Shown here piece by piece: positions 1-64,000 of a stretch of DNA of 64,000 bases. Made by a program: the position numbers and the translations under genes. Position 1 is the first letter of the stretch. The number at the start of each line of letters is the position of its first letter. The stretch is from Alpinimonas psychrophila (GTDB lineage: Bacteria > Actinomycetota > Actinomycetes > Actinomycetales > Microbacteriaceae): contig NZ_JACGWU010000001.1 in NCBI RefSeq assembly GCF_014137865.1, positions 186,001 to 250,000 of the forward strand, written 5' to 3'. Below the pieces are notes generated by a model, which saw only the letters and a list, made by a program, of their open reading frames with translations, did not search any database and was not told the DNA's origin.

Positions 1-405
1 AGTGATGACATTTGCTATGCCACGCAGAACCGTCAGGTAGCGATAAAAAAAGTGGCCCCGGATGCCGACCTCGTCATCGTCGTGGGCTCTGCCAACTCCT
101 CCAACTCGGTCCGTCTCGTCGAGGTTGCCCTCGAATATGGCGCCCGCGCCGCGTACCGCATCGACTACGCGCACGAGGTCAAGCCCGAGTGGTTCGAAGG
201 CGTGGCGACCGTGGGCGTGACCAGCGGGGCATCCGTTCCCGAAGATTTGGTTCAGGATCTGATGGCGTTGCTGGCTACGGGTGGTTATGACACGGTCGAA
301 GAAGTGAAGACAGCCGAGGAAGACTTGCTCTTCTCGCTACCGAAGGAACTGCGCTTCAACGTCACCGGCGAAGAAGACGCTCGCGCTCGCGGCGGTCGCG
401 TCTAG
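1..405 (+). CDS. ispH: IspH, 4-hydroxy-3-methylbut-2-enyl diphosphate reductase (5' end missing)
   Basis: Last step of the MEP isoprenoid pathway: reductive dehydration of HMBPP to IPP and DMAPP by a [4Fe-4S] enzyme. The reading frame is open from base 1 and starts with [11 protein letters not shown], followed by [22 protein letters not shown]. These are the conserved C-terminal-half blocks of IspH; the Cys of ICYAT is one of the three cluster ligands. About 134 codons of a roughly 330-residue protein are present, ending at the TAG at 403-405. The true start lies upstream of the window; the internal GTG at 52 is not a start. The next gene is on the other strand. Isoprenoid supply matters for any carotenoid or retinal made for the rhodopsin further along, though nothing here links the two directly. 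Confidence 0.95.
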
Positions 406-417
406 AATTTTTCGAAT

Positions 418-1218
418 TTAGCTGTTTTGACCGGGCGTCTTTGTGGCGGAAGTGTTCTGAATGTAGGTCAGGATTGCGTTCCACGCGGTGGGGTCTGCGA
501 CGAACGCGAACACCATAAAGCCCAGAACCACGGCGCTTGAAATAGCGAAGCCGACGACGGGAACCCAAAACGCCATTTTGCCGGCGCGCATGCGACGGAT
601 AGCCCACCAAAAGGTCAGGCCGATCACGATGGCTTGGGAGAAAACAATTCCCCAGCCGAGTATTTTAGCCAAGCCCATGTTTGCGTAAGGGGCGAGGTTG
701 AGGCCCGGCTCCATGGTGTTCAGCTGATCGAAGGCGGCGTTGAGGGTTCGCGTGAGGTTGACGTAGTCGCCGAGCCCCGAGACGATCGAAAATACGGCGA
801 CTCCGAGCAACCCCCACGTGATGAAGCGATCTGATGCCAACTTGGCCAAGGCCACTGTTCGGGTCTTTTTTTCTTCTTCGGAGAGGTTCTGATTCGAATC
901 GGCGCTCGGGGGAGAACCGAATATGGCGGCGATGGCTTTCGGCGGTTTGGGTGGTTTTGCGCCCCCGACTGGCTTGGGTAGCTTGCCGGGCTTTTGGGAA
1001 ATATCAGGGGTTTGATTCGCTGTGGGTGCGCTCGCCACCTTGGCACTGGTCGCAGTGCTTGCCGCTTTTGTCTTTGCGGCGGCTTTTGCGGCCGCCTCTG
1101 CCGCCTTTAGTGTCTCTGGAGTGTGGGGCGCATTTGCTTCGGGATTCCACGACCAGCCCTCCGGTGCAAGCTCGCCGAACTCTGGTTGCGCCGGAGGGTT
1201 TTTCTGGTCTTCAGACAT
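418..1218 (-). CDS. Membrane protein of DUF6264 type
   Basis: 266 residues, function unknown. The N-terminal 130 residues are low-complexity and cytosolic: a PEGWSWNPEANAP block, then Ala/Lys-rich and Pro/Lys-rich stretches. Three hydrophobic segments follow at roughly 133-153, 185-205 and 218-240, with a short polar tail. This layout, and the position next to fbaA and ispH, match what is annotated as DUF6264 in Microbacteriaceae; the family name is from memory. It begins 21 bases after the fbaA stop on the same strand and probably shares its transcript. The frame runs convergently into ispH with a 12-base gap. No catalytic motif is visible. Confidence 0.75.
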   Translation of the reverse strand: MSEDQKNPPAQPEFGELAPEGWSWNPEANAPHTPETLKAAEAAAKAAAKTKAASTATSAKVASAPTANQTPDISQKPGKLPKPVGGAKPPKPPKAIAAIFGSPPSADSNQNLSEEEKKTRTVALAKLASDRFITWGLLGVAVFSIVSGLGDYVNLTRTLNAAFDQLNTMEPGLNLAPYANMGLAKILGWGIVFSQAIVIGLTFWWAIRRMRAGKMAFWVPVVGFAISSAVVLGFMVFAFVADPTAWNAILTYIQNTSATKTPGQNS

Positions 1219-1239
1219 AAATGCGATGGTCCCCTTGGT

Positions 1240-2265
1240 TTACTTGCCCGAGTGCCCGGCGGAGCCGAGCTGGTGTGTTGCTTGGATCACGCGAGCCGCC
1301 ATAGCAGTCTCGGCGATCTTCCCCCACGCGCGTGGGTCGTAAACCTTCTTGTTACCAACGCCGCCGTCTACCTTCAGCACACTGTCGTAGTTCTTCAGCA
1401 TTGTGTCGGCAATCGAACGAGTAAAGGCGTACTGAGTGTCCGTGTCAATATTCATCTTGATGACACCGTTGGAGACTGCCGTGGCGATCTCTTCGTCGGT
1501 GGAACCCGATCCGCCATGGAAGACGAGGTCGAAAGGCTTGGGGCCGTGGCCGTGAACGGCGGCCACGCCATCCTGAATTTCTTTAAGAATTTCGGGTCGA
1601 AGTTTGACGTTACCGGGAGCGTAAACGCCGTGAACGTTTCCAAACGTCATGGCAGCCATGTAGCGGCCGTGCTCGCCGAGGCCCAACGCTTGAACGGTCT
1701 TGAGGCCGTCTTCGACGGTGGAGTATAGGCTGTCGTTGATCTCGTGACTGACGCCGTCTTCTTCTCCGCCGACGACACCAATTTCAACTTCGAGAATGGC
1801 GTTAATTTGCTTCATCTTGGAGAGCAGAAGGTGGCCGATTTCCAAGTTCTCCCGCAGAGGGATAGCCGAACCATCCCACATGTGCGACTGGAAGAGGGGT
1901 TCGCGGCCAGCTTTGACTTCCTCAAGGCTTGCGGCAATGAGGGGCAAGACGAAGTCGTCGAGGGCGCCCTTGGGACAATGGTCGGTGTGGAGCGCAACGG
2001 TGACGGGGTAATTCTTGGCCACTTCAGTAGCGAACTTGGCGAATGCGATGGCGCCCGTGGCGCGACCCTTGACGGTGTGACCAGCAAAGTAATCGGCGCC
2101 GCCGGTCGTGACCTGAATGATTCCGTCGGAACCTGCTTCGGTGAGGCCTTGGAGAACTGCGTTAAGAGTTTGAGAGCTGGAAACGTTGAACGCGGGGTAC
2201 GCAAAAACGTTGGCCTTCGCTTTGTCTAGCATTTCAGCGTATTGGTCCGGGGTTGCAACGGGCAT
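1240..2265 (-). CDS. fbaA: Class II fructose-bisphosphate aldolase
   Basis: Zinc-dependent cleavage of fructose-1,6-bisphosphate to DHAP and glyceraldehyde-3-phosphate in glycolysis and gluconeogenesis. 341 residues, usual for the long class IIa form. ALHTDHCPK carries the catalytic Asp and zinc His, LEVEIGVVGGEEDG is the conserved Glu-rich block, and HGGSGS and NMNIDTDTQ-like (KMNIDTDTQYAF) segments bind the DHAP phosphate. The ATG at 2265 is preceded on its strand by AAGGAGAC. Divergent from glpX across about 160 bases, so the opposing FBP-cleaving and FBP-dephosphorylating enzymes share a promoter region. Confidence 0.97.
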   Translation of the reverse strand: MPVATPDQYAEMLDKAKANVFAYPAFNVSSSQTLNAVLQGLTEAGSDGIIQVTTGGADYFAGHTVKGRATGAIAFAKFATEVAKNYPVTVALHTDHCPKGALDDFVLPLIAASLEEVKAGREPLFQSHMWDGSAIPLRENLEIGHLLLSKMKQINAILEVEIGVVGGEEDGVSHEINDSLYSTVEDGLKTVQALGLGEHGRYMAAMTFGNVHGVYAPGNVKLRPEILKEIQDGVAAVHGHGPKPFDLVFHGGSGSTDEEIATAVSNGVIKMNIDTDTQYAFTRSIADTMLKNYDSVLKVDGGVGNKKVYDPRAWGKIAETAMAARVIQATHQLGSAGHSGK

Positions 2266-2426
2266 GATGTCTCCTTCTTGGCCGCAAACAATGGCATGTA
2301 GAGCAGGGAAGCCCTCGAATCATTCTAGTGAAATCCCGACAATTCTAGGCGAGAGCCCTGACGTGTCCGGGGCCGCTCACGGCATGCCCTCACCCCACTA
2401 TCAGCCTGACCGATAAGCTGAAAAAT

Positions 2427-3413
2427 GTGATGAGTAAAAACACCGGAACCCAGGATCTGCACCCCGACCGCAACTTGGCCATGGAGTTGGTGCGTGCCAC
2501 CGAGGCAGCGGCCATCCGCGCCTACCCCTTTATTGGGAAGGGCGATAAGAACGCTGCCGATGGCGCCGCTGTTGATGCCATGCGTGCTTTCTTAACCACG
2601 GTTAACTTCGCCGGCGTCATCGTCATTGGTGAGGGCGAGAAAGACTCCGCCCCGATGCTCTTCAACGGCGAAGAAGTTGGTAATGGCCACGGCCCGGCGT
2701 GCGACATTGCCGTCGATCCCATTGATGGCACGAGCCTGACCGGCGCCGGGCGCCAAAATGCCGTCTCGGTCATTGCGGTGGCTGACCGCGGCACGATGCT
2801 GGATGCCTCATCCGTCTTCTACATGGACAAGCTTGTTGCTGGGCCTGAGGGCGTTGGCGTGCTCGACATCCGTCGCCCCATCGGGGATAACATTCGTGCG
2901 CTGGCAAAGGCCAAGGGCAAAATTGTTTCTGACATGAGTATTGCGGTGTTGGATCGCCCGCGTCACGCTCAACTGATTGACGAGATCCGTGCGTCCGGTG
3001 CTGGAACCCGCATGATGCTGGATGGTGACGTGGCCGGCGGAATCAACGCGGCGCGATATGACTCCCGCATCGACATGTGCGTTGGCATTGGCGGAAGCCC
3101 CGAAGGAATCGTGACGGCCTGCGCCATCAAGGCCTTGGGCGGCTTTATTGAGGGCATTCTGGCTCCTTTGGATGAGGCTGAGCGCCAGCGCGGAATCGAT
3201 GCGGGCCTCAAGATGGACCACGTTTACGACGCCAACGGGCTGGTCTCCAGCGATAACACCTTCTTCGTCGCCACGGGTGTCACCGATGGCGGTCTCGTCG
3301 ACGGCGTTCGCCGCATGGGGCCCGTTATCCGCACCGACAGCATCATCTTGCGTGGTCACTCAGGAACGATTCGCCGCGTTCGTGCTGACTACCGGGCCGA
3401 CCGCTGGATGTAA
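2427..3413 (+). CDS. glpX: Class II fructose-1,6-bisphosphatase
   Basis: Hydrolyses fructose-1,6-bisphosphate to fructose-6-phosphate in gluconeogenesis. About 328 residues with the GlpX hallmarks: IGEGEKD, CDIAVDPIDGTSLTG (metal-binding DPIDGT), GGSPEG near residue 220 and the ILRGHSGTIRR block near the C-terminus. Start choice is open between GTG 2427 and the adjacent ATG 2430; no strong Shine-Dalgarno is visible, so initiation may be leaderless or weak. Divergent from fbaA. The 3' end is 30 bases from the convergent transporter gene with no clear terminator between them. Confidence 0.95.
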   Translation: MMSKNTGTQDLHPDRNLAMELVRATEAAAIRAYPFIGKGDKNAADGAAVDAMRAFLTTVNFAGVIVIGEGEKDSAPMLFNGEEVGNGHGPACDIAVDPIDGTSLTGAGRQNAVSVIAVADRGTMLDASSVFYMDKLVAGPEGVGVLDIRRPIGDNIRALAKAKGKIVSDMSIAVLDRPRHAQLIDEIRASGAGTRMMLDGDVAGGINAARYDSRIDMCVGIGGSPEGIVTACAIKALGGFIEGILAPLDEAERQRGIDAGLKMDHVYDANGLVSSDNTFFVATGVTDGGLVDGVRRMGPVIRTDSIILRGHSGTIRRVRADYRADRWM

Positions 3414-3443
3414 GGCTTTCTATCCGCCACCGACCGCTAGTCG

Positions 3444-4700
3444 TTAGGAAATCGGGCGAACGAGCTCGTCGTCGACGATTCGCTGGCGCGCCAAGACAAT
3501 TCCGGCGGCGGATCCCGAAAGGGAAATCACGGTGAGAAAAATGAGAGCCGCGGTCCAGTTGCCCGTGACGGAAAAGAGCATGCCGAGAGCTGGCGGGCCG
3601 GACAGTGCCACAACGTAGGCGATAGTTGTCGCAAAACCGCTGAGCGCCATCGACGTCCGGGGGGTCCGAGTCCGCAAGTTGACCATGACGAGCGCCAGGG
3701 GAAAAAGCAACGGTCCCGAGCCGGCAATGATGACCCAGAGCAAAGTTGCCTGCGTCGGGAAGAAAATCAATCCGGCATAGCCCACGAGAAAACAGGCCGT
3801 GGCGATGTGTACGAGGTAATCGACCCGCCGGACACGAGCCGCAATCATGGGCAGGATGAGCGCAAAAGGTGCTCCCATCGCCGCAAAGACTCCCAGCAAG
3901 GCACCCGCCTGAACGAGGGAGACGTTGGAAATATCACTCAGGATGATGGGCATCCAGGCAAACATGGCATAGCCATTGATGGAGGAGACGGCCAAGATAA
4001 TCGCGATTGCCCAGGCGGTGGAAGAACGCCAGATGGCAACATGGTCCGGGTGAACCTCGGTCGTTGCAGCAAGGGCAGCAGCTTTTGCGGCGCTGCGATT
4101 TCGTGAGATCTCAATGATCCAAGGAATGAGAGCTAGGACGGCGATGATGCCCCACTGACCAAGGAATCCTCGCCAAGAAATGCTGTGGCTAAGCGGCACG
4201 GCAATCAGCGGGGGGAGGAGGGAGCTAATTGCCACGAGCGTCATGTAGAGCGAGGTCATGAGGGGGATGCGGTCCGGGAAATACTTCTTTACCAGAGGCG
4301 GCATCAACACATTGCCGAAACCCATCCCGAGCAGAGCAAGAAAAGTTCCCACGCTGAGACCACCCCAGTTTGCGGCGGTGGCGCGAAGAATGTGACCGAT
4401 GATAATCAGGGTGAGGGCGATCACGACGGTGTATTCAAGGCCAGCGCGGCGAGCGATCTTCGGGGTAAAAATACCGCCCAGGGCGAAACACAGGGGAGCG
4501 ATGAAGCCGAGGAATGAGATGGCGAAGATGCTGAGAGGAAAGTCTTGCTGAATCAGCGGGATGATGGGCGACAGCCCGGCCACGGCGAGGCGCATGTTTA
4601 GCGCAACGAGCAGAATCCCTGCAAAAACGAGAAAGCGCCCACGCCACAGCGGGAGGGACGGTTCAGGAAAATTTCGCGGGGAGGGCATTCTCTCAATCAT
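3444..4700 (-). CDS. MFS transporter of the CynX/NimT type
   Basis: 418 residues with twelve predicted membrane helices. The first helix ends in ALNMRLAVAGLSPIIPLIQQDF, which resembles the NxR..vgpvlp start of CynX/NimT (cyanate or 2-nitroimidazole) family members. A loop at about residues 205-220 separates the two six-helix halves. Substrate cannot be called; CynX-family proteins are named after cyanate, but cyanase or nitrilase genes are not nearby. It is transcribed toward glpX. Start taken at ATG 4700; an ATG four codons further in (MPSPRNF) is an alternative. Confidence 0.85.
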   Translation of the reverse strand: MIERMPSPRNFPEPSLPLWRGRFLVFAGILLVALNMRLAVAGLSPIIPLIQQDFPLSIFAISFLGFIAPLCFALGGIFTPKIARRAGLEYTVVIALTLIIIGHILRATAANWGGLSVGTFLALLGMGFGNVLMPPLVKKYFPDRIPLMTSLYMTLVAISSLLPPLIAVPLSHSISWRGFLGQWGIIAVLALIPWIIEISRNRSAAKAAALAATTEVHPDHVAIWRSSTAWAIAIILAVSSINGYAMFAWMPIILSDISNVSLVQAGALLGVFAAMGAPFALILPMIAARVRRVDYLVHIATACFLVGYAGLIFFPTQATLLWVIIAGSGPLLFPLALVMVNLRTRTPRTSMALSGFATTIAYVVALSGPPALGMLFSVTGNWTAALIFLTVISLSGSAAGIVLARQRIVDDELVRPIS

Positions 4701-4762
4701 GCACCTAATTCAAGGTGTCAAATTTCCGCTCGCACGGAGAGGTGACTGTTAAAAAAACGCGA

Positions 4763-6004
4763 TTACGCGGGCTCGCCCGTTGGCAGCGCCAATTCAGGAT
4801 CAACTAGTTCGGCCGCGGTGATGGGGCGAGGGGCTTCGTGGATTTCTGCGCTCTCCGCGATGATTTTTGTTGGATCGATGCCAGGGAACTTGCGCGCTGT
4901 GGTGAGAACGCGAGTCTCCAGCGCGCCGACAAAGCCGTTGTAGTGCTTGACCGTGCTCTCGATGGCCTTGCGCAGATCTTCGGAGTGCTTCGTCATCGTT
5001 GCCAGTCGTGAGTAAAGTTCGTTACCAAGATCGAAGAGTTTCTTGGCCTCATCGGTGACGACTTGCTGTTGCCACGTGTAGGCAACTGTTTTCAGCACGG
5101 CCCACAGGTTCACGGGGGAGGCAAGTGCCACCCGTTTGCTGAACGCGTAGTCCAGAAGAGTCGGGTCGGCTTCCAGCGCCGATGCCAAGAGGGACTCACT
5201 CGGAATGAAGGCCAGCACGAACTCGGGGCTGAAGTCGAAGCCGGTCCAGTAGTTCTTACTGCTGAGGGCATCTACGTGTGCACGGACAGCTTTCACATGA
5301 GCCTTGAGCAGAGTCTCGCGTCGGGCAGCCTGCTCGCCCGTTGCTGTGAGGGGAATTTGACTAGCTTCGAGATAGGAGTTGAAGGGCACCTTGGCGTCAA
5401 TGACGATGGTCTTGCCGCCGGGCAGGTTGATAATCATGTCGGGGCGAATAACCCCGGTATCAGTTGTCATGGTCTGCTGGGTATCGAAGTCGACATGTGC
5501 AGTAAGGCCGGCGACCTCTACGAGTCGGCGAAGTTGAGCTTCGCCCCACGTGCCACGAACGCTATTCGACGACAGGGCGCTGGCGAGAGACTGGGTGGTA
5601 GCGCGGAGTTCCTCACCAAATTGACGAGATTCTTTCAGTTGCTGTTCTAGAGCGCCATACTGCAGGCTGCGTTGCTGTTCGAGTTCAGACACCTTGGTCT
5701 GCATCGTGCGAAGGGTCTCTTTCACCGGCGCGAGGGCCTCGAGCACTTTGTGCTCTTCCCGCGCTCGCTCGGTTTCTTCATCAGCGCGGCGTCGGTTCTC
5801 GTCACCAAGCTCCCGGTTGCGCTGCTCGAGCGAGAAGATTTGGGCGTCTTTTGCGATGACGGTCGCTTCGGCCGCAGCGAGCCGAGGGGCTAGATCCTCC
5901 AGCACAATCCCCGCGCCCACACGGGCTTTCAGCAGCCAACCGAGGGCCAAGCCGACGGCAAGGCCCGCGATGATTCCGAGGGCTAACACGAGTATGAGAT
6001 CCAT
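4763..6004 (-). CDS. rmuC: RmuC-family DNA recombination protein
   Basis: 413 residues. One N-terminal membrane helix (MDLILVLALGIIAGLAVGLALG), then a charged coiled coil at about residues 40-140 with an ERAREE-type run, then the RmuC domain with VRGTWGEAQLRRLVE, DMIINLPGGKTIVIDAKVP and FVLAFIPSESLL. RmuC proteins are nuclease-like and limit inversions and rearrangements at short inverted repeats. An in-frame upstream extension of 20 codons exists, but the membrane helix normally sits at the extreme N-terminus, so the ATG at 6004 is preferred. Divergent from iolC. Confidence 0.93.
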   Translation of the reverse strand: MDLILVLALGIIAGLAVGLALGWLLKARVGAGIVLEDLAPRLAAAEATVIAKDAQIFSLEQRNRELGDENRRRADEETERAREEHKVLEALAPVKETLRTMQTKVSELEQQRSLQYGALEQQLKESRQFGEELRATTQSLASALSSNSVRGTWGEAQLRRLVEVAGLTAHVDFDTQQTMTTDTGVIRPDMIINLPGGKTIVIDAKVPFNSYLEASQIPLTATGEQAARRETLLKAHVKAVRAHVDALSSKNYWTGFDFSPEFVLAFIPSESLLASALEADPTLLDYAFSKRVALASPVNLWAVLKTVAYTWQQQVVTDEAKKLFDLGNELYSRLATMTKHSEDLRKAIESTVKHYNGFVGALETRVLTTARKFPGIDPTKIIAESAEIHEAPRPITAAELVDPELALPTGEPA

Positions 6005-6105
6005 GTCTTCAGTGTGCCAGTCACGACTGACACTTGCGGGTCGGCGACCCGTCCCCCACAGCAATTTCCCGCCAAGATTGCCAGCGAGTAGAATTTTGAT
6101 GTCAA

Positions 6106-6118
6106 TATGTCATAACAT
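6106..6118 (-). promoter_or_regulatory. Candidate GntR (IolR-like) operator upstream of iolC
   Basis: TATGTCATAACAT lies 69 bases before the iolC ATG. Its reverse complement ATGTTATGACATA occurs exactly at 24559-24571 before the sugar ABC operon. The core TGTCATAACA fits KGWCHTRACA, which is how I recall the C. glutamicum IolR consensus. The site is an imperfect palindrome, as expected for a GntR dimer. The likely binder is the GntR protein at 28524-29285. Confidence 0.65.
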
Positions 6119-6186
6119 AGTGAAAGTCACACAGTTGTGAAAGTGTCACCGTCACCCTACGAACACGGAAAGTTGTACATCGCAGT

Positions 6187-7149
6187 ATGACCGCCTCAAC
6201 GCGCACTCCCTTTGATGTCCTCACGATTGGTCGTGTGGGTGTCGACATTTATCCCCTTCAAGATGGGGTTGGTCTTGAAGACGTTTCCACATTCGGTAAG
6301 TACTTGGGCGGTAGCGCCACCAACGTTGCTGTCGCCGCAGCGAAGCATGGCCTGAAAGCGGCCGTCATTACCCGCACGGGTAACGACCCCTTTGGCACGT
6401 ATATTCACCAGGAGCTCGCGCGCCTCGGCGTCAGTGATGAGTATGTCTCCGGTGTCGCCGGCCTGAACACGCCCGTAGTCTTTTGCGAGATATTCCCGCC
6501 CGATGACTTCCCGCTCTACTTCTACCGCGAGCCCAAGGCCCCCGACCTCGTGATCAACGCCACCGAGCTCGACCTTGACGCCATCCTGCACGCCAAGATC
6601 TACTGGTCAACCGTCACGGGTCTGTCCCAGGAGCCCAGCCGCACGGCGCACCATGTCGCCTGGGATGCGCGCGGCCGCAAGCCTCTCACCATCCTGGACC
6701 TCGATTACCGACCAATGTTCTGGAACTCTCCCGAGTTGGCCAGCGCCGAGGTTGACAAGGCTCTGGGCAAAGTCACCGTTGCCGTGGGGAACAAAGAAGA
6801 GTGCGACATTGCCGTTGGAGAAACGGAGCCATTACGGGCAGCGGATGCTCTGCTCGAGCGCGGTATCGAACTTGCGATTGTCAAGCAGGGCCCCAAGGGC
6901 GTTCTGGCCAAGACTCGCACCGAGACGGTGGAAGTTCCTCCCTACTTTGTCGATGTCATCAATGGCCTTGGTGCCGGCGATAGCTTTGGCGGAGCCCTCT
7001 GTTACGGGTTGCTTCAGGAATGGCCGCTGGAGCGCATCCTCCGTTTTGCAAATGTGGCCGGTGCTCTTGTCGCCAGCCGCCGTGAATGTTCAACCGCCAT
7101 GCCGACCACGGCCGAAGTTGAAGAAATCCTGAAGGGGCTCGACGCATGA
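6187..7149 (+). CDS. iolC: 5-dehydro-2-deoxygluconokinase, PfkB family
   Basis: Phosphorylates 2-deoxy-5-keto-gluconate in myo-inositol catabolism. 320 residues of a ribokinase/PfkB fold: N-terminal LTIGRVGVDIYPLQ, GGSATNVAVAAAKHG near residue 43, and the C-terminal PfkB signature NGLGAGDSFGGAL carrying the catalytic Asp. First gene of operon A; its TGA overlaps the ATG of the aldolase gene (ATGA), so the two are translationally coupled. A GntR-type box lies upstream. The 5' region is shared divergently with rmuC. A sugar kinase of other specificity is possible from sequence alone, but iolA, iolB and iolD next to it settle the call. Confidence 0.93.
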   Translation: MTASTRTPFDVLTIGRVGVDIYPLQDGVGLEDVSTFGKYLGGSATNVAVAAAKHGLKAAVITRTGNDPFGTYIHQELARLGVSDEYVSGVAGLNTPVVFCEIFPPDDFPLYFYREPKAPDLVINATELDLDAILHAKIYWSTVTGLSQEPSRTAHHVAWDARGRKPLTILDLDYRPMFWNSPELASAEVDKALGKVTVAVGNKEECDIAVGETEPLRAADALLERGIELAIVKQGPKGVLAKTRTETVEVPPYFVDVINGLGAGDSFGGALCYGLLQEWPLERILRFANVAGALVASRRECSTAMPTTAEVEEILKGLDA

Positions 7150-8027
7150 AAAATCTCGACTTTGACAAGCTTCGCGAAACCCGTGCCGCTCATCCGGAAC
7201 GCATCGCCGAGATTTTTGCTGCGCGTAAACGGCGCGAGTTGATTCGCGGAGACGGACGTCTCTTCATCGTTGCCGCCGACCACCCCGCTCGTGGAGCGCT
7301 CAGTGTCGGCTCCGACGAGAGTGCAATGGCAGATCGTTACGGACTTCTTGAACGCCTCGCCACCGCACTGTCGCGCCCCGGTGTTGACGGCGTTTTGGGC
7401 ACCCCTGACATCATCGAGGACCTGGCGTTACTGGGCCTGCTCGATGACAAAATTGTCGTCGGATCCATGAACCGCGGAGGGCTCAAAGGCGCATCCTTTG
7501 AAATGGATGACCGTTACACGGCCTATGACATTGAAAGCATTATGCGCTCGGGCTTGGACTTCGCCAAGAACCTCTTGCGCATCAACCTCGCCGACGCAGG
7601 TTCGGTCACCACGTTGGAAGCAACTGCCATGGCGGTCAGCGATGCCGTCGATGCGACACTGCCCATCATGCTGGAACCGTTTATGAGCGAATGGGTCGAT
7701 GGAAAAATTCGTAACGACCTCTCCACGGATGCCGTTATCCTCTCAATTTCGATCGCCGCTGGTTTGGGTAACTCCAGCTCGTATACATGGCTGAAGCTTC
7801 CCGTTGTTGCCGACATGGAACGTGTCATGGCCTCGACCACGTTGCCAACGCTCCTGCTCGGTGGCGACCCTGAAGGAAACCAAGAAGAAACATTTGAGGC
7901 CTGGAGCAAGGCACTTGCGCTTCCAGGAGTGCGGGGTCTGGTTGTGGGCCGCAGCCTGCTCTACCCTCAGGATGGGGATGTCGTGAGCGCTATTGACGCA
8001 GCAGCAGCCCTCGTTCACGGCGCTTAA
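7146..8027 (+). CDS. Cgl0159-type (beta/alpha)8 aldolase of the inositol pathway
   Basis: 293 residues. Predicted to cleave 2-deoxy-5-keto-gluconate-6-phosphate to DHAP and malonate semialdehyde, the step done by IolJ elsewhere. It resembles the C. glutamicum Cgl0159 protein encoded between iolC and iolA, a TIM-barrel related to class I aldolases. Visible blocks are FIVAADHPARGALSVG, VVGSMNRGGLKGASFEMDDR, IMLEPFMSEW, SSYTWLKLPVV (candidate Schiff-base Lys) and the phosphate-binding GLVVGRSLLYP. It overlaps iolC by 4 bases. The aldolase role is inferred from family and operon position; no classical class II FBA-type IolJ is present in the cluster. Confidence 0.85.
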   Translation: MKNLDFDKLRETRAAHPERIAEIFAARKRRELIRGDGRLFIVAADHPARGALSVGSDESAMADRYGLLERLATALSRPGVDGVLGTPDIIEDLALLGLLDDKIVVGSMNRGGLKGASFEMDDRYTAYDIESIMRSGLDFAKNLLRINLADAGSVTTLEATAMAVSDAVDATLPIMLEPFMSEWVDGKIRNDLSTDAVILSISIAAGLGNSSSYTWLKLPVVADMERVMASTTLPTLLLGGDPEGNQEETFEAWSKALALPGVRGLVVGRSLLYPQDGDVVSAIDAAAALVHGA

Positions 8028-8107
8028 ATTCAAGAATCTGAATTTGACGCTTAAATTTCACACCGAAGAAATATCCGAACTCGATAGTTCACGAAAGAAG
8101 ATCACCT

Positions 8108-9604
8108 ATGTCTAACCTTCCTGTCGTTTCACACTGGATTGATGGCGCCGAGCGCCCCAGCACATCCGGTCGCACCTCACCCGTCTTTGATCCTGCTCTT
8201 GGCGTTGTCACCAAGCACGTGGGTCTGGCCGATGCCGCCGAAATTGACGCCGCTATTGCCTCGGCAAAGGCTGCTTTCCCCGCGTGGCGCGACCTTTCAC
8301 TTGCCAAGCGGCAAGCCATCATCTTCAACTTTCGTGAATTGTTGAATGCTCGCAAAGGTGAGCTCGCCGAAATCGTCACGAGCGAGCATGGCAAGGTACT
8401 CTCCGATGCTCTGGGTGAGATCACGCGCGGCCAAGAAGTAGTCGAATTTGCATGTGGCATGAACCAAATGCTGAAAGGTGAATATTCCGAGAACGTCTCG
8501 ACAGGGGTGGATGTCTACTCGACACGCCAGCCGCTCGGAGTCGTTGGCGTCATCAGCCCCTTCAACTTTCCTGCCATGGTTCCCATGTGGTTCTTCCCCG
8601 TGGCCATTGCGGCCGGCAACACCGTCATTCTGAAGCCCTCTGAAAAAGACCCTTCGGCCGCCATCTGGATGGCACGTTTGTTCACAGAGGCCGGTCTTCC
8701 CGATGGCGTCTTTACCGTGCTGAACGGTGACAAAGAAGCCGTTGACGGTTTGCTTGAGCACCCTGATGTCAAGGCCATTTCCTTCGTGGGTTCCACTCCC
8801 ATCGCCAAGTACGTCTATGAAACCGGTGCCAAGAACGGCAAGCGCGTTCAGGCTCTCGGCGGCGCAAAGAACCACATGCTTGTTTTGCCCGATGCTGACC
8901 TCGAGCTCGTGGCTGACTCTGCCATCAATGCCGGTTTTGGTAGCGCCGGCGAGCGTTGCATGGCCATCAGCGTCATAGTTGCTGTTGAGCCCGTTGCGGA
9001 TGCTCTCATCGAGAAGATTGTCTCGCGCATGAAGGGCCTCACCATCGGTGATGGCCGCCGCAACTGCGACATGGGCCCTCTGGTCACCGAGGTTCACCGC
9101 GACAAAGTATCCAGTTACATCGACATCGCTGCCGCCGATGGCGCAACGGTTGTGGTCGATGGTCGTGGTATCGAGGTCGACGGCGACGCCAACGGATTCT
9201 GGCTCGGCCCGACTCTGCTGGACAACGTTCCCACCTCATCCAAGGCCTACACGGAGGAAATCTTCGGACCGGTTCTCTCGGTCGTGCGTGTTCACTCCTA
9301 TGAGGAGGGTGTTGACCTCATCAACAACGGCGCCTTCGGTAACGGAACCGCCATCTTCACCAACGATGGCGGAGCGGCTCGTCGTTTCCAAAACGAGATT
9401 GAGGTCGGCATGATCGGAATCAACGTTCCCATCCCCGTGCCCGTTGCCTTCTTCTCGTTCGGAGGGTGGAAGAACTCGTTGTTCGGTGACACCAAGGCCC
9501 ACGGTGCCGAGGGCGTTCACTTCTACACGCGTGGCAAGGCCATCACGAGCCGCTGGCTTGACCCCAGCCATGGCGGCATCAACTTGGGATTTCCCCAAAA
9601 CTAG
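8108..9604 (+). CDS. iolA: Malonate/methylmalonate-semialdehyde dehydrogenase (CoA-acylating)
   Basis: NAD- and CoA-dependent oxidation of malonate semialdehyde to acetyl-CoA and CO2, the last step of myo-inositol breakdown. 498 residues of the ALDH superfamily with the MMSDH signatures: SPFNFPAMVPMWFFP at about residue 155, GGAKNHMLVLPDADLE where other ALDHs have the catalytic Glu, catalytic Cys284 in GSAGERCMA, and the C-terminal VPVAFFSFGGWKNSLFGD. RBS GAAAGAAGATC precedes the ATG. The gap to the aldolase gene is 80 bases; downstream lies a GC-rich hairpin before iolB. Confidence 0.95.
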   Translation: MSNLPVVSHWIDGAERPSTSGRTSPVFDPALGVVTKHVGLADAAEIDAAIASAKAAFPAWRDLSLAKRQAIIFNFRELLNARKGELAEIVTSEHGKVLSDALGEITRGQEVVEFACGMNQMLKGEYSENVSTGVDVYSTRQPLGVVGVISPFNFPAMVPMWFFPVAIAAGNTVILKPSEKDPSAAIWMARLFTEAGLPDGVFTVLNGDKEAVDGLLEHPDVKAISFVGSTPIAKYVYETGAKNGKRVQALGGAKNHMLVLPDADLELVADSAINAGFGSAGERCMAISVIVAVEPVADALIEKIVSRMKGLTIGDGRRNCDMGPLVTEVHRDKVSSYIDIAAADGATVVVDGRGIEVDGDANGFWLGPTLLDNVPTSSKAYTEEIFGPVLSVVRVHSYEEGVDLINNGAFGNGTAIFTNDGGAARRFQNEIEVGMIGINVPIPVPVAFFSFGGWKNSLFGDTKAHGAEGVHFYTRGKAITSRWLDPSHGGINLGFPQN

Positions 9605-9625
9605 TTTCATAGCGTTGCGGGTGCT

Positions 9626-9651
9626 GGGCCGGGAGAATAATCTTCCGGCCC
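9626..9651 (+). terminator. Hairpin between iolA and iolB
   Basis: GGGCCGG at 9626-9632 pairs with CCGGCCC at 9645-9651 around a 12-base loop. No T-run follows, so this is more likely an RNA-processing or partial-termination hairpin that tunes iolA against iolB than a full terminator. It stands in the 108-base gap between the two genes. Confidence 0.45.
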
Positions 9652-9712
9652 CGCACTACGCCCGTCATCAACTCATACTTATTTCACGGCCCATCTCATT
9701 GCGGAGGACACC

Positions 9713-10666
9713 ATGACCGGCATAGCAACCAAAACCGTGGCGGGTTCAGGCCGCGGCGACTGGTTCTTCGCCAGGGGCTCCCTCACGCGTGACGGCTGGG
9801 AATCCGTCGTCGATGGAACGTTGACGGGCTGGACATACACCGGAGTTCGAGTAGCCGAGCTTGCTGGCGGATCCGTCACGCTCGACGCCATCGCGGTGGA
9901 GCGGATTATCGTGCCGCTTGCCGGCTCATTCACCGTCGAATACACCTTGTCGACCACGGCTGCAGGGGAGGCCGGGGCATCGACTGCGCCCGTAACCCAA
10001 AAACTGACCGGCCGCGCATCCGTTTTTCATGGCCCGACCGATACCTTGTATCTGCCCACAGGAACGGCGGCAATCATCACCGGTACTGGTCGTGTCTCCG
10101 TGGCTGAGGCACCCACGGAACGAGCATTCCCCGTCGCGTACCTTCCCGCAGCCGAGGTGCCGGTCGAGCTACGCGGCGCCGGTCGGTCGAGCCGGCAAGT
10201 CCAAAACTTTGGAACGCCCGTGGCGCTCGCCGCCGATCGCCTCATCGTGTGCGAAGTCATCACGCCTGCCGAGAATTGGTCGAGCTACCCGCCCCACAAA
10301 CACGACGAATCTATTCCTGGCCACGAGGCGCAGCTTGAGGAGATCTATTATTTCGAGACCGCGGTCACCCGTGGTGCGAATGCCCCAGAAACAGCGGAAT
10401 CTTTTGGCTACATGCGCACTTATGCCTCCGAGGCTGGCCCCATCGACATTCTGGAAGAAGTGCACACTGGCGACATTGCTCTCGTGCCACACGGATGGCA
10501 CGGCCCGTGTGTGGCGGCTCCCGGCTACGACCTCTACTACTTGAACGTCATGGCGGGCCCGGATCCTGACCGCGTCTGGGAGATCAGCGATGATCCTGCG
10601 CACGCATGGATTCGCGATACCTGGGTGGGGCAAGAATTCGATTCGCGCCTTCCCTACACCGCCTAA
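9713..10666 (+). CDS. iolB: 5-deoxy-glucuronate isomerase
   Basis: Isomerises 5-deoxy-D-glucuronate to 2-deoxy-5-keto-D-gluconate in the cytosol. 317 residues, slightly longer than the usual 270-300, built as a double cupin. The second cupin shows the metal-binding set YPPHKHDESIPGHEAQLEEIYYFE, and HGWHGPCVAAPGYDLYYLNVMAG near residue 265 is strongly conserved in IolB. Strong RBS GGAGGACACC before the ATG. Lies between iolA and iolD on the same strand with short gaps, part of operon A. Confidence 0.93.
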   Translation: MTGIATKTVAGSGRGDWFFARGSLTRDGWESVVDGTLTGWTYTGVRVAELAGGSVTLDAIAVERIIVPLAGSFTVEYTLSTTAAGEAGASTAPVTQKLTGRASVFHGPTDTLYLPTGTAAIITGTGRVSVAEAPTERAFPVAYLPAAEVPVELRGAGRSSRQVQNFGTPVALAADRLIVCEVITPAENWSSYPPHKHDESIPGHEAQLEEIYYFETAVTRGANAPETAESFGYMRTYASEAGPIDILEEVHTGDIALVPHGWHGPCVAAPGYDLYYLNVMAGPDPDRVWEISDDPAHAWIRDTWVGQEFDSRLPYTA

Positions 10667-10702
10667 AAACTTCGCTCATATAAATTTGAAAGGACACCGA
10701 GC

Positions 10703-12631
10703 ATGACATCGTCTAATGCAACCAGGCGCATGACCGTGAGCCAGGCTCTCATTGAGTTCTTGGGCCATCAGTTCACCGTTGATGGTGACAACCGTGCACG
10801 AACGATAGTGGGCACTTTCGGTATTTTTGGTCACGGAAACGTTGCCGGCATAGGGCAAGCCCTCAAGCAGCTCTCCGTCGATGAGCCCACCCTTATGCCC
10901 TATCACCAGGCCCGTAATGAACAGGGTATGGTGCACGAATCTATTGCCTACTCGCGCATGACGCGTCGCCGTTCGACCTTCGCGTGTGCCGCCTCCGTTG
11001 GGCCCGGGTCCACGAACATGCTGACCGGCGCTGCCGTTGCCACCACAAATCGTCTTCCCGTTCTTCTGCTTCCTTCAGACACCTTCGCCACGCGCGTCTC
11101 CGATCCCGTCTTGCAACAACTGGAGCTTCCGCAGGACGCCAGCATGAGCGTCAACGACGCCTTCAAGCCGCTGTCGCGTTTCTTCGACCGAGTGAATCGT
11201 CCCGAGCAGCTTTTCTCAGCAGCCCTGGGCGCGATGCGCGTTTTGACTGACCCGGTTGAGACAGGCGCGGTCACTATTTCGCTCCCCGAAGATGTGCAGG
11301 CCGAACTCATCGAGGTTCCGGCTGAATTCTTGGCCGACCGCGAGTGGCACATTCGTCGCCCCCGCCCTGACCGGGGCATCATCGCCGAGGTTGCCCGTGC
11401 CATTTCACGCGCGAAGCGGCCCATGATCGTCGCCGGTGGTGGCGTCATCTACTCGGATGCTGCAGCCGCCCTCCGCGCCTTCGTCGAAGCGACCGGCATC
11501 CCGGTTGGTCTCTCGCAGGCCGGGATGGGGTCGCTCACCTGGGATCACGCCCAAAACCTTGGCTCTGTTGGTGCCACCGGAACAACCGCTGCCAACCGTG
11601 CCGCAGCTCAGGCTGACCTCATTATTGGAATCGGTACGCGCTACAGCGACTTCACCGCGGCCAGCCGCACCGCGTTCCAGAACGCCGACGTGCGTTTTAT
11701 CAACATCAATATCGCCTCCTTCGACGCGTTCAAGCACGGCAGCGCTATTCCGGTCGTAGCGGATGCCCGTGAATCGATTCTCGAGTTGACTGAGGCTCTC
11801 ACGGGTTTCCATGTGGCGGCAGATTTTGTCGCTGATTACGCGCGTGATAAAGCCACGTGGGACGCCGCGGTCGATGAGTCCTTCGTTGACCGTCGCCTCG
11901 CACTCCCCAGCCAGGCCGAGATCATTGGTGCCGTTCAACAGGCCTCGGACCCGCGTGATGTCGTGGTGTGTGCCGCGGGATCACTGCCCGGCGATCTGCA
12001 CAAGCTATGGCGTGTGCGTGACGACTTGGGCTACCACGTGGAATATGCCTTTTCGTGCATGGGTTACGAAATTGCCGGTGGTATCGGTGTGGCTCGGGCC
12101 GATAAGACCCGTGACGCCATTGTCATGGTCGGTGATGGCTCGTACTTGATGATGCACTCCGAAATCGTCTCGGCCGTTGCCGAGGGAATCAAGTTCATCA
12201 TCGTGCTGATTCAGAACCACGGCTACGCGTCGATCGGTCACCTCAGTGAAGATATTGGGTCCCAGCGCTTCGGCACGCTGTATCGCTATCAAGACGATGA
12301 AGGCAACTTCGAGAAGGGCGAGATTCTCCCCATCGATTTGGCGGCCAACGCCGCCAGCTACGGCCTCGACGTCATCTCCATCGAGCCCACAGCCAACGCG
12401 ATTGCTGACCTGAGCGCTGCCATGGCGAAGTCGAAGGCATCGAACCGCGCCACCTTGATCCACATCAATAACGATCCTCGTTTGTACGCTCCCGACGGTG
12501 AGGGGTGGTGGGACGTGCCGGTTGCGGCTGTTTCCACTTTGCCCAGCACTCAGAAGGCTCGCGCCGAGTATCTCGAGAATCGAACGGCCCAGAGGCCCCT
12601 CCTTGGGCGCGGCACCGCTGACCGACTCTAA
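10703..12631 (+). CDS. iolD: 3D-(3,5/4)-trihydroxycyclohexane-1,2-dione hydrolase
   Basis: ThDP-dependent hydrolytic ring opening of the cyclic dione made by IolE, giving 5-deoxy-glucuronate. 642 residues, normal for IolD. N-terminal Pyr domain with ARNEQGMVHESIAYSR (the activating Glu), central domain with MIVAGGGVIYSDA, C-terminal PP domain with MVGDGSYLMMHSEI and QNHGYASIGHLSED at 504-517. That last block and SQRFGTLYRY are the canonical IolD active-site loop. RBS GAAAGGACACC. Contrast with the second homologue at 18918-20882, in which this loop is replaced. Confidence 0.95.
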   Translation: MTSSNATRRMTVSQALIEFLGHQFTVDGDNRARTIVGTFGIFGHGNVAGIGQALKQLSVDEPTLMPYHQARNEQGMVHESIAYSRMTRRRSTFACAASVGPGSTNMLTGAAVATTNRLPVLLLPSDTFATRVSDPVLQQLELPQDASMSVNDAFKPLSRFFDRVNRPEQLFSAALGAMRVLTDPVETGAVTISLPEDVQAELIEVPAEFLADREWHIRRPRPDRGIIAEVARAISRAKRPMIVAGGGVIYSDAAAALRAFVEATGIPVGLSQAGMGSLTWDHAQNLGSVGATGTTAANRAAAQADLIIGIGTRYSDFTAASRTAFQNADVRFININIASFDAFKHGSAIPVVADARESILELTEALTGFHVAADFVADYARDKATWDAAVDESFVDRRLALPSQAEIIGAVQQASDPRDVVVCAAGSLPGDLHKLWRVRDDLGYHVEYAFSCMGYEIAGGIGVARADKTRDAIVMVGDGSYLMMHSEIVSAVAEGIKFIIVLIQNHGYASIGHLSEDIGSQRFGTLYRYQDDEGNFEKGEILPIDLAANAASYGLDVISIEPTANAIADLSAAMAKSKASNRATLIHINNDPRLYAPDGEGWWDVPVAAVSTLPSTQKARAEYLENRTAQRPLLGRGTADRL

Positions 12632-12661
12632 CTAAATCCCAACATCTTTAGGAGAAACATC

Positions 12662-13675
12662 ATGGAACAAAACTTTCGTATTGGCCTCATTGGAACCGGC
12701 CGCATTGGCCTTGTGCACGCGGGCAGCATTGCCGACACTAAGGGTGCTGAACTCACGTGGGTCTGTGATCCCTTCATCGAGGGTGCGGAGCGCATCTCCG
12801 CTCAATTCGGTGGCAAGATAACCAAGAATCCTGAGGAACTTTTTGCCTCCGGTGAGGTTGATGTCGTCGTCATTGCTTCGCCCACCCCGACGCACGTTGA
12901 CCTGATTAGCGCTGCCATTGATGCCGGAGTTCACGTTCTGTGTGAAAAGCCCATTGACCTCGATATCGTTCGTGTCGATGCGTTGCGTGCAAAAGTTGCT
13001 GCGGCGAAGGCCAATGTTGCTTTGGGGTTCAACCGTCGATTCGACCCCCAGTTCGAAGAGATTCACACGCGTGTTGCCGAGGGCGACATCGGAATTCTCG
13101 AACAACTCACCATCATCAGCCGTGACCCCGCGCCCGCTCCTCAGGCCTACATTGCTGTCTCCGGCGGAATTTTTCGCGACATGACCATTCACGACTTTGA
13201 TATGGCGCGCTACTTCATTCCCAACATCGTTGAGGTGACGGCCGTCGGTGCCAATAGCTTTAGCGATTACATCAAAGAAGAAGGCGACTACGACTCCGCT
13301 GTCGTCACGTTGCGCGGTGACAACAACGAGCTGATCACGATCGTTAACTCGCGTCACAGCAGCTACGGGTACGACCAGCGCCTGGAGGCGTTTGGAAGTG
13401 AAGGAATGCTCTACGCCCAGAACATCGCCGAGACCACCGTTGCGAAGTACGGCAAAGCGGCCGTTGAGGCTCGTAAGCCTTACCTCGAGTTCTTCCTCGA
13501 CCGTTATGCCATTTCGTACCGCCGCGAGCTCGGGCTGTTCCTCGACAGTATTCGCAGTGGCACGCAGATTAACCCGAGTTTTGAGGATGGTCGCGCGGCA
13601 CTCGTCTTGGCGGACGCAGCTCTCGAATCTGCCCGCACCGGCAAAACGATTGACGTTCGCGGCAAGCTCTCATAG
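12662..13675 (+). CDS. iolG: Inositol 2-dehydrogenase, Gfo/Idh/MocA family
   Basis: NAD-dependent oxidation of myo-inositol to 2-keto-myo-inositol (scyllo-inosose), first step of operon A. 337 residues: Rossmann motif LIGTGRIGLVHAGSI, EKPIDLD with the catalytic Lys near residue 97, DMTIHDFDMARYF with the Asp/His pair near residue 175, and a C-terminal NPSFEDGRAALVLADAALES block typical of IolG. RBS AGGAGAAACATC. The gap to iolD is 30 bases. A hairpin follows before the MFS gene. scyllo- or chiro-inositol dehydrogenase activity cannot be excluded. Confidence 0.9.
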   Translation: MEQNFRIGLIGTGRIGLVHAGSIADTKGAELTWVCDPFIEGAERISAQFGGKITKNPEELFASGEVDVVVIASPTPTHVDLISAAIDAGVHVLCEKPIDLDIVRVDALRAKVAAAKANVALGFNRRFDPQFEEIHTRVAEGDIGILEQLTIISRDPAPAPQAYIAVSGGIFRDMTIHDFDMARYFIPNIVEVTAVGANSFSDYIKEEGDYDSAVVTLRGDNNELITIVNSRHSSYGYDQRLEAFGSEGMLYAQNIAETTVAKYGKAAVEARKPYLEFFLDRYAISYRRELGLFLDSIRSGTQINPSFEDGRAALVLADAALESARTGKTIDVRGKLS

Positions 13676-13680
13676 TAAGA

Positions 13681-13707
13681 CGCGCGGCGGTTCTGAGCAG
13701 CCGCGCG
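13681..13707 (+). terminator. GC-rich hairpin after iolG
   Basis: CGCGCGGC at 13681-13688 is the inverse of GCCGCGCG at 13700-13707, leaving an 11-base loop. There is no U-tract, so read-through into the MFS gene is likely; it may act as a 3' stabiliser or an attenuator between the enzyme genes and the transporter. Confidence 0.4.
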
Positions 13708-13759
13708 GACATATCCTTTGCGCCACAATATTTCGCACAATTACTTCCTGAGGACGACG

Positions 13760-15037
13760 ATGATCACAGCACTCCCAACTCTGTCACCGCGCGTCCCCCG
13801 GGCAATGGTGGTGTGGTTCTGGTCGATCTTCGCCCTGTTCTTCACCCGTGGAGTGCTTCTCGCTACATGGTCCAACCGTGGGCCCGAAATTCGCGAAACA
13901 CTCAACCTCGACCTTCCATCGATGGGCTGGTATGCCGCCTGTCTCAGCGTCGGAGCGGTTACCGGCGTCTTGATTTCTGAGAGGCTCGTGGGGAGGATCG
14001 GCTCCCGAAACTTCTCGCTCCTGTCCTATACGGTCATGGGAAGCGCACTGGCGCTCCTGGGGTTAAACCTGGAGTGGAAGAACGTCCTAATGTCTTTCAT
14101 CGTCACAGTTTTGCTTGGCTTGCCGCTCGGAATGGCCGACTACGACAACAACCTTGAAGCCAGCAATATCGACCGTGAATCGCCCAAGAGTCGTGTACCG
14201 GCCCTGTCAGGGGGATTCAGTGTGGGAGTTCTTCTCGGAGCCCTCCTGGTAGGGATTGTCAGCACTGCTGGAATGGGCATCACCCCCAACTTCATTTCCA
14301 TCGGCCTCATCGTTATTGCCCTCTCGGCCATTGCCTCTCTCTTTATCGGCAAGACGAACGGCCGGATGGCCCACGTTGCCGAGGGTGGCGTTCGCGCAGC
14401 AAAGATCTCGTTCAAGGACATCGCCCGGGAACCTCGAAGTCGGCAGATTGCCGTCATCGCCTTCGCCTTCGTTTTTGCGGAAGGAGTGGGGGTCGTTTGG
14501 ATTCCGGTCGCCCTCGTGCAGAATGGCTTTTCTCCCGCGTTGGCAGCGTTTGGTTACACCCTGTTTGGCTTGGGGTTTGTCGTCATGCGCTTTGTGGGCG
14601 GGCCCATCACTGACCGCATCGGGCGACGCAACGTTGTTCTTTTCTCCGCAATCACCGCCAGCGCCGGCATCATCATCTTTATTTTCACTCCCGTTCTGGG
14701 CATCCCCCTCCTAGGAATTTTGCTCTGGGGGCTCGGTGACTCCATCGGTTTGGCCATGTGTATTGCTGCGATGGGCGATGATGAGAAGCGCGTTCACGCT
14801 CGCATGACTTTCCTGTGGACCATCGTCTACGTGGCCAACATCGTTGTCGGGCCCATCATTGGCCAGTTGTCCGGGGCCTTTGGCCTCATGGGCGCGCTGG
14901 TTGCGCCGCTGGTGTTCCTCGTCGCTGCCGGTCTCGTCAGTCGCGCTGTAGGCGAATCGCATCCCGATGCAATTCCTACCTCATCGTCAGCTCCCGCCTC
15001 AGTAGCAGCGGCAGACCCTAAGGACGTATCGGCTTAG
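13760..15037 (+). CDS. MFS transporter at the end of the inositol operon
   Basis: 425 residues with about twelve membrane helices. DRIGRRN-type loop motif (GGPITDRIGRRNVVLFSA) after helix 8, an acidic cytosolic loop at about residue 210, and an Ala/Ser-rich C-terminal tail. Start set at ATG 13760 because TTCCTGAGGACGACG gives an RBS; an upstream in-frame ATG at 13718 has none. Operon position suggests uptake of inositol or a related polyol, or export of an intermediate. It is not a close IolT match by eye, since the IolT-type PESPRWL block is absent. Its last 20 bases overlap the convergent gene on the other strand. Confidence 0.82.
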   Translation: MITALPTLSPRVPRAMVVWFWSIFALFFTRGVLLATWSNRGPEIRETLNLDLPSMGWYAACLSVGAVTGVLISERLVGRIGSRNFSLLSYTVMGSALALLGLNLEWKNVLMSFIVTVLLGLPLGMADYDNNLEASNIDRESPKSRVPALSGGFSVGVLLGALLVGIVSTAGMGITPNFISIGLIVIALSAIASLFIGKTNGRMAHVAEGGVRAAKISFKDIAREPRSRQIAVIAFAFVFAEGVGVVWIPVALVQNGFSPALAAFGYTLFGLGFVVMRFVGGPITDRIGRRNVVLFSAITASAGIIIFIFTPVLGIPLLGILLWGLGDSIGLAMCIAAMGDDEKRVHARMTFLWTIVYVANIVVGPIIGQLSGAFGLMGALVAPLVFLVAAGLVSRAVGESHPDAIPTSSSAPASVAAADPKDVSA

Positions 15038-15980
15038 TCAGGGTTCCCAGTTGGTGCGTCTCAAGCTCATTCTTGAAGACGCGCAGAAGCTCCACGAGTG
15101 GCGTAGAGCCGAGCTGGAGGACCTTCTTGGTCTGGGCGTTGCCAAGGGATGAGTCCATCGGGACAGCTGCGGGGAATAGCTGATCCACTGGAGGCTCGGT
15201 TTGACGAAGCAAGCCGGCATCGAGTTCAAAGACATCACACACCAGTAGTGCAAGGTCCCAGCGAGCGATGGCATCGTCGCCGACGAGATGGAACGTTCCG
15301 GCCGCACCAAGGGTGATGACGCGTTCCACCTGAGCGCCAATTTCGGCCGCCAACGACGGGGTCGTGATGAGGTTGACGCGGTCGCCCATCCAGACATCAA
15401 AAGGTAATCCAGCCTGGAGGGCCTCGACGAGGGAATAGACGAAATAGCCAAAGCCAACGTCTTGACTGCGGGGACTTTCGGCAAGTTGGTGGCGGCCCAT
15501 GACGCCGGCAATGCGGCAGATGGCGCCCGAGGTCGGGGCGAGATCACGGATGACTTGCTCACCTAAAGCTTTGAGGTAGCCGTAAAAATTGATAGCGTTT
15601 CCGGGATGGTTTTCGGGCTCGAGGTGCCCCGTGCCATCCATGATCCAATCGGTGGAGATATACACGATGTGGGCGTTGTTTCGTTTGGCTGCCTGGGCAA
15701 CCCGGCTCGTCATGCCGACGTAGGCGTCGTAGGCGGCAGGGGGATCTGCCAGAAGTTTGTTGAAATCGTTGGCAATGGCACAGTGCACGATGGCATCCAC
15801 CCCAACCGTGCCGGCAGCCAGCGAATCGATGTCCGAGAAATCAACGAGACGCGTCTCCCAAGGCACGGGGCTTTCGGGCTCACGACGAACGAGGCCCATA
15901 ACGTCGTGGCCGTACAGACTCAGAACGGAGGCAACGTTACTTCCCACAAATCCGGTTGAACCGGTGACAGCAATTCTCAT
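15018..15980 (-). CDS. NAD-dependent epimerase/reductase (RmlD-like extended SDR)
   Basis: 320 residues. N-terminal Rossmann motif VTGSTGFVGSNVA, Ser of YISTDWIMDGTG near residue 118, and the active-site YxxxK in INFYGYLKALGEQ. Overall resemblance is to dTDP-4-dehydrorhamnose reductase-like proteins, but no nucleotide-sugar genes are adjacent. Last gene of operon B, so it probably oxidises, reduces or epimerises a cyclitol or sugar-acid intermediate. Start ATG 15980 is preferred over the long upstream extension because the Rossmann strand begins at residue 2. Specific substrate unknown. Confidence 0.8.
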   Translation of the reverse strand: MRIAVTGSTGFVGSNVASVLSLYGHDVMGLVRREPESPVPWETRLVDFSDIDSLAAGTVGVDAIVHCAIANDFNKLLADPPAAYDAYVGMTSRVAQAAKRNNAHIVYISTDWIMDGTGHLEPENHPGNAINFYGYLKALGEQVIRDLAPTSGAICRIAGVMGRHQLAESPRSQDVGFGYFVYSLVEALQAGLPFDVWMGDRVNLITTPSLAAEIGAQVERVITLGAAGTFHLVGDDAIARWDLALLVCDVFELDAGLLRQTEPPVDQLFPAAVPMDSSLGNAQTKKVLQLGSTPLVELLRVFKNELETHQLGTLTKPIRP

Positions 15981-16002
15981 GTTTCTCAACTTCTCTGAGT
16001 GG

Positions 16003-16917
16003 CTAGGGCAGAACCTGGTGGGGTGCCGGGCGACCTTCCAGAACGTCCTTGACTCCGTTGGCGGCCTGCCGAAATGTTTCCCGCGTGGCATTGATGCTGA
16101 GGCCCATCACGTGCGGGGTGAGCACGACATTCTCGTGCGAAAAAATAGGATGAAAAGCCGGTGGCTCCTCATCGAAGACATCGAGCCCTAAGCCGCCGAG
16201 GTGCCCAGAAATCAGCGCCGCGTGAGCGGCCTCTAACTCGAGGAGGGGTCCACGGCCACAATTGATGAGCACGGCTCCGGGTGGCATTGCGTCGAGAAAG
16301 TCGGCGTTGACCATGTGGCGGGTTTCTTCGGTCAAGGGCACGTGCAAGGTGATGACGTTGCTCCGCTGCGCCAACTCTGCGAGGTCGGCCACCCGACGCT
16401 CGGCGGGGATGTCGGCGTAGGGGTCGAAAGCCAACACCCGCATCCCAAAGGCGGAGGCGATCTCGGCTACCCGACGCCCAATGCGGCCGTAGCCAACGAT
16501 TCCGATGGTCGCGTCTTCCACGTCGTGCACAGGGTAATTCGTGCGTTCGCTCCAGCGCCCTTGAGCGACAATCTGCGTCAGCGGGCCGAGACGTTTGACA
16601 AGGTGCAGGGTCTGGGCAAAGACACCTTCCGCAACAGCATTGGTGTTGGAACCGGGGGTAATGAGCACCGGGATATTTCGCAACGCAGCCGCGGCAACAT
16701 CCACCAGTTCCGTTCCCACTCCGGTGCGCGCAATCACCTTGAGGTGTGGCATGGCGTCAAGCTGGTCCACGCCAACAACATAGGCGGCGCGCACGATCGC
16801 ACCGGAGGCTTCGGCGAGATCGGCATGCGATGGGGCATCAATGAACCGGATCTGTGGGCCCAGGACAGGTTGCACAATTTCTGGATCAACCGGTCCCAGA
16901 CCAACAACGGTGAGCAT
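16003..16917 (-). CDS. D-2-hydroxyacid dehydrogenase (hydroxypyruvate/glyoxylate reductase-like)
   Basis: 304 residues. RTGVGTELVD in the substrate domain, Rossmann motif GIVGYGRIGRRVAE near residue 145, catalytic Arg in NCGRGPLLE, Glu in DVFDEEPP and His in LTPHVMG: the complete Arg-Glu-His set of NAD(P)-dependent D-2-hydroxyacid dehydrogenases (SerA/GhrB group, no ACT domain). Within operon B it could interconvert hydroxypyruvate and D-glycerate, or act on another 2-oxo acid released by the adjacent aldolase. ATG 16917 follows the upstream stop by 4 bases; the longer open frame upstream overlaps the neighbour and is unlikely. Confidence 0.85.
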   Translation of the reverse strand: MLTVVGLGPVDPEIVQPVLGPQIRFIDAPSHADLAEASGAIVRAAYVVGVDQLDAMPHLKVIARTGVGTELVDVAAAALRNIPVLITPGSNTNAVAEGVFAQTLHLVKRLGPLTQIVAQGRWSERTNYPVHDVEDATIGIVGYGRIGRRVAEIASAFGMRVLAFDPYADIPAERRVADLAELAQRSNVITLHVPLTEETRHMVNADFLDAMPPGAVLINCGRGPLLELEAAHAALISGHLGGLGLDVFDEEPPAFHPIFSHENVVLTPHVMGLSINATRETFRQAANGVKDVLEGRPAPHQVLP

Positions 16918-16921
16918 GGAA

Positions 16922-18130
16922 CTAGGCCCGGAGTGCGGCAGTCGTGCCCGCTTCAGCAGACAAGGTAACCCAGGCACCGGAATCCGCCGACGTCTCCGCG
17001 GCAGAGACAACACGGGCTGCAGCGACGGCATCATTAATGTTCGAGTTCAACGCCTGGCCGCCAACGAAGGCCTCCAAGAATTTCTTCGCTTCAATCACCT
17101 TGAGGTCGTCGTAGCTCATTCCTGTTCCCGCGCCGGGCTGGAAGTGATCAAAATCACCAAAGCCCGGAGCGACCATGACACGCTGGTAACCGAGGTGCAC
17201 GCCCTTGCGTCCGATCGCCAGTTGAATCTCGTTCATGTTTTCGAAGTCCCACTTCACGGAGCCTTCGGTTCCATAAATCTCGATGGCATAGCTGGCGCGC
17301 GGGCCAACCGCAACCCGGGATGCCTCCAGAGTGCCCATGGCACCGGCACCCTGAGCGGAGTCCGCGAACTTCACCATCATCGCGGCGTAATCCTCGTTCT
17401 CCACGGCTTTCATTTCGCCACCCTCGATCACGTCGAAGTGAGTGCCCTGACCCATTTGCAACACGGGTCGCTCGGTGTAAACGGTCTTCGTCATACCGTT
17501 GACGTCGGAAATAGGGCCGACCGTGTAGTGCATCAGGTCAATGAGGTGACCCATCAAGTCACCTAAAACGCCGCTTCCGGCGAGGCCGCGAATGAAGCGC
17601 CATGACAGTGCACCGTTGGGTTCAGAAGAATAGTCCGCGAACATGCGGCCGTGCACGTTGGTGACGCGGCCCAGTGAGCCGTCAGCGACGAGAGTCTTGA
17701 TGTGTTCGATGGCGGGAGCGTTGCGGTAGTTGAAACCGATCGTGGTGAGAACGTCGGCTTCCGCCGCCGCGGCCTGCACGCTCATGGTTTCGACAACACC
17801 GCGACCCACGGGTTTTTCGATCCAGAATGCTTTTCCAGCCTTGGCCGCTGCAATACCAATCTCCGCGTGGAGAAAGTTGGGGGCGCAGATGGAGACGACC
17901 TCCACCTCGGGGTCGGCCAAGACCTCGTGGTAGTCAAGCGTTGACCGCTCAAAGCCCAAGACGTCGACGGCGTAGTCGGCGCGTTCCTGCGAGGTATCGG
18001 CCGCAATGATGAGTCTCGGCTTGATTCCGAGTTCGGGGTAGACAACGGGGAGTGCTTGGTAGGCACGACTGTGCACTTTACCCATCCAGCCAACGCTGAT
18101 GAGGCCGACTCCAACAGTTCTTGCGGTCAT
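16922..18130 (-). CDS. Gfo/Idh/MocA-family oxidoreductase, operon B
   Basis: 402 residues, longer than IolG at 12662. Rossmann motif GLISVGWMGKVHSRAYQ, WIEKPVGRG with the catalytic Lys near residue 105, and GDLMGHLIDLMHY with the Asp/His pair. The C-terminal half carries IYGTEGSVKWDFENMNE. This longer type is often annotated as inositol 2-dehydrogenase or dehydrogenase of a sugar or sugar acid. The ATG overlaps the TGA of the HpcH-type aldolase gene by 4 bases (ATGA). Within operon B it is the best candidate for the entry oxidation of a cyclitol different from that used by operon A. Confidence 0.87.
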   Translation of the reverse strand: MTARTVGVGLISVGWMGKVHSRAYQALPVVYPELGIKPRLIIAADTSQERADYAVDVLGFERSTLDYHEVLADPEVEVVSICAPNFLHAEIGIAAAKAGKAFWIEKPVGRGVVETMSVQAAAAEADVLTTIGFNYRNAPAIEHIKTLVADGSLGRVTNVHGRMFADYSSEPNGALSWRFIRGLAGSGVLGDLMGHLIDLMHYTVGPISDVNGMTKTVYTERPVLQMGQGTHFDVIEGGEMKAVENEDYAAMMVKFADSAQGAGAMGTLEASRVAVGPRASYAIEIYGTEGSVKWDFENMNEIQLAIGRKGVHLGYQRVMVAPGFGDFDHFQPGAGTGMSYDDLKVIEAKKFLEAFVGGQALNSNINDAVAAARVVSAAETSADSGAWVTLSAEAGTTAALRA

Positions 18131-18918
18131 GATGCGTGTTCCTTTAGTTGTGATATTTCTTGGGTAACAATTTTGCGCAGGAGCGTGGAATCGCTTCCCA
18201 CGGCGATGAAGGTAAAGCCCATGTCTCTGAAGCGGCTGCCACTGGTGGCATCGGGGGCAAGAATTCCGCAGACAATGTTTTCCCTTTTGCCGGCGGCCAA
18301 AACCTTGTGGCAGGCCTCGACAAAGACGGGGTGGGTGAAGTCTCGGGGGACTTCCAAAGCGAAGCTCAAATCCAGCGGGCCAATGAACAGAACGTCAACA
18401 CCCTCAACGCGGGCAATGTCATCTACGGCACTCAGTGCCTCCAGCGTTTCAATCTGGATGATGCACGCGGCATCGCGGCCCGACTCGAGCACCGAAAGGT
18501 CGCCGCCCCACCGGGCCGAACGGTTGTAGGTGGCAACGCCACGATCCCCAACGGGGGGATAGCTCATGTGCCGCACGGCCTCGATAGCCTCAGCCGTGGA
18601 ACGAATTCGAGGCACCATCACACCGGCCGCCCCCGCGTCGAGAGCCCGCCCAATGCGAATACGTTCCTGCGACTCGACCCGCACGAACGCGCCCACACCG
18701 TAGGCACCCGCAGCCACAATGGTGGCTCCGAGTTGTTCCTCGCTACCGCCACCGTGCTCCTGGTCGATGAGGACCCAATCCACACCGCTGGTGGCAACCA
18801 CCTCAGCGGCCATCGGCGAACCGAGCCCAAGGAAAGTGCCATAGGTTGACTCATTGGCAATGAAACGTTGGCGCAGGGCGCCCATATCGAGCGGAGAGCT
18901 CGCCAGCAGTCGTGCCAT
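18127..18918 (-). CDS. HpcH/HpaI-family class II pyruvate aldolase
   Basis: 263 residues. Metal-dependent retro-aldol cleavage of a 4-hydroxy-2-oxo acid to pyruvate plus an aldehyde. Family hallmarks: VLIDQEHGG with the catalytic His55, FVRVES, GAAGVMVPRI, IQIETLEAL (metal Glu) and FIGPLDLSFALE (metal Asp). GarL (5-keto-4-deoxy-D-glucarate aldolase, giving tartronate semialdehyde) and RhmA are relatives, and HpaI itself releases succinate semialdehyde. Start ATG 18918 shares its first base with the iolD-like TGA; both ends of this gene overlap neighbours, so operon B is tightly coupled. An aldolase of this type is not part of the classical inositol route. Confidence 0.9.
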   Translation of the reverse strand: MARLLASSPLDMGALRQRFIANESTYGTFLGLGSPMAAEVVATSGVDWVLIDQEHGGGSEEQLGATIVAAGAYGVGAFVRVESQERIRIGRALDAGAAGVMVPRIRSTAEAIEAVRHMSYPPVGDRGVATYNRSARWGGDLSVLESGRDAACIIQIETLEALSAVDDIARVEGVDVLFIGPLDLSFALEVPRDFTHPVFVEACHKVLAAGKRENIVCGILAPDATSGSRFRDMGFTFIAVGSDSTLLRKIVTQEISQLKEHAS

Positions 18919-20882
18919 CAGCCATGCCATCTCTGTGTGGCAAGACCAATTTCATAGTCTGCGCGAATGTCGGCAACCCAGGCTTGTTCGGAGACTTCAG
19001 CCGGGGCCACATCCCACCACAGTTCTGAGCCGGGAAGGTTTGCGTGAGGAATCGTGGGCACCACGATAACCACGGGACCGTTGGATGAGCGGGTTGCATC
19101 CAGAACGTTTGCGAACTCTGCTGCGTTCTCGGCGCGGTAGGCCTCACATCCCATGCCCAGCGCCATTTGCACGATATCCAACTTAAGAAAGTTCCCCTCA
19201 AGGCGCGGTGCCTTGCCGCCAGCGCTCGCCGATTCGGTCACGACCGGACCTTCCTCGCGGTAGCGAAACTCATTGCCGAAGGAGTTTCCAGTGCGCCACA
19301 TTTGCAGGCGTCGAATCACTTGGTAACCGTGATTCTCAGATACCACGATGGTCAGTGGCAGGTGCTCTTGGGAAGCCGTCACGAGCTCGGTGGGGGCCAT
19401 CACAAAGGTGCCGTCACCGATGAAGGTGACAACGCGGTGGGCGGGGTTGGGGTCAGCCAGGCGCACGCCGATGGCCGCGGGCAATTCGTATCCCATGCAC
19501 GAGAAACCGAACTCGAGATGAGCGGTCCGGCCACCGGTCGCATCCCACACCTTCTGGATATCTCCTGGAGGACTCCCGGCACCCGCAATGAGGGTGTCCC
19601 CCTCGCGCATGTGCTTCTGCAGCACGCCAAGGAGCTGCCCCTGCGTGATGACGGCGTCGGTGTTTTCTGAGCCCACGAGGGTTGTCTTATCGAAGGTCAC
19701 CTGGGTATCGATGGCGGCCTCACGCGTGACGCGCCACTGGGACATCTTCTCGCGAATATCCGCGCTCCAGCTTTCCGGAACGCGATACCCGAGGATGGCT
19801 GCGGTGAGGGCAGTCAACCCGAGCTTGGCATCAGAGATGATGGTCTTTGCGCCCTGCTTAATACCGTCGAATTCGGCAACGTTAATGGAGACGAATCGCA
19901 CATCAGGATTCTGAAAAAGCGACTGGGAGCCCGTGGCGAAGTCTGTGAGGCGTGTGCCGACATGGATGATGACGTCGGCTTGCTCAGCGAGACGATTTGT
20001 CTGCGGGGCGCCTTCGAGACCAACTCCCCAGACGTGCCAATCCGCTGATGTCTGAACAGCACCTTTGCCGCCAAACGTTTCGGCTACAGGGATCCCGGTT
20101 GCGTCGGCAAACGCGCGCAGGGCCTCAACGGCATCGGAATAGATGATTCCGCCGCCAGCAATGAGGAGGGGCTTCTTGGCAGCCTTGATGACGGCTGCGA
20201 CATCCGCTACGTCATCGGAAGAGGGCTCGGGGCGGCGAATCTTCCAGTCTTTTTCGGCGAAGAAACTCACCGGAAAATCGAAGGCGTGAGACTGCACATC
20301 TTGGGGGAGGGAAATGACAACGGCCCCGGTCTCCACGGGATTCGCCAAGACGCGGAAAGCCTGGGGCAGTGCCGTGAGGAGTTGCTCGGGGCGGGTGATG
20401 CGATCAAAGAACTTTGAGACGGGGCGGAAAGCATCGTTGACCGTGATGTCGGGGCTGTGGGGGAGCTCAATTTGCTGGAGGACGGGACCTTGGCGCCGGG
20501 TGGCGTAGGTGTCGCCGGGGAGAAGCAGCACAGGAATACGGTTGACCGTAGCTAATGCGGCCGCCGTCACCATGTTCAAAGCACCGGGCCCAATGGAAGC
20601 CGTCACAACGAGTGCCTGCTTGCGCTTGGAGGCCTTAGCGAAGGCGATGGCAGCGTGCGTCAGGGCTTGTTCATTGCGTCCCTGAACGAACGGAAGATCG
20701 TCACTGTACTGGTCTAGTGCCTGACCAAGTCCGGCGACATTCCCGTGTCCGAAAATTCCCATCGCAGCCGGGATGAAGCGCCGTCGCACCCCATCAGAGA
20801 CGGTGTACTGGACGGCGATGTATTTGACGATTGCTTGAGCGACCGTAAGACGAACGGTTTCACCATAGTTGGGAGTAGTCAT
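18918..20882 (-). CDS. Divergent IolD-like ThDP enzyme, operon B
   Basis: 654 residues, homologous end to end with iolD of operon A: FIPAAMGIFGHGNVAGLGQAL, GRNEQALTHAAIAFAK with the activating Glu, LLIAGGGIIYSDA, and FIGDGTFVMAPTEL in the PP domain. The active-site loop after NHGY (residues 517-520) reads QVIRRLQMWRTGNSFG rather than the ASIG-LSE-SQRFG pattern of true IolD. Substrate is therefore probably a different cyclic dione or 2-oxo compound. It sits 13 bases after the aldehyde dehydrogenase gene. Calling it IolD outright would be over-assignment; a C-C hydrolase or a decarboxylase/ligase role is possible. Confidence 0.85.
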   Translation of the reverse strand: MTTPNYGETVRLTVAQAIVKYIAVQYTVSDGVRRRFIPAAMGIFGHGNVAGLGQALDQYSDDLPFVQGRNEQALTHAAIAFAKASKRKQALVVTASIGPGALNMVTAAALATVNRIPVLLLPGDTYATRRQGPVLQQIELPHSPDITVNDAFRPVSKFFDRITRPEQLLTALPQAFRVLANPVETGAVVISLPQDVQSHAFDFPVSFFAEKDWKIRRPEPSSDDVADVAAVIKAAKKPLLIAGGGIIYSDAVEALRAFADATGIPVAETFGGKGAVQTSADWHVWGVGLEGAPQTNRLAEQADVIIHVGTRLTDFATGSQSLFQNPDVRFVSINVAEFDGIKQGAKTIISDAKLGLTALTAAILGYRVPESWSADIREKMSQWRVTREAAIDTQVTFDKTTLVGSENTDAVITQGQLLGVLQKHMREGDTLIAGAGSPPGDIQKVWDATGGRTAHLEFGFSCMGYELPAAIGVRLADPNPAHRVVTFIGDGTFVMAPTELVTASQEHLPLTIVVSENHGYQVIRRLQMWRTGNSFGNEFRYREEGPVVTESASAGGKAPRLEGNFLKLDIVQMALGMGCEAYRAENAAEFANVLDATRSSNGPVVIVVPTIPHANLPGSELWWDVAPAEVSEQAWVADIRADYEIGLATQRWHG

Positions 20883-20895
20883 AATCTTTTCTTCC

Positions 20896-22338
20896 TTAGT
20901 TCCAGGCTCTACCGTGCAGGATGACCGTTTTTACTTCAGTCATTTCGGCTACGGCAGAGCGAACGCCTTCCTTGCCGATACCGCTGGACTTGTAGCCACC
21001 GTAGGGCATGAGGTCGGCGCGCCATAGTTGAGTCCAGTTGATATGGACGACGCCAGATTCGACTTGGCGGGCAGCTTGGATCGCGGCCGAGACATCCTTG
21101 GTGAAGATACCGGCACCGAGGCCATAAACGGTGCTGTTGGCTAATTCAATGGCGTGGTTGGTGTCACGGGCTGTGCTGATGGCCACGGCAGGGCCGAAGA
21201 GCTCGTCTTGAGCAATGGATGCCCGTGGGTCAACGTTGGAAAGAATCGCCGGCTGAATGAGAGTTCCATTTTGCTCGCCACCGGTGACCAGCGTGGCCCC
21301 CTCGGCTTGCGCACGCTTGAGGGCGGCGGTTACGCGGTCAGCCTCGGCACGGGAAATGAGTGTGCCAACCTTTGTGTCCTCCGCACGTGGGTCACCAACC
21401 TTAATTTTTTCCACTTTGCTCTTGAGCGCATCAATGAAATCAGCAGCGATATGGTCGTCGACAATCACGCGTTGGACAGAAATGCAGACTTGACCGGCAT
21501 TGATGTACCCGCCGAGAGCTACGGCTTCTGCGGCGAAATCGATGTCGGCGTCACGCAGGATGGCTACAGGCCCGGAGGCACCGAGTTCGAGGGAGAGCTT
21601 CTTGATGCCGGCAACCCTCGTGATGTGCTCGCCTGTTGCTGTCGAGCCAGTGAAGGAAACCTTGCGAACGCGGGGATCGCTGACAAGGGCATCTCCGAGC
21701 AGGGCGCCCGAGCCAGTGACGATGTTCAGCACACCATCGGGGAGCCCCGCGTCTTGGAAACACTGCGCGAGGGCAATGCTGGTTAGAGGTGTCGCACGTG
21801 CGGGCTTGAGTACGACGGCGTTACCGGCCGCAATCGCGGGAGCAATTTTGTGGAGAACGAGGAGAGCCGGGTAGTTGAACGGTGCAATGGCCACGACAAC
21901 GCCAACGGGTTCGCGAAGCGTGAAACCTATTTTCTCGAAGCCCGTTCCCTTGTTGGCGTCCAAGGGGAGGGACTCTCCGTAGAGCTGGCTGCCCTCGAAG
22001 GCGGCGAGACGAATAATCTCCCCTGATCGACCAGCTTCGCCGCGAGCTTCAACGAGGCTTTTACCGTTTTCGGCGCTGATGACCTGGGCGATGTCTTCCG
22101 ATCGCTCATCGGCGAGAAGTGCTGCCTTGAGCAGGATTGCAAACCGTTCGTGGGCGGGGGTAAAGCGCCAGGCCTTGGCCCCAGCGGTGGCCGCAGCCAA
22201 CGCAACATTCACGTCTTCAGCGTCGGCAACCGCTACAGTTCCGACGATTCTGTCGTCATAGGGGGAGAGGATGTCTTCATACTTTCCCGCGCGCGGGGCT
22301 GTCCAAACGCCGTTGACTAAAAGGCTCTTACGCTCCAT
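20896..22338 (-). CDS. Aldehyde dehydrogenase, first gene of operon B
   Basis: 480 residues, NAD(P)-dependent ALDH superfamily: IAPFNYPALLVLHKIAPAIAAGN, SFTGSTATGEHI, LELGASGP with the catalytic Glu, catalytic Cys in YINAGQVCISVQRV, and the C-terminal MPYGGYKSSGIGKEGVR. Unlike iolA it has the ordinary LELG Glu, so it is a hydrolytic rather than CoA-acylating enzyme. The sequence resembles glycolaldehyde, lactaldehyde or succinate-semialdehyde dehydrogenases. ATG 22338 has GGGAGAG seven bases upstream; a longer frame starting at 22386 would run through the LacI operator and lacks an RBS. Likely oxidises the aldehyde released by the HpcH-type aldolase. Confidence 0.9.
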   Translation of the reverse strand: MERKSLLVNGVWTAPRAGKYEDILSPYDDRIVGTVAVADAEDVNVALAAATAGAKAWRFTPAHERFAILLKAALLADERSEDIAQVISAENGKSLVEARGEAGRSGEIIRLAAFEGSQLYGESLPLDANKGTGFEKIGFTLREPVGVVVAIAPFNYPALLVLHKIAPAIAAGNAVVLKPARATPLTSIALAQCFQDAGLPDGVLNIVTGSGALLGDALVSDPRVRKVSFTGSTATGEHITRVAGIKKLSLELGASGPVAILRDADIDFAAEAVALGGYINAGQVCISVQRVIVDDHIAADFIDALKSKVEKIKVGDPRAEDTKVGTLISRAEADRVTAALKRAQAEGATLVTGGEQNGTLIQPAILSNVDPRASIAQDELFGPAVAISTARDTNHAIELANSTVYGLGAGIFTKDVSAAIQAARQVESGVVHINWTQLWRADLMPYGGYKSSGIGKEGVRSAVAEMTEVKTVILHGRAWN

Positions 22339-22373
22339 TGCATACTCTCCCGTCGAGGTTTCCAGACAAAGTC

Positions 22374-22385
22374 TGGAACGGTCCA
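22374..22385. promoter_or_regulatory. LacI-type operator before operon B
   Basis: TGGAACGGTCCA, an imperfect palindrome centred on CG as in LacI/GalR-family operators, 35 bases upstream of the aldehyde dehydrogenase ATG. The exact reverse complement stands at 24410-24421 before iolE. The LacI-family regulator gene lies between the two copies. Confidence 0.65.
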
Positions 22386-22436
22386 ATTCTCATGCGTAAC
22401 ACTACACTGACGTCAAACTAAAAGTTTCTTCCTGGC

Positions 22437-23459
22437 CTAACGGCGCTGCGTCGAATCGCGAATAACGAGGGTGGGCACAAACTGAATGTCTTGACCAGCA
22501 AGTTCAGACCAGGGTCGTTCCGAGGTCAAGAGTTCCGCGGCCTTTAGCGCCATCGCTACTTTTTCTTGCTCAATGCTTGTAATCGAGATCTGCCTCAGCG
22601 ACGCAACGTGCGTGTTGTCATAGCCCGTCAGCGCAATATGGGCGTGACCTGCTGCCACGCTTTCTTTGATGGCGTCTTGAGCTCCTACGGCAACAACGTC
22701 ATTAAAGCAGACGATGGCGCTCGTCTCGCTGTGTTGGGAAAGTGCTTTAACCGTCGCCCGGTATCCGCCCTGCTCGGATCGATCGGTGGCATCAAGGCTC
22801 AAGGGAGCCAGACCAACGCGTGTCATGGCCCGTTGATAGCCCTCGAAGCGTGATGTGTCGACGGCACCATCCATTGGCCCGACATACACAACGTGCTTGT
22901 GCCCTTCAGCTTGAAGATGCTCAACGATGAGGCGCATTCCTTCGTCGTCATTGCTGCGGAGGTTGACTTCCCGAGAAGTTGCGTCTGAGGGTATGGTCAG
23001 GACTTTGACAATAGGAATGTGGGCAGGGACAGAGAGCAGGGGGCGTTCATCCGGCAAGTCTCCTACGACCAAGATGCCTTTAGGGCGAAGATCCAAAAGG
23101 GCTTGCACAGTCGAGGGCTCGACAATCTTTCGTCCACCAACTTCCACAATGATCGCTGCGGTCATGAATGTTTCGTGCCCCCGGGCGAGGAGCGCGATCC
23201 GAACGATGTCCGCTATTTCGGTGTATACCTGATTGTGCAAATCAACGACCAGGATGCCGACAAAATTGCTTGCCCCAGTAGCCAATGAGCGCGCCCAAGA
23301 GTTGGGAGTAAACCCGAGTTTATTTGCGGCGGCCAAGACGGCGGCCCGACGTTCGGGGCTCACCTTTTCCTTGCCGGCGAACACGAGGGAAACCAACGAC
23401 TTGGAGACCCCGGCTTCGAGGGCGACATCTCTAATGGTGGGACGTTTTTTTGTCGACAC
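22437..23459 (-). CDS. LacI-family transcriptional regulator
   Basis: 340 residues. N-terminal HTH and hinge: TIRDVALEAGVSKSLVSLVFAGKE, then KLGFTPNSWARSLATG. The rest is a periplasmic-binding-like effector domain (VGILVVDLHNQVYTEI, GDAV-like CFNDVVAVGAQDAI, LTGYDNTHVA) ending in TLVIRDSTQRR. It is the second gene of an iolE-lacI transcript, 17 bases after iolE. The predicted operator TGGAMCGKTCCA occurs before iolE (so it controls its own operon) and before operon B. The effector is probably the operon B substrate or an inosose-type intermediate; not determinable from sequence. Confidence 0.92.
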   Translation of the reverse strand: MSTKKRPTIRDVALEAGVSKSLVSLVFAGKEKVSPERRAAVLAAANKLGFTPNSWARSLATGASNFVGILVVDLHNQVYTEIADIVRIALLARGHETFMTAAIIVEVGGRKIVEPSTVQALLDLRPKGILVVGDLPDERPLLSVPAHIPIVKVLTIPSDATSREVNLRSNDDEGMRLIVEHLQAEGHKHVVYVGPMDGAVDTSRFEGYQRAMTRVGLAPLSLDATDRSEQGGYRATVKALSQHSETSAIVCFNDVVAVGAQDAIKESVAAGHAHIALTGYDNTHVASLRQISITSIEQEKVAMALKAAELLTSERPWSELAGQDIQFVPTLVIRDSTQRR

Positions 23460-23476
23460 AGGGGAGTGGTCCAGCT

Positions 23477-24358
23477 CTAATCGAGCTCGGCTAGAGCGGC
23501 TTTTAGAAAGTCGACCGAGGCTTGGGCATCCTCAATTGGGCCCTCGGAAACGGCCGGCTCCTGGCTCAACACGTTGTCTTGCTCTAGGACGTACCAACCT
23601 GCGTAGCCGGCAGCGTTGAGAGCGGCCAGGATTGCTTTCATGTCAACATCGCCCTGACCAACGGGTGCATAGAGACCCTGGATGACGCCTTGGTAATAGT
23701 TGATTTCACCATCAATGACGCGTTTAGCAACTGTAAGGCGCACATCCTTCAGGTGAACATGACCGATGCGATCGGCATGGTCCTGGGCAAATTTCACGGG
23801 GTCTGTTCCACCAATCATCATGTGTCCCGTATCGAAACAGAATCCGATCCCCGAACCGTTGACGACGCGCTCAATGTCTGAGGGGCCTTCGACAATGGTG
23901 CCGACATGAGGGTGGATGACGGCGCGAACACCGTATTCAGCGGCAACACTCTCGAGTTTGTCAAGATTCCTGAGGAGAAGGGCCCACTCGTTTTCCGTCA
24001 ATTCAGGACGGCTGTTGTAATCGTCGTTGCCTGTTGTTGCGGCGAGCACCATTACTTCGGCGCCGGCGGCCCTGAAAGCTTCGAGCTCCTTGCGAATCTC
24101 GGGCTCAGGATCATGGTCTGCCTTATAGAGGACGACGGGAACGAATCCGCCAACAGCCGTCAGGTTGTGCTTCTTGAGAACCTCGCTGCGCAGGGCGGGC
24201 TCTTCGGGAAGAAAACCGAGAGGGCCGAACTCGCAGGCGCTGAAACCCACCTGCGTCATTTCACTCAGTACACGATCTTGTTGCATTTGGTGGCCCCAGC
24301 CGGGCACCTCGCACACGCCCCATGAAATGGGGGCCCCAGCGATTTTGTGTTGTGACAT
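23477..24358 (-). CDS. iolE: Inosose dehydratase (2-keto-myo-inositol dehydratase)
   Basis: Dehydrates 2-keto-myo-inositol to the trihydroxycyclohexane dione used by IolD. 293 residues, xylose-isomerase-like TIM barrel. APISWGVCEVPGWGHQM at the N-terminus, IHPHVGTIVEG, CFDTGHMMIGG (metal His and Asp) and HVHLKDVR fit the IolE/IolH group. It is not in operon A, which lacks a dehydratase, but in a separate unit with the LacI gene and a LacI-type operator 52 bases upstream. It may therefore serve both operons. IolH-type function is an alternative, but then no dehydratase would be encoded here. Confidence 0.85.
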   Translation of the reverse strand: MSQHKIAGAPISWGVCEVPGWGHQMQQDRVLSEMTQVGFSACEFGPLGFLPEEPALRSEVLKKHNLTAVGGFVPVVLYKADHDPEPEIRKELEAFRAAGAEVMVLAATTGNDDYNSRPELTENEWALLLRNLDKLESVAAEYGVRAVIHPHVGTIVEGPSDIERVVNGSGIGFCFDTGHMMIGGTDPVKFAQDHADRIGHVHLKDVRLTVAKRVIDGEINYYQGVIQGLYAPVGQGDVDMKAILAALNAAGYAGWYVLEQDNVLSQEPAVSEGPIEDAQASVDFLKAALAELD

Positions 24359-24409
24359 CAGTGTCCTTTATTTATTGTGTAAGCGATTTTTTGAGCTCCG
24401 CAAGCATCA

Positions 24410-24421
24410 TGGACCGTTCCA
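24410..24421. promoter_or_regulatory. LacI-type operator before iolE-lacI
   Basis: TGGACCGTTCCA, exact reverse complement of the copy at 22374-22385. It lies 52 bases upstream of the iolE ATG inside the 280-base divergent region shared with the ABC transporter. A weaker CG-centred element, AAGCGATT, is nearby at 24381-24388. Confidence 0.65.
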
Positions 24422-24558
24422 AAATACTATGGATGTGCGGGTGTTTTGTCTAGCGCGCACCCCGAGTAATCCGATCGAATATCAAAACCCCCAGTGGATC
24501 GATACTCAACCATTTCGGTTTGATAACTTTTGGCCTCATCGGGATTTGCAATGTAAGC

Positions 24559-24588
24559 ATGTTATGACATACTTCAAATGTTATGACA
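24559..24588 (+). promoter_or_regulatory. Tandem GntR (IolR-like) boxes before the sugar ABC operon
   Basis: ATGTTATGACATA at 24559-24571 and ATGTTATGACA at 24578-24588, two direct copies offset by 19 bases. The first is the exact reverse complement of the iolC box. A weak promoter reading (TTGCAA at 24546-24551, CATACT at 24568-24573, spacer 16) would place the first box over the -10 and the second just downstream, consistent with repression. Confidence 0.65.
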
Positions 24589-24639
24589 AAGATGTGTGAC
24601 GTCGTAACCACCAATTACTCAATGAAGAGAGGCACGTCA

Positions 24640-25626
24640 ATGACATTCAAAATCAAGATCGCTTCTGTTGCAGCAGTTGCAGCAGTTGTCGCGATGACGC
24701 TCGCAGGCTGTTCGGCCGGAGCCACCAGCTCCAGCACGACAGGCGCAGCAGCAGTTAAAGGCAACAAGATCTGCGTTTACACCCACGGTGATGGCGGAAC
24801 GTTCTGGTCCGTCTTCCAAAAGGGTGCCGAAGCAGCAGCTGCTGACCTCAACGTAACTCTCGACTACCAGGGCTCGACCAACGACTCGGCCAAGCAAGCT
24901 CAGACCATCACCGCTGGTATTGCTGCTGGCTGCCAAGGAATCGCCGCATCGGCTCCCGACCCCGCTGCTATCAAGACGGCAATGCTTGCTGCTCATGCCG
25001 CTGGCATCCCCACCGTCACGGCAAACTCGGGCTCTGCTGTCTTCGCTGAGCTCGGTGCATTTACGCACATTGGTCAAGATGAAATTGTCGCTGGCCGCGC
25101 TGCTGGCGAGAAGTTCAACGCAATGGGCCTGAAGAACATCCTCTGCCCCATCCAGGAAGCTGCTAACTCTGGCCTCACCGAGCGTTGCAAGGGTGCCTCT
25201 GAAACCTTCAAGGGTAAGGTCACGAACTTCAACGTTGATGGTGCTCTGGCAGACCTCACTGGTGCAGAGGCAAAGATTGCCGCAGCTCTCACAGCTGACC
25301 CCACGATCGACGGAATCTTTGCACTGAACGCTGACGTAGCCACCGGTGCTGCGCTTCCTGCAGCAACTGCATCGGGCCGTGCCATCAAGATCGGAACGAT
25401 CGACATGTCAGCCGATGCTCTCAAGGCAATTAAGGCCGGAACCATTGCCTTCGCTGTCGACCAGCAGCAGTACGCTCAGGGCTACATGGCCGTCGTTCTC
25501 TTGAACTTGGCCATCAACAACGGTAACGAGCTCGGTGGCGGACTGCCCATCTACTCGGGTCCTGGCTTTGTAACTGCCGAGAATGTCGACGCTGTTATGG
25601 CACTTGTTGCGGCTGGTACTCGCTAA
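24640..25626 (+). CDS. Sugar/inositol ABC transporter substrate-binding lipoprotein
   Basis: 328 residues. Signal peptide with lipobox MTLAGC, lipidation Cys24, then a Peripla_BP_4 (ribose/inositol-type) fold: KICVYTHGDGGTFWSVFQKGAE, ITAGIAAGCQGIAASAPDPAAI, DGIFALNADVATGAA, AFAVDQQQYAQGYMAV. Anchored outside the membrane and delivers substrate to the permease downstream. ATG 24640 has AGAGAGGC as RBS; the ATG at 24622 lacks one. Given the shared IolR-like boxes with iolC, myo-inositol or another cyclitol is the likely ligand; a simple sugar cannot be ruled out. Confidence 0.9.
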   Translation: MTFKIKIASVAAVAAVVAMTLAGCSAGATSSSTTGAAAVKGNKICVYTHGDGGTFWSVFQKGAEAAAADLNVTLDYQGSTNDSAKQAQTITAGIAAGCQGIAASAPDPAAIKTAMLAAHAAGIPTVTANSGSAVFAELGAFTHIGQDEIVAGRAAGEKFNAMGLKNILCPIQEAANSGLTERCKGASETFKGKVTNFNVDGALADLTGAEAKIAAALTADPTIDGIFALNADVATGAALPAATASGRAIKIGTIDMSADALKAIKAGTIAFAVDQQQYAQGYMAVVLLNLAINNGNELGGGLPIYSGPGFVTAENVDAVMALVAAGTR

Positions 25627-25640
25627 CACCAAGCGGTGAC

Positions 25641-25677
25641 AGACTGGCCGGTGAGCCGCAGGCTTACCGGCCAGTCT
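25641..25677 (+). terminator. Intercistronic hairpin between binding protein and permease
   Basis: AGACTGGCCGGT at 25641-25652 pairs with ACCGGCCAGTCT at 25666-25677; inside, a G-T wobble and AGCC/GGCT extend the stem around a GCA loop, giving about 17 pairs. Only TT follows, so it probably stabilises the binding-protein mRNA or attenuates the permease rather than terminating fully. Same layout as the oppA-oppB gap at 59031-59064. Confidence 0.75.
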
Positions 25678-25734
25678 TCATTCCAAAACCCGGAACCCGT
25701 AACCCGCAACACCGAACGAAAGAATCTGCCGAAG

Positions 25735-26784
25735 ATGACAGACACAAAGACCGCGACGAAAGACGAGCGGATAAGCAACGTCTCCTTCCTGACGAATATC
25801 ATGAGGCGCCCTGAATTTGGCGCTCTAATCGGCGCCGTCGTCATCTACGTGATGTTCGCCGTCGTTGATACCACCGGCCAATTTGCGACCCTGCAGGGTA
25901 CAGCCGGTTGGACCGACTTCGCGGCTCCCATCGGGATCATTGCCGTTTTCGTCGCACTTCTCATGATTGCCGGAGAGTTTGATCTCTCGACAGGCGTCAT
26001 GGTGGGAACATCAGGCCTTCTCCTTGGAATTCTCGTTTCACAATTCGGCTGGGCCATCTGGCCGGCCATCGGCTTTACGCTGGTTTTCGCTGCCGGTATT
26101 GGGCTCATGAACGGTCTTCTTGTGATCAAGACGGGCCTCCCTTCCTTCATTGTTACGCTGGCCACATTCTTTGTCCTCAAGGGAGCGAACTTGGCGGTGA
26201 CAAAGGGATTTACGGGATCCGTTCGAGTCTCCAACATTGACCAAGGCGCCGGCTTTGAGGATGCTCGCAAGATTTTTGCAACAACGTTTGATCTCGGCGG
26301 CGCACAGTTTCAAATTACAGTCGTCTGGTGGATTATCGTCACCATCTTGGCCACGTGGCTCCTCACCAAGACCACATTCGGCAACTGGATCTTCGCATCG
26401 GGCGGCGACGCTAATGCCGCTCGCAATGCGGGAGTCCCCGTCAATCGCACCAAGGTCACCCTTTTTGTGATGACTTCCGTGGCGGCCGCCCTCGTTGGTA
26501 TCATGCTTGCCCTTCGCCTCAACGGCATGCAGGCAGGTCAGGGTGTAGGCCAAGAGTTCTACTACATTATTGCCGCTGCGGTCGGTGGAACCCTCCTGAC
26601 CGGTGGTTCTGGTTCCGCGATCGGTGCATCGATTGGTGCCGCCATCATGGGCCTCGCCGCGATTGGTATTCCTTTCGCCCTCTGGGACCAAGACTGGGTC
26701 TCCACCTTCCTCGGTGTGATTCTTTTCTCCGCGGTCCTTGTCAACTCATTCATCTCTAGAAAAGCGAAGGGTGCCCGCAAATGA
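25735..26784 (+). CDS. Sugar ABC transporter permease
   Basis: 349 residues, about nine to ten membrane helices, RbsC/FrcC-type BPD_transp_2 permease. GEFDLSTGVMVGTSGLLLG near residue 85 matches the G-E-DLS-G block, and AAAVGGTLLTGGSGSAIGASIGAAIMG near residue 290 is the conserved EAA-like loop region. ATG 25735 is preferred over an upstream frame that would encode the hairpin. The TGA overlaps the ATPase ATG by 4 bases. The only permease gene in the operon, so the transporter is a homodimer. Confidence 0.92.
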   Translation: MTDTKTATKDERISNVSFLTNIMRRPEFGALIGAVVIYVMFAVVDTTGQFATLQGTAGWTDFAAPIGIIAVFVALLMIAGEFDLSTGVMVGTSGLLLGILVSQFGWAIWPAIGFTLVFAAGIGLMNGLLVIKTGLPSFIVTLATFFVLKGANLAVTKGFTGSVRVSNIDQGAGFEDARKIFATTFDLGGAQFQITVVWWIIVTILATWLLTKTTFGNWIFASGGDANAARNAGVPVNRTKVTLFVMTSVAAALVGIMLALRLNGMQAGQGVGQEFYYIIAAAVGGTLLTGGSGSAIGASIGAAIMGLAAIGIPFALWDQDWVSTFLGVILFSAVLVNSFISRKAKGARK

Positions 26785-27563
26785 CGACGCCAGCTCTTGA
26801 ACTCGTAAATGTCACCAAGTCTTTCGGTAACGTGACGGCGCTCAACAATGTCAGCCTCAAGGTTGAGCCCGGAACAGTGACCTGTGTCTTGGGTGACAAC
26901 GGTGCGGGCAAGTCAACTTTGATCAAGGTTCTTGCGGGTGTGCACAAGCCGTCATCGGGGGAGTTCCTTGTTGAGGGCGAGCATGCTGACTTCTCCTCAC
27001 CTCGTGATGCACTTCACCGGGGCATTGCCACGGTCTTCCAGGACCTCGCGACGGTTGCCCTGATGTCCATTTGGCGCAACTTCTTCCTTGGCAATGAGCC
27101 GAAGAAGTGGTGGAAGCCTCTTGGAATCATGGACACCAAGCTCGCGAAAGAAATCACGAAGCGAGAGTTGCTCGCGATGGGCATCGATCTTCGAGACTCC
27201 AACCAGGCCATTGGCACACTTTCTGGCGGGGAACGCCAGGCTGTTGCGATAGCTCGGGCGGTGCATTTCGGCGCGAAGGTTCTCATTTTGGATGAGCCGA
27301 CGAGTGCACTCGGTGTCCGTCAGTCTGGAATCGTCTTGAAGTATGTCCTTGCGGCCCGGGATCGAGGCGTTGCTGTTGTCTTCATCACGCACAATCCGCA
27401 CCACGCGTTCCTCGTTGGCGATCGTTTCTACCTTCTCAATCGTGGTCGCATGATCGCTGATTTCCAGCGCGGCAAGGTTGAACTGGATGAGCTGATCAAG
27501 GCCATGGCCGGCGGAGCCGAGCTCGAGCAGTTGACGCATGAGATTCAGGTCATCCGCAAGTAG
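26781..27563 (+). CDS. Sugar ABC transporter ATP-binding protein, single domain
   Basis: 260 residues with one complete nucleotide-binding domain: Walker A GDNGAGKST near residue 38, Q-loop TVFQDLA, signature LSGGERQAVAIARA, Walker B VLILDEPTSALG, and H-loop FITHNP. Most RbsA/XylG/MglA relatives are fused double-domain proteins of about 500 residues; this one has a single domain, as in the FrcA type, and would work as a homodimer. Translationally coupled to the permease. Confidence 0.93.
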   Translation: MTTPALELVNVTKSFGNVTALNNVSLKVEPGTVTCVLGDNGAGKSTLIKVLAGVHKPSSGEFLVEGEHADFSSPRDALHRGIATVFQDLATVALMSIWRNFFLGNEPKKWWKPLGIMDTKLAKEITKRELLAMGIDLRDSNQAIGTLSGGERQAVAIARAVHFGAKVLILDEPTSALGVRQSGIVLKYVLAARDRGVAVVFITHNPHHAFLVGDRFYLLNRGRMIADFQRGKVELDELIKAMAGGAELEQLTHEIQVIRK

Positions 27564-27572
27564 TTCGAGATC

Positions 27573-28355
27573 ATGACGCAATCATTCACGCTGGCTGTAT
27601 GCGCCGAGATGGTTTATGAAGACCTTCCCTTCGTTGAGCGCGTGAGAATTCTCGACTCCGAAGGCTTCGCGGTAGAGATGTGGGATTCCACTTCGAAGGA
27701 CGTGGCGAAACTCGAATCGACCGGAATACCCATCGTCTCAATGACCGGTTACCTTGAGGGCAGTGTCTCAGACAGGGAAAATGCCCACAGGGTCATTGAG
27801 ACCGCCGCCGAACTCGTTGAAACTGCGAAACGGCTTGGTTGCACAAGACTCGTCGTGCACTCGGCAGAGCTGGTCGCAGGATTGGCGGCTCGTCCCACGT
27901 TCCGGCCCTTAGGTCAAATGTGGTTTACGGCGCGGGACACCATGCTTCGACTAGGCGACCTGGGGGCACTCCACGGGCTGACGTTTTGTCTCGAGAATCT
28001 CAACACTGTGGTGGATCACCCGGGGATTCCTTTGGCGAGGGCCAAAGACACGCTAGAAATCATCCGCGAAGTCAATCATCCAAATGCGCGCATGATGCTC
28101 GATCTCTACCACGCCCAAATCGGCGAAGGGAATCTCCTTCAATTGATTCGGGATTCGCTTCCGTGGATTGGTGAGATTCAAGTAGCCGACGTTCCAGGGC
28201 GAGGGCATCCGGGGACAGGGGAAATCAACTTTTCTGCAATTGCTGCGGAGCTGACTGTGCTCGGCTATGAAGGAACAATCGGACTTGAGGGATGGGTTCG
28301 CGGAGACGTTGCGGCAGGGTTAGATCAGTTCCGAAAAGCATTTGCCGTCGAGTGA
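27573..28355 (+). CDS. Hydroxypyruvate isomerase-like TIM barrel protein
   Basis: 260 residues, AP-endonuclease-2/xylose-isomerase-like barrel. TFCLENLNT, MMLDLYHAQIGEGNL and IQVADVPGRGHPGTGEINF are the Hyi signatures (metal Glu, Asp/His, and the DVPGR-PGTGEI block). Hyi interconverts hydroxypyruvate and tartronate semialdehyde; related barrels include inosose isomerase IolI. It starts 9 bases after the ATPase stop and is the last gene of the transporter operon, so it is co-regulated with inositol uptake. Role is inferred: either an IolI-like isomerase or the Hyi step linking an aldolase product to glycerate. Confidence 0.8.
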   Translation: MTQSFTLAVCAEMVYEDLPFVERVRILDSEGFAVEMWDSTSKDVAKLESTGIPIVSMTGYLEGSVSDRENAHRVIETAAELVETAKRLGCTRLVVHSAELVAGLAARPTFRPLGQMWFTARDTMLRLGDLGALHGLTFCLENLNTVVDHPGIPLARAKDTLEIIREVNHPNARMMLDLYHAQIGEGNLLQLIRDSLPWIGEIQVADVPGRGHPGTGEINFSAIAAELTVLGYEGTIGLEGWVRGDVAAGLDQFRKAFAVE

Positions 28356-28523
28356 AGCGAGCTACCTCCGACATGCTCACGGTCGATGCCACAAGACCAA
28401 CGAGGCTTGCTTGGGGTTGGGCCTCGGGCCTGCTTCCGGAATACCTAACTGCGGGTAACCGGGATCTTTGCGGGGCAAGCTCAATGGCTGAGGTAATATC
28501 CCCCAAGGCGTTTGGCAGGCTAG

Positions 28524-29285
28524 CTACTTCTCGACGAGCGTTACTTCGAATGAGTAGAGGTCGGGGCGGTAGCAGTGGTGGCCAAATTCCACAGCGCGAC
28601 CAGAGCTGTCATAGGCCGTACGATCCATGGTCAGGAGTGCCGACGACTTGTCAATTTCCAACAGGTTCGCCTCCTCAGCCGTGGCCTTTCGGGCACCAAT
28701 ATGTTGCTTCGCGACGCGCATCGTGACGCCGCGTGAGCGCATGACTTGATAGAGGCCGTGCTCAACGATATCTTCGGCGACGAGGTCGATGAGCCCCGTG
28801 GGGAGCCAGTTTTCCATCACAGAAACGGCAACATTGTCGGTCAAGCGAATTCGACGCAGGTGAAGGGTGGGGGCACCTTCTTCGATGGCCAGCGCTGCCG
28901 CAATTTTTGAATCCGCTGGAATCACGTTCATTTCCAGCAGAATGGTCGAAGGCTTCTTTCCGCTTTGAGCGAGGTCGTCGTAAAGGCTCGTGAGCTCGAC
29001 GCCCCGCGTCACCTGACCGTGCACAACCTGCGTGCCGATTCCCCGGCGACGAACGAGAAGACCCTTGTCCACCAGTTCTTGGATTGCGCGACGAACGGTT
29101 GGGCGGCTCAGCCCGAGACGCTCCCCAAGGGCGACTTCGTTCTCCAAGCGTGAGCCGGGTGGAAGGTCACCTTCTAGGATTGCCTTTTCAAGGCGCTGTG
29201 AAATCTGAAAGTACAGGGGGATTGGGCCCGAGCGCTCAAGGTCCATGAAAAGACCGAGGGGCAGGATACTTTCTTTGGGATTCAT
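28524..29285 (-). CDS. GntR-family regulator (HutC/UTRA type), probable IolR
   Basis: 253 residues. N-terminal winged helix PLYFQISQRLEKAILEGDLPPGSRLENEVALGERLGLSRPTVRRAIQELVDKGLLVRRRGIGTQV, in shorter pieces PLYFQISQRLEKAIL and SRPTVRRAIQELVDKGLL, then a UTRA effector domain (LHLRRIRLTDNVAVSVMENWLP, LLTMDRTAYDSSGRAVEFG). Boxes of the form TGTYATGACA-like occur before iolC, the ABC operon and this gene itself, so it is the natural binder and autoregulates. ATG 29285 follows CTAAGGAAAC; an internal Met at residue 14 lacks an RBS. The effector is probably inositol-derived. Confidence 0.88.
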   Translation of the reverse strand: MNPKESILPLGLFMDLERSGPIPLYFQISQRLEKAILEGDLPPGSRLENEVALGERLGLSRPTVRRAIQELVDKGLLVRRRGIGTQVVHGQVTRGVELTSLYDDLAQSGKKPSTILLEMNVIPADSKIAAALAIEEGAPTLHLRRIRLTDNVAVSVMENWLPTGLIDLVAEDIVEHGLYQVMRSRGVTMRVAKQHIGARKATAEEANLLEIDKSSALLTMDRTAYDSSGRAVEFGHHCYRPDLYSFEVTLVEK

Positions 29286-29341
29286 GTGAAGTGAGTTTCC
29301 TTAGGCCAGTCAGCGTTGACACGAAGCAGAGTTTGGCTACT

Positions 29342-29352
29342 TGTTAAGACAT
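29342..29352 (+). promoter_or_regulatory. GntR box upstream of the gntR gene
   Basis: TGTTAAGACAT differs from TGTTATGACAT of the other boxes at one base and its complement still fits KGWCHTRACA (as I recall it). It lies 56 bases upstream of the gntR ATG, in keeping with autoregulation. Confidence 0.5.
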
Positions 29353-29432
29353 TATCACCACATTGCGGAAGGCATCAGAATCGGCGATTAACCGTGTTGG
29401 GGCTCGATCCCTTTTCATCTATCGGAGAGCGA

Positions 29433-30047
29433 TTACAGGCTCCCGCGAAGCTCGGAGTCCGTCTCGGCGGCCGTCAACACACGGCCAAAGAACGTGCGCA
29501 TGACGTTCTCGGTCGCCACCTGGGCAGGCGCGGTGAGGGCTCCCGTGGCATCCGACACAAAGGCAACCTTGTAATCGCGCATGTACGCGCCGCGCGCCGT
29601 CGACTCGCAACAGACCTCGGTGAGGGTACCCGTGATGATCACCGTATCAATCTGATTCAAGCCCCGGATGGAGCGAAGGACGGGCTCCAAATTCGTGGCA
29701 TAGAAGGCGTCATAGCGATACTTCTCAATGACGATGTCGTTCTCAGCGGGCTTAAGCGCATCAATGACCTGCACGCCAAAAGTTCCTTTGCGCATGCCCA
29801 CGGTCAGAAGTCGTTCGTTGTAGGTCGATTCGAGCGGAGAGACCGCGAAATCATCGCGCAACGTGTGCTGGGAATAGATAACGGGGATTCCGAGCTCGCG
29901 ACTCGTTGCAATCAGTTTCTGAATATAGGGGATAGCGGTGCGCGCCTCTGGCACCTCCATGGGATGGCCTTCGAGCACGAAGTCGTTTTGCATGTCAATT
30001 ACGAGGAGGGCAGTCTTGGCCGGGTCAATTTTCCACATGACCTCCAT
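29433..30047 (-). CDS. Isochorismatase-family cysteine hydrolase
   Basis: 204 residues. Catalytic triad positions are legible: Asp in LLVIDMQNDF (about 19), Lys in IEKYRYDAFYAT, Cys in TLTEVCCESTARGAYMRDY. Family members hydrolyse isochorismate, nicotinamide, N-carbamoylsarcosine, biuret or ureides. Nothing adjacent fixes the substrate; the partner gene downstream on the same strand is the GntR regulator, 147 bases away with its own operator. A nicotinamidase is less likely because the metal-binding D-x-H-x3-H motif is not apparent. Confidence 0.85.
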   Translation of the reverse strand: MEVMWKIDPAKTALLVIDMQNDFVLEGHPMEVPEARTAIPYIQKLIATSRELGIPVIYSQHTLRDDFAVSPLESTYNERLLTVGMRKGTFGVQVIDALKPAENDIVIEKYRYDAFYATNLEPVLRSIRGLNQIDTVIITGTLTEVCCESTARGAYMRDYKVAFVSDATGALTAPAQVATENVMRTFFGRVLTAAETDSELRGSL

Positions 30048-30140
30048 GATTCCGGAACTGGCCGGCTCGTCCTAGTGAATTCGTGCAGAGTTAGCCGCGT
30101 GCAACGAAGGCATCGGGGCTATAGGGGAACTCCCGCCCGG

Positions 30141-30146
30141 TAGAAT
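30141..30146 (+). promoter_or_regulatory. Extended -10 box for ychF
   Basis: TAGAAT eight bases before the GTG start with no Shine-Dalgarno between them. This spacing would put the transcription start at or next to the GTG, so a leaderless mRNA is likely, as is common in actinobacteria. Confidence 0.45.
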
Positions 30147-30154
30147 TGACTCTC

Positions 30155-31228
30155 GTGGCTCTTACAATTGCAATCGTCGGACTCCCCAACGTGGGCAAGT
30201 CAACCCTCTTCAACGCGCTGACCAAAAACTCGGTGCTCGCTGCGAACTACCCGTTCGCCACGATCGAGCCCAATGTCGGGGTTGTTAACCTCCCGGATGC
30301 GCGGCTCGCGGAGCTCGCGACCATCTTTGGCAGCGAACGCCTTCTGCCCGCGCCGGTGTCCTTCGTAGACATTGCCGGCATCGTGCGCGGCGCCAGTGAG
30401 GGCGAGGGCTTGGGAAACAAGTTCTTGGCCAACATTCGTGAGGCGGATGCCATCGCACAGGTCGTGCGCGGATTCGCCGACCCCGACATCATTCACGTCG
30501 ATGGCAAAGTTAACCCCGCCGGTGACATGGAGACCATCAACACCGAGCTGATTCTTGCCGACCTCCAGACGCTGGAGAAGGCTATCCCTCGTATTGAAAA
30601 AGAGGTTAAGGGCAAGAAGGCCGAGCCCATCGCGCTCGAGACCGCGCTCGCCGCTCAGGCATTTCTTGATGCCGGCCAGCCGCTCTCCTCCTCGACAATT
30701 GACCTTGAGCCCATCAAGGAAATGGGCCTGCTCACAGCTAAGCCTTTTATCTATGTCTTTAACGTGGACGAGGCAGTGCTCACCGACCCAACCAAGCGCG
30801 CCGAGCTGGAAGCTCTCGTGGCGCCAGCCAAGGCCGTGCTGCTGGATGCCAAGCTCGAGAGCGAGCTCATCGACCTCGACGAGGTTGACGCCACCGAACT
30901 CCTGGAGTCCACCGGACAATCCGAGTCGGGCCTGAACCAGCTTGCCCGAATCGGCTTCGACACCCTCGGCCTGCAGACCTACCTCACCGCCGGCCCCAAA
31001 GAGTGCCGCGCTTGGACCATCCACAAGGGCTGGACCGCTCCTCAGGCTGCCGGCGTCATCCACACTGATTTCCAGAAGGGGTTCATCAAGGCGGAGATAT
31101 TCTCCTTCGAGGACCTCATGGCTGCCGGCTCCATCGCCGAAGCCCGCGCCAAGGGCAAGGCCCGCATGGAGGGCAAGGACTACGTTATGCAGGATGGCGA
31201 CGTGGTCGAGTTCCGCTTCTCAAACTAA
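30155..31228 (+). CDS. ychF: Redox-regulated ATPase YchF (Obg-family)
   Basis: 357 residues. P-loop GLPNVGKST, switch region NYPFATIEPNVGVV, DIAGIVRGASEGEGLGN (G3), FNVDE in place of the NKxD motif (the reason YchF prefers ATP), coiled coil in the middle, and a C-terminal TGS domain ending DYVMQDGDVVEFRFSN. Ribosome-associated, linked to oxidative stress and translation. GTG 30155 is chosen because family members start MALTIAIVGLPN; a TTG three codons upstream is less likely. A weaker copy of the last dozen codons is seen at 31902-31940. Confidence 0.96.
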   Translation: MALTIAIVGLPNVGKSTLFNALTKNSVLAANYPFATIEPNVGVVNLPDARLAELATIFGSERLLPAPVSFVDIAGIVRGASEGEGLGNKFLANIREADAIAQVVRGFADPDIIHVDGKVNPAGDMETINTELILADLQTLEKAIPRIEKEVKGKKAEPIALETALAAQAFLDAGQPLSSSTIDLEPIKEMGLLTAKPFIYVFNVDEAVLTDPTKRAELEALVAPAKAVLLDAKLESELIDLDEVDATELLESTGQSESGLNQLARIGFDTLGLQTYLTAGPKECRAWTIHKGWTAPQAAGVIHTDFQKGFIKAEIFSFEDLMAAGSIAEARAKGKARMEGKDYVMQDGDVVEFRFSN

Positions 31229-31407
31229 CCTCTGGCACTCAGAACAAGTAACCACACGGGCAATAAAAGAGCCCGCATAGTCAAGCCGTGGCGCAGGGCA
31301 CAATAGGAACATCCCCGGAACCAAGGCCCGGGGCTTTGCCATGACGACCTGCAGAAAACCCAGATCAAACCCTGGCGCCTCATTAACTAAAGCAGATCAG
31401 GGGAGGT

Positions 31408-31659
31408 TTAGATGTTGTCGCTCTTGGTTTCGTGCTGTACGACCTGCTCGCCATTTGAGGGGTCCACTGCAGTGCGTGTTGTGGTCAACGACGAGCGCCT
31501 CTTCATGACAAGTACGAGCGAGATGATGAAGATCACGATCCCAGCCCCCATGAGCAGATAGCCGACGAACTGGAGGTTGATCCAGGTGACCTGGATGTTC
31601 AGCGCGAACGCCAAGATGGCGCCCACGACAAAGACGAAAATTCCTGAACCGATACCCAT
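31408..31659 (-). CDS. Small membrane protein, DUF6458 type
   Basis: 83 residues. MGIGSGIFVFVVGAILAFALN, then a short polar loop with VTWINLQFVGYLLMGAG and a second helix, followed by a basic MKRRSS and a hydrophilic tail. Two membrane helices. This matches small actinobacterial proteins named DUF6458 (recalled). Function unknown; no operon partner. RBS reading on its strand GAGAGGACTGAATT precedes the ATG. Confidence 0.8.
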   Translation of the reverse strand: MGIGSGIFVFVVGAILAFALNIQVTWINLQFVGYLLMGAGIVIFIISLVLVMKRRSSLTTTRTAVDPSNGEQVVQHETKSDNI

Positions 31660-32019
31660 AATTCAGTCCTCTCAATTGCGTTAGTGAGATTTCAACGTCA
31701 CCGGTTAGTTTTGTCAGGATTGACCGGTGGTCTGTACCTGCAAGGTAGCATAAGTTCTCCCGAATAGTGGGTCGGCGGAGCGGGAGCGGTTTCCTCGCAT
31801 GAACCTGGGGGAAAGAAAGACAGATGCGCCATGTACGCGGACGAACTCAGTACAAACAACCTCGGTCTGGTCACCATTAACATTTAGGCATCCACTTCAC
31901 CATGGATGGCAACGTGGTCGAATTCAGATTAAACGTCTAGCTACCCCAGGTTGCATTCGCAACCTCACAACGGTCCGGCGATGGCAGCAAGCCGAGATTC
32001 CCATAGACTTTTTCTGACC
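31660..32019. other. Gene-poor intergenic region
   Basis: About 400 bases between the DUF6458 gene and the SDR gene. No ORF with family character was found; short open frames here look random. It contains a 7-base inverted repeat CACCGGT/ACCGGTG at 31699-31729 and the ychF-like 3' remnant at 31881-31940. Composition is a little more AT-rich than the flanks by eye. Confidence 0.6.
31881..31940 (+). pseudogene. Remnant resembling the 3' end of ychF
   Basis: From 31902 the frame reads MDGNVVEFRLNV then TAG, against MQDGDVVEFRFSN then TAA at the true ychF end (31187-31228). At DNA level ACGTGGTCGA plus the preceding GATGGC are shared. Upstream in frame only HLGIHFT is open before a stop. It is too short to be a gene and looks like a leftover of a duplication or of an insertion at the ychF 3' end. 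Confidence 0.45.
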
Positions 32020-32036
32020 TGACCGATCTCCGGTCA
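32020..32036. promoter_or_regulatory. Inverted repeat before the SDR gene
   Basis: TGACCG at 32020-32025 and CGGTCA at 32031-32036 with a 5-base spacer, 25 bases before the GTG start. The size fits a TetR or MarR-type operator, but no such regulator is adjacent. Confidence 0.35.
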
Positions 32037-32060
32037 CCATGATTATCAAGGGAGTCCATT

Positions 32061-32735
32061 GTGCCTGTTATCGCAATCATTGGAGCTGGACCGGGACTCG
32101 GCGCGGCAGTTGCCCGAAAGTTCGGGCACGAAGGATTCTCGGTAGCGCTGATCTCGCGCACCCAATCGAAGCTCGACGACATGGCTGCGCAGCTCAGAGG
32201 CGTCGGCGTGACCGCGAGGGGTTACGCGGCAGATGTACGAGTACCGGCGGAGCTTGGTGACGCACTTGTCCGTGCTGCAGCGGAGTTGGGACCCATTACT
32301 ACGCTGCAGTACAGTCCGCTCCCTTCGCGTGACTATCTAAAGCCAGTGCTTGAAATGACTGCGGAGTTGGCGCTCGAAGCATTGCAGTTCTCAGCTCTCG
32401 GGCTCATCCACGCGGTGCGTGCGGTGTTACCAGCAATGCAAGAAGCACGCAACGGCAGTATCATCCTGATCAACGGCGGAACCTCGGTGAAGGCACGTGC
32501 TGGCTTCGCCGGCACATCGATCGCGTTCCCGGCTGAAAGCGCTTACGGTGAGATGCTCCATGATGTTCTAGCGGATCAGGGCATTCGTGTCGGTCAACTT
32601 GTGATTCCGGGGGGCATCCCACAGCTTCAGCTTCCCAACGGAATCGACGACGTCGCCGATCGTATTTGGGGCCTCCACGCTAACGCTGGTCCGTTCCGCA
32701 CACTGCTCATCCCACTCGAGGACGGCAGAGAATAG
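32061..32735 (+). CDS. Degenerate short-chain dehydrogenase/reductase
   Basis: 224 residues. N-terminal cofactor motif IIGAGPGLGAAVARKFG and SRTQSKLDDM are normal SDR features, and SIILINGGTSVKA contains the usual Ser region. Where the catalytic YxxxK belongs the sequence is FPAESAYGEM, so Tyr has become Phe and Lys has become Ser. It may bind NAD(P) without classic SDR catalysis. GTG start with AAGGGAG seven bases upstream. Standing alone between an empty region and the photolyase gene; possible transferred gene. Confidence 0.82.
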   Translation: MPVIAIIGAGPGLGAAVARKFGHEGFSVALISRTQSKLDDMAAQLRGVGVTARGYAADVRVPAELGDALVRAAAELGPITTLQYSPLPSRDYLKPVLEMTAELALEALQFSALGLIHAVRAVLPAMQEARNGSIILINGGTSVKARAGFAGTSIAFPAESAYGEMLHDVLADQGIRVGQLVIPGGIPQLQLPNGIDDVADRIWGLHANAGPFRTLLIPLEDGRE

Positions 32736-32774
32736 GGGCGCTTTTTTGCGCAGGCCTTGTGATAAATTTCGCTC

Positions 32775-34232
32775 ATGCAGCAGTTGCTTTTTGCCTACCA
32801 ATTAGGGCCGCATTTTGACCTCGGCGAACCCATTGTTCTCCTCGAGAGCATAGGGCGGTTGGCAGCTCGGCCTTATCATTGGCAGAAGGCGCACCTGATC
32901 CTCAGCGCAATTCGTCACCGCGCGCAAGATGACAATGTCACGCTCGTCAAGGCGCCGAGTTATCGAGAGTTTTTGGCGTCGAGCGCGGCGTCTTTTACGG
33001 TGGTTAATCCCACGTCGTTTGGTTACCGGAAACTCGTGGATTCGGAGCGATTTACTGTTTTTCCTAGTCGAGGATTCGTCACCAATGAGGATCGCTGGGC
33101 CTCGTGGATGGCACCCAAATCGGGCAAGGGCTTTGTGTTTGAAGACTTCTACCGGGATACGCGCCGCCGCACAGGCCTTCTCATGAACGACGCTGTGCCG
33201 ATCGGTGGTGCGTTTAATTTCGATCACGAAAACCGGTTGCCAGCGCCAAAGAAAGTGTCCTCCCTCCCCGTCGCCCCTCCGTGGCAGCCGACAGAGGATG
33301 ACATTGATGCCGGGGTTCGACGGGACCTCATGAGGTGGCAGGCCGAGGGCAAGATTCAGCTTTCAGGTAAAGACGGTCCGCGACTTTTTGCCGTCACGCG
33401 ACAGGAGGCTCTCGCGGCCCTAACGCACTTTATTGCGGAAAGATTAGATCTTTTTGGTCCCTATGAAGACGCGGGGTTAGAGGGTGATTGGGCCATGTCC
33501 CACTCCCTGCTGAGCGTGCCTCTTAATTTTGGACTGCTCGACCCTCTTGAGGTTGCACTGGCAGCTGAGGCTGCCTACCATTCCGGCAATGCCCGCTTGT
33601 CTTCGGTTGAGGGTTTCATCCGGCAGGTTATCGGATGGCGAGATTTTGTCTGGCATCTGTATTGGCATTTTGGCGAAGACTATACGGGCCTTAATTTCCT
33701 TAGCGCCACCGCGGAACTTCCGCCCTCGTGGAAAGAGCTGGATTCGACTCACGTCCAAGCAAACTGTGTCAGCCACACAATTGCTAAGGTCTCTGATCGA
33801 GGATGGCTTCACCACATTGAACGGCTCATGATTTTGGGAAATGTTGCAATGCAACGAGGTTTCAACCCACGAGAACTTAATGATTGGTTCATCAGTTCCT
33901 TCGTTGACGGAACGCCGTGGGTGATGCCGGTGAACGTGATCGGCATGTCTCAGTTTGCTGACGGAGGAATGATGAGTACAAAACCCTATGCGGGGGGAGG
34001 CGCATACATTTCCAAAATGACCAACTACTGCGGTGAATGTCCTTACAACCCTAAGGTCCGCGTCGGAGAAAATGCCTGCCCTGTCACCGCGGGTTACTGG
34101 GCCTTCCTCGATAGAAGTGAGGCTGAGTTAACAGGTAATTTTCGGATGGCTCAACCCATGGCGGCGATGAGAAAAATGGTGGATCGCCAGGCCATCCGTG
34201 AGCAAGAAAAGCTTCGCGGAACAGCACTTTAA
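32775..34232 (+). CDS. Fe-S bacterial cryptochrome/(6-4) photolyase
   Basis: 485 residues, FeS-BCP (CryPro/PhrB) class: flavoprotein that repairs (6-4) photoproducts or senses blue light and carries a [4Fe-4S] cluster. Four cluster Cys are in place: Cys331 (VQANCVSH), Cys419 and Cys422 (NYCGECPY) and Cys435 (NACPVTAGYW). FAD-domain blocks include VEGFIRQVIGWRDFVWHLYW, HHIERLMILGNVAMQRG and SFVDGTPWVMPVNVIGMSQFADGG. The N-terminal part is the Rossmann-like antenna domain (DUF523-like start LGPHFD). Start ATG 32775 without a strong RBS. Rhodopsin lies 6 kb further on. Confidence 0.93.
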   Translation: MQQLLFAYQLGPHFDLGEPIVLLESIGRLAARPYHWQKAHLILSAIRHRAQDDNVTLVKAPSYREFLASSAASFTVVNPTSFGYRKLVDSERFTVFPSRGFVTNEDRWASWMAPKSGKGFVFEDFYRDTRRRTGLLMNDAVPIGGAFNFDHENRLPAPKKVSSLPVAPPWQPTEDDIDAGVRRDLMRWQAEGKIQLSGKDGPRLFAVTRQEALAALTHFIAERLDLFGPYEDAGLEGDWAMSHSLLSVPLNFGLLDPLEVALAAEAAYHSGNARLSSVEGFIRQVIGWRDFVWHLYWHFGEDYTGLNFLSATAELPPSWKELDSTHVQANCVSHTIAKVSDRGWLHHIERLMILGNVAMQRGFNPRELNDWFISSFVDGTPWVMPVNVIGMSQFADGGMMSTKPYAGGGAYISKMTNYCGECPYNPKVRVGENACPVTAGYWAFLDRSEAELTGNFRMAQPMAAMRKMVDRQAIREQEKLRGTAL

Positions 34233-34398
34233 CGACTCATATGGGACTGCTGTCGGTTCTGTTGACTCCAAACCGTGAGGCACGCCAGTTCTCCGGAGTG
34301 TGGCCTTGCGGATCACAAATTTCATAGTGGAATCTAATTGCCGGTGCCGTCCCTTTGGGTTTTGTTACTCTCGTGATAGCAGACTGAAGTGAGGAATC

Positions 34399-34905
34399 GT
34401 GAACGCCGGAATCCAAGACACAATCGATCAGAGTATCGCCGCGCTCAAAGAAGCCGGGATCCCCTTCGAGGAGCTCGCTGAATATGAGCCTGCCCGCCGT
34501 CGCTGGTTTGGCTCTTCGCGAGCTCGGTTTCGACCTCTTGGCCAGGTGTGGCGATTAGGGGTCCTCCTTCTGAGTCCGGAGGGAACGCTCTTCTCTGTCG
34601 GAACGAGCACACGCGCTGTTCCACCACGGCATCCCAATAACCAATCGTTGTCGGCCGAAGCTCGTCGTCATTTTCGCGAGGTTGCTTTTCGAGGTCCTTT
34701 CACCGAAGGCGCGACGGTGAACTTCGATGCTCGCGTAGTGCGCTGGACGCCGGACGGGCTTCAGGATCCTAAGAGTGCCGTCTTCGAGGCTGGCGGCCAG
34801 ATTCTGGTCCGTTGGCGCCCGGGCGCCGACGCGACAAATTCAATCTGCTTTGCGGATTACGTGGAGGAGAAGGTTGGGTTCGCTTCGCGCCGCGACCGCC
34901 AATAA
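34399..34905 (+). CDS. Conserved-looking protein of unknown function
   Basis: 168 residues, no recognised family. Acidic N-terminal helix (DTIDQSIAALKEAGIPFEELAEYEPARRRWF), then a beta-rich body: RFRPLGQVWRLGVLLLSPEGTLFSVGTSTRAV, AFRGPFTEGATVNFDARVV, ILVRWRPGAD. No signal peptide or membrane helix, so cytosolic. GTG start with GAGG five bases upstream. Codon usage fits the neighbourhood and the frame is intact, which supports a real gene. It stands alone between the photolyase and PAP2 genes. Confidence 0.7.
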   Translation: MNAGIQDTIDQSIAALKEAGIPFEELAEYEPARRRWFGSSRARFRPLGQVWRLGVLLLSPEGTLFSVGTSTRAVPPRHPNNQSLSAEARRHFREVAFRGPFTEGATVNFDARVVRWTPDGLQDPKSAVFEAGGQILVRWRPGADATNSICFADYVEEKVGFASRRDRQ

Positions 34906-34960
34906 ATACGCGCAGTGGTAACTCTCAGGATTACGAAACTGAGATTAGTAAAGTGAACCC

Positions 34961-35638
34961 ATGACAAAAAAATTGGTGATTCCGAGAATCGCTCACCCGA
35001 TTTTATGGCTTGTTCTCAGCCTCGTCATTACTCTCGGCATCGGCGCGTGGGGACTTCTTTATCCCGATGCTCGCTCGTCGCAAATCACCATCAATATTTT
35101 TGTCAACGAGAACGGTAATCGCGTTCTCGACCTCTTGGCCCAAGGCGTGGAGAAATTCTTTTCGCCCGCCTACGCCATCGGTTTGACAGTCGTGATCGCC
35201 CTCATCGTCTGGATTTTCAGCAAGTCGCTGTGGACTGCCGTTGGCTTCGGGCTGGCGGTTGCTGCCGCGTGGCTCCCCGTTGAGATTTTCAAACTACTTT
35301 TTCACGAGAATCGCCCGGACCCAACGCAGCTCATCAACATTGTCGTGCCTTTTCAAGCTGACACTAGTTTCCCCAGCGGCCACGTGAGTTTTGCCATTGG
35401 GCTGGCCTACGCATTGCTGCTTTTAGTGGGTAAGGGCAAACCCAAAAACTTCCTGATCGCTGTCGGCATCGTTTTTGTCGTGGTCGTCGCGTACGCTCGC
35501 GTCTACGCTGGAGTGCATTTTGTATCCGATACCGTCGGCTCGGTCTTCGCTTCGGTGATTGGCATCCTGATTTTCAACCAGCTCTGGCCCGTCATCACGC
35601 GCTTCCTTACAAAGCAAAAGGGGCGCCGCTCAAAGTAA
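34961..35638 (+). CDS. PAP2-family membrane phosphatase
   Basis: 225 residues with about six membrane helices. The three PAP2 motifs are present: KLLFHENRPDP, PSGHVSFAIG and RVYAGVHFVSD (catalytic His residues in the second and third). Family members dephosphorylate phosphatidic acid, undecaprenyl pyrophosphate or similar lipids on the outer face of the membrane. BcrC-like undecaprenyl-PP phosphatase is possible; context is silent. A basic tail KQKGRRSK ends the protein. Confidence 0.92.
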   Translation: MTKKLVIPRIAHPILWLVLSLVITLGIGAWGLLYPDARSSQITINIFVNENGNRVLDLLAQGVEKFFSPAYAIGLTVVIALIVWIFSKSLWTAVGFGLAVAAAWLPVEIFKLLFHENRPDPTQLINIVVPFQADTSFPSGHVSFAIGLAYALLLLVGKGKPKNFLIAVGIVFVVVVAYARVYAGVHFVSDTVGSVFASVIGILIFNQLWPVITRFLTKQKGRRSK

Positions 35639-35685
35639 GGCGCCATAACGTCGTGAACTTCTCTGCTGCAAACCTATTGGGGTCG

Positions 35686-35867
35686 TTACTTGGGTAGGAG
35701 CGACTTCATCTGGTCATAGATGATCTTGCTGGTCACGGCAGAAGCCCCTCGGTCAACAGCTTGAACGCGGCCTTCGTGGCGCCCTAAAGGTTGACGTTGA
35801 TGACGAGGTCGATGTTCACCCCGGCGAGCTTCTTGGTTTCGGCGAGTCCAGCCTCGTTAAGGTCGAT
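35686..35867 (-). pseudogene. Frameshifted remnant of an unrecognised gene
   Basis: On the minus strand one frame reads IDLNEAGLAETKKLAGVNI and continues DLVINVNL to a stop; another frame downstream reads VQAVDRGASAVTSKIIYDQM then KSLLPK and a stop. Both look protein-like and abut, so a decayed gene with an indel near 35765 is likely. No intact ORF covers it. The parent family was not identified. Confidence 0.4.
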
Positions 35868-35895
35868 CGGCGCTTCGCATTAGGCTGACTACGCC

Positions 35896-36426
35896 ATGTC
35901 ACATCGCCCGCGCATCTCCGTCTTTATAGCCACCAGCCTCGATGGCCTGATCGCCACCACCGATAACTCGCTGGAGTGGCTCGAGTCGGCCGTCGGAGAG
36001 GGTGAGGACTACGGTTATACCGCGTTCATGGCCGGCATTGATTCCCTCGCCATGGGCCGGGGAACCTATAATTTCATCGCCCCAATGGACCCGCTGCCGT
36101 TTGGTAAAAGGCCACTGTTCGTGTTCACGCGTGATACCGAAATTTCCCGTGAAGGTGTCAAATTCACGACCATGACGCCCACCGAAGCGGTCGAAGACTG
36201 GACGCGCCGGGAGCTTAAACATGTCTACCTCGACGGCGGCAAACTGATCAGCAGCTTCGTGAAGCTTGACCTCGTGGACGACATGACCATCACACGCGTG
36301 CCCGTTATCCTTGGAACAGGGTTGCCGCTGTTTCAGCAAGGATTTGGACCGTTGGCGTTTACCCTCGACACCTCCAATGCGTGGCCCAGCGGGGTCATCT
36401 CGCAGAAATACTCTCGCATTCGCTGA
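35896..36426 (+). CDS. Dihydrofolate reductase-family (RibD C-terminal-like) protein
   Basis: 176 residues. ISVFIATSLDGLIATTDNSLEWL is the typical start of the RibD_C/DHFR-like superfamily, followed by MGRGTYNFI, PLFVFTRDTEI, KHVYLDGGKLISSFVKLDLVDDMTITRVPVILGTGLPLF in pieces, including the YLDGG nucleotide-binding loop. These small reductases are widespread and mostly uncharacterised; an NADPH-dependent reductase role is the family expectation. Gap of 45 bases to the ABC-F gene; possibly co-transcribed. Confidence 0.88.
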   Translation: MSHRPRISVFIATSLDGLIATTDNSLEWLESAVGEGEDYGYTAFMAGIDSLAMGRGTYNFIAPMDPLPFGKRPLFVFTRDTEISREGVKFTTMTPTEAVEDWTRRELKHVYLDGGKLISSFVKLDLVDDMTITRVPVILGTGLPLFQQGFGPLAFTLDTSNAWPSGVISQKYSRIR

Positions 36427-36471
36427 TTGCTTGAGATATCGAGTGCGCCCCCAATACCGATTGGCCCCAAT

Positions 36472-38064
36472 ATGAGCCTCATCAGGCTGAACGACGTGAG
36501 CGTCACGTTTGAAAAGAATCCCGTTCTGCGTGAGGTATTTCTCAAGCTAGAAAATGGCGACCGCGTCGGCATGATTGGGCGCAACGGCTCGGGGAAGTCC
36601 ACGATCTTGAAGCTCATTTTCGAACAGGTAACCCCCGATTCCGGAACCGTCGTTGTGGAGCCCGGCGTCAAGCTGGGCTATTTCTCACAGTTTTCAGAGC
36701 TGAACGGCGCCCAGACCATCACCGAAGTGCTGGATGAGCTGTTCACCGAGATCAAGGCCATCGAAGCTGAGCTCGCGGGCATTGACATCGCCATCGCCGG
36801 GAACCCTTCACCCAGCGTTCTTGATGACCTGATTCACCGTCAGTCCGAGCTTTTCGGAGAGATGGAACGCCTCGACGGCTGGGACTACACGCGTCGCATC
36901 GACACGGCCCTCACACGTTTGGGCTTTGCCGAGGAACACCGCGTCTGCGCGATCGACGAGCTTTCTGGCGGCTGGCGCAACCGAGCCGCCCTGGCGAAGA
37001 TCCTTCTCGAAAACCCCGATGTTCTTCTTCTGGATGAGCCCACCAACTACCTGGACGTTTCGGGGGTGGAGTGGCTGGAGGGCTGGTTCCGCGACTTCCG
37101 GGGCGCCGCCATTGTGGTGAGCCACGACCGGGCGTTTCTCGATACCGTGGTCACCCGCATTATCGAGGTCGAAAACTTTCACTTGCAGGAATATCCCGGC
37201 AACTTCGGTGAGTACATCATCCAGAAGCAATTTCGGCTCAAGAATCTCGAACAGCAATTCGTTCATGAGTCTGAACTGCTGGCCTTCGAGGCCGAGGGTA
37301 TCGCCGATCGTCGGGAGGCCGCCAAGGCTGCCAGCAGAAATCTTGGCAGCCAGCTCGCGCACATCAAAAAGTCACGCACCCCGCGCCCGGTGGATGAGAT
37401 CATCACCGACATTTATGGCGGGTTGCATGTCAAGGATGTTCTGTGTCGCGTCGTGGGACTGAGCAAGTCCTATGGCGACAAGACCCTGTTCCACGACCTG
37501 ACGTTTGAGCTGCGTCGCCGCAATCGCGTCGTTGTCTTGGGGTCGAACGGTAGCGGCAAGTCGACGTTGTTGCGGGTGCTGACCGGCGAGGAGAAGGCCG
37601 ATTCCGGCGAGGCGGATTGGGCCGCCGGTGCGAGGGTGGTGTCCTACAACCAGGTGCTCGCCGATCTCGACGTGAATGACACGGTGACCCACGCCGTGAA
37701 CGCGATGCCGGAGAGCCTCGCCTTCACCGCCACGCGAAAGTCGGTCAACAGGTTTCTCTCGATGTTCCAGTTCTCGCAAGCAGACCTGCAGCAAAAGATT
37801 GGGAACCTGTCGGGTGGTCAGCGGGCCCGGGTCGCGATGGCGCAGTGTCTGCTTTCGGGGGCCTCGGTGCTGGTTCTGGATGAGCCCACGAACCACCTCG
37901 ATCTCTCAAGCACCCAGGTGATGGAACAGGCGCTGTTGCATTTTCCGGGCGCCGTCATCATCGTGAGCCACGATCGGTTCTTCACCGACAAGATTGCCAC
38001 GCGTCACCTCGTGTTTGGTGTCGCTGGTCTGGCCCCCGGAGAAATCGCCGTACTCGACCGCTAA
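36472..38064 (+). CDS. ABC-F family ATPase
   Basis: 530 residues, two nucleotide-binding domains and no membrane segment, so a ribosome-acting ABC-F protein rather than a transporter. NBD1: GRNGSGKST, LSGGWRNRAALAKILLENP, LLLDEPTNYLD. A linker with charged helices (about residues 245-330). NBD2: GSNGSGKST, LSGGQRARVAMAQCLLSG, LVLDEPTNHLD. Short or absent arm and C-terminal extensions. Start ATG 36472 is preferred over a TTG at 36427 because the domain begins with MSLIRLNDVSVTF. Antibiotic-resistance or translation-factor role both possible. Confidence 0.93.
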   Translation: MSLIRLNDVSVTFEKNPVLREVFLKLENGDRVGMIGRNGSGKSTILKLIFEQVTPDSGTVVVEPGVKLGYFSQFSELNGAQTITEVLDELFTEIKAIEAELAGIDIAIAGNPSPSVLDDLIHRQSELFGEMERLDGWDYTRRIDTALTRLGFAEEHRVCAIDELSGGWRNRAALAKILLENPDVLLLDEPTNYLDVSGVEWLEGWFRDFRGAAIVVSHDRAFLDTVVTRIIEVENFHLQEYPGNFGEYIIQKQFRLKNLEQQFVHESELLAFEAEGIADRREAAKAASRNLGSQLAHIKKSRTPRPVDEIITDIYGGLHVKDVLCRVVGLSKSYGDKTLFHDLTFELRRRNRVVVLGSNGSGKSTLLRVLTGEEKADSGEADWAAGARVVSYNQVLADLDVNDTVTHAVNAMPESLAFTATRKSVNRFLSMFQFSQADLQQKIGNLSGGQRARVAMAQCLLSGASVLVLDEPTNHLDLSSTQVMEQALLHFPGAVIIVSHDRFFTDKIATRHLVFGVAGLAPGEIAVLDR

Positions 38065-38095
38065 CGAACACGGTCGGAACTAGTCTGGAGTCCTG

Positions 38096-38554
38096 ATGAA
38101 GACACCAAACCCTCACCCCGAGAAACATTCCGTGCTCTCGCCGGGATCTTTACTTCGACGCAAAATTGCTCGCATCCTTCTGGGCGCCGCGCTTCTTTTC
38201 ACGGGCGTTGCTCATGTCAGCTTTGCGCGAGCCACCTTCGTTGCCCAAGTTCCCGCGTGGGTGCCGCTGGATGCAGACTTCGTGGTTGTGGCCTCGGGGG
38301 TCGTCGAGCTCGCGCTCGGCGCTGGCCTCATTTTGTGGCCCAAGCAACAGGCCGTCACTGGGTTGATCGTGGCGTTCTTCTTCTTAGCTATCTTTCCGGG
38401 AAACATTTCGCAGACGCTCAACCATATTGATGCGTTTGGGCTCAATAACGACGCGGCCCGTATCATCCGGTTATTCATTCAACCACTACTGATTATTTGG
38501 GCACTGTGGTCCACTGGAGCATGGCGCGCGTTGGTGGCTCGGGCACTTCGTTAG
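38096..38554 (+). CDS. DoxX-like membrane protein
   Basis: 152 residues, four hydrophobic helices (about 28-45, 62-82, 88-106, 122-140). ILLGAALLFTGVAHVSF and VPAWVPLDADFVVVASGVVELALGAGLI match the DoxX/DoxX-like fold. Role in redox or membrane protein complexes is only known for a few relatives. It follows the ABC-F gene by 31 bases and may share its transcript. The Arg/Lys-rich N-terminus precedes the first helix. Confidence 0.8.
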   Translation: MKTPNPHPEKHSVLSPGSLLRRKIARILLGAALLFTGVAHVSFARATFVAQVPAWVPLDADFVVVASGVVELALGAGLILWPKQQAVTGLIVAFFFLAIFPGNISQTLNHIDAFGLNNDAARIIRLFIQPLLIIWALWSTGAWRALVARALR

Positions 38555-38659
38555 GGCTCAAGTCTCGTATTTCGCTCTACATCCTCGCGAGCCCTTTGCC
38601 GCGGGCCGCCCACCACAAGAAATCAGAAATCCCCTCAACAATCGTGAATTGGTGGCAAA

Positions 38660-39097
38660 ATGTGCACCATGATCTTCATTGAATTGAATTGGCTTGCCAT
38701 TGTCGCCGCCACTGTTGCTGCTTTTGTCGCTGGAGCTATCTGGTTTGGTCCTAAGACCTTTTTCCCGGTGTGGTGGAAGTTGATAGGCAAGGAGGCCGGG
38801 GTAGATCCCGGAGCAAACTTGAACATGGCCATCGTTTTCGCCTCCACGTTCGTAGGCGCGCTTGTACAGGCTTTCACGCTCGCCGTCATCATTCACTTCG
38901 TGGCGGCGGGAGATTCTGCATTTGGTGCTCTTGCGGGCGGCGTGACCGGTCTCCTCGTTGGCATCGGTTTGGCGGCCGCATCATCGCTGGGCCATCGCCT
39001 CTTTGCGGGTGCAGGTTTTCGCGTCTGGTTGCTCGAGGTCGGCAGTGACGTAGTGAACCTGACGATCATGGGTGTGATTCTCGGAGCCTGGCGGTAA
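38660..39097 (+). CDS. DUF1761 membrane protein
   Basis: 145 residues with four membrane helices. LNWLAIVAATVAAFVAGAIWFGP and FFPVWWKLIGKEA are the DUF1761 start, and FASTFVGALVQAFTLAVIIHF and the C-terminal LEVGSDVVNLTIMGVILG agree. Function unknown. Start could be ATG 38660 or ATG 38669 (MIFIELN); no clear RBS decides. First gene of a short run with the SOUL protein, only 5 bases apart. Confidence 0.82.
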   Translation: MCTMIFIELNWLAIVAATVAAFVAGAIWFGPKTFFPVWWKLIGKEAGVDPGANLNMAIVFASTFVGALVQAFTLAVIIHFVAAGDSAFGALAGGVTGLLVGIGLAAASSLGHRLFAGAGFRVWLLEVGSDVVNLTIMGVILGAWR

Positions 39098-39102
39098 CCA
39101 GC

Positions 39103-39627
39103 ATGACCGCTCAGCAACCGTTTCGCCTGATTCGAAAATTCGACGAGGTCGAACTGCGTCACTACCCCGACTACGTTCTTCTGCAGGTTGAAGTCGAAGG
39201 CGATTTCATGCGGGCGGGCAATGTTGCGTTTGGTCCGCTTATCTCGTACATTAGCGGCGCCAACGCAACCGGTACAAAGTTCGCGATGACAGCCCCGGTC
39301 ATCCAGGAATCAACAGCGGAGAAGGCGCATCTCGTCAGCTTCGTGCTGCCCGAAGGCGTTTCGGTGACCGAGGTTCCTGTTCCGCGAAATTCGAAGGTCT
39401 CCACCGTTGCCGTGGCAGCCCATGACGCGGCAGTACTTCCATTCTCAGGAAGTTGGAACGCTGCGCGTTTTGAACGCAAGGGCGCCGAACTCATGACGGC
39501 GGTTTTGACCGCGGGTCTCCAAGTTCAGGGCAACCACTACTTCGCTCGATTCGATCCACCGTGGAAACCTGGTTTCCTCAAACATAATGAAGCCCTGGTT
39601 CATGTGGTGCAAACTGGCAGTAACTAA
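39103..39627 (+). CDS. SOUL-family heme-binding protein
   Basis: 174 residues. FRLIRKFDEVELRHYPDYVLLQVEVEGDF and RAGNVAFGPLISYISGAN begin the SOUL fold; KFAMTAPVIQE is the conserved K-I-M-T-A-PV block; VPVPRNSKVSTVAV and FERKGAELMTAV follow. SOUL/HBP23 proteins bind heme or other tetrapyrroles weakly. It starts 5 bases after the DUF1761 stop and precedes the DUF2470 gene by 20 bases, so two heme-linked families are adjacent just before the rhodopsin. Confidence 0.88.
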   Translation: MTAQQPFRLIRKFDEVELRHYPDYVLLQVEVEGDFMRAGNVAFGPLISYISGANATGTKFAMTAPVIQESTAEKAHLVSFVLPEGVSVTEVPVPRNSKVSTVAVAAHDAAVLPFSGSWNAARFERKGAELMTAVLTAGLQVQGNHYFARFDPPWKPGFLKHNEALVHVVQTGSN

Positions 39628-39647
39628 TTCTTGAGAAGGAGAAGCCC

Positions 39648-39935
39648 ATGGCCGTTTTTGGCGACGACGTTGTGAAATCAATTTGCGGATACATGAACGC
39701 GAATCAGGCGGACAATAACCTCCTGATCGTTCAGGTTTTGGGAAAAGAACATGACGCCACAGCGGCCAAGTTGATTGGTTTCGACGAGCACGCTGTGTTC
39801 TTTGGCGCGACGATTTTAGATGGCGAACTTGAAGTTCGCCTTCCATGGAGTCATCAACTTTCACAGCGGGCAGAGATTGCCCAGCAACTCTTTGCCATGG
39901 TTGACAAGGCGATGGCGGCCTTCGAAAGCGAGTAA
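39648..39935 (+). CDS. DUF2470 (heme-utilisation-associated) protein
   Basis: 95 residues: ICGYMNANQADNNLLIVQVLG resembles the HMNxDHaD start of DUF2470, followed by AAKLIGFDEHAVFFGATI and RLPWSHQLSQRAEIAQQL. The domain is fused to HugZ-like and pyridoxamine-oxidase-like heme-degrading proteins elsewhere; here it stands alone. The usual His of MNADH is Gln in this copy. RBS GAGAAGGAGAAG. Follows the SOUL gene on the same strand. Confidence 0.75.
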   Translation: MAVFGDDVVKSICGYMNANQADNNLLIVQVLGKEHDATAAKLIGFDEHAVFFGATILDGELEVRLPWSHQLSQRAEIAQQLFAMVDKAMAAFESE

Positions 39936-39988
39936 CAGCTCGGCAGCCTCGCTCGACGAAAATATTTCTTTCACAAAGCGTGACCAGA

Positions 39989-40008
39989 CATAGGGGTAAA
40001 CCCCTATG
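39989..40008. promoter_or_regulatory. Perfect palindrome upstream of the rhodopsin gene
   Basis: CATAGGGG at 39989-39996 and CCCCTATG at 40001-40008 around TAAA, with GTGAC/GTCAC as a further flanking inverted pair (39980-39984 and 40014-40018). It lies 60 bases before the rhodopsin ATG. Either a repressor operator or a hairpin ending the DUF2470 transcript; the T-run TTTTTT is 20 bases downstream, too far for a standard terminator. Confidence 0.55.
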
Positions 40009-40067
40009 CTCAGTGTCACCGGTTCATTTTTTATGGACCTTAATGCGTTAACTGTGAAAGGAACATT

Positions 40068-40772
40068 ATGGATCTTCAAATTGTCCAAGCAGCATTCATG
40101 TTGGGCTTTGTGGCGATGGCGGCGGGTGCGTTCTATTTCTTCATGGAACGTGGCGACCTGAAACCAGAGCACCGTTCGGTCGGCACCTATGCAGCTGTCA
40201 TTGCTCTCATTGCCGCAATTATGTATTACGTCATGAAAGACACCGTCATGTTCCCGGGCGGCATGATTACCGTCACGGAAATTAACGCGACGATGCCCCT
40301 TCGCTACATTGACTGGCTGATCACGACGCCTCTTCTGCTCGTTGAATTTGGTCTGATCGTTTCTCTTGCCGGCGGCGCAAAAGCCGGCATGGTCACGAGG
40401 TTGGTCATTGCCGACCTCATCATGATTGTCACCGGATACCTGGGTGAAATTGGGGTTGTCGGCTCGGCTAGCAACTACATTTTCTTCATCATCTCCACTC
40501 TTGCCTGGGTGTACATCATCATGCAGATCATGCGTGTTAATATCTCCTCCGGTCCCGCCTACGCTCAGCGTGCTGTCAAGACCATGCGTTGGTTCGTTAT
40601 TGCCGGTTGGGCGATTTACCCCATCGGTACCGCAATTCAGCAGTTCATGGGCATTGGCGGCGCTGACATTACCCAAGCGGCGGCCATTGCTGCCGTGATC
40701 TACGTTGTGGCCGATGTTTTGAACAAGGTCGGTTTCGGCATGATTGCCGTAAGCGCTGCCAAAAAGGCGTAA
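40068..40772 (+). CDS. Type-1 rhodopsin, outward proton pump
   Basis: 234 residues, seven helices, no signal peptide. Helix C reads LRYIDWLITTPLLLVEFG: acceptor Asp82, Thr86 and donor Glu93, the DTE pattern of proteorhodopsin-type proton pumps. Leu90 is at the tuning position equal to PR residue 105, which predicts green absorption. The retinal Lys is Lys220 in VADVLNKVGFGMIA. The helix-B His that pairs with the acceptor in PR seems to be Tyr here (IMYYVMK, about 53). RBS AAAGGA seven bases from the ATG. No blh or crt gene is in the window, so retinal must be made elsewhere. Single-gene unit with its own terminator. Confidence 0.95.
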   Translation: MDLQIVQAAFMLGFVAMAAGAFYFFMERGDLKPEHRSVGTYAAVIALIAAIMYYVMKDTVMFPGGMITVTEINATMPLRYIDWLITTPLLLVEFGLIVSLAGGAKAGMVTRLVIADLIMIVTGYLGEIGVVGSASNYIFFIISTLAWVYIIMQIMRVNISSGPAYAQRAVKTMRWFVIAGWAIYPIGTAIQQFMGIGGADITQAAAIAAVIYVVADVLNKVGFGMIAVSAAKKA

Positions 40773-40800
40773 CCGAAGTCTTTCCCCCAAAAGATGCAGA

Positions 40801-40843
40801 AGTCGTTGCCGCCTTGGCTGAGAAAGGGCGGCAACGACTTTTC
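40801..40843 (+). terminator. Rho-independent terminator after rhodopsin
   Basis: AGTCGTTGCCGCC at 40801-40813 is the exact inverse of GGCGGCAACGACT at 40827-40839, a 13-pair stem with a 13-base loop, followed by TTTTCT. It ends the rhodopsin transcript and stands 27 bases before the convergent nifS-type gene. Confidence 0.92.
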
Positions 40844-40869
40844 TGTCCCAGGAGTATCCGTTTGTGGCG

Positions 40870-42009
40870 TTAGCCGGCCAGCGCGGTGACGGATGCCACG
40901 GCCTCGGTGAGAGCCGCTACAGCGCGAGTGAGCTCCTCGGCCGTGGTCTCGTGCGAGAAGCTGAATCTCACCGATGTCTGGGCAACTTCGGGGTCAATTC
41001 CCACGGCGAGAAGCACATGGGAAGGGTCGGTCTTGCCGGCCGCGCAGGCGGAACCGCTGGAGACGATGACATTGCGTTCCTCGAGCTCCAGAAGCAAGGT
41101 TTCACCGTTGAGCCCGGCAAAGGTGAATGATGCTATGGCCGGATGGCGGGTAAGTTGAGGTCCTGTGAGTTGGGCCCGATCTATTGCCGATTGCACAGAA
41201 GTGATAAAGATGTCGCGGAGCTGGGCGACACGGGGGCCTTCCTGAGCGGGGTCATCCAGCAGTGAAATGGCGGTAGCAAGAGCAACCGCCCACGCAACAT
41301 TCTCGGTACCGGAACGACGATCAAACTCTTGGCCGCCACCGTGGAGCAGGGGTTCCACGGCGAGCCGTCCACGAAGGTAGACCGCGCCGCTCCCCTTCGG
41401 GGCCCCAAGCTTGTGCCCCGAGAGGGTGAGCGCGTCAACGCCGAGGGTGGTGACGCGCACATCAAGCCAGCCAGCCGCCTGAACGACATCGGTGTGCATG
41501 AGCGCCCCCACGGCGTGCGCGAGTTCGGCGATAGCGGCGATGGGATGAATCGTGCCGATCTCGTTGTTGGCCAGCATGAGCGTCACCAGGGTGGTGCCGG
41601 GGCGAAGGGCTGCGTTCACGTCAGCGAGAGTCACCTCGCCTGAGGAAGAGACGGGCAACCAGCTCACCTCAAAGTTGTGCAGCCGCACGAGAGCGTCGAT
41701 TGAGGCCAGTACCGCCTCATGCTCCGTGTGTGCGGAGACGATGTGACGACCCCGGGGGTTTGCCAGCGCAAGCCCCAAGATGGCGATGTTGTCACCCTCG
41801 GTGCCGCCGGAGGTAAAGACGACTTCGCTGGGGCGGCAGTCCAGCCACGTTGCAACGGTGGCACGCGCATTCGATAACGCACCGGATGCCCGATGGCCCA
41901 ACTCGTGCGTACTTGAGGGGTTACCAAACTCGCTGGTCAGCCAGGGCCAGGCAGCCTGCAACGCCTCGGGACGAACCGGAGTCGTGGCGGCATTATCGAG
42001 ATAGATCAT
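40870..42009 (-). CDS. Cysteine desulfurase (NifS/IscS-type) of the NAD operon
   Basis: 379 residues, PLP enzyme releasing sulfur from cysteine. MIYLDNAATTPVRPEAL, SGGTEGDNIAILG, HTDVVQAAG, the PLP Lys in LSGHKLGAPKG and the active-site Cys in SSGSACAAGKTDPSHVL. Last gene of nrtR-nadA-nadB-nadC; in this position it is expected to supply sulfur for the [4Fe-4S] cluster of NadA. The loop around the Cys is the short IscS-like form. The gap to nadC is 18 bases. Confidence 0.92.
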   Translation of the reverse strand: MIYLDNAATTPVRPEALQAAWPWLTSEFGNPSSTHELGHRASGALSNARATVATWLDCRPSEVVFTSGGTEGDNIAILGLALANPRGRHIVSAHTEHEAVLASIDALVRLHNFEVSWLPVSSSGEVTLADVNAALRPGTTLVTLMLANNEIGTIHPIAAIAELAHAVGALMHTDVVQAAGWLDVRVTTLGVDALTLSGHKLGAPKGSGAVYLRGRLAVEPLLHGGGQEFDRRSGTENVAWAVALATAISLLDDPAQEGPRVAQLRDIFITSVQSAIDRAQLTGPQLTRHPAIASFTFAGLNGETLLLELEERNVIVSSGSACAAGKTDPSHVLLAVGIDPEVAQTSVRFSFSHETTAEELTRAVAALTEAVASVTALAG

Positions 42010-42027
42010 GACGGGATTGGCAATCGA

Positions 42028-42906
42028 CTAGTCTTTCGCCGTGAGTGTGGGTGCGGTCGTGATCGTCACGTCGAGGCCCAGATCCAGGGCGGGGGCACTA
42101 TGAGTCAGCGCGCCCACCGAGATGACGTCTACGCCCGTCTCGGCAACGTCTCGAACGGTGTTAAGGTCGATGCCGCCGCTGGCTTCTACGACGGCCTGAC
42201 CGGCAATGAGAGCTACTCCCGAACGCAGGTCGGCCAGCGAAAAATTGTCCAGCATGATGGTGTCGACGCCGGCGCTCAAAATAACTGGGATCTGGTCGAG
42301 GCGGTCAACCTCAACTTCAAGATGGGCGGTATGGGGGAGTTCACGGCGTATTCGCGCGAGTTCGGTTGCGAGGTCACGGCCACCGGCCTGCAGGACCGCG
42401 AGATGATTATCTTTGGCCATCACGGCATCCGAGAGTGAGTACCGGTGATTGCGAGCCCCGCCACAGCGAACGGCGTGGCGTTCGAATGCCCGCAACCCCG
42501 GCGTGGTCTTGCGCGTATCAGCGATGCGAGCACTGGTCCCCGCAATGCGCGCCACGTACTCGAATGTGAGGGTGGCAATGCCGCTCATGCGTTGAACAAA
42601 ATTGAGGCCCACGCGTTCGGCGCCGAGGATCCCGCGGGCATTTCCCTGCACGCGAGCCAAGACATCGCCCTTCTGGAACGCGGCGCCGTCGGCGACCAAC
42701 AAGTTGACCGTTATCGCAGGATCGGTCAGCGTGAAAGCGGCAGCAAACACGTCCCCCCCGGAGAACACTCCGGCCTCACGAGCGACAAGTTCGGCGGTCG
42801 CCGTGGCATCCTCGGGAATCAAATAGGCACTTGTCAGGTCGCCCCATGGGGCATCTTCGTCGAGGGCGCGACCAACAACATCGGCAATAACGCGGTGAGT
42901 CAACAT
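42028..42906 (-). CDS. nadC: Quinolinate phosphoribosyltransferase
   Basis: Converts quinolinate and PRPP to nicotinate mononucleotide, CO2 and PPi. 292 residues. DAPWGDLTSAYLIP, GNARGILGAERVGLNFVQRMSGIAT, IADTRKTTPGLRAFERHAVRCGGARNHRYSLSD in pieces (the TRKTTPGLR and GGARNHR active-site blocks), VEVDRLDQIPVIL and MLDNFS. Starts 2 bases after the nadB stop. Confidence 0.97.
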   Translation of the reverse strand: MLTHRVIADVVGRALDEDAPWGDLTSAYLIPEDATATAELVAREAGVFSGGDVFAAAFTLTDPAITVNLLVADGAAFQKGDVLARVQGNARGILGAERVGLNFVQRMSGIATLTFEYVARIAGTSARIADTRKTTPGLRAFERHAVRCGGARNHRYSLSDAVMAKDNHLAVLQAGGRDLATELARIRRELPHTAHLEVEVDRLDQIPVILSAGVDTIMLDNFSLADLRSGVALIAGQAVVEASGGIDLNTVRDVAETGVDVISVGALTHSAPALDLGLDVTITTAPTLTAKD

Positions 42907-42908
42907 GG

Positions 42909-44516
42909 CTAAACCTTTCGGGCGATGGTAATGGGGCGAGCAAGAGCCGGGCTCGTCTCGGGGTAATCAAGACGATAATGACCACCGCGAGATTCGTGGC
43001 GGGCCAGTGCGGATTGCGTCAGCGCCTGGGCCAGGAGCAACAAATTGGCGTCCTCCCAGTCGGGAAAAAGACGGTGGGCCGGATCGGCGGGCCGCCACCC
43101 CCGGATCTGCTCCAGAGTTGATTCCAGCTCGGTTCGGGTGCGGGCCAGGCCAACGTTGTCCCACATCATTGTCTGAAGTTCCACGCGATCGACAACTTGG
43201 GTGGCGAGTCGACGAGCGGCATCCGCATCGTTAGTGGCAGCGGGTGCGTCGGCCGTCAAGTGATCTGTGAGCTCCAACTCGAGCAACGGCCCCTGGGCGC
43301 CCCAGCGGGCGGCCGGAGCATCTTCGGGCCACGGTTGACCCAGATGAGAAACGGCGCGATGGGAAAACACAATCGACTCCAGCAGCGAGTTCGAGGCGAG
43401 ACGATTGGCGCCGTGGGCTCCGGTACAGGCAACCTCGCCAACGGCATACAACCCGGGAATGCTGGTGCGGCCCCAGCTGTCGGTGGCGACGCCACCCATC
43501 CAATAATGTGCCGCGGGGGTCACTGGAATCGGGGCGGTAGCCCAGTTCAAACCATAGGATCGGCATGCCGCGGTGATGGAGGGGAAACGCTCCGAGAGAA
43601 AAGACTCACCCAGAGCGGTGGCGTCAAGCAAAACGGGTTGCCCGCCCTGCGCCATCATTTGTGCCTGTATGCCTCGGGCCACGATGTCGCGGGGAGCCAG
43701 CTCCGCGAGGGGGTGCAGATTCTTCATGAACCGCTCACCGGCGGCGTTGATGAGTACGGCACCCTCACCGCGAACGGCTTCCGAGATCAGGAAGCTCCCG
43801 GGAACAGCCAGTGCAGTGGGGTGAAACTGGTAAAACTCGACGTCGGAGAGCACTGCACCGGCACGGAGCGCCGCGGCAACCCCATCTCCCGTGGTGACGG
43901 CAGGATTGGTCGTGTGGCGGTAAAGCTGACCGGCCCCACCGCTGGCCAAGATGACGGTGTCGGCCTCGATGAAGCGCGTTCCGGCGGTGTCGAAGACATG
44001 CACGCCGATAACCTTCTTTCGGCCGTCCGCGTCTACTTCCGTTGCAATATCGACGAGAAAAGTGTGTTCGTAAATTTCGGTGCTGGTGGCACGAACCGCG
44101 GCGACCAGAGCGTTGCTGATCCCGGCCCCCGTGGCGTCACCCCCGGCATGCAAGATTCGGGGATGCGAGTGCGCGGCTTCCAGGCCGCGAGCGAAGGTCT
44201 CTCCCTGGCGATCAAACTCAACGCCGAGCGCCACGAGATCGTTGATGCGCCCAGGGCCCTCCGCACACAAGACGTTGACGGCTTCGGGCCAGCACAAACC
44301 GGCACCGGCGACGAGCGTGTCGGTTACGTGCTCGGCGACCGTGTCGTCATCGGTCACAACGGCGGCAATCCCGCCCTGTGCGTAGTGCGTATTACTCTCG
44401 GCAAGGTTTGATTTCGTGATCAGGATGACGGAGTGGTTTCGGCTCGCTTCGACAGCGGCAATCAGCCCCGCAATTCCGCTGCCGATGACGATAACGCGCG
44501 AACGTGTTTGTACCAT
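42909..44516 (-). CDS. nadB: L-aspartate oxidase
   Basis: FAD-dependent oxidation of L-aspartate to iminoaspartate, passed to NadA. 535 residues. N-terminal dinucleotide motif VIVIGSGIAGLIAAVEAS, THYAQGGIAAVV, ASGGAGQLYRHTTNPAVTTGDG, the catalytic Arg region RGEGAVLINAAGERFM and HYWMGGVATDSWGRTSIPGLYAVGEVACTGAHGANRLASNSLLE in pieces. C-terminal helical domain complete. It starts 6 bases after the nadA stop and overlaps nothing. Confidence 0.97.
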   Translation of the reverse strand: MVQTRSRVIVIGSGIAGLIAAVEASRNHSVILITKSNLAESNTHYAQGGIAAVVTDDDTVAEHVTDTLVAGAGLCWPEAVNVLCAEGPGRINDLVALGVEFDRQGETFARGLEAAHSHPRILHAGGDATGAGISNALVAAVRATSTEIYEHTFLVDIATEVDADGRKKVIGVHVFDTAGTRFIEADTVILASGGAGQLYRHTTNPAVTTGDGVAAALRAGAVLSDVEFYQFHPTALAVPGSFLISEAVRGEGAVLINAAGERFMKNLHPLAELAPRDIVARGIQAQMMAQGGQPVLLDATALGESFLSERFPSITAACRSYGLNWATAPIPVTPAAHYWMGGVATDSWGRTSIPGLYAVGEVACTGAHGANRLASNSLLESIVFSHRAVSHLGQPWPEDAPAARWGAQGPLLELELTDHLTADAPAATNDADAARRLATQVVDRVELQTMMWDNVGLARTRTELESTLEQIRGWRPADPAHRLFPDWEDANLLLLAQALTQSALARHESRGGHYRLDYPETSPALARPITIARKV

Positions 44517-44522
44517 CGGGCG

Positions 44523-45815
44523 CTAGACCGGCTTCGCAGCTAGCATGCGCTCGAGGGCAACCCGTGCAGGAAGGGCAACGTCTTCTGGAACGACGATCTG
44601 GTTGACGACCTCTCCGGCGACGAGACGTTCGAGCACCCAGGCAAGATAACCGGGGTGGATGCGATACATCGTCGAGCAGGGGCACACCACGGGATCCAGG
44701 CAAAAAATGGTGTGCTGCGGGTACTGGGCGGCGAGCCGTTGCACCATGTTTATTTCGGTACCGATGGCAAACGTGGTGGGTTCAGTCGCTTCGGCTACAG
44801 CCTTGCGAATGTACTCAGTCGAACCATATTCGTCGGCGGCATCGACAACCGGCATGGGACATTCGGGATGCACAATCACGCGAACGCCCGGGTGATCCCT
44901 GCGGGCCTGTTCGATCTGGCCCACGTTGAATCTCTTGTGAACCGAGCAGAATCCGTTCCACAAAATAACCCGAGCCTCGGCCAATTCCACTGCAGTGTTG
45001 CCCCCGAGAGGCTTGCGCCCGTGCCATAGCGGCATTGCTTCCAGCGGCACGCCCATGGCTTTGGCCGTGTTGCGCCCTAGGTGCTGGTCAGGAAAAAACA
45101 GCACGCGCTGACCGCGTTCGAATGCCCACTTCAGAACGGTTTCGGCGTTGGAAGAGGTGCACACGATCCCCCCGTTTTCACCGCAGAAACCCTTGAGCGC
45201 GGCGGAGGAGTTCATGTAGGTCACCGGGATAATCGGAACGCGACCATCGGCATCCGGCTCGGTGCCGTAGAGCGCAGTGAGCTCTTCCCAGCACTGCGTG
45301 ACCGAGTCAATGTCAGCCATGTCAGCCATGGAGCATCCGGCGGCAAGGTTCGGCAAAATCACGGCTTGATTCGCCGAGGACAAGATGTCGGCGGTCTCCG
45401 CCATGAAATGCACGCCACAAAAGATGATGGCTTCCGCTTCGGGGCGATTCTTTGCCTGCACGGCCAACTGGTAAGAGTCGCCCAGATAGTCGGCGTGACG
45501 CACTACCTCTTCGCGTTGGTAGAAGTGGCCTAGGATGACGACGCGTTCGCCGAGCGTTTCTTTGGCCACCCGGATGCGCTCGTGCAGTTCGTCGTTTGTT
45601 GCCGTCTTGTACTCGGTTGGCAGTCCCCCCTGCACGGGCGAACCCGTGGGGATGACGTCGCCCATCGAGGAGCCGGGCCCATAGCCGGGGGGTTGCGCGT
45701 CAAACTCCCACGGACCCTTGGCAAGATCAGGGCTACACGCGGCTACGCCAGCTTCAGCTGTTGCACCATTCACGATTAACTGGATGCGGTCGTTAACAGA
45801 GGCTGTTGGATTCAT
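44523..45815 (-). CDS. nadA: Quinolinate synthase
   Basis: Condenses iminoaspartate with DHAP to quinolinate using a [4Fe-4S] cluster. 430 residues, the long actinobacterial form with an extra N-terminal segment. AVILGHFYQREEVVRHADYLGDS-like block (VVILGHFYQREEV), FCGVHFMAETADIL, YMNSSAALKGFCGENGG (Cys ligand region), HPECPMPVVDAADEYGSTEYI and DPVVCPCSTMYRI with the last Cys ligand. The ATG overlaps the nrtR TGA by 4 bases, so it is translationally coupled to its presumed repressor. Confidence 0.97.
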   Translation of the reverse strand: MNPTASVNDRIQLIVNGATAEAGVAACSPDLAKGPWEFDAQPPGYGPGSSMGDVIPTGSPVQGGLPTEYKTATNDELHERIRVAKETLGERVVILGHFYQREEVVRHADYLGDSYQLAVQAKNRPEAEAIIFCGVHFMAETADILSSANQAVILPNLAAGCSMADMADIDSVTQCWEELTALYGTEPDADGRVPIIPVTYMNSSAALKGFCGENGGIVCTSSNAETVLKWAFERGQRVLFFPDQHLGRNTAKAMGVPLEAMPLWHGRKPLGGNTAVELAEARVILWNGFCSVHKRFNVGQIEQARRDHPGVRVIVHPECPMPVVDAADEYGSTEYIRKAVAEATEPTTFAIGTEINMVQRLAAQYPQHTIFCLDPVVCPCSTMYRIHPGYLAWVLERLVAGEVVNQIVVPEDVALPARVALERMLAAKPV

Positions 45816-46582
45816 GCGGACACTCCTGAGGCAGATGCGTGGGTCGTGGTTCGGAAGCTTGTGGTGGAGGGATTCGCGGGCACCAGTGTGCAGGGCGCGG
45901 TGAGGTGTGAAAGCGGTCCCTGATCGGCAGGGTTGACGGATGTGTCGTACTTATAGAGCTGGGGTGGCCGGTGGCGCGTGCCCGAGAGCCGCTCACCTGT
46001 TGCAACGACTGCGCCGGAGCCCTCCATGGTGCGACGAAAATTGCCGGGATCAAGCGGTTTTTGGAGCACGGCTTCGTAGACCTCGCGCAACTGAGCGAGG
46101 GTGAACGTCTCTCCCAAAAATCCGTGTGCAATCTGGCTGTACTCGAGCTTGGTGCGCAGTCTCCACAGGGCGTATTCGACGATGAGCTTGTGATCGAAGG
46201 CCAGTTCGGGCAGTTCATCCGCAACAAACCAGCGCACGTTGTCGTTCTCAATAGTGCGTTCGGCTTCATCGCTGGCCACAAGGGCCCAATACACAATCGA
46301 AACAACGCGTTCGTCGGGGGAGCGGTCTAACTGTCCAAATGCGTAAAGCTGTTCAAGATACCGAGGTTGCAGACTCGTGGTCGCCAAGAGTGTGCGCGAA
46401 GCCGCTTGAGCCAAATCTTCGTGTGCGGTGAGCGGTCCACCGGGGAGCGCCCACCGGCCTTCATAGGGGGCACGAATACGACGCACCAAGGGCAACGCCA
46501 ATTCGCTCGTACCGTCGGCGCCTGGGCGCAACCTAAAGATCACGGTGGAGACGGCCAAATTCGGCGACACAACCTCACTCAC
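45812..46582 (-). CDS. nrtR: NrtR-type Nudix repressor of NAD synthesis
   Basis: 256 residues. N-terminal Nudix-like domain (VSTVIFRLRPG, RWALPGGPLTAHEDLAQAASRTLLATT, in which the Nudix box is degenerate), then a winged helix near residues 150-215 (FLGETFTLAQLREVYEAVL, NFRRTMEGSGAVV). This architecture and its place at the head of nadA-nadB-nadC fit NrtR, whose DNA binding is relieved by ADP-ribose. About 35 extra residues make up a Ser/Thr-rich C-terminal tail. GTG 46582 with RBS GGAGGTGA. Two candidate operators lie on its promoter. Confidence 0.9.
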   Translation of the reverse strand: MSEVVSPNLAVSTVIFRLRPGADGTSELALPLVRRIRAPYEGRWALPGGPLTAHEDLAQAASRTLLATTSLQPRYLEQLYAFGQLDRSPDERVVSIVYWALVASDEAERTIENDNVRWFVADELPELAFDHKLIVEYALWRLRTKLEYSQIAHGFLGETFTLAQLREVYEAVLQKPLDPGNFRRTMEGSGAVVATGERLSGTRHRPPQLYKYDTSVNPADQGPLSHLTAPCTLVPANPSTTSFRTTTHASASGVSA

Positions 46583-46603
46583 AGAATCACCTCCATCAAT
46601 AAA

Positions 46604-46651
46604 AGAGTCAAAGCGACTCTAAGTAGATATATCTTAGTGTCAATGTGACTT
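46604..46651 (-). promoter_or_regulatory. nrtR-nad promoter with two candidate NrtR boxes
   Basis: AGAGTCAAAGCGACTCT at 46604-46620 is a 6-base inverted repeat with 5-base spacer. AGTGTCAATGTGACTT at 46636-46651 is a weaker relative. On the minus strand the -35 TTGACA lies inside the second box and a -10 TAGAGT (spacer about 16) inside the first, so a dimer on each would block polymerase. Confidence 0.6.
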
Positions 46652-46893
46652 GAACGCCACTGCGAAGAGCAAACCGGTGAAAGTATGAAGATTTTCAACC
46701 GTTTTCGTCGGAATTTCTATAAAAACAGGGAATATTATCCGTAAAAATGTTGCAAGAAAGAAACGTTTGAGCGCTAAAGTGATTCCTGCGAGTCAAGGTT
46801 TTTTCTGGGGGCATCAAAGATGATTGCCACCTGACGGGTAATTTCCGTCATCAGATTCTCTCGCGCATCACGGCATCGAACAGGAGCACATTC

Positions 46894-48654
46894 ATGTCCG
46901 CTACGACCTCACCTTCAGGCCAAACTCAGCATGGACGGCAGCAACCAGGTGAGAAACAGGCGAGTAAGGGTCTCAAGACTGGCGCACTCGGACTTTTCTC
47001 TAGTGTCGTCGTCGGTATGGCCTCGACGGCACCAGCATATTCCTTGGCGGCAAGCCTCGGCTTCATCGTCGCCAGCGGCGGTGCATTATTGGCAGGTGTG
47101 AAGGCTCCGGGCATCATGTTGCTCGCGTTTATCCCTATGTATTTGATTGCCGTCGCGTACCAAGAACTCAACAAGGCCGAACCCGACTGTGGTACCACAT
47201 TTACCTGGGCTACCCGCGCCTTCGGCTCGGTTACCGGTTGGATGGGAGGCTGGGGCATCATTGCTGCCGATGTCATTGTCATGGCCAACTTGGCCCAAAT
47301 CGCCGGGTCCTACTCCTTTACCTTCATGGGAGAAATCGGCATTCCTGGGGTCTCCAACCTCTCGGGTGATGTCTTCTGGTCTACTCTTGCAGGCCTCATT
47401 TGGATCGCTCTGATGACATGGATTGCGTTCCGGGGTATCGAAGTTTCTGCCAAGTTGCAGTATGCATTGCTCGGAATCGAGGTTGTGATTCTTGTTGTTT
47501 TCGCTATCACGGCTTTGGTGCGCGTCTACTCTGGTTCCGCCGAAAGCTATTCGTTGGTGCCCACCCTCGACTGGTTCAACCCCTTCACTCTTGACTTTGG
47601 CAGTGTCATCGCGCCCTCGATTTTGGTCGCCATCTTCATTTACTGGGGCTGGGACACGGCCGTCTCCATTAACGAAGAAACAGCAGACCCCGAAAAAACG
47701 CCAGGTCGCGCCGCCATTATCAGTACCCTTCTCCTACTGGTAACGTACGCGCTAGTCGCCACCGCGGCCGTCGCTTTTGCGGGTGTCGGTACCGACGGCG
47801 TGGGGTTGGGTAACCCCGACAATGCCAGTGATATTTTCTCGGCCATAGGGCCGGCCCTGTTTGGTGACAGCCCCATTGGCAAGATCATGTTGCTTCTCTT
47901 AGCCGCATCCATTTTGACCTCGGCTGCTGCGTCGACACAGACGACCATTCTGCCGACCGCGCGCACTGCCCTCTCCATGGCTGTGTTCAAGGCTCTTCCC
48001 GAGAAGTTTGCCAAAATTCATCCCAAGTTTCTGACCCCCACCTGGGCCACGATCGGTATGGGCATTATCTCTGCGGCTTTCTATCTACTCTTCACTATGA
48101 TCAGTCCCAACCTGCTGACCGCACTGATTGGATCAATCGGTCTCATGATTGCGTTCTATTACGGGCTCACCGGGTTTGCCGCCGTGTGGTTCTACCGCCG
48201 CACGCTTACTTCCTCGTTCCGTAACTTCATCATGCGAGGACTCTTCCCCTTCCTCGGCGGTGGAATGCTCTTCGCTGTCTTTTTCTACGGTCTGTTCCAG
48301 TTCGCCATGCCTAACTGGCTGACCGATGCTGACGGCAACAACGTCACCATCTTTGGCATGGGCGCCGTGGCCGTTGTCGGTATCGGTGCTCTCGTGTTGG
48401 GCTTCGTGCTCATGCTGGTCTGGCGCGGGATTAAGCCTGACTTCTTCAAGGGACAAACTCTGACGAAGCGAACGCACATGCTGGTGTTAGAGCGCCTTGG
48501 AGAAGCCGAGCCCACGTTTGGCTTGCCCGACTCTAATCTAGGAACCGACGTAATTGCACCAGATCTATCTAACCTGCCGACGGGCGCCATCGCGATCGAT
48601 ATCGTGACCGGCGAGAAGCTCAAAAAGCAGAAGAAGAGCCCACCGCGGCACTAG
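46894..48654 (+). CDS. APC-family amino acid permease
   Basis: 586 residues, about 12 membrane helices plus long soluble ends. GLFSSVVVGMASTAPAYSLAASLG, EPDCGTTFTWATRAFG and WGGWGI-like GWMGGWGIIAADVIVMANLAQIAG are typical APC blocks. N-terminal tail is Gln/Ser-rich; C-terminal tail is Lys-rich. The gene immediately precedes the glycine riboswitch but is not under it. Substrate unknown. Start ATG 46894 has CAGGAGCAC upstream. Confidence 0.88.
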   Translation: MSATTSPSGQTQHGRQQPGEKQASKGLKTGALGLFSSVVVGMASTAPAYSLAASLGFIVASGGALLAGVKAPGIMLLAFIPMYLIAVAYQELNKAEPDCGTTFTWATRAFGSVTGWMGGWGIIAADVIVMANLAQIAGSYSFTFMGEIGIPGVSNLSGDVFWSTLAGLIWIALMTWIAFRGIEVSAKLQYALLGIEVVILVVFAITALVRVYSGSAESYSLVPTLDWFNPFTLDFGSVIAPSILVAIFIYWGWDTAVSINEETADPEKTPGRAAIISTLLLLVTYALVATAAVAFAGVGTDGVGLGNPDNASDIFSAIGPALFGDSPIGKIMLLLLAASILTSAAASTQTTILPTARTALSMAVFKALPEKFAKIHPKFLTPTWATIGMGIISAAFYLLFTMISPNLLTALIGSIGLMIAFYYGLTGFAAVWFYRRTLTSSFRNFIMRGLFPFLGGGMLFAVFFYGLFQFAMPNWLTDADGNNVTIFGMGAVAVVGIGALVLGFVLMLVWRGIKPDFFKGQTLTKRTHMLVLERLGEAEPTFGLPDSNLGTDVIAPDLSNLPTGAIAIDIVTGEKLKKQKKSPPRH

Positions 48655-48710
48655 ATTTCGACGGTATGCTGAAAGCAACAAATAACTGAACACGTGGCTA
48701 ATTGCACGAT

Positions 48711-48901
48711 GCGGGAGAGTTCGCGTTAGCGAACACCGAAGGAGCAATCCTCCCCGACAATCTCTCAGGTACTCGTACCGCATCGAACAGGCCGCTCTGA
48801 AAAGAAGACGATGTCTCTAGTCGTCTCGCCCAAGGTGAAAGTTGTGTCGCGCTGAGAGGTGCGAACGGTGAAACTCTCAGGCACAAATGACAGAGGGGGA
48901 G
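48711..48901 (+). ncRNA. Tandem glycine riboswitch for the gcv operon
   Basis: Two consecutive glycine aptamer signatures are legible: GCGGGAGAG ... CACCGAAGGAGCAA ... CTCTCAGGT ... GGCCGCTCTGAAAAG, then a short linker, then CGCCCAAGGTGAAAG ... GCGAACGGTGAAACTCTCAGGC and ACAGAGGGGGAG. The element ends 36 bases before the gcvT start, so it probably controls initiation or elongation into gcvT when glycine is high. It fills the 283 bases between the permease and gcvT. Confidence 0.93.
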
Positions 48902-48937
48902 TTCCTACTCGTTGGTCTCGTACCGAACGGAGAACTC

Positions 48938-50089
48938 ATGTCTGATTCCCCTCGCTATTCCCCGCTGAATGCCCTGCATGAAGAGTTGGGTGCCAGCTTC
49001 ACTGATTTTGCCGGATGGCAGATGCCGGTGCGCTACGACAGTGACCTCGCTGAGCACCATGCCGTGCGAACATCCGCCGGTATTTTTGACATCTCGCACA
49101 TGGCTGAGATTGCTGTCTATGGGCCCGCGGCTGGTGCGTTCCTCGACTATGCGCTCGCCGGCAAGCTCTCGGCGATTAGCCTCGGGCAAGCAAAGTACAG
49201 CCTGTTGCTCAACGAAGACGGCGGCATCATCGATGATCTCGTGGTCTACCGCCTCGGAGAGACCCGCTTTCTCGTCGTGGCCAACGCGGGCAATCGCTTT
49301 GCCGCGGTCGATGCTCTGATTGCACGCGTCGGTGATTTTGATGTCACTGTCATAGACGAATCGGATGCGACCTCGCTCATCGCGGTGCAAGGTCCCGCCT
49401 CGCTCCAGATTTTGCTCCACACCGTGGGGCTCTCTCTCGCCGAAGACGCCCACGCGCGCCCGGAGCCTACGCTTGAGACCCTCAAGTACTACGCCTCACT
49501 GCCCGCAGTATTTCTGGGGCATCCCGTTCTGATCGGTCGCACCGGGTATACCGGCGAAGACGGTTTTGAGCTCTACATTGACCAAAGCGAAGCGGCGGCC
49601 CTGTGGATTGCGCTGAGCGAAGCCGGGGAGGGCCGCGGGCTCGTGCCCACGGGCCTTGCCTGCCGGGACACCTTGCGTCTAGAGGCTGGAATGCCGCTAT
49701 ACGGTCACGAACTTGGTCTCGAAACTGCTCCCGTTCAGGCCGGCCTCGGTCGCGTTGTCGCGTTGACTAAAGAAGGCGACTTCGTTGGTCGCACCGCTAT
49801 CGAGCGCGGTGTGTCTGCCGATGCTCCCGTGTTGGTCGGACTCGTGGGCGAAGGAAAGCGTGCCGCCCGTGCCAACTATGAGGTTTTCAGCGCCAATGCC
49901 AGCGCCGACACCCGCGTGGGCGTCATCACCTCGGGGGCCTTGTCTCCCACCCTGGGTTATCCGGTAGCCATGGCCTACGTGCATCCGTCAGTATCGGCTC
50001 TCGGCACTGTCGTCTTCGTTGATATTCGCGGAACACGACTTCCCTACACTGTCACTCAATTGCCCTTTTATCGCAGAGAGAAGAACTGA
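48938..50089 (+). CDS. gcvT: Glycine cleavage system T protein (aminomethyltransferase)
   Basis: Transfers the methylene group from the aminomethyl-lipoyl arm of GcvH to tetrahydrofolate, releasing ammonia. 383 residues. [32 protein letters not shown] in pieces, [45 protein letters not shown] and [19 protein letters not shown] are conserved GcvT blocks. ATG 48938 with CGGAGAA RBS; an upstream frame would read through the riboswitch. The gap to gcvH is 2 bases. Confidence 0.96.
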
Positions 50090-50091
50090 TC

Positions 50092-50463
50092 ATGGCTAAC
50101 CCACAGGAACTGAAATACACCGAAGAACACGAGTGGCTGAAAGTCGACGGCGACAGTGCTGTCGTGGGCATCACGGCGTACGCCGCGGAGAAACTCGGCG
50201 ACGTTGTCTATGTCGAGTTGCCCAAGGTCGGGGCCGCAGTCGTGGCCGGCACCGTCGTGGGCGAGATCGAGTCCACCAAGTCTGTCGGCGAGCTCTACGC
50301 CCCCGCCACAGGAACCGTCCTCGAGGTCAACGATGCTGTTGTCTCCAACCCCGAACTCGTCAACGACGACCCCTTCGGTGGCGGTTGGCTCATCAAAATC
50401 AGCATCACCGACTTGCCTGCCCTGCTGAACGCGGATGAGTACACCGCGCTCACGGGTGAGTAA
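50092..50463 (+). CDS. gcvH: Glycine cleavage system H protein
   Basis: Lipoyl-carrier subunit of glycine cleavage. 123 residues, ordinary for the family. EHEWLK near residue 14, lipoylated Lys63 in [15 protein letters not shown], and [18 protein letters not shown]. Directly follows gcvT by 2 bases and precedes gcvP by 54 bases, completing the T-H-P order. Lipoyl attachment requires LplA/LipA elsewhere. Confidence 0.97.
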
Positions 50464-50517
50464 CCGGCGTTTCACCACCTATAACACCAATTAACACCAA
50501 CAACGTTTAAGGAACAC

Positions 50518-53442
50518 ATGTCGAACGCGTTCGCCCAACGCCACATTGGAACAGACTCCGTCGCACAGGCCACAATGCTCGCGCACCTGGGATATGACAG
50601 CATCGAGCACCTCATCGAAGCAGCCATCCCGGAGTCCATCCACGTGGATCGCTTCCGCGCCCCCGGCACGACCCTCCTGCCGGCACCCGCCACCGAGCGG
50701 GAGGCGCTCGCCGAGTTGCGCGAGCTGGCAAGCCTCAACACTGTTCGCCGCTCGCTGATCGGCCAGGGGTACTACGACACGATCACTCCCGCGGTCATCA
50801 AGCGCAACGTGTTTGAAAACCCCAGCTGGTACACGGCCTACACGCCCTACCAACCTGAAATATCGCAGGGTCGTCTCGAAGCCATCATTAACTTTCAGAC
50901 GATGGTCACGGATCTCACGGGACTCGCCACGGCGAACGGTTCCATGCTGGATGAGAGCACCGCAGTCGTCGAAGCGATGATGTTGGCTCGGCGCTCCTCG
51001 AAGTCTTCCTCGAACGTGTTTGTTGTCGACGCCGATACTTTTGCGCAGTCCAAGTCTCTGTTGGCTGGGCGCGTGCACGCCATGGGCATCGAACTCGTCG
51101 AAGTTGACTTTGCTGCTGCTGCTACTGCTGCCGGTGCTGAGGGTGTCGAGATTCCCGAGTGCTTTGGCCTTTTGGTGCAGTACCCCGGAGCGTCCGGTCG
51201 CATCTTTGACCCCACCGCCGTTATTGCCTCCGCCAAAGAAATGGGCGCTATCGCTATCGTGGCCGCCGACCTGCTCGCGCTCACCTTGATCACCTCGCCA
51301 GGAGAACTTGGCGCCGATGTTGCCGTGGGCACCAGCCAACGTTTTGGAGTTCCCATGGGCTTCGGCGGCCCGCACGCCGGGTACCTCGCGGTGCGTGCGG
51401 GGCTCGAGCGCAGCATGCCCGGTCGCCTCGTCGGTGTCTCGGTCGATGCTAACGGTGAGCCCGCGTATCGCCTCACGCTCCAGGCCCGTGAGCAGCACAT
51501 CCGTCGCGACAAAGCCACCTCGAACATCTGCACGGCGCAGGTACTTCTCGCGGTCATGGCCGGCATGTACGCCGTCTATCACGGACCCCAAGGGCTCAAA
51601 GATATTGCCCAGGAGGTTCATTCCAAAGCCACCGCCCTCGACGCCCTCTTGCGGGCTGGCGGTTCTGAGCTCGCGCACGAGCAGTTCTTTGACACGCTCG
51701 AGGTGCGGGTTGCTGGTCGAGCATCCGTCATTTTTGACATTGCCAAGGATGCAGGATTCCTGCTCAATGTGGTCGACGATGACACCCTGCGCATCTCGCT
51801 CGATGAGACCACGACCCGCGGTGAGGTTGAGGCTGTCGCACGATTCTTCGGAGAGACCGACGAGTACCTTAACGCTCCGGATGCCCTGCCCACCGCCCTC
51901 GTGCGCACCAGTACTTACCTCACCCACGAGGTCTTCAACTCGTACCATTCTGAGACCGCCATGATGCGCTACCTCAAGCGTCTGGCCGACTATGACTACG
52001 CGCTGGACCGCGGCATGATTCCGTTGGGCTCCTGCACCATGAAGCTCAACGCTGCGAGCGAAATGGAGGCCGTCTCCTGGCCCGAATACGCGGGACTGCA
52101 TCCTTTTGCTCCCGCAGGCGACGCCGCAGGTTACCTCGAGCTCATCGCGCAGCTCGAGAAGTGGCTCGTGGACGTCACCGGGTACGACACCGTTTCCCTG
52201 CAACCCAACGCCGGGAGCCAGGGCGAACTCGCGGGCTTGTTGGCCATCCGTGGCTTCCATCATGCCAACGGTCACGCCCAGCGCACCGTTTGTCTCATTC
52301 CCTCAAGTGCGCACGGCACGAACGCGGCCAGCGCTGTTCTGGCAGGCATGACGGTTGTCGTCGTGGCCTGTGATGAGGCCGGAAATGTCGACCTCGGCGA
52401 TCTACGCGCCAAGATTGGTGCCGCGGGCGAGCACCTTGCCGCTCTCATGATCACGTATCCCTCCACACACGGGGTGTATGAGCACGAAGTTCTCGAGATC
52501 ACGAACCTAGTGCACACCGCCGGTGGGCAGGTCTACGTGGATGGCGCCAACTTCAACGCCCTCACGGGTTTCGCCCGCTACGGTGACTTCGGCGGCGACG
52601 TCTCCCACCTCAATTTGCACAAAACCTTCTGCATCCCGCACGGTGGTGGCGGCCCTGGTGTGGGCCCTGTCGCTGCCAAGGCGCATCTCGCCCCCTTCCT
52701 GCCCGGACACTTCGCTATGCAGTCCTCGGATCACGTTCTCGTGTTGGATGGCGTCGTCTCCACAATCGAGCACGGCGGATACCAAATCTCGGCAGCACCC
52801 TACGGCAGCCCCAGTATTCTGCCGATATCGTGGGCGTACATTCGCATGATGGGTGAAGATGGCATTCGGGCCGCAACGGCCAGCGCCGTTCTGGCCGCGA
52901 ACTACATGGCGCGCCGCCTCGGGGAGTATTACCCCGTGCTCTACACCGGCGACAGCGGCCTCGTGGCCCACGAGTGCATCCTCGATGTGCGACCCCTCAC
53001 CGACGCCACGGGAATCACCGTGGACGATGTTGCCAAACGTCTCGTCGACTTCGGTTTCCACGCGCCCACCATGAGCTTCCCGGTTCCCGGCACCCTCATG
53101 ATTGAGCCCACCGAAAGCGAAGACCTGATCGAGATTGAGCGCTTCATCGAGGCCATGATTACGATCAAGGCCGAAGCGGATGCGGTTGCCGCCGGATTCT
53201 GGCCAGCGGATGACAACCCCCTTGTGAACGCCCCGCACACGGCCGCAACGATCGCGGGGGAGTGGGAGCATCCGTACTCCCGCGAGACGGCCGTGTATCC
53301 CTTCGCTCCGGGCCTGGATGCCGTGGCGCGCACCACGCGCATTCGCAGCAAGTACTGGCCGCCCGTGCGCCGCGTGGACAACGCGTTTGGTGACCGCAAC
53401 TTGGTGTGCTCCTGCCCACCGCCGGAGGCCTTCGAGAGCTAA
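50518..53442 (+). CDS. gcvP: Glycine dehydrogenase (decarboxylating), P protein
   Basis: PLP enzyme that decarboxylates glycine and loads GcvH. 974 residues, the full-length single-chain type with both halves fused. N-terminal half [17 protein letters not shown] and the [11 protein letters not shown] block; C-terminal half with [30 protein letters not shown] and the PLP Lys702 in [18 protein letters not shown]. Starts with ATG after GTTTAAGGAACAC. Its last 4 bases overlap the first HTH gene of the opposite strand. Confidence 0.97.
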
Positions 53443-53762
53443 GCGCGCGCGCTGTCCTCTTTCGAGGCAGACTTCGGTGAGACAGGATTGAGGAAGTCAT
53501 CCCTGACCGTGGTGACTTTGCCTGTCACGACCGAGAAAATTTCATCGAACCCAATCTCGAGCGCGGTCGACAAACGCAACCACGTTTCCATTGACCCAGG
53601 GGACTTGCCGGTTTCGACGGCGACAATCGCGCGGCGACTGACACCGCTCAACTCAGCCAGCTGGTCGTACGTCAAATTCATCGCACTACGGCGCGAACTC
53701 AGGAATCGCCGGAGCACGTCGAGGTCGGGAAAAGGGATGGGTTTTTTGTCTACAGGGGGCAC
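53439..53762 (-). CDS. XRE-type HTH protein, array copy 1
   Basis: 107 residues. One helix-turn-helix domain at about residues 20-80: [49 protein letters not shown] in pieces, with SGVSRRAI as recognition helix. The C-terminal 30 residues are polar ([20 protein letters not shown]) and show no second domain. It is the most distant of three paralogues. Convergent with gcvP, overlapping by 4 bases. Operator and target are unknown. No toxin-like partner adjoins. Confidence 0.82.
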
Positions 53763-53801
53763 GAGTGCAGTCCACCACGGCGTTGCCGGGATTGTGAAAT
53801 C

Positions 53802-54131
53802 CTAGGTCTCGTACGACGGGGTTTCGTTTTGCACGATATATTCTGCGAGCGGCATTTCGGGGTACAAATTCTTGGAATTTTCAAGAGGCGGGGGATTCTT
53901 TAGACCATGCAAGAAGGCGCCAAAATCGGTGTCCAGTGCGTTGTAGATGCGCATCCAACTGTCGAGCGATCCCCGGGAAGTACCGGTCTCAATCGAGATG
54001 AGAGTTCGCCGGCTCACGCCAGATTTTGTCGCCAAAGCATCGTACGTGAGGCCGCTATTGGCGCGTTTCATACTCATCTGCAACTGGAGAGCAGAGATAT
54101 CTTGCTCGGAAAGTGCCCCGTGGCTTGCCAT
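53802..54131 (-). CDS. XRE-type HTH protein, array copy 2
   Basis: 109 residues. LSEQDISALQLQMSMKRANS, then GLTYDALATKSGVSRRTLISIETG and TSRGSLDSWMRIYNALDTDF. Closely related to copy 3 (the stretch GLTYD-LA-SGVSRRTL-IE-GTSRGS is nearly identical). After the HTH comes a Pro-rich linker and an acidic tail ending ETPSYET. Separated from copy 1 by 39 bases and from copy 3 by 120. Confidence 0.82.
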   Translation of the reverse strand: MASHGALSEQDISALQLQMSMKRANSGLTYDALATKSGVSRRTLISIETGTSRGSLDSWMRIYNALDTDFGAFLHGLKNPPPLENSKNLYPEMPLAEYIVQNETPSYET

Positions 54132-54251
54132 GCCATCAGTACATCATCTAGGACTGACAACGCGAGGTCATTAAGTTCCCGTGACGGTGAAGATTTTTGC
54201 ACTAATTTCCTCAAACGAACTTGCACAAGCGTAGAGTTTTTCTTTGGTTCT

Positions 54252-54587
54252 TTAGAGCTCAGCGCTCTGCATAGTGCCGGCTACCGGTTCGGCAGGTTTC
54301 CCAATAAGGGGTACGTCTAGGGTGACGACGTGTGCGGCAGCAGAATCTTCCAAGAACTGGGAAAAGGTTGTTCCAAACGCGGCGCAGATGCGCATCCATG
54401 TTTCTACCGAGCCGCGTGAAGTGCCTCCCTCGATCGCCACGAGGGTTCGCCGGCTAACCCCGGAGGACTTCGCGAGGTCATCGTAGGTCAACCCCCGAAG
54501 ATTTCGCTGAATACTCATCTCGAGGCGAATCGCCGAAAGATGTTGTTCTGCAAAGTGGGCGTAAAAAGACACAGCGCATCTTACCAT
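54252..54587 (-). CDS. XRE-type HTH protein, array copy 3
   Basis: 111 residues from ATG 54587. HFAEQHLSAIRLEMSIQRNLRGLTYDDLAKSSGVSRRTLVAIEGG in pieces and SRGSVETWMRICAAFGTTFSQFLEDS. Homology to copy 2 starts at AEQ/SEQ, which supports a start no later than 54587; a TTG at 54614 would add nine residues and is possible. The C-terminal tail (VVTLDVPLIGKPAEPV) is unrelated to the other two. The upstream 90 bases are AT-rich and probably hold the promoter. Confidence 0.82.
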   Translation of the reverse strand: MVRCAVSFYAHFAEQHLSAIRLEMSIQRNLRGLTYDDLAKSSGVSRRTLVAIEGGTSRGSVETWMRICAAFGTTFSQFLEDSAAAHVVTLDVPLIGKPAEPVAGTMQSAEL

Positions 54588-54677
54588 ATTTTTTAATTGA
54601 CTTTCCTGAATCAATTTCTAAGAATTTTAGTTTAGTTTGAGCTAATAGTGCGGAAGCTTTAGTTTGACCATCAATTA

Positions 54678-55259
54678 TTACTGCGATGACAGAGATGGTT
54701 TGGGAGTGTTCACAACCGCATCCGTGAGCATTTTCCTCGCAATGTCGCTGAGGGCATACGTGGTGGCTACCAACTGAGGTGTTGACGAGGCCCCGGCCGT
54801 AATGGCCGAACCCTCTATGAGGTCATTCTTGACCATGAGAACAATCGTGGTGTCGCCGTTATGAATTGTGAAGGACGTGCCGTCGTACGTGACCGTTCCC
54901 AGAGAGTCGCCGACGCTGTCGAGATACGTCTTCAACTTGTTCAGCGACAGGGCGGCAGGGGTGTCGTAATAGGCAACCGACTGGGTCGTGTTCATGCCCG
55001 CTACTTGCTTACCTTCGGGGGCCGCGGCGTCGTATACGAGAATGAACTTCGTGTCGCCGATCGTGTGTTGCTCGGTAACGCCCGCTTCCTGTTCCTTGGC
55101 AAGAGAAGCCGCGAGTACCTGATGCATGGCCGTGGTGGCGGCCACGCCGGATAACGCCTGCGAACCGACGATCGGGGCGGAACAGGCCGCCAAGGTCGCC
55201 GCAAGAACGCCGGCAGCAACAACCGCGAGAACCCGAGAAAAGCGTGGATGTGTGATCAC
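54678..55259 (-). CDS. Putative lipoprotein, unknown function
   Basis: 193 residues. Type II signal peptide with lipobox LAAC, lipidation Cys26, then a secreted globular part with no recognised domain. TKFILVYDAAAPEG, VAYYDTPAALSLNKLKTYLDSV and TIHNGDTTIVLMVKNDLIEG suggest an alpha/beta domain. It overlaps the upstream oxidoreductase gene by 4 bases (ATGA) and so is translationally coupled to it. Anchored outside the membrane; ligand or partner unknown. Confidence 0.75.
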   Translation of the reverse strand: MITHPRFSRVLAVVAAGVLAATLAACSAPIVGSQALSGVAATTAMHQVLAASLAKEQEAGVTEQHTIGDTKFILVYDAAAPEGKQVAGMNTTQSVAYYDTPAALSLNKLKTYLDSVGDSLGTVTYDGTSFTIHNGDTTIVLMVKNDLIEGSAITAGASSTPQLVATTYALSDIARKMLTDAVVNTPKPSLSSQ

Positions 55260-56302
55260 GAAAACCTCTGAAATGTTGGGGACAAGGTAATAAGCACCTT
55301 GCCCACAATGTCGTTCTCCACGGCAGCATGAGCGGCGGCGGTCTCCTCAAGGGTGAAATGATGCAGGGGCAACCCAGCGCCCTCGCCAATCGGCAGAGCA
55401 TCATCCAATAACGCCGCGGTGATGTCTTCGGCAGCAGCATCCAAAGCCGCCTGACCCACGGTATAAAGCAACAAGAATTGATACCGGATGTTCAGGCTAA
55501 AGTGACTCCGAATATCCAGAATCAGAGCATCCCCGCCATTATTGGCGTAGACCGCGATGGAGCCCCGATTGGCGATGACCGCAAGGTTGAGAGCAGAATT
55601 CTGCACCGGGCTGACCTCAACGATCAGGTCCACACCGTTGGGGGCAAGTGCTCTGATTTCGGTGGCCGCGTTGCCCTCGCGGTAGTTCACGACATGGTGG
55701 GCTCCCGCAGCAGTGGCGAGATCGGCCTTTGCGCTCGAACTAATCGTCGTAATGACGGTTGCTCCGGCCCACCTCGCCAACTGGATGGCGGCGTGCCCGA
55801 CAGCTCCCGCGCCTCCGGCAACAAGGACGGTCTTGCCCGCCAAAGCGCCCGGCGCCAAGCGCGAGGGACCATCCTCGGAGACGGTCAAAGCGCGATGAGC
55901 GGTGACTGCGGGAACACCCAAGCTAGCGCCGAGCTCGAAACTTACGCCGTCGGGAAGGTGGCGAACGCGGTCAATCGAGACCACCGTGTGGTCTTGAGCC
56001 GTACCGCCGGATGCGCGTTGCCACGCCGCCAACATGAGCCAGACCCTGTCGCCCACGGCAAACTCGGTGACCCCTTCACCGATGGCATCGATGACCCCCG
56101 CGCCGTCCTGGTTGGGAACAACCTCGGCAAAGGGCAAGGCCTCGCCATCCTTGGACCCGCGCCGCGATTTCCAGTCCGTCGGGTTGACGCCTGAGACCAT
56201 GACGCACACACGAACCTCGTCCGCGGCCGGAAACTGAATGTCGCGTTCCACCAGGTGAAGAACTTCGGGGGCGCCGGTCACGTTGTACACAATTTGTCTC
56301 AT
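55256..56302 (-). CDS. Quinone oxidoreductase-like zinc-free MDR
   Basis: 348 residues, medium-chain dehydrogenase/reductase. MRQIVYNVTGAPEVLHLVERD, GVNPTDWKSRRG, PNQDGAGVIDAIGEGV, and cofactor motif VLVAGGAGAVGHAAIQLARWAGA that fits NADPH. The Cys/His zinc ligands of alcohol dehydrogenases are absent, so the QOR/zeta-crystallin group is the best fit. ATG 56302 is chosen over one nine codons upstream because the MDR domain starts there. Followed by the coupled lipoprotein gene. Confidence 0.88.
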   Translation of the reverse strand: MRQIVYNVTGAPEVLHLVERDIQFPAADEVRVCVMVSGVNPTDWKSRRGSKDGEALPFAEVVPNQDGAGVIDAIGEGVTEFAVGDRVWLMLAAWQRASGGTAQDHTVVSIDRVRHLPDGVSFELGASLGVPAVTAHRALTVSEDGPSRLAPGALAGKTVLVAGGAGAVGHAAIQLARWAGATVITTISSSAKADLATAAGAHHVVNYREGNAATEIRALAPNGVDLIVEVSPVQNSALNLAVIANRGSIAVYANNGGDALILDIRSHFSLNIRYQFLLLYTVGQAALDAAAEDITAALLDDALPIGEGAGLPLHHFTLEETAAAHAAVENDIVGKVLITLSPTFQRFS

Positions 56303-56362
56303 GTCAGGACTAACGCAGGAGTCGCCCAATTTGTTCCGTTGGTCGGCGCATCCGCCCGTCTC

Positions 56363-57190
56363 CTAGGTTCCCGGCAGGAAGCCAGGAACGAAGGCCTTCA
56401 CCAATCCGTAACCGGTGAACGAGACGATATCCAGAATCCAGTGGGCAATCACCAGCGGCATGGTGCGGCCCCAGCGTTGGTAGGCCATGCCAAAAACTAC
56501 GCCCATGACGACATTGCCAATGAACGGCCCGAAGCCTTGGTAGAGGTGATAGCTTCCGCGCAAAAGCGCGCTCACGCCAATAATCTGCCACGTGCGCCAC
56601 CCCAACTCGCGCAGGCGCGTGAAGAGATAGCCGACGACGATGACTTCCTCAACGAGAGCAGCTCGCAGTGCCGACAGAACGAGAATCGGGAGCGTCCACC
56701 AGTAGGTGTCCAGCGCTGTCGGCACGATCGTGACCGTGATGCCGATGGCGTTGCCCACGAGATACAGCCCGAGCCCCGGAATGCCGATCAGGGCGGCGAG
56801 AGAAAACCCACGGCCGATGTCGCGCCAGGGTTGCGTCAGAGTAAAACCGAGTGCGGTGAAGGCGTTGGTGCCTGGCTTCGTGAGCAGGAACAACACCAGA
56901 ACCACAGGAACGAGCCCGAAGAAAATGCCGAGTAGCTGGTAGATCAGGTCAAATATCGGCTCTGTGGCGAGCGGGGCATTCAGCGTCGCGGTCTGCGCGT
57001 TCAGTGCCTCGGTGGCGGCCAACCGCCTCAGCAGGGCCACAATTGAGTACACCGCTGAGGCGCCGAGGGACAGCGCCAGTACGATGGCAATTTCGAGCCA
57101 CGCTCGTTTACGTTCGTAGGTCACGATCCACAGCCTAGAACCACGAGCCGCATCTAATCCGTGGGGGATCCCCGACATTGTGGTCGACAT
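56363..57190 (-). CDS. CPBP-family intramembrane protein
   Basis: 275 residues, about eight membrane helices. The CPBP (Abi) core is at about residues 175-250: RAALVEEVIVVGYLFTRL carries the EE pair, LLRGSYHLYQGFGPFIGNVVMG the second motif and IAHWILDIVSF the third. The Arg of the usual EExxxR is not at its place, so proteolytic activity is uncertain. Relatives process or shield peptides and CAAX-type tails. No bacteriocin genes adjoin. Divergent from oppA. Confidence 0.85.
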   Translation of the reverse strand: MSTTMSGIPHGLDAARGSRLWIVTYERKRAWLEIAIVLALSLGASAVYSIVALLRRLAATEALNAQTATLNAPLATEPIFDLIYQLLGIFFGLVPVVLVLFLLTKPGTNAFTALGFTLTQPWRDIGRGFSLAALIGIPGLGLYLVGNAIGITVTIVPTALDTYWWTLPILVLSALRAALVEEVIVVGYLFTRLRELGWRTWQIIGVSALLRGSYHLYQGFGPFIGNVVMGVVFGMAYQRWGRTMPLVIAHWILDIVSFTGYGLVKAFVPGFLPGT

Positions 57191-57407
57191 GAATGCTCAA
57201 ATGTTGCGAATATGCGTTGCGTCTTGCGCGCGAAAATGTTGCTCAGGAGGGTATCGACAAAGGAAATCGGCGTTGTGGCAAGATTTGTGTAACGAACATG
57301 CATCGAAGGACCACTTAAACGCTGAGGCTGAATAGTCTCAAGTAACGCTATATTTGGGCCCCCCGTCATCTGCTTGGGGCTTCCAATGAAAATTCAGGAG
57401 GCAAAAC

Positions 57408-59009
57408 GTGCGTATTTCACGACTTGGAACAGGGGTCATCGCTCTCGCAGCGGCAACGGCCCTCGTTCTCACAGGGTGTTCTGCCGGAGGTACAGCGGCA
57501 GGTAACTCCAACATCATCTCCGCCAACGGTTCCGAACCGCAGAACCCGCTTATTCCGACCAACACCAATGAGACCGGCGGCGGCAAGATCATCGACTCAG
57601 TCTTTGCAGGCCTGGTTTACTACGACGCGGTCGGGGCACCGGTCAACGAGGTTGCCAAGGCGATTACGACCACAGACAACACGACCTACAAGATTGAACT
57701 CAACGACGGCTGGAAATTCACCAACGGCGAAAAAGTGACGGCACAGTCCTTCGTCGATGCGTGGCAGTATGGAGCATTGCTCTCGAACGCCCAGCTCAAT
57801 AGCTACTTCTTTGATGTCATTGAGGGCTTTAGCTACGACGTCGACCAGCCTCTGACGGGATTGACCGTTCAGGATGACCTCAACTTCACGGTGAAGCTCA
57901 CATCAGCCCAGTCGGACTTCCCGTTGCGCCTCGGCTACACGGCGTTCTTCCCCCTGCCCAAGGTCGCTTATGACGATATCGCCGCATTCGGTGAGAACCC
58001 GATCGGCAACGGCCCCTACAAACTCGCTGAGGCTGGCGCGTGGAAGCACAACGTTGACATCAATCTCATCGCGAACTCCGAATACACTGGCGGTCGCAAG
58101 CCCGTCAACGGCGGCGTGAAGTTCGTCTTCTATGCGTCCCTTGATGCAGCTTATGCCGACCTCGTGAGCGAGAACCTCGACGTTCTGGATGCTATCCCGG
58201 ACAGTGCGATGAAGAGCTACGCTGCTGACTTGGGGGACCGTGCGGTCAACCAGCCTGCGGCAATCTTCCAGTCCTTCACGATTGGCGAAAACCTTCCCCA
58301 CTTCTCCGGTGCCGAGGGCCAGCTTCGTCGTCAGGCCCTTTCGTTGGCCATCAACCGCGATGAAATCACGAACGTGATCTTCGATGGAACGCGTACCCCT
58401 GCTCGTGACTTCACTTCTCCCGTTATCGACGGATGGTCGGGCTCACTGGATGGTTCTGATGTCCTCGACTTCAATGCCACGAAGTCCAAAGAGCTGTGGG
58501 CTCAGGCCAATGCCATTGCGCCCTGGACCGGCAGCTTCCAGATTGCCTATAACGCCGATGGCGGCCACCAGCCGTGGGTTGATGCGGTAACCAACAGCAT
58601 CAAGAACACCCTCGGTATCGAGGCCTCGGGTGCGCCATTCCCGACGTTCAAGGAACTCCGCACCTTGATCACAAATCGCACGGTCACGACGGCATTCCGA
58701 ACCGGATGGCAGGCAGACTACCCAGCCTTGGCCAACTTCTTGGAGCCTTTGTACCAGACAAAAGCTGGCGCTAACGATGGGGATTATTCCAACCCCGCGG
58801 TTGACGCTCTCTTCCTAAAGGGTAATGAGGCAACCTCGCTGGCCGATGCCAACAAGGCCTTCCAAGATGCGCAGGTCATCATGCTCAAAGATCTTCCGGC
58901 AGTGCCCCTGTGGTACGCCAACGTCAACGGCGGTTCTTCCACGCTGGTGAGCGACGTTGTCTTCGGTTGGAATTCCGTGCCCCTGTACTACTCGATTATG
59001 AAGAAGTAG
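57408..59009 (+). CDS. oppA: Oligopeptide ABC transporter substrate-binding lipoprotein
   Basis: 533 residues. Signal peptide with lipobox VLTGC (Cys24), then a family 5 solute-binding fold: NGSEPQNPLIPTNTNETGG, KIIDSVFAGLVYYD, NGEKVTAQSFVDAWQYG, NPIGNGPYKLAE and LSLAINRDEI. Extracytoplasmic peptide binding; ligand length unknown. GTG start with CAGGAGG eight bases upstream, a strong site. A 15-pair hairpin separates it from oppB. Confidence 0.93.
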   Translation: MRISRLGTGVIALAAATALVLTGCSAGGTAAGNSNIISANGSEPQNPLIPTNTNETGGGKIIDSVFAGLVYYDAVGAPVNEVAKAITTTDNTTYKIELNDGWKFTNGEKVTAQSFVDAWQYGALLSNAQLNSYFFDVIEGFSYDVDQPLTGLTVQDDLNFTVKLTSAQSDFPLRLGYTAFFPLPKVAYDDIAAFGENPIGNGPYKLAEAGAWKHNVDINLIANSEYTGGRKPVNGGVKFVFYASLDAAYADLVSENLDVLDAIPDSAMKSYAADLGDRAVNQPAAIFQSFTIGENLPHFSGAEGQLRRQALSLAINRDEITNVIFDGTRTPARDFTSPVIDGWSGSLDGSDVLDFNATKSKELWAQANAIAPWTGSFQIAYNADGGHQPWVDAVTNSIKNTLGIEASGAPFPTFKELRTLITNRTVTTAFRTGWQADYPALANFLEPLYQTKAGANDGDYSNPAVDALFLKGNEATSLADANKAFQDAQVIMLKDLPAVPLWYANVNGGSSTLVSDVVFGWNSVPLYYSIMKK

Positions 59010-59030
59010 GGATAGTCACCTAAAGGATCC

Positions 59031-59064
59031 GTGGGGTGACGATGCGCAAGCATCGTCACCCCAC
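59031..59064 (+). terminator. Hairpin between oppA and oppB
   Basis: GTGGGGTGACGATGC at 59031-59045 pairs perfectly with GCATCGTCACCCCAC at 59050-59064, leaving a GCAA (GNRA) tetraloop. No U-tract follows. It is the typical place for a stabilising or attenuating hairpin that raises binding-protein yield over permease. Confidence 0.8.
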
Positions 59065-59081
59065 CCTCCTAGGCTCATATT

Positions 59082-60011
59082 GTGTTCGGATACATTCTTC
59101 GTCGCCTGCTCCAGGCCATCCCTGTCTTCTTTGGGACGACATTTCTGATTTACTTCATGGTCTTTGCCATGCCCGGAGACCCCGTTGTGGCTCTTTTCGG
59201 TCAACACGGTGTGAACGAGGCCGTGGCTGCTCAACTTCGTGCGCAATACCATCTGGACCAGCCGTTCATCATTCAGTACTTCATCTACATTGGCGGAATT
59301 TTTCGCGGCGATTTCGGCGTTTCGTTCTCCGGTCAACCTGTTTCAGAGATTTTGCTGTCAACGTTCCCCGTCACTTTGCGCCTGGCAACCATCGCTTTGT
59401 TTCTCGAGATGGTTCTCGGTATCACCATTGGTTTGATCTCCGGGCTTCGCAAGGGCAAGCTGTTTGACTCCTCGACGCTGGTCGTCAGCCTCATTTTGAT
59501 TTCGCTGCCTATCTTCGTGATCGCCTTCGTAGCGCAACTCGTCATTGGGATCAACCTTGGCTGGGTGAGACCGACTGTTAGTGGCACGGCCCCGTGGAAT
59601 GAACTCATTCTCCCCGGCATCGTGCTGGCCACTGTGAGCGTGGCCTACATCATCAGGCTCACCCGTGAATCCGTTATCGAAACACGCGGTCAGGACTTCG
59701 TGCGGACCGCCTATAGCAAGGGCCTCACCTCGGGGCGAATCGTGCGCGTGCACATTCTTCGCAACTCGCTTATTCCTGTTGTCACGTTTCTGGCGGTTGA
59801 CTTTGGGGTACTCATGGTGGGGGCAACAGTCACTGAGGGTATCTTCAACATCCCCGGAGTGGGCCGAACCTTGTACCAGGCGATTATTCGCGGCGAGGGC
59901 CCCACGGTGGTGTCTTTTGTCACCGTCATGGTAATCATTTACCTCGTCGTCAATCTCTTAACTGACTTGCTCTACGCAGCGCTCGACCCAAGGATCCGTT
60001 ATGGCAAATAG
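59082..60011 (+). CDS. oppB: Oligopeptide ABC transporter permease B
   Basis: 309 residues, six membrane helices. MFGYILRRLLQAIPVFFGTTFLIYF is the standard OppB/DppB start, GDPVVALFGQHGVNEAVAAQLRAQYHLDQP follows in pieces, and the EAA loop is in RTAYSKGLTSGRIVRVHILRNSLIPVVTF. GTG start; the preceding ATTGT has little SD character, so it may depend on the hairpin-processed mRNA. Overlaps oppC by 11 bases. Confidence 0.93.
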   Translation: MFGYILRRLLQAIPVFFGTTFLIYFMVFAMPGDPVVALFGQHGVNEAVAAQLRAQYHLDQPFIIQYFIYIGGIFRGDFGVSFSGQPVSEILLSTFPVTLRLATIALFLEMVLGITIGLISGLRKGKLFDSSTLVVSLILISLPIFVIAFVAQLVIGINLGWVRPTVSGTAPWNELILPGIVLATVSVAYIIRLTRESVIETRGQDFVRTAYSKGLTSGRIVRVHILRNSLIPVVTFLAVDFGVLMVGATVTEGIFNIPGVGRTLYQAIIRGEGPTVVSFVTVMVIIYLVVNLLTDLLYAALDPRIRYGK

Positions 60012-60942
60012 TTCGAACCATTACGTAGCGCCACTTGATGAGACGCCCCTAGCTGAAGTTGACTCGGTCAATATCTCAGCTCAGGCGAGCAACCTTTGGC
60101 TGGATGCATGGCGTGACATGCGTGGACGCCCCATGTTTTACATTTCCGGCTTCATCATTATTCTGGTCGCGCTCGTGGCGCTTTTTCCGGGATGGTTTAC
60201 GCAGGTCCCACCCAACAACGACTGTTTGCTGGTTAACAGCAACGGGGCGCCGATCACCGGTCACCCCTTGGGCTTCACCAAGCAGGGCTGCGATGTCTAT
60301 AGCCGCATTATTCATGGAACCTCCACCTCGCTGAGCGTGGGAATTATCGTCACGATTTTGACGGCAGGCCTCGGCGTCTTATTCGGTGCTTTTGCCGGTT
60401 TCTACGGCCGTTGGCTCGATGCCATCCTCTCGCGCGTCGGCGATATTTTCTTCGCGATTCCTTACATTTTGGCTGCTGTCGTGATCATGTCGGTCTTCTC
60501 TTCCTACCGAAACATCATCATCATTTCCCTCGCGATTGGCCTCTTCGCGTGGCCATCTACAGCGCGAGTTTTGCGAGCGGAGATTCTACGGGTCAAGAAC
60601 GCGGACTTTGTGATGGCCTCCACCGCGATTGGCGTGAGCCGTTTTAAGATATTGATGCGCCACGTGTTGCCCAACTCGATTGCTCCCGTCATCGTCATCA
60701 CGACGTTGTCGCTCGCCGCTGCCATTGTCGCTGAAGCCACTCTGTCGTTTCTGGGTGTTGGGCTCCCGACCAGTTTCATGTCGTGGGGCAACGACATCAG
60801 CCAGGCTCAAAGTGATCTCCGCAACGCGCCGCAGACTCTGATTTATCCTTCTCTCGCCTTGACCATCACGGCGCTGAGTTTCATCATGATGGGCGAAGTT
60901 ATTCGAAACGCGCTCGACCCGAAAGCGAGGGCGAGACGATGA
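60001..60942 (+). CDS. oppC: Oligopeptide ABC transporter permease C
   Basis: 313 residues, six membrane helices, with a long soluble N-terminus (about 45 residues). Family blocks: HGTSTSLSVGIIVTILTAGLGVLFG, GDIFFAIPYILAAVV and the EAA loop ASTAIGVSRFKILMRHVLPNSIAPVIVI, ending AATLSFLGVGLP-like EATLSFLGVGLPTS. Its start overlaps oppB and its TGA overlaps the oppDF ATG by 4 bases. Forms the inner-membrane pore with OppB. Confidence 0.93.
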   Translation: MANSSNHYVAPLDETPLAEVDSVNISAQASNLWLDAWRDMRGRPMFYISGFIIILVALVALFPGWFTQVPPNNDCLLVNSNGAPITGHPLGFTKQGCDVYSRIIHGTSTSLSVGIIVTILTAGLGVLFGAFAGFYGRWLDAILSRVGDIFFAIPYILAAVVIMSVFSSYRNIIIISLAIGLFAWPSTARVLRAEILRVKNADFVMASTAIGVSRFKILMRHVLPNSIAPVIVITTLSLAAAIVAEATLSFLGVGLPTSFMSWGNDISQAQSDLRNAPQTLIYPSLALTITALSFIMMGEVIRNALDPKARARR

Positions 60943-62741
60943 GCATTGCCACACCGACTTCTGCTGTAACCCCCGGATCTGGGGCGCGTTCAGCGATCAC
61001 ACCATTGCTGGAGATTCGTGGTCTCAAGGTTGAATTCTCGACCCAGCGAGATTCCGTGACCGCGGTCGATGGTATCGACCTCACGCTCATGCCGGGCCAA
61101 ACTCTGGCCATCGTAGGCGAATCTGGTTCGGGCAAATCCACGCTCGCGCACTCCATCATCAACTTGTTGCCGGGCACCGGAGCCATCACGGCCGGAAGTA
61201 TTCTTTTCGACGGCCAAGACCTCACGACCATCTCCGAAAAAGAGCTGCAGGGCATTCGAGGCCGTGACATTGGTTTCGTTCCCCAAGATCCTATGTCCAA
61301 CCTCAACCCCGTGTGGAGCGTCGGGTTTCAAGTGGAAGAATCTGTTCGAGCCAACGGCGTCGCTGTCGGCCGCAAGGAAATTCGGGCTAAGGCCATCGAG
61401 GTGCTGCGCAAGGCCGGTCTTGATGACGCGGATGCACGCATGCGCCAATTCCCGCACCAGTTCTCGGGCGGAATGCGTCAGCGCGTGCTCATTGGTATGG
61501 CACTCTCGGCCAGCCCCAAGTTGCTCATTGCCGACGAGCCCACCTCCGCCCTCGATGTGACGGTGCAACGCACCATCCTCGACTATCTCGACTCGCTGAC
61601 GCGCGACTCCGGCACGGCCGTCGTCTTGATCACGCACGACCTTGGCCTCGCCGCCGAGCGCGCGGAGCAGCTCGTCGTGATGTATCGCGGAAAGGTTGTG
61701 GAGGCCGGACCGAGCCTTGAAATCTTGCGCAACCCCCTGCATCCCTACACTCAGCGCCTCGTCGCCGCGGCGCCGAGCCTGGCCTCACGGCGTTTGACGG
61801 CGGCAGCAAAAGGTGTTGAGTCAACGTTGACGTCTCCCGTTGTTGCGGTGCCCGCCACCGCTGCGGCGTTCGACCTCGCCGCCATCGCGGACCGTCCGAG
61901 AGCGGGGATCGCCGAAAACACGGCCCTTCAGAACAATGCCCTTGCCGACAATGCGATTGTGGTCGACGGACTCACGAAGGTGTACTCGATTCGTGGTCGC
62001 GGATTCAAGACCGTGCCGTTCACCGCGGTGGACAACGTGTCGTTTAGCATTGCGCGCGGCACGACCATGGCCTTGGTGGGGGAGTCCGGTTCGGGCAAGT
62101 CGACGGTCGCAAAGATGCTGTTGGGGCTCGAGAAGCTCACGTCCGGCCGCATCGAAATCGACGGTGCTGACACAGGGGAGCTTTCGCCCAAAGAGCTTTT
62201 CAACCTTCGCCGACGCATGCAACCTGTCTTCCAAGACCCCTATGGTTCGCTGGACCCGCTACGCAACATCGAGAACACCATTGCTGAGCCACTGGATACC
62301 CACCGCGTTGGCACGAAAGCAGAGCGACGCAAGCGTGTCTATGAGCTTCTGGATCAGGTATCGCTTCCTCGAGCCATCGCCACCCGTTATCCCAACGAGC
62401 TCTCCGGAGGTCAGCGCCAACGTGTTGCTGTGGCGCGGGCGCTTGCGTTGAAGCCCGCCATTGTCATTCTGGATGAGGCCGTTTCGGCCTTGGACGTTCT
62501 CGTGCAGGCGCAGATTTTGCAGTTGCTGCATGAACTTCAGACCGAACTTTCGCTCACGTACCTGTTCATCACACATGATCTCGCCGTGGTTCGCGTCATC
62601 GCCGACAACGTCGCTGTCATGAACAAAGGGCGAATTGTCGAGGCCGCGACGACGAGTGAAGTCTTCGAGAATCCGAAGCAGGAGTATACTAAGAGACTGC
62701 TGGACGCTATTCCTGGGGCCAACATTCGTTTGGGTGCCTGA
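60939..62741 (+). CDS. Oligopeptide ABC transporter ATPase, OppD-OppF fusion
   Basis: 600 residues with two nucleotide-binding domains. NBD1 (about 20-290): GESGSGKST, FVPQDPMSNLNPVW, FSGGMRQRVLIGMALS, LLIADEPTSALDVT, then the OppD-type C-terminal NPLHPYTQRLVAAAPS. NBD2 (about 335-600): GESGSGKST, QPVFQDPYGSLDPLRNIENT, LSGGQRQRVAVARALALKP, VILDEAVSALDV and EYTKRLLDAIPG. NBD2 has DEAVSALD in the common OppF form. Fusion is frequent in actinobacteria. Powers OppBC. Confidence 0.93.
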   Translation: MSIATPTSAVTPGSGARSAITPLLEIRGLKVEFSTQRDSVTAVDGIDLTLMPGQTLAIVGESGSGKSTLAHSIINLLPGTGAITAGSILFDGQDLTTISEKELQGIRGRDIGFVPQDPMSNLNPVWSVGFQVEESVRANGVAVGRKEIRAKAIEVLRKAGLDDADARMRQFPHQFSGGMRQRVLIGMALSASPKLLIADEPTSALDVTVQRTILDYLDSLTRDSGTAVVLITHDLGLAAERAEQLVVMYRGKVVEAGPSLEILRNPLHPYTQRLVAAAPSLASRRLTAAAKGVESTLTSPVVAVPATAAAFDLAAIADRPRAGIAENTALQNNALADNAIVVDGLTKVYSIRGRGFKTVPFTAVDNVSFSIARGTTMALVGESGSGKSTVAKMLLGLEKLTSGRIEIDGADTGELSPKELFNLRRRMQPVFQDPYGSLDPLRNIENTIAEPLDTHRVGTKAERRKRVYELLDQVSLPRAIATRYPNELSGGQRQRVAVARALALKPAIVILDEAVSALDVLVQAQILQLLHELQTELSLTYLFITHDLAVVRVIADNVAVMNKGRIVEAATTSEVFENPKQEYTKRLLDAIPGANIRLGA

Positions 62742-62813
62742 GGCCGTTTAAGTCTCAGCAAGTTATTATTCTGACCCAACGTCGACCGAGCTGGTCGCCG
62801 AGAGGATTTTTTC

Positions 62814-64000
62814 ATGGCGCACGCCCTCCGCACGGACCGACGCAACGTAGCAATTGTCGCCCACGTTGACCACGGCAAGACTACGCTTGTTGACGCGATG
62901 CTCAAGCAGACCAACTCCTTCGACGCCCACTTTGCGGGCGAAGAGCGCATGATGGACTCGAACGACCTCGAACGCGAAAAGGGCATCACGATCCTCGCGA
63001 AGAACACCTCGGTGAGCTACGAGGGAATTCACGCGGTCGACGGCCCCATCATCATTAACGTGATTGACACCCCTGGCCACGCCGACTTCGGTGGCGAGGT
63101 TGAGCGCGGACTGTCCATGGTGGACGGCGTCGTCCTCCTCGTTGACGCTTCCGAGGGCCCACTGCCGCAGACTCGCTTTGTTTTGCGTAAGGCCCTTGAG
63201 GCTAACCTCCCCGTCATCCTTTTGGTCAACAAGACCGACCGTCCCGATGCTCGCATTGATGAGGTCGTCGGCGAAAGCCAAGACCTCCTGTTGGGTCTCG
63301 CATCCGACATGGCTGATGACTTTCCTGATCTCGACCTGGACGCCATCCTTGATGTGCCGATTGTCTACGCTTCCGGTCGTAACGGTGCGGCATCGTGGAA
63401 CAAGCCCGAAAACGGATCTCTTCCCGATAACGATGACCTCGAGCCTTTGTTCGACGCCATCCTGAAGCATGTTCCGGCACCTTCCTACGATGACCAGCAC
63501 CCGCTGCAGGCGCACGTCACCAACCTTGACGCATCGCCTTTCTTGGGTCGCCTCGCGCTCCTCCGCATCTTCAACGGCCACATCAAAAAGGGCCAGCAAG
63601 TTGCCTGGGTCAAGAACGATGGCACCGTCACCACCGTGAAAGTAACCGAGCTGCTGATCACGAAGGCACTCGACCGTTTCCCCACAGAAACTGCAGGCCC
63701 CGGCGACATCGTCGCTATCGCTGGTATCGACGAGATCACCATCGGTGAGACCATCGCTGACCCTCACGACGTTCGCCCATTGCCCACCATCACGGTGGAC
63801 GACCCCGCGATCTCGATGACCATCGGCACCAACACCTCGCCCGTCATCGGCAAGGTCAAGGGCCACAAGCTCACCGCCCGTATGGTCAAGGACCGTCTGG
63901 ACCGCGAGCTGGTAGGTAACGTCTCGATCAAGCTTGTTGACATCGGTCGCCCGGACGCGTGGGAGATCCAGGGTCGTGGAGAGCTTGCTCTGGCCATCCT
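62814..64000 (+). CDS. typA: TypA/BipA GTPase (3' end beyond window)
   Basis: Ribosome-associated translational GTPase for ribosome assembly and stress or cold adaptation. At least 395 codons are open to the window edge. G1 [10 protein letters not shown]2 EREKGITI, G3 [22 protein letters not shown]4 NKTDRPDAR, then domain II with [19 protein letters not shown] and start of domain III. ATG 62814 has AGAGGA eight bases upstream. DTPGHADF and NKTD/R-PDAR follow the TypA form; EF-G and LepA differ here. The long minus-strand open frame opposite it is a shadow. Confidence 0.95.

Follow-up and report, generated by a model that had tools for sequence, protein, structure and literature searches.

A possible second, ATP-free route of inositol breakdown encoded by a gene cluster widespread in Actinobacteria

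Introduction

Soil and plant debris are rich in inositols, for which textbooks give a single, phosphorylated route through the lower half of breakdown. The window analyzed here, by which we mean the whole 64-kb stretch of DNA, carries a gene cluster (cluster B) that resembles the canonical myo-inositol pathway (IolG, IolE, IolD, IolB, IolC, IolJ, and IolA) in its dehydrogenase, IolE, and IolD, and in the predicted use of IolA on malonate semialdehyde, whereas an aldehyde dehydrogenase (ALDH), a D-2-hydroxyacid dehydrogenase, and an HpcH aldolase stand in place of IolB, IolC, and IolJ. The alternative inositol pathway of Thermotoga likewise departs from the Bacillus route, and it is not known to combine an IolE/IolD-type ring opening with HpcH.

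The oxidative hexuronate pathway (uronate dehydrogenase, glucarate dehydratase, GarL, and TSA reductase) is also alike, in that a uronate aldehyde is converted to a diacid, which then undergoes unphosphorylated cleavage by a class II enzyme of the HpcH family. Cluster B differs in having a 2-hydroxyacid dehydrogenase instead of the sugar-acid dehydratase and in its predicted product, hydroxypyruvate rather than pyruvate. The hydroxypyruvate chemistry of HpcH aldolases is known so far mainly from biocatalysis. In the literature that we searched, we found no description either of this gene set or of an inositol route through hydroxypyruvate and malonate semialdehyde, in line with the first-pass annotation, which knew of no pathway for these genes.

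Results

The six genes reported in the first-pass annotation were all recovered as minus-strand open reading frames, and profile checks placed them in the families originally named, with intergenic gaps of −13 to ∼20 bases; the ATG of B2 at 16917 falls immediately downstream of the B3 stop. The operon is nevertheless part of a larger unit (15018–28355) that also contains a LacI regulator, an IolE-like gene, a divergent sugar ABC transporter, and a Hyi-like gene (Table 1). One of the original six, the epimerase B1, has a homolog at just 16 of 84 loci and was rejected as a core enzyme. Homologs of C1 sit within the B operon itself in Arthrobacter, Sinomonas, and Leucobacter, a C4-type gene also adjoins two Leucobacter clusters, and C5, judging by the neighbors of its homologs, is likely the iol regulator.

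Table 1. Features of cluster B and its surroundings in the window
Feature	Position	Strand	Remarks
Operon A: IolC, IolJ-like, IolA, IolB, IolD (A type), IolG, MFS	6187–15037	+	Profile matches
iol-type palindrome	6107–6118	-	Upstream of operon A (iolC)
B1, NAD-dependent epimerase/RmlD-like reductase, accessory	15018–15980	-	Pfam RmlD_sub_bind/Epimerase; ATG 15980
B2, D-2-hydroxyacid dehydrogenase	16003–16917	-	Longest ORF 16003–17034; PGDH is the nearest NCBIfam model
B3, Gfo/Idh/MocA dehydrogenase, proposed inositol-isomer dehydrogenase	16922–18130	-	Nearest solved relatives, invariant motifs
B4, HpcH/HpaI class II aldolase	18127–18930	-	PF03328; signature GDRGVATYNR
B5, IolD, ThDP-dependent trihydroxycyclohexanedione hydrolase, B-type clade	18918–20882	-	TIGR04377
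B6, aldehyde dehydrogenase, hydrolytic type	20896–22338	-	PF00171; start 22338
LacI-type operator TTGGACCGTTCCA, predicted	22374–22386	-	36 bases upstream of B6
B7, LacI-family regulator of cluster	22437–23459	-	Profile and Pfam matches; homologs at 56/84 loci
B8, IolE-like inosose dehydratase	23477–24358	-	TIGR04379, 195 bits; absent from first-pass list
LacI-type operator, second copy, predicted	24410–24422	-	Between B8 and ABC operon
iol-type palindrome ATGTTATGACAT	24559–24570	+	Second near-copy 24578–24589; identical to 6107–6118
C1, ABC sugar-binding protein, rhizopine/inositol type	24640–25626	+	NF052284 rhzpin_SBP, 176 bits, cut-off 420
C2, ABC permease	25636–26784	+	BPD_transp_2
C3, ABC ATPase	26781–27563	+	Profile match
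C4, hydroxypyruvate-isomerase/OtnI-like TIM barrel	27573–28355	+	TIGR03234, 112 bits, cut-off 353
C5, GntR/HutC regulator	28524–29285	-	Homologs beside canonical iolB/iolC in Kocuria, Brevibacterium, Streptomyces

The gene-neighborhood search that the first-pass annotation had proposed was strongly positive. The core set of ALDH, IolD, HpcH, Gfo/Idh, 2-hydroxyacid dehydrogenase, and IolE lies complete on one strand at 43 of 49 well-flanked loci, and loci with the core cluster range from Arthrobacter to Streptomyces to freshwater actinobacteria. Five or six members of the six-gene set, with their catalytic motifs intact, occur together in dozens of distant genera, and the co-location is therefore far beyond chance. 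Neighborhood maps placed IolB, IolC, or IolJ on the strand of the cluster-B operon at none of 80 loci. Spread of the cluster by plasmids was discarded as an explanation, given that a plasmid collection contained no HpcH match.

Two exact copies of TTGGACCGTTCCA are the only ones in the 64 kb, where 0.39 would be expected even allowing one mismatch, and the predicted LacI operator is common to the ABC transporter and the catabolic genes; TGGAMCGKTCCA is also found upstream of the ALDH gene in other genera. The iol-type palindrome matches seven times against 1.8 expected, a count reached by no shuffle. Freshwater clusters do not as a rule have ATGTTATGACAT nearby: among 11 checked, L077 alone carries it. 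Operon A had been described as a complete inositol pathway, and IolB, IolC, an IolJ-like aldolase, and IolA are indeed encoded there, but it lacks iolE and so is not self-sufficient. The best IolE-like gene of the genome is B8, in cluster B, with a runner-up at 99 bits and nothing else above 100 bits. B8 itself is under the TIGR04379 cut-off of 290 bits, and the IolEs that adjoin canonical actinobacterial iolD score lower still (124–170 bits).

B5 scores 778 bits against TIGR04377, above the equivalog cut-off of 715, and the B-type IolDs form their own clade apart from the canonical actinobacterial enzymes (support 100/99). In 13 small freshwater genomes the B-type protein is the sole IolD, and three of these also carry IolB, IolC, and IolJ, so that the substrate of B5 is very likely the usual dione of inositol breakdown, 3D-(3,5/4)-trihydroxycyclohexane-1,2-dione. 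This argues against the original suggestion of a different ring substrate with an IolD of its own. A canonical IolBCDE cluster has been defined as at least three of iolB, iolC, iolD, and iolE in one cluster (PMC9430895); cluster B holds iolD and iolE only.

The aldolase B4 reaches 116 bits on PF03328 (gathering threshold 25) with the catalytic His, Arg, Glu, and Asp present; these residues (H59, R84, E161, and D187) are invariant in 84 homologs, in which the signature is nearly invariant as well (92–100% per position). The earlier proposal that an IolD-type enzyme opens the ring and a class II aldolase of 2-oxo acids acts afterwards is supported. The relatives of B4 in the PDB are HpaI, GarL, and RhmA. 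With HpaI (4-hydroxy-2-oxoheptanedioate aldolase) and GarL it shares PF03328, the metal, the Arg and His residues, and, as predicted, diacid substrates, but it has GVATYNR in place of the loop GVGSALAR and PRV in place of PMV, and it is far under the equivalog cut-offs (162/369 bits for HpaI, TIGR02311; 158/407 for GarL, TIGR03239; 121/441 for RhmA, NF007521). We propose that B4 may be a 2-oxo-3,4-dihydroxyadipate aldolase.

B2 scores 217 bits on the PGDH model TIGR01327, under the cut-off of 454, and its R261, E290, and H308 are invariant across 73 homologs. The best solved relatives of B3 are levoglucosan dehydrogenase (6a3f) and scyllo-inositol dehydrogenase/L-glucose dehydrogenase (5ya8), and its EKP motif and D191/H195 are invariant in homologs. 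A levoglucosan pathway, hinted at by B3, was rejected: B3 is far under the cut-off of the levoglucosan dehydrogenase model NF052479 (294 against 650 bits), and IolD and IolE would have no role there. Rhizopine, hinted at by C1, was likewise set aside, the binding protein being under its cut-off and no demethylase-type moc genes being seen in the cluster. B6 retains E251 and C285, with LELG and GQVC invariant in homologs, and is under the IolA/MMSDH cut-off (TIGR01722, 272 against 448.5 bits). From the retained general-base Glu of LELG, B6 reads as a hydrolytic ALDH rather than a CoA-acylating one, and hence not as a second IolA; 5-deoxyhexuronate dehydrogenase is our proposed assignment. We know of no B-type enzyme that has been characterized.

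Discussion

The reading that we favor, tentatively and at somewhat under an even chance, is that cluster B forms a self-contained, non-phosphorylated inositol branch ending in hydroxypyruvate and malonate semialdehyde. An inositol isomer would be oxidized to an inosose by B3, with IolG-like helpers, dehydrated by B8 to trihydroxycyclohexanedione, and opened by B5 to 5-deoxyhexuronate, the basis for these steps being family membership and genome profiles. The following steps come from assigning to every conserved enzyme a single reaction that it could feasibly carry out: B6 would oxidize the C1 aldehyde to 5-deoxyhexarate, standing in for IolB; B2 would oxidize C2 to give 2-oxo-3,4-dihydroxyadipate; and B4 would cleave this to hydroxypyruvate and malonate semialdehyde, standing in for IolC and IolJ. 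IolA would then convert malonate semialdehyde to acetyl-CoA, and hydroxypyruvate could leave, in the window, through the Hyi-like C4, B2 acting as a reductase, and glycerate kinase. A PF02595 glycerate kinase is present in the genome of the window, but 21 of the 22 small freshwater genomes that were checked lack it, which for hydroxypyruvate disposal counts against the model. A further point against it is that incomplete MAGs make up many of the compared genomes.

The 2-oxo product was originally taken to be pyruvate; no enzyme of the cluster removes the C3 hydroxyl, however, so a chain that keeps all its hydroxyls would yield hydroxypyruvate instead. HpcH/HpaI and GarL accept hydroxypyruvate as donor and form 3,4-dihydroxy-2-oxo acids (PMC7610986), the reverse of the cleavage proposed for B4, which counts in favor of the model. 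Also in its favor are the one-strand linkage of the six core enzymes with IolB, IolC, and IolJ absent from that strand, their invariant catalytic residues, the freshwater genomes whose sole IolD is of the B type, most of them lacking IolJ, the Hyi-like gene here and next to two Leucobacter clusters, the LacI operator common to transporter and catabolic genes, and the iol-type palindrome that operon A has as well. The aldehyde product is probably malonate semialdehyde, because one Arthrobacter B operon ends in an IolA that is 89% identical to the IolA adjoining the canonical iolD of that genome (53% for its other MMSDH). Arthrobacter operons carry both a B6-type ALDH and a dedicated IolA, and this, with the hydrolytic Glu, removes a second malonate-semialdehyde dehydrogenase as first choice for B6 and disfavors the earlier idea that the ALDH oxidizes the aldol aldehyde.

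IolB is present in 53 of 54 cluster-B genomes and stays beside the cluster in freshwater genomes without IolC and IolJ (in G720 an IolA–IolB pair survives alone), an observation that speaks against a route needing no IolB. It would suit a scheme in which IolB converts 5-deoxyhexuronate to 2-deoxy-5-keto-gluconate, whose unphosphorylated or C6-oxidized form HpcH cleaves to malonate semialdehyde and dihydroxyacetone or hydroxypyruvate. We consider this rather unlikely: the B operon itself never holds IolB; a 2-oxo acid is what HpcH enzymes bind, by way of metal and arginine, and 2-deoxy-5-keto-gluconate does not belong to that class; and either the ALDH and 2-hydroxyacid dehydrogenase are left without a task or the scheme lacks a C6 alcohol dehydrogenase.

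We regard each of two further readings as unlikely. Under one, that of the first-pass annotation, the ring that is opened belongs to some cyclitol that is not inositol, perhaps a deoxyinositol (quercitol or viburnitol, for instance), and HpcH cleavage yields an aldehyde together with pyruvate. Pyruvate is indeed what the nearest known relatives, HpaI, GarL, and RhmA, release, and the clusters hold several additional dehydrogenases of the Gfo/Idh and SDR types, a hint of varied substrates, yet the freshwater genomes with only a B-type IolD and the duplicated IolA, which points to a normal malonate semialdehyde half, run counter to it. Under the other, the cluster serves only to channel further isomers of inositol, or its O-methyl derivatives, toward the canonical IolB-IolC-IolJ sequence, with HpcH, ALDH, and 2-hydroxyacid dehydrogenase acting on side products. 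An operator common to operon A and the cluster, a D-chiro-inositol-dehydrogenase-like Gfo in some clusters, and IolC above cut-off in 48 of the 54 genomes would fit this, but IolJ is missing from 10 of the 13 freshwater genomes with only B-type IolD, none of the five tested IolJ-less ones (G718, G720, G722, G724, and G727) has IolC above cut-off, and a side role leaves the strict co-conservation of the three enzymes unexplained.

Returning to the non-phosphorylated branch, its wider form, a previously undescribed ATP-free second inositol route that is widespread in Actinobacteria, relies on an HpcH-family enzyme with a new aldolase activity, and in some freshwater actinobacteria has taken the place of IolC and IolJ, is a possibility that we would put a little lower than the branch itself. 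The model is open to clear enzyme-by-enzyme testing, and gene-editing tools are reported for Rhodoluna lacicola (PMC11577799). If it is true, the annotation of inositol use would change in many Actinobacteria, in which a conserved operon would bypass the kinase and aldolase and save ATP, freshwater lineages with cluster B would escape IolBCDE-based surveys, and the hydroxypyruvate chemistry of HpcH aldolases would gain a natural role.

Extent and conservation of cluster B

Inspection of the open reading frames placed the six genes of cluster B where the first-pass annotation had put them, and NCBIfam and Pfam gave the same families. All six are present, but the unit is larger than had been described, taking in a LacI regulator, an IolE-like dehydratase, a divergent transporter and a hydroxypyruvate-isomerase-like (Hyi-like) gene. 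The IolD-like protein scores above the curated threshold for IolD (778 bits versus 715); the aldolase, the Gfo/Idh and hydroxyacid dehydrogenases and the aldehyde dehydrogenase (ALDH) belong to known families yet fall far under all named equivalog cut-offs. The possibility that the ALDH is a second IolA was rejected on the general-base Glu typical of hydrolytic ALDHs, present in the homolog alignment, and on a score of 272 bits where the MMSDH model requires 448.5.

Features of cluster B and its surroundings (window coordinates)
Feature	Position	Remarks
ATGTTATGACAT, copy 1	6107-6118	before operon A
Operon A	6187-15037	IolC, IolJ-like, IolA, IolB, IolD, IolG, MFS transporter
Six genes of cluster B	15018-22338	
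LacI regulator	22437-23459	same strand as the six genes, directly upstream
IolE-like dehydratase	23477-24358	same strand as the six genes, upstream
ATGTTATGACAT, copy 2	24559-24570	before the transporter
ABC transporter (rhizopine/inositol-type) and Hyi-like gene	24640-28355	divergent
GntR gene	28524-29285	
TTGGAMCGKTCCA, site 1		upstream of ALDH
TTGGAMCGKTCCA, site 2		between IolE and ABC transporter

Among 297 genomes of the same order the aldolase has five close homologs (52-57% identity), all within the same gene set. A scan of 84,980 species yielded 145 aldolase relatives, and the best 80 of these are actinobacterial without exception (80/80), coming from Arthrobacter, Sinomonas, Kocuria, Rothia, Brevibacterium, Leucobacter, Rhodococcus, Streptomyces, Kineosporia and many freshwater MAGs. 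ALDH, IolD, HpcH, Gfo/Idh, 2-hydroxyacid dehydrogenase and IolE lie together on one strand in 43 of the 49 well-flanked loci (flanks of 7 kb or more on each side), which bears out the co-occurrence of IolD-like, HpcH and 2-hydroxyacid dehydrogenase genes for which a neighbourhood search had been proposed. The remaining six lack IolE alone (three) or a recognised ALDH (one), or are unrelated contexts (two). The epimerase, with a homolog in 16 of 84 mapped loci, is accessory and outside the core. Catalytic residues do not vary within any family of the cluster, and the aldolase group carries its own active-site signature, GDRGVATYNR, in place of the GIRGVGSALAR of HpaI.

Relatives of the signature aldolase (50-55%) also occur in Kutzneria and an Amycolatopsis MAG, with none of the other cluster genes nearby. 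Four MAGs deposited under the names Bifidobacterium breve or Gulosibacter massiliensis (L081, L085, L086 and L096) look mislabelled, since their clusters resemble freshwater actinobacterial ones.

Probable role of the B-type IolD and a possible lower pathway

In the tree, the IolDs of cluster B group together on one side of a branch with full support (100/99), and the closest to ours there comes from a Microbacteriaceae MAG labelled Rhodoluna. Each of the 30 cluster-B genomes examined encodes an IolD above the cut-off, and in 13 small freshwater genomes the single copy is B-type, which argues against the different ring substrate that had been proposed for this enzyme. Three of these 13 have IolB, IolC and IolJ; IolJ was not found in the other ten, nor IolC over the cut-off in any of the five of those ten tested. 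On the operon strand itself, IolB, IolC and IolJ are absent from all 80 loci, and the neighbourhoods form a series from an adjoining iolC-iolJ-iolA-iolB (L075) through iolA-iolB (L073) to iolB only (L081, L085 and L092). Given this stepwise absence beside a sole B-type IolD, it is most likely that the B-type enzyme catalyses the ordinary ring opening and that the remaining cluster genes can substitute for IolC and IolJ. Assembly incompleteness weakens each lone absence, although not the recurrent pattern. Some of these genomes encode a PfkB-type kinase that matches the IolC model more weakly (about 155 bits), and such a kinase or a class II aldolase could replace IolC or IolJ in some of them.

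The aldehyde product is probably malonate semialdehyde, because 17 of 80 loci carry an iolA on the operon strand and, in Arthrobacter sp. Soil762, the terminal IolA of the operon shares 89% identity with the one that adjoins canonical iolC-iolJ-iolD in that genome (another MMSDH encoded there shows just 53%). If 5-deoxyhexuronate enters from IolD, malonate semialdehyde leaves and the cleaving enzyme requires a 2-oxo acid, the simplest scheme using every conserved enzyme once would have the ALDH convert C1 of 5-deoxyhexuronate to a carboxylate, the D-2-hydroxyacid dehydrogenase oxidize C2, and HpcH cleave C3-C4 to hydroxypyruvate and malonate semialdehyde. Hydroxypyruvate is an accepted donor for HpcH/HpaI and GarL enzymes, giving 3,4-dihydroxy-2-oxo acids (PMC7610986). 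It would also be a fitting substrate for the Hyi-like protein, whose gene adjoins two Leucobacter clusters as well.

This scheme does not account for a strong association with IolB, found in 53 of 54 cluster-B genomes, against a published survey in which about 48% of actinobacterial species carry an iol cluster (PMC9430895). IolB still adjoins the cluster in genomes that have lost IolC and IolJ, and we therefore keep, beside the favored scheme, the alternative in which IolB acts first. The disposal of hydroxypyruvate in freshwater genomes also fits the favored scheme poorly: PF02595 glycerate kinase, the one family sought, was not found in 21 of 22 small freshwater genomes but is present in the window's genome, and tartronate semialdehyde reductase at the curated level was found in neither.

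Probable interdependence and regulation of the two operons

Operon A had been considered complete. IolB, IolC, an IolJ-like aldolase and IolA are indeed there, but IolE is absent, and the only IolE-like gene above 100 bits in this actinobacterial genome (2.2 Mb, 58% GC) is that of cluster B (195 bits; runner-up, 99). In related genomes, IolEs adjoining canonical iolD score 124-170 bits. Operons A and B are thus probably interdependent, with the single IolE-like gene of cluster B probably common to both. A further IolE/IolI-like gene (L151, 1348-2217, in the first 5 kb of G000:C1; 99 bits to the IolE model), with a sugar-binding protein gene immediately downstream, probably marks another sugar or cyclitol locus in this genome.

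The LacI-type palindrome TTGGAMCGKTCCA has exactly two sites in the 64-kb window; it also precedes ALDH in other genera and, in Arthrobacter, the transporter. One Arthrobacter operon reads transporter-ALDH-IolD-HpcH-Gfo-LacI-2HADH-Gfo-IolG-SDR-IolE-Gfo-IolA. The 12-base palindrome ATGTTATGACAT is likely an iol operator common to operon A and the ABC operon, and its identical copies suggest that the transporter is also under the ordinary iol regulator. Homologs of the GntR gene adjoin canonical iolB or iolC elsewhere.

Possible substrate breadth and novelty

Four cluster-B operons (L088, L097, L110 and L136) carry multiple extra Gfo/Idh dehydrogenases, an SDR and a divergent QuiC-like TIM barrel, and one Gfo resembles the bifunctional myo/D-chiro-inositol dehydrogenase, suggesting that such operons act as a hub for several inositol isomers. 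No description of the gene set or route was found in the literature searched, whose coverage leaves out most subscription papers. The upper half of the proposed pathway corresponds to the known inositol route, whereas the lower half departs from it and would be new.
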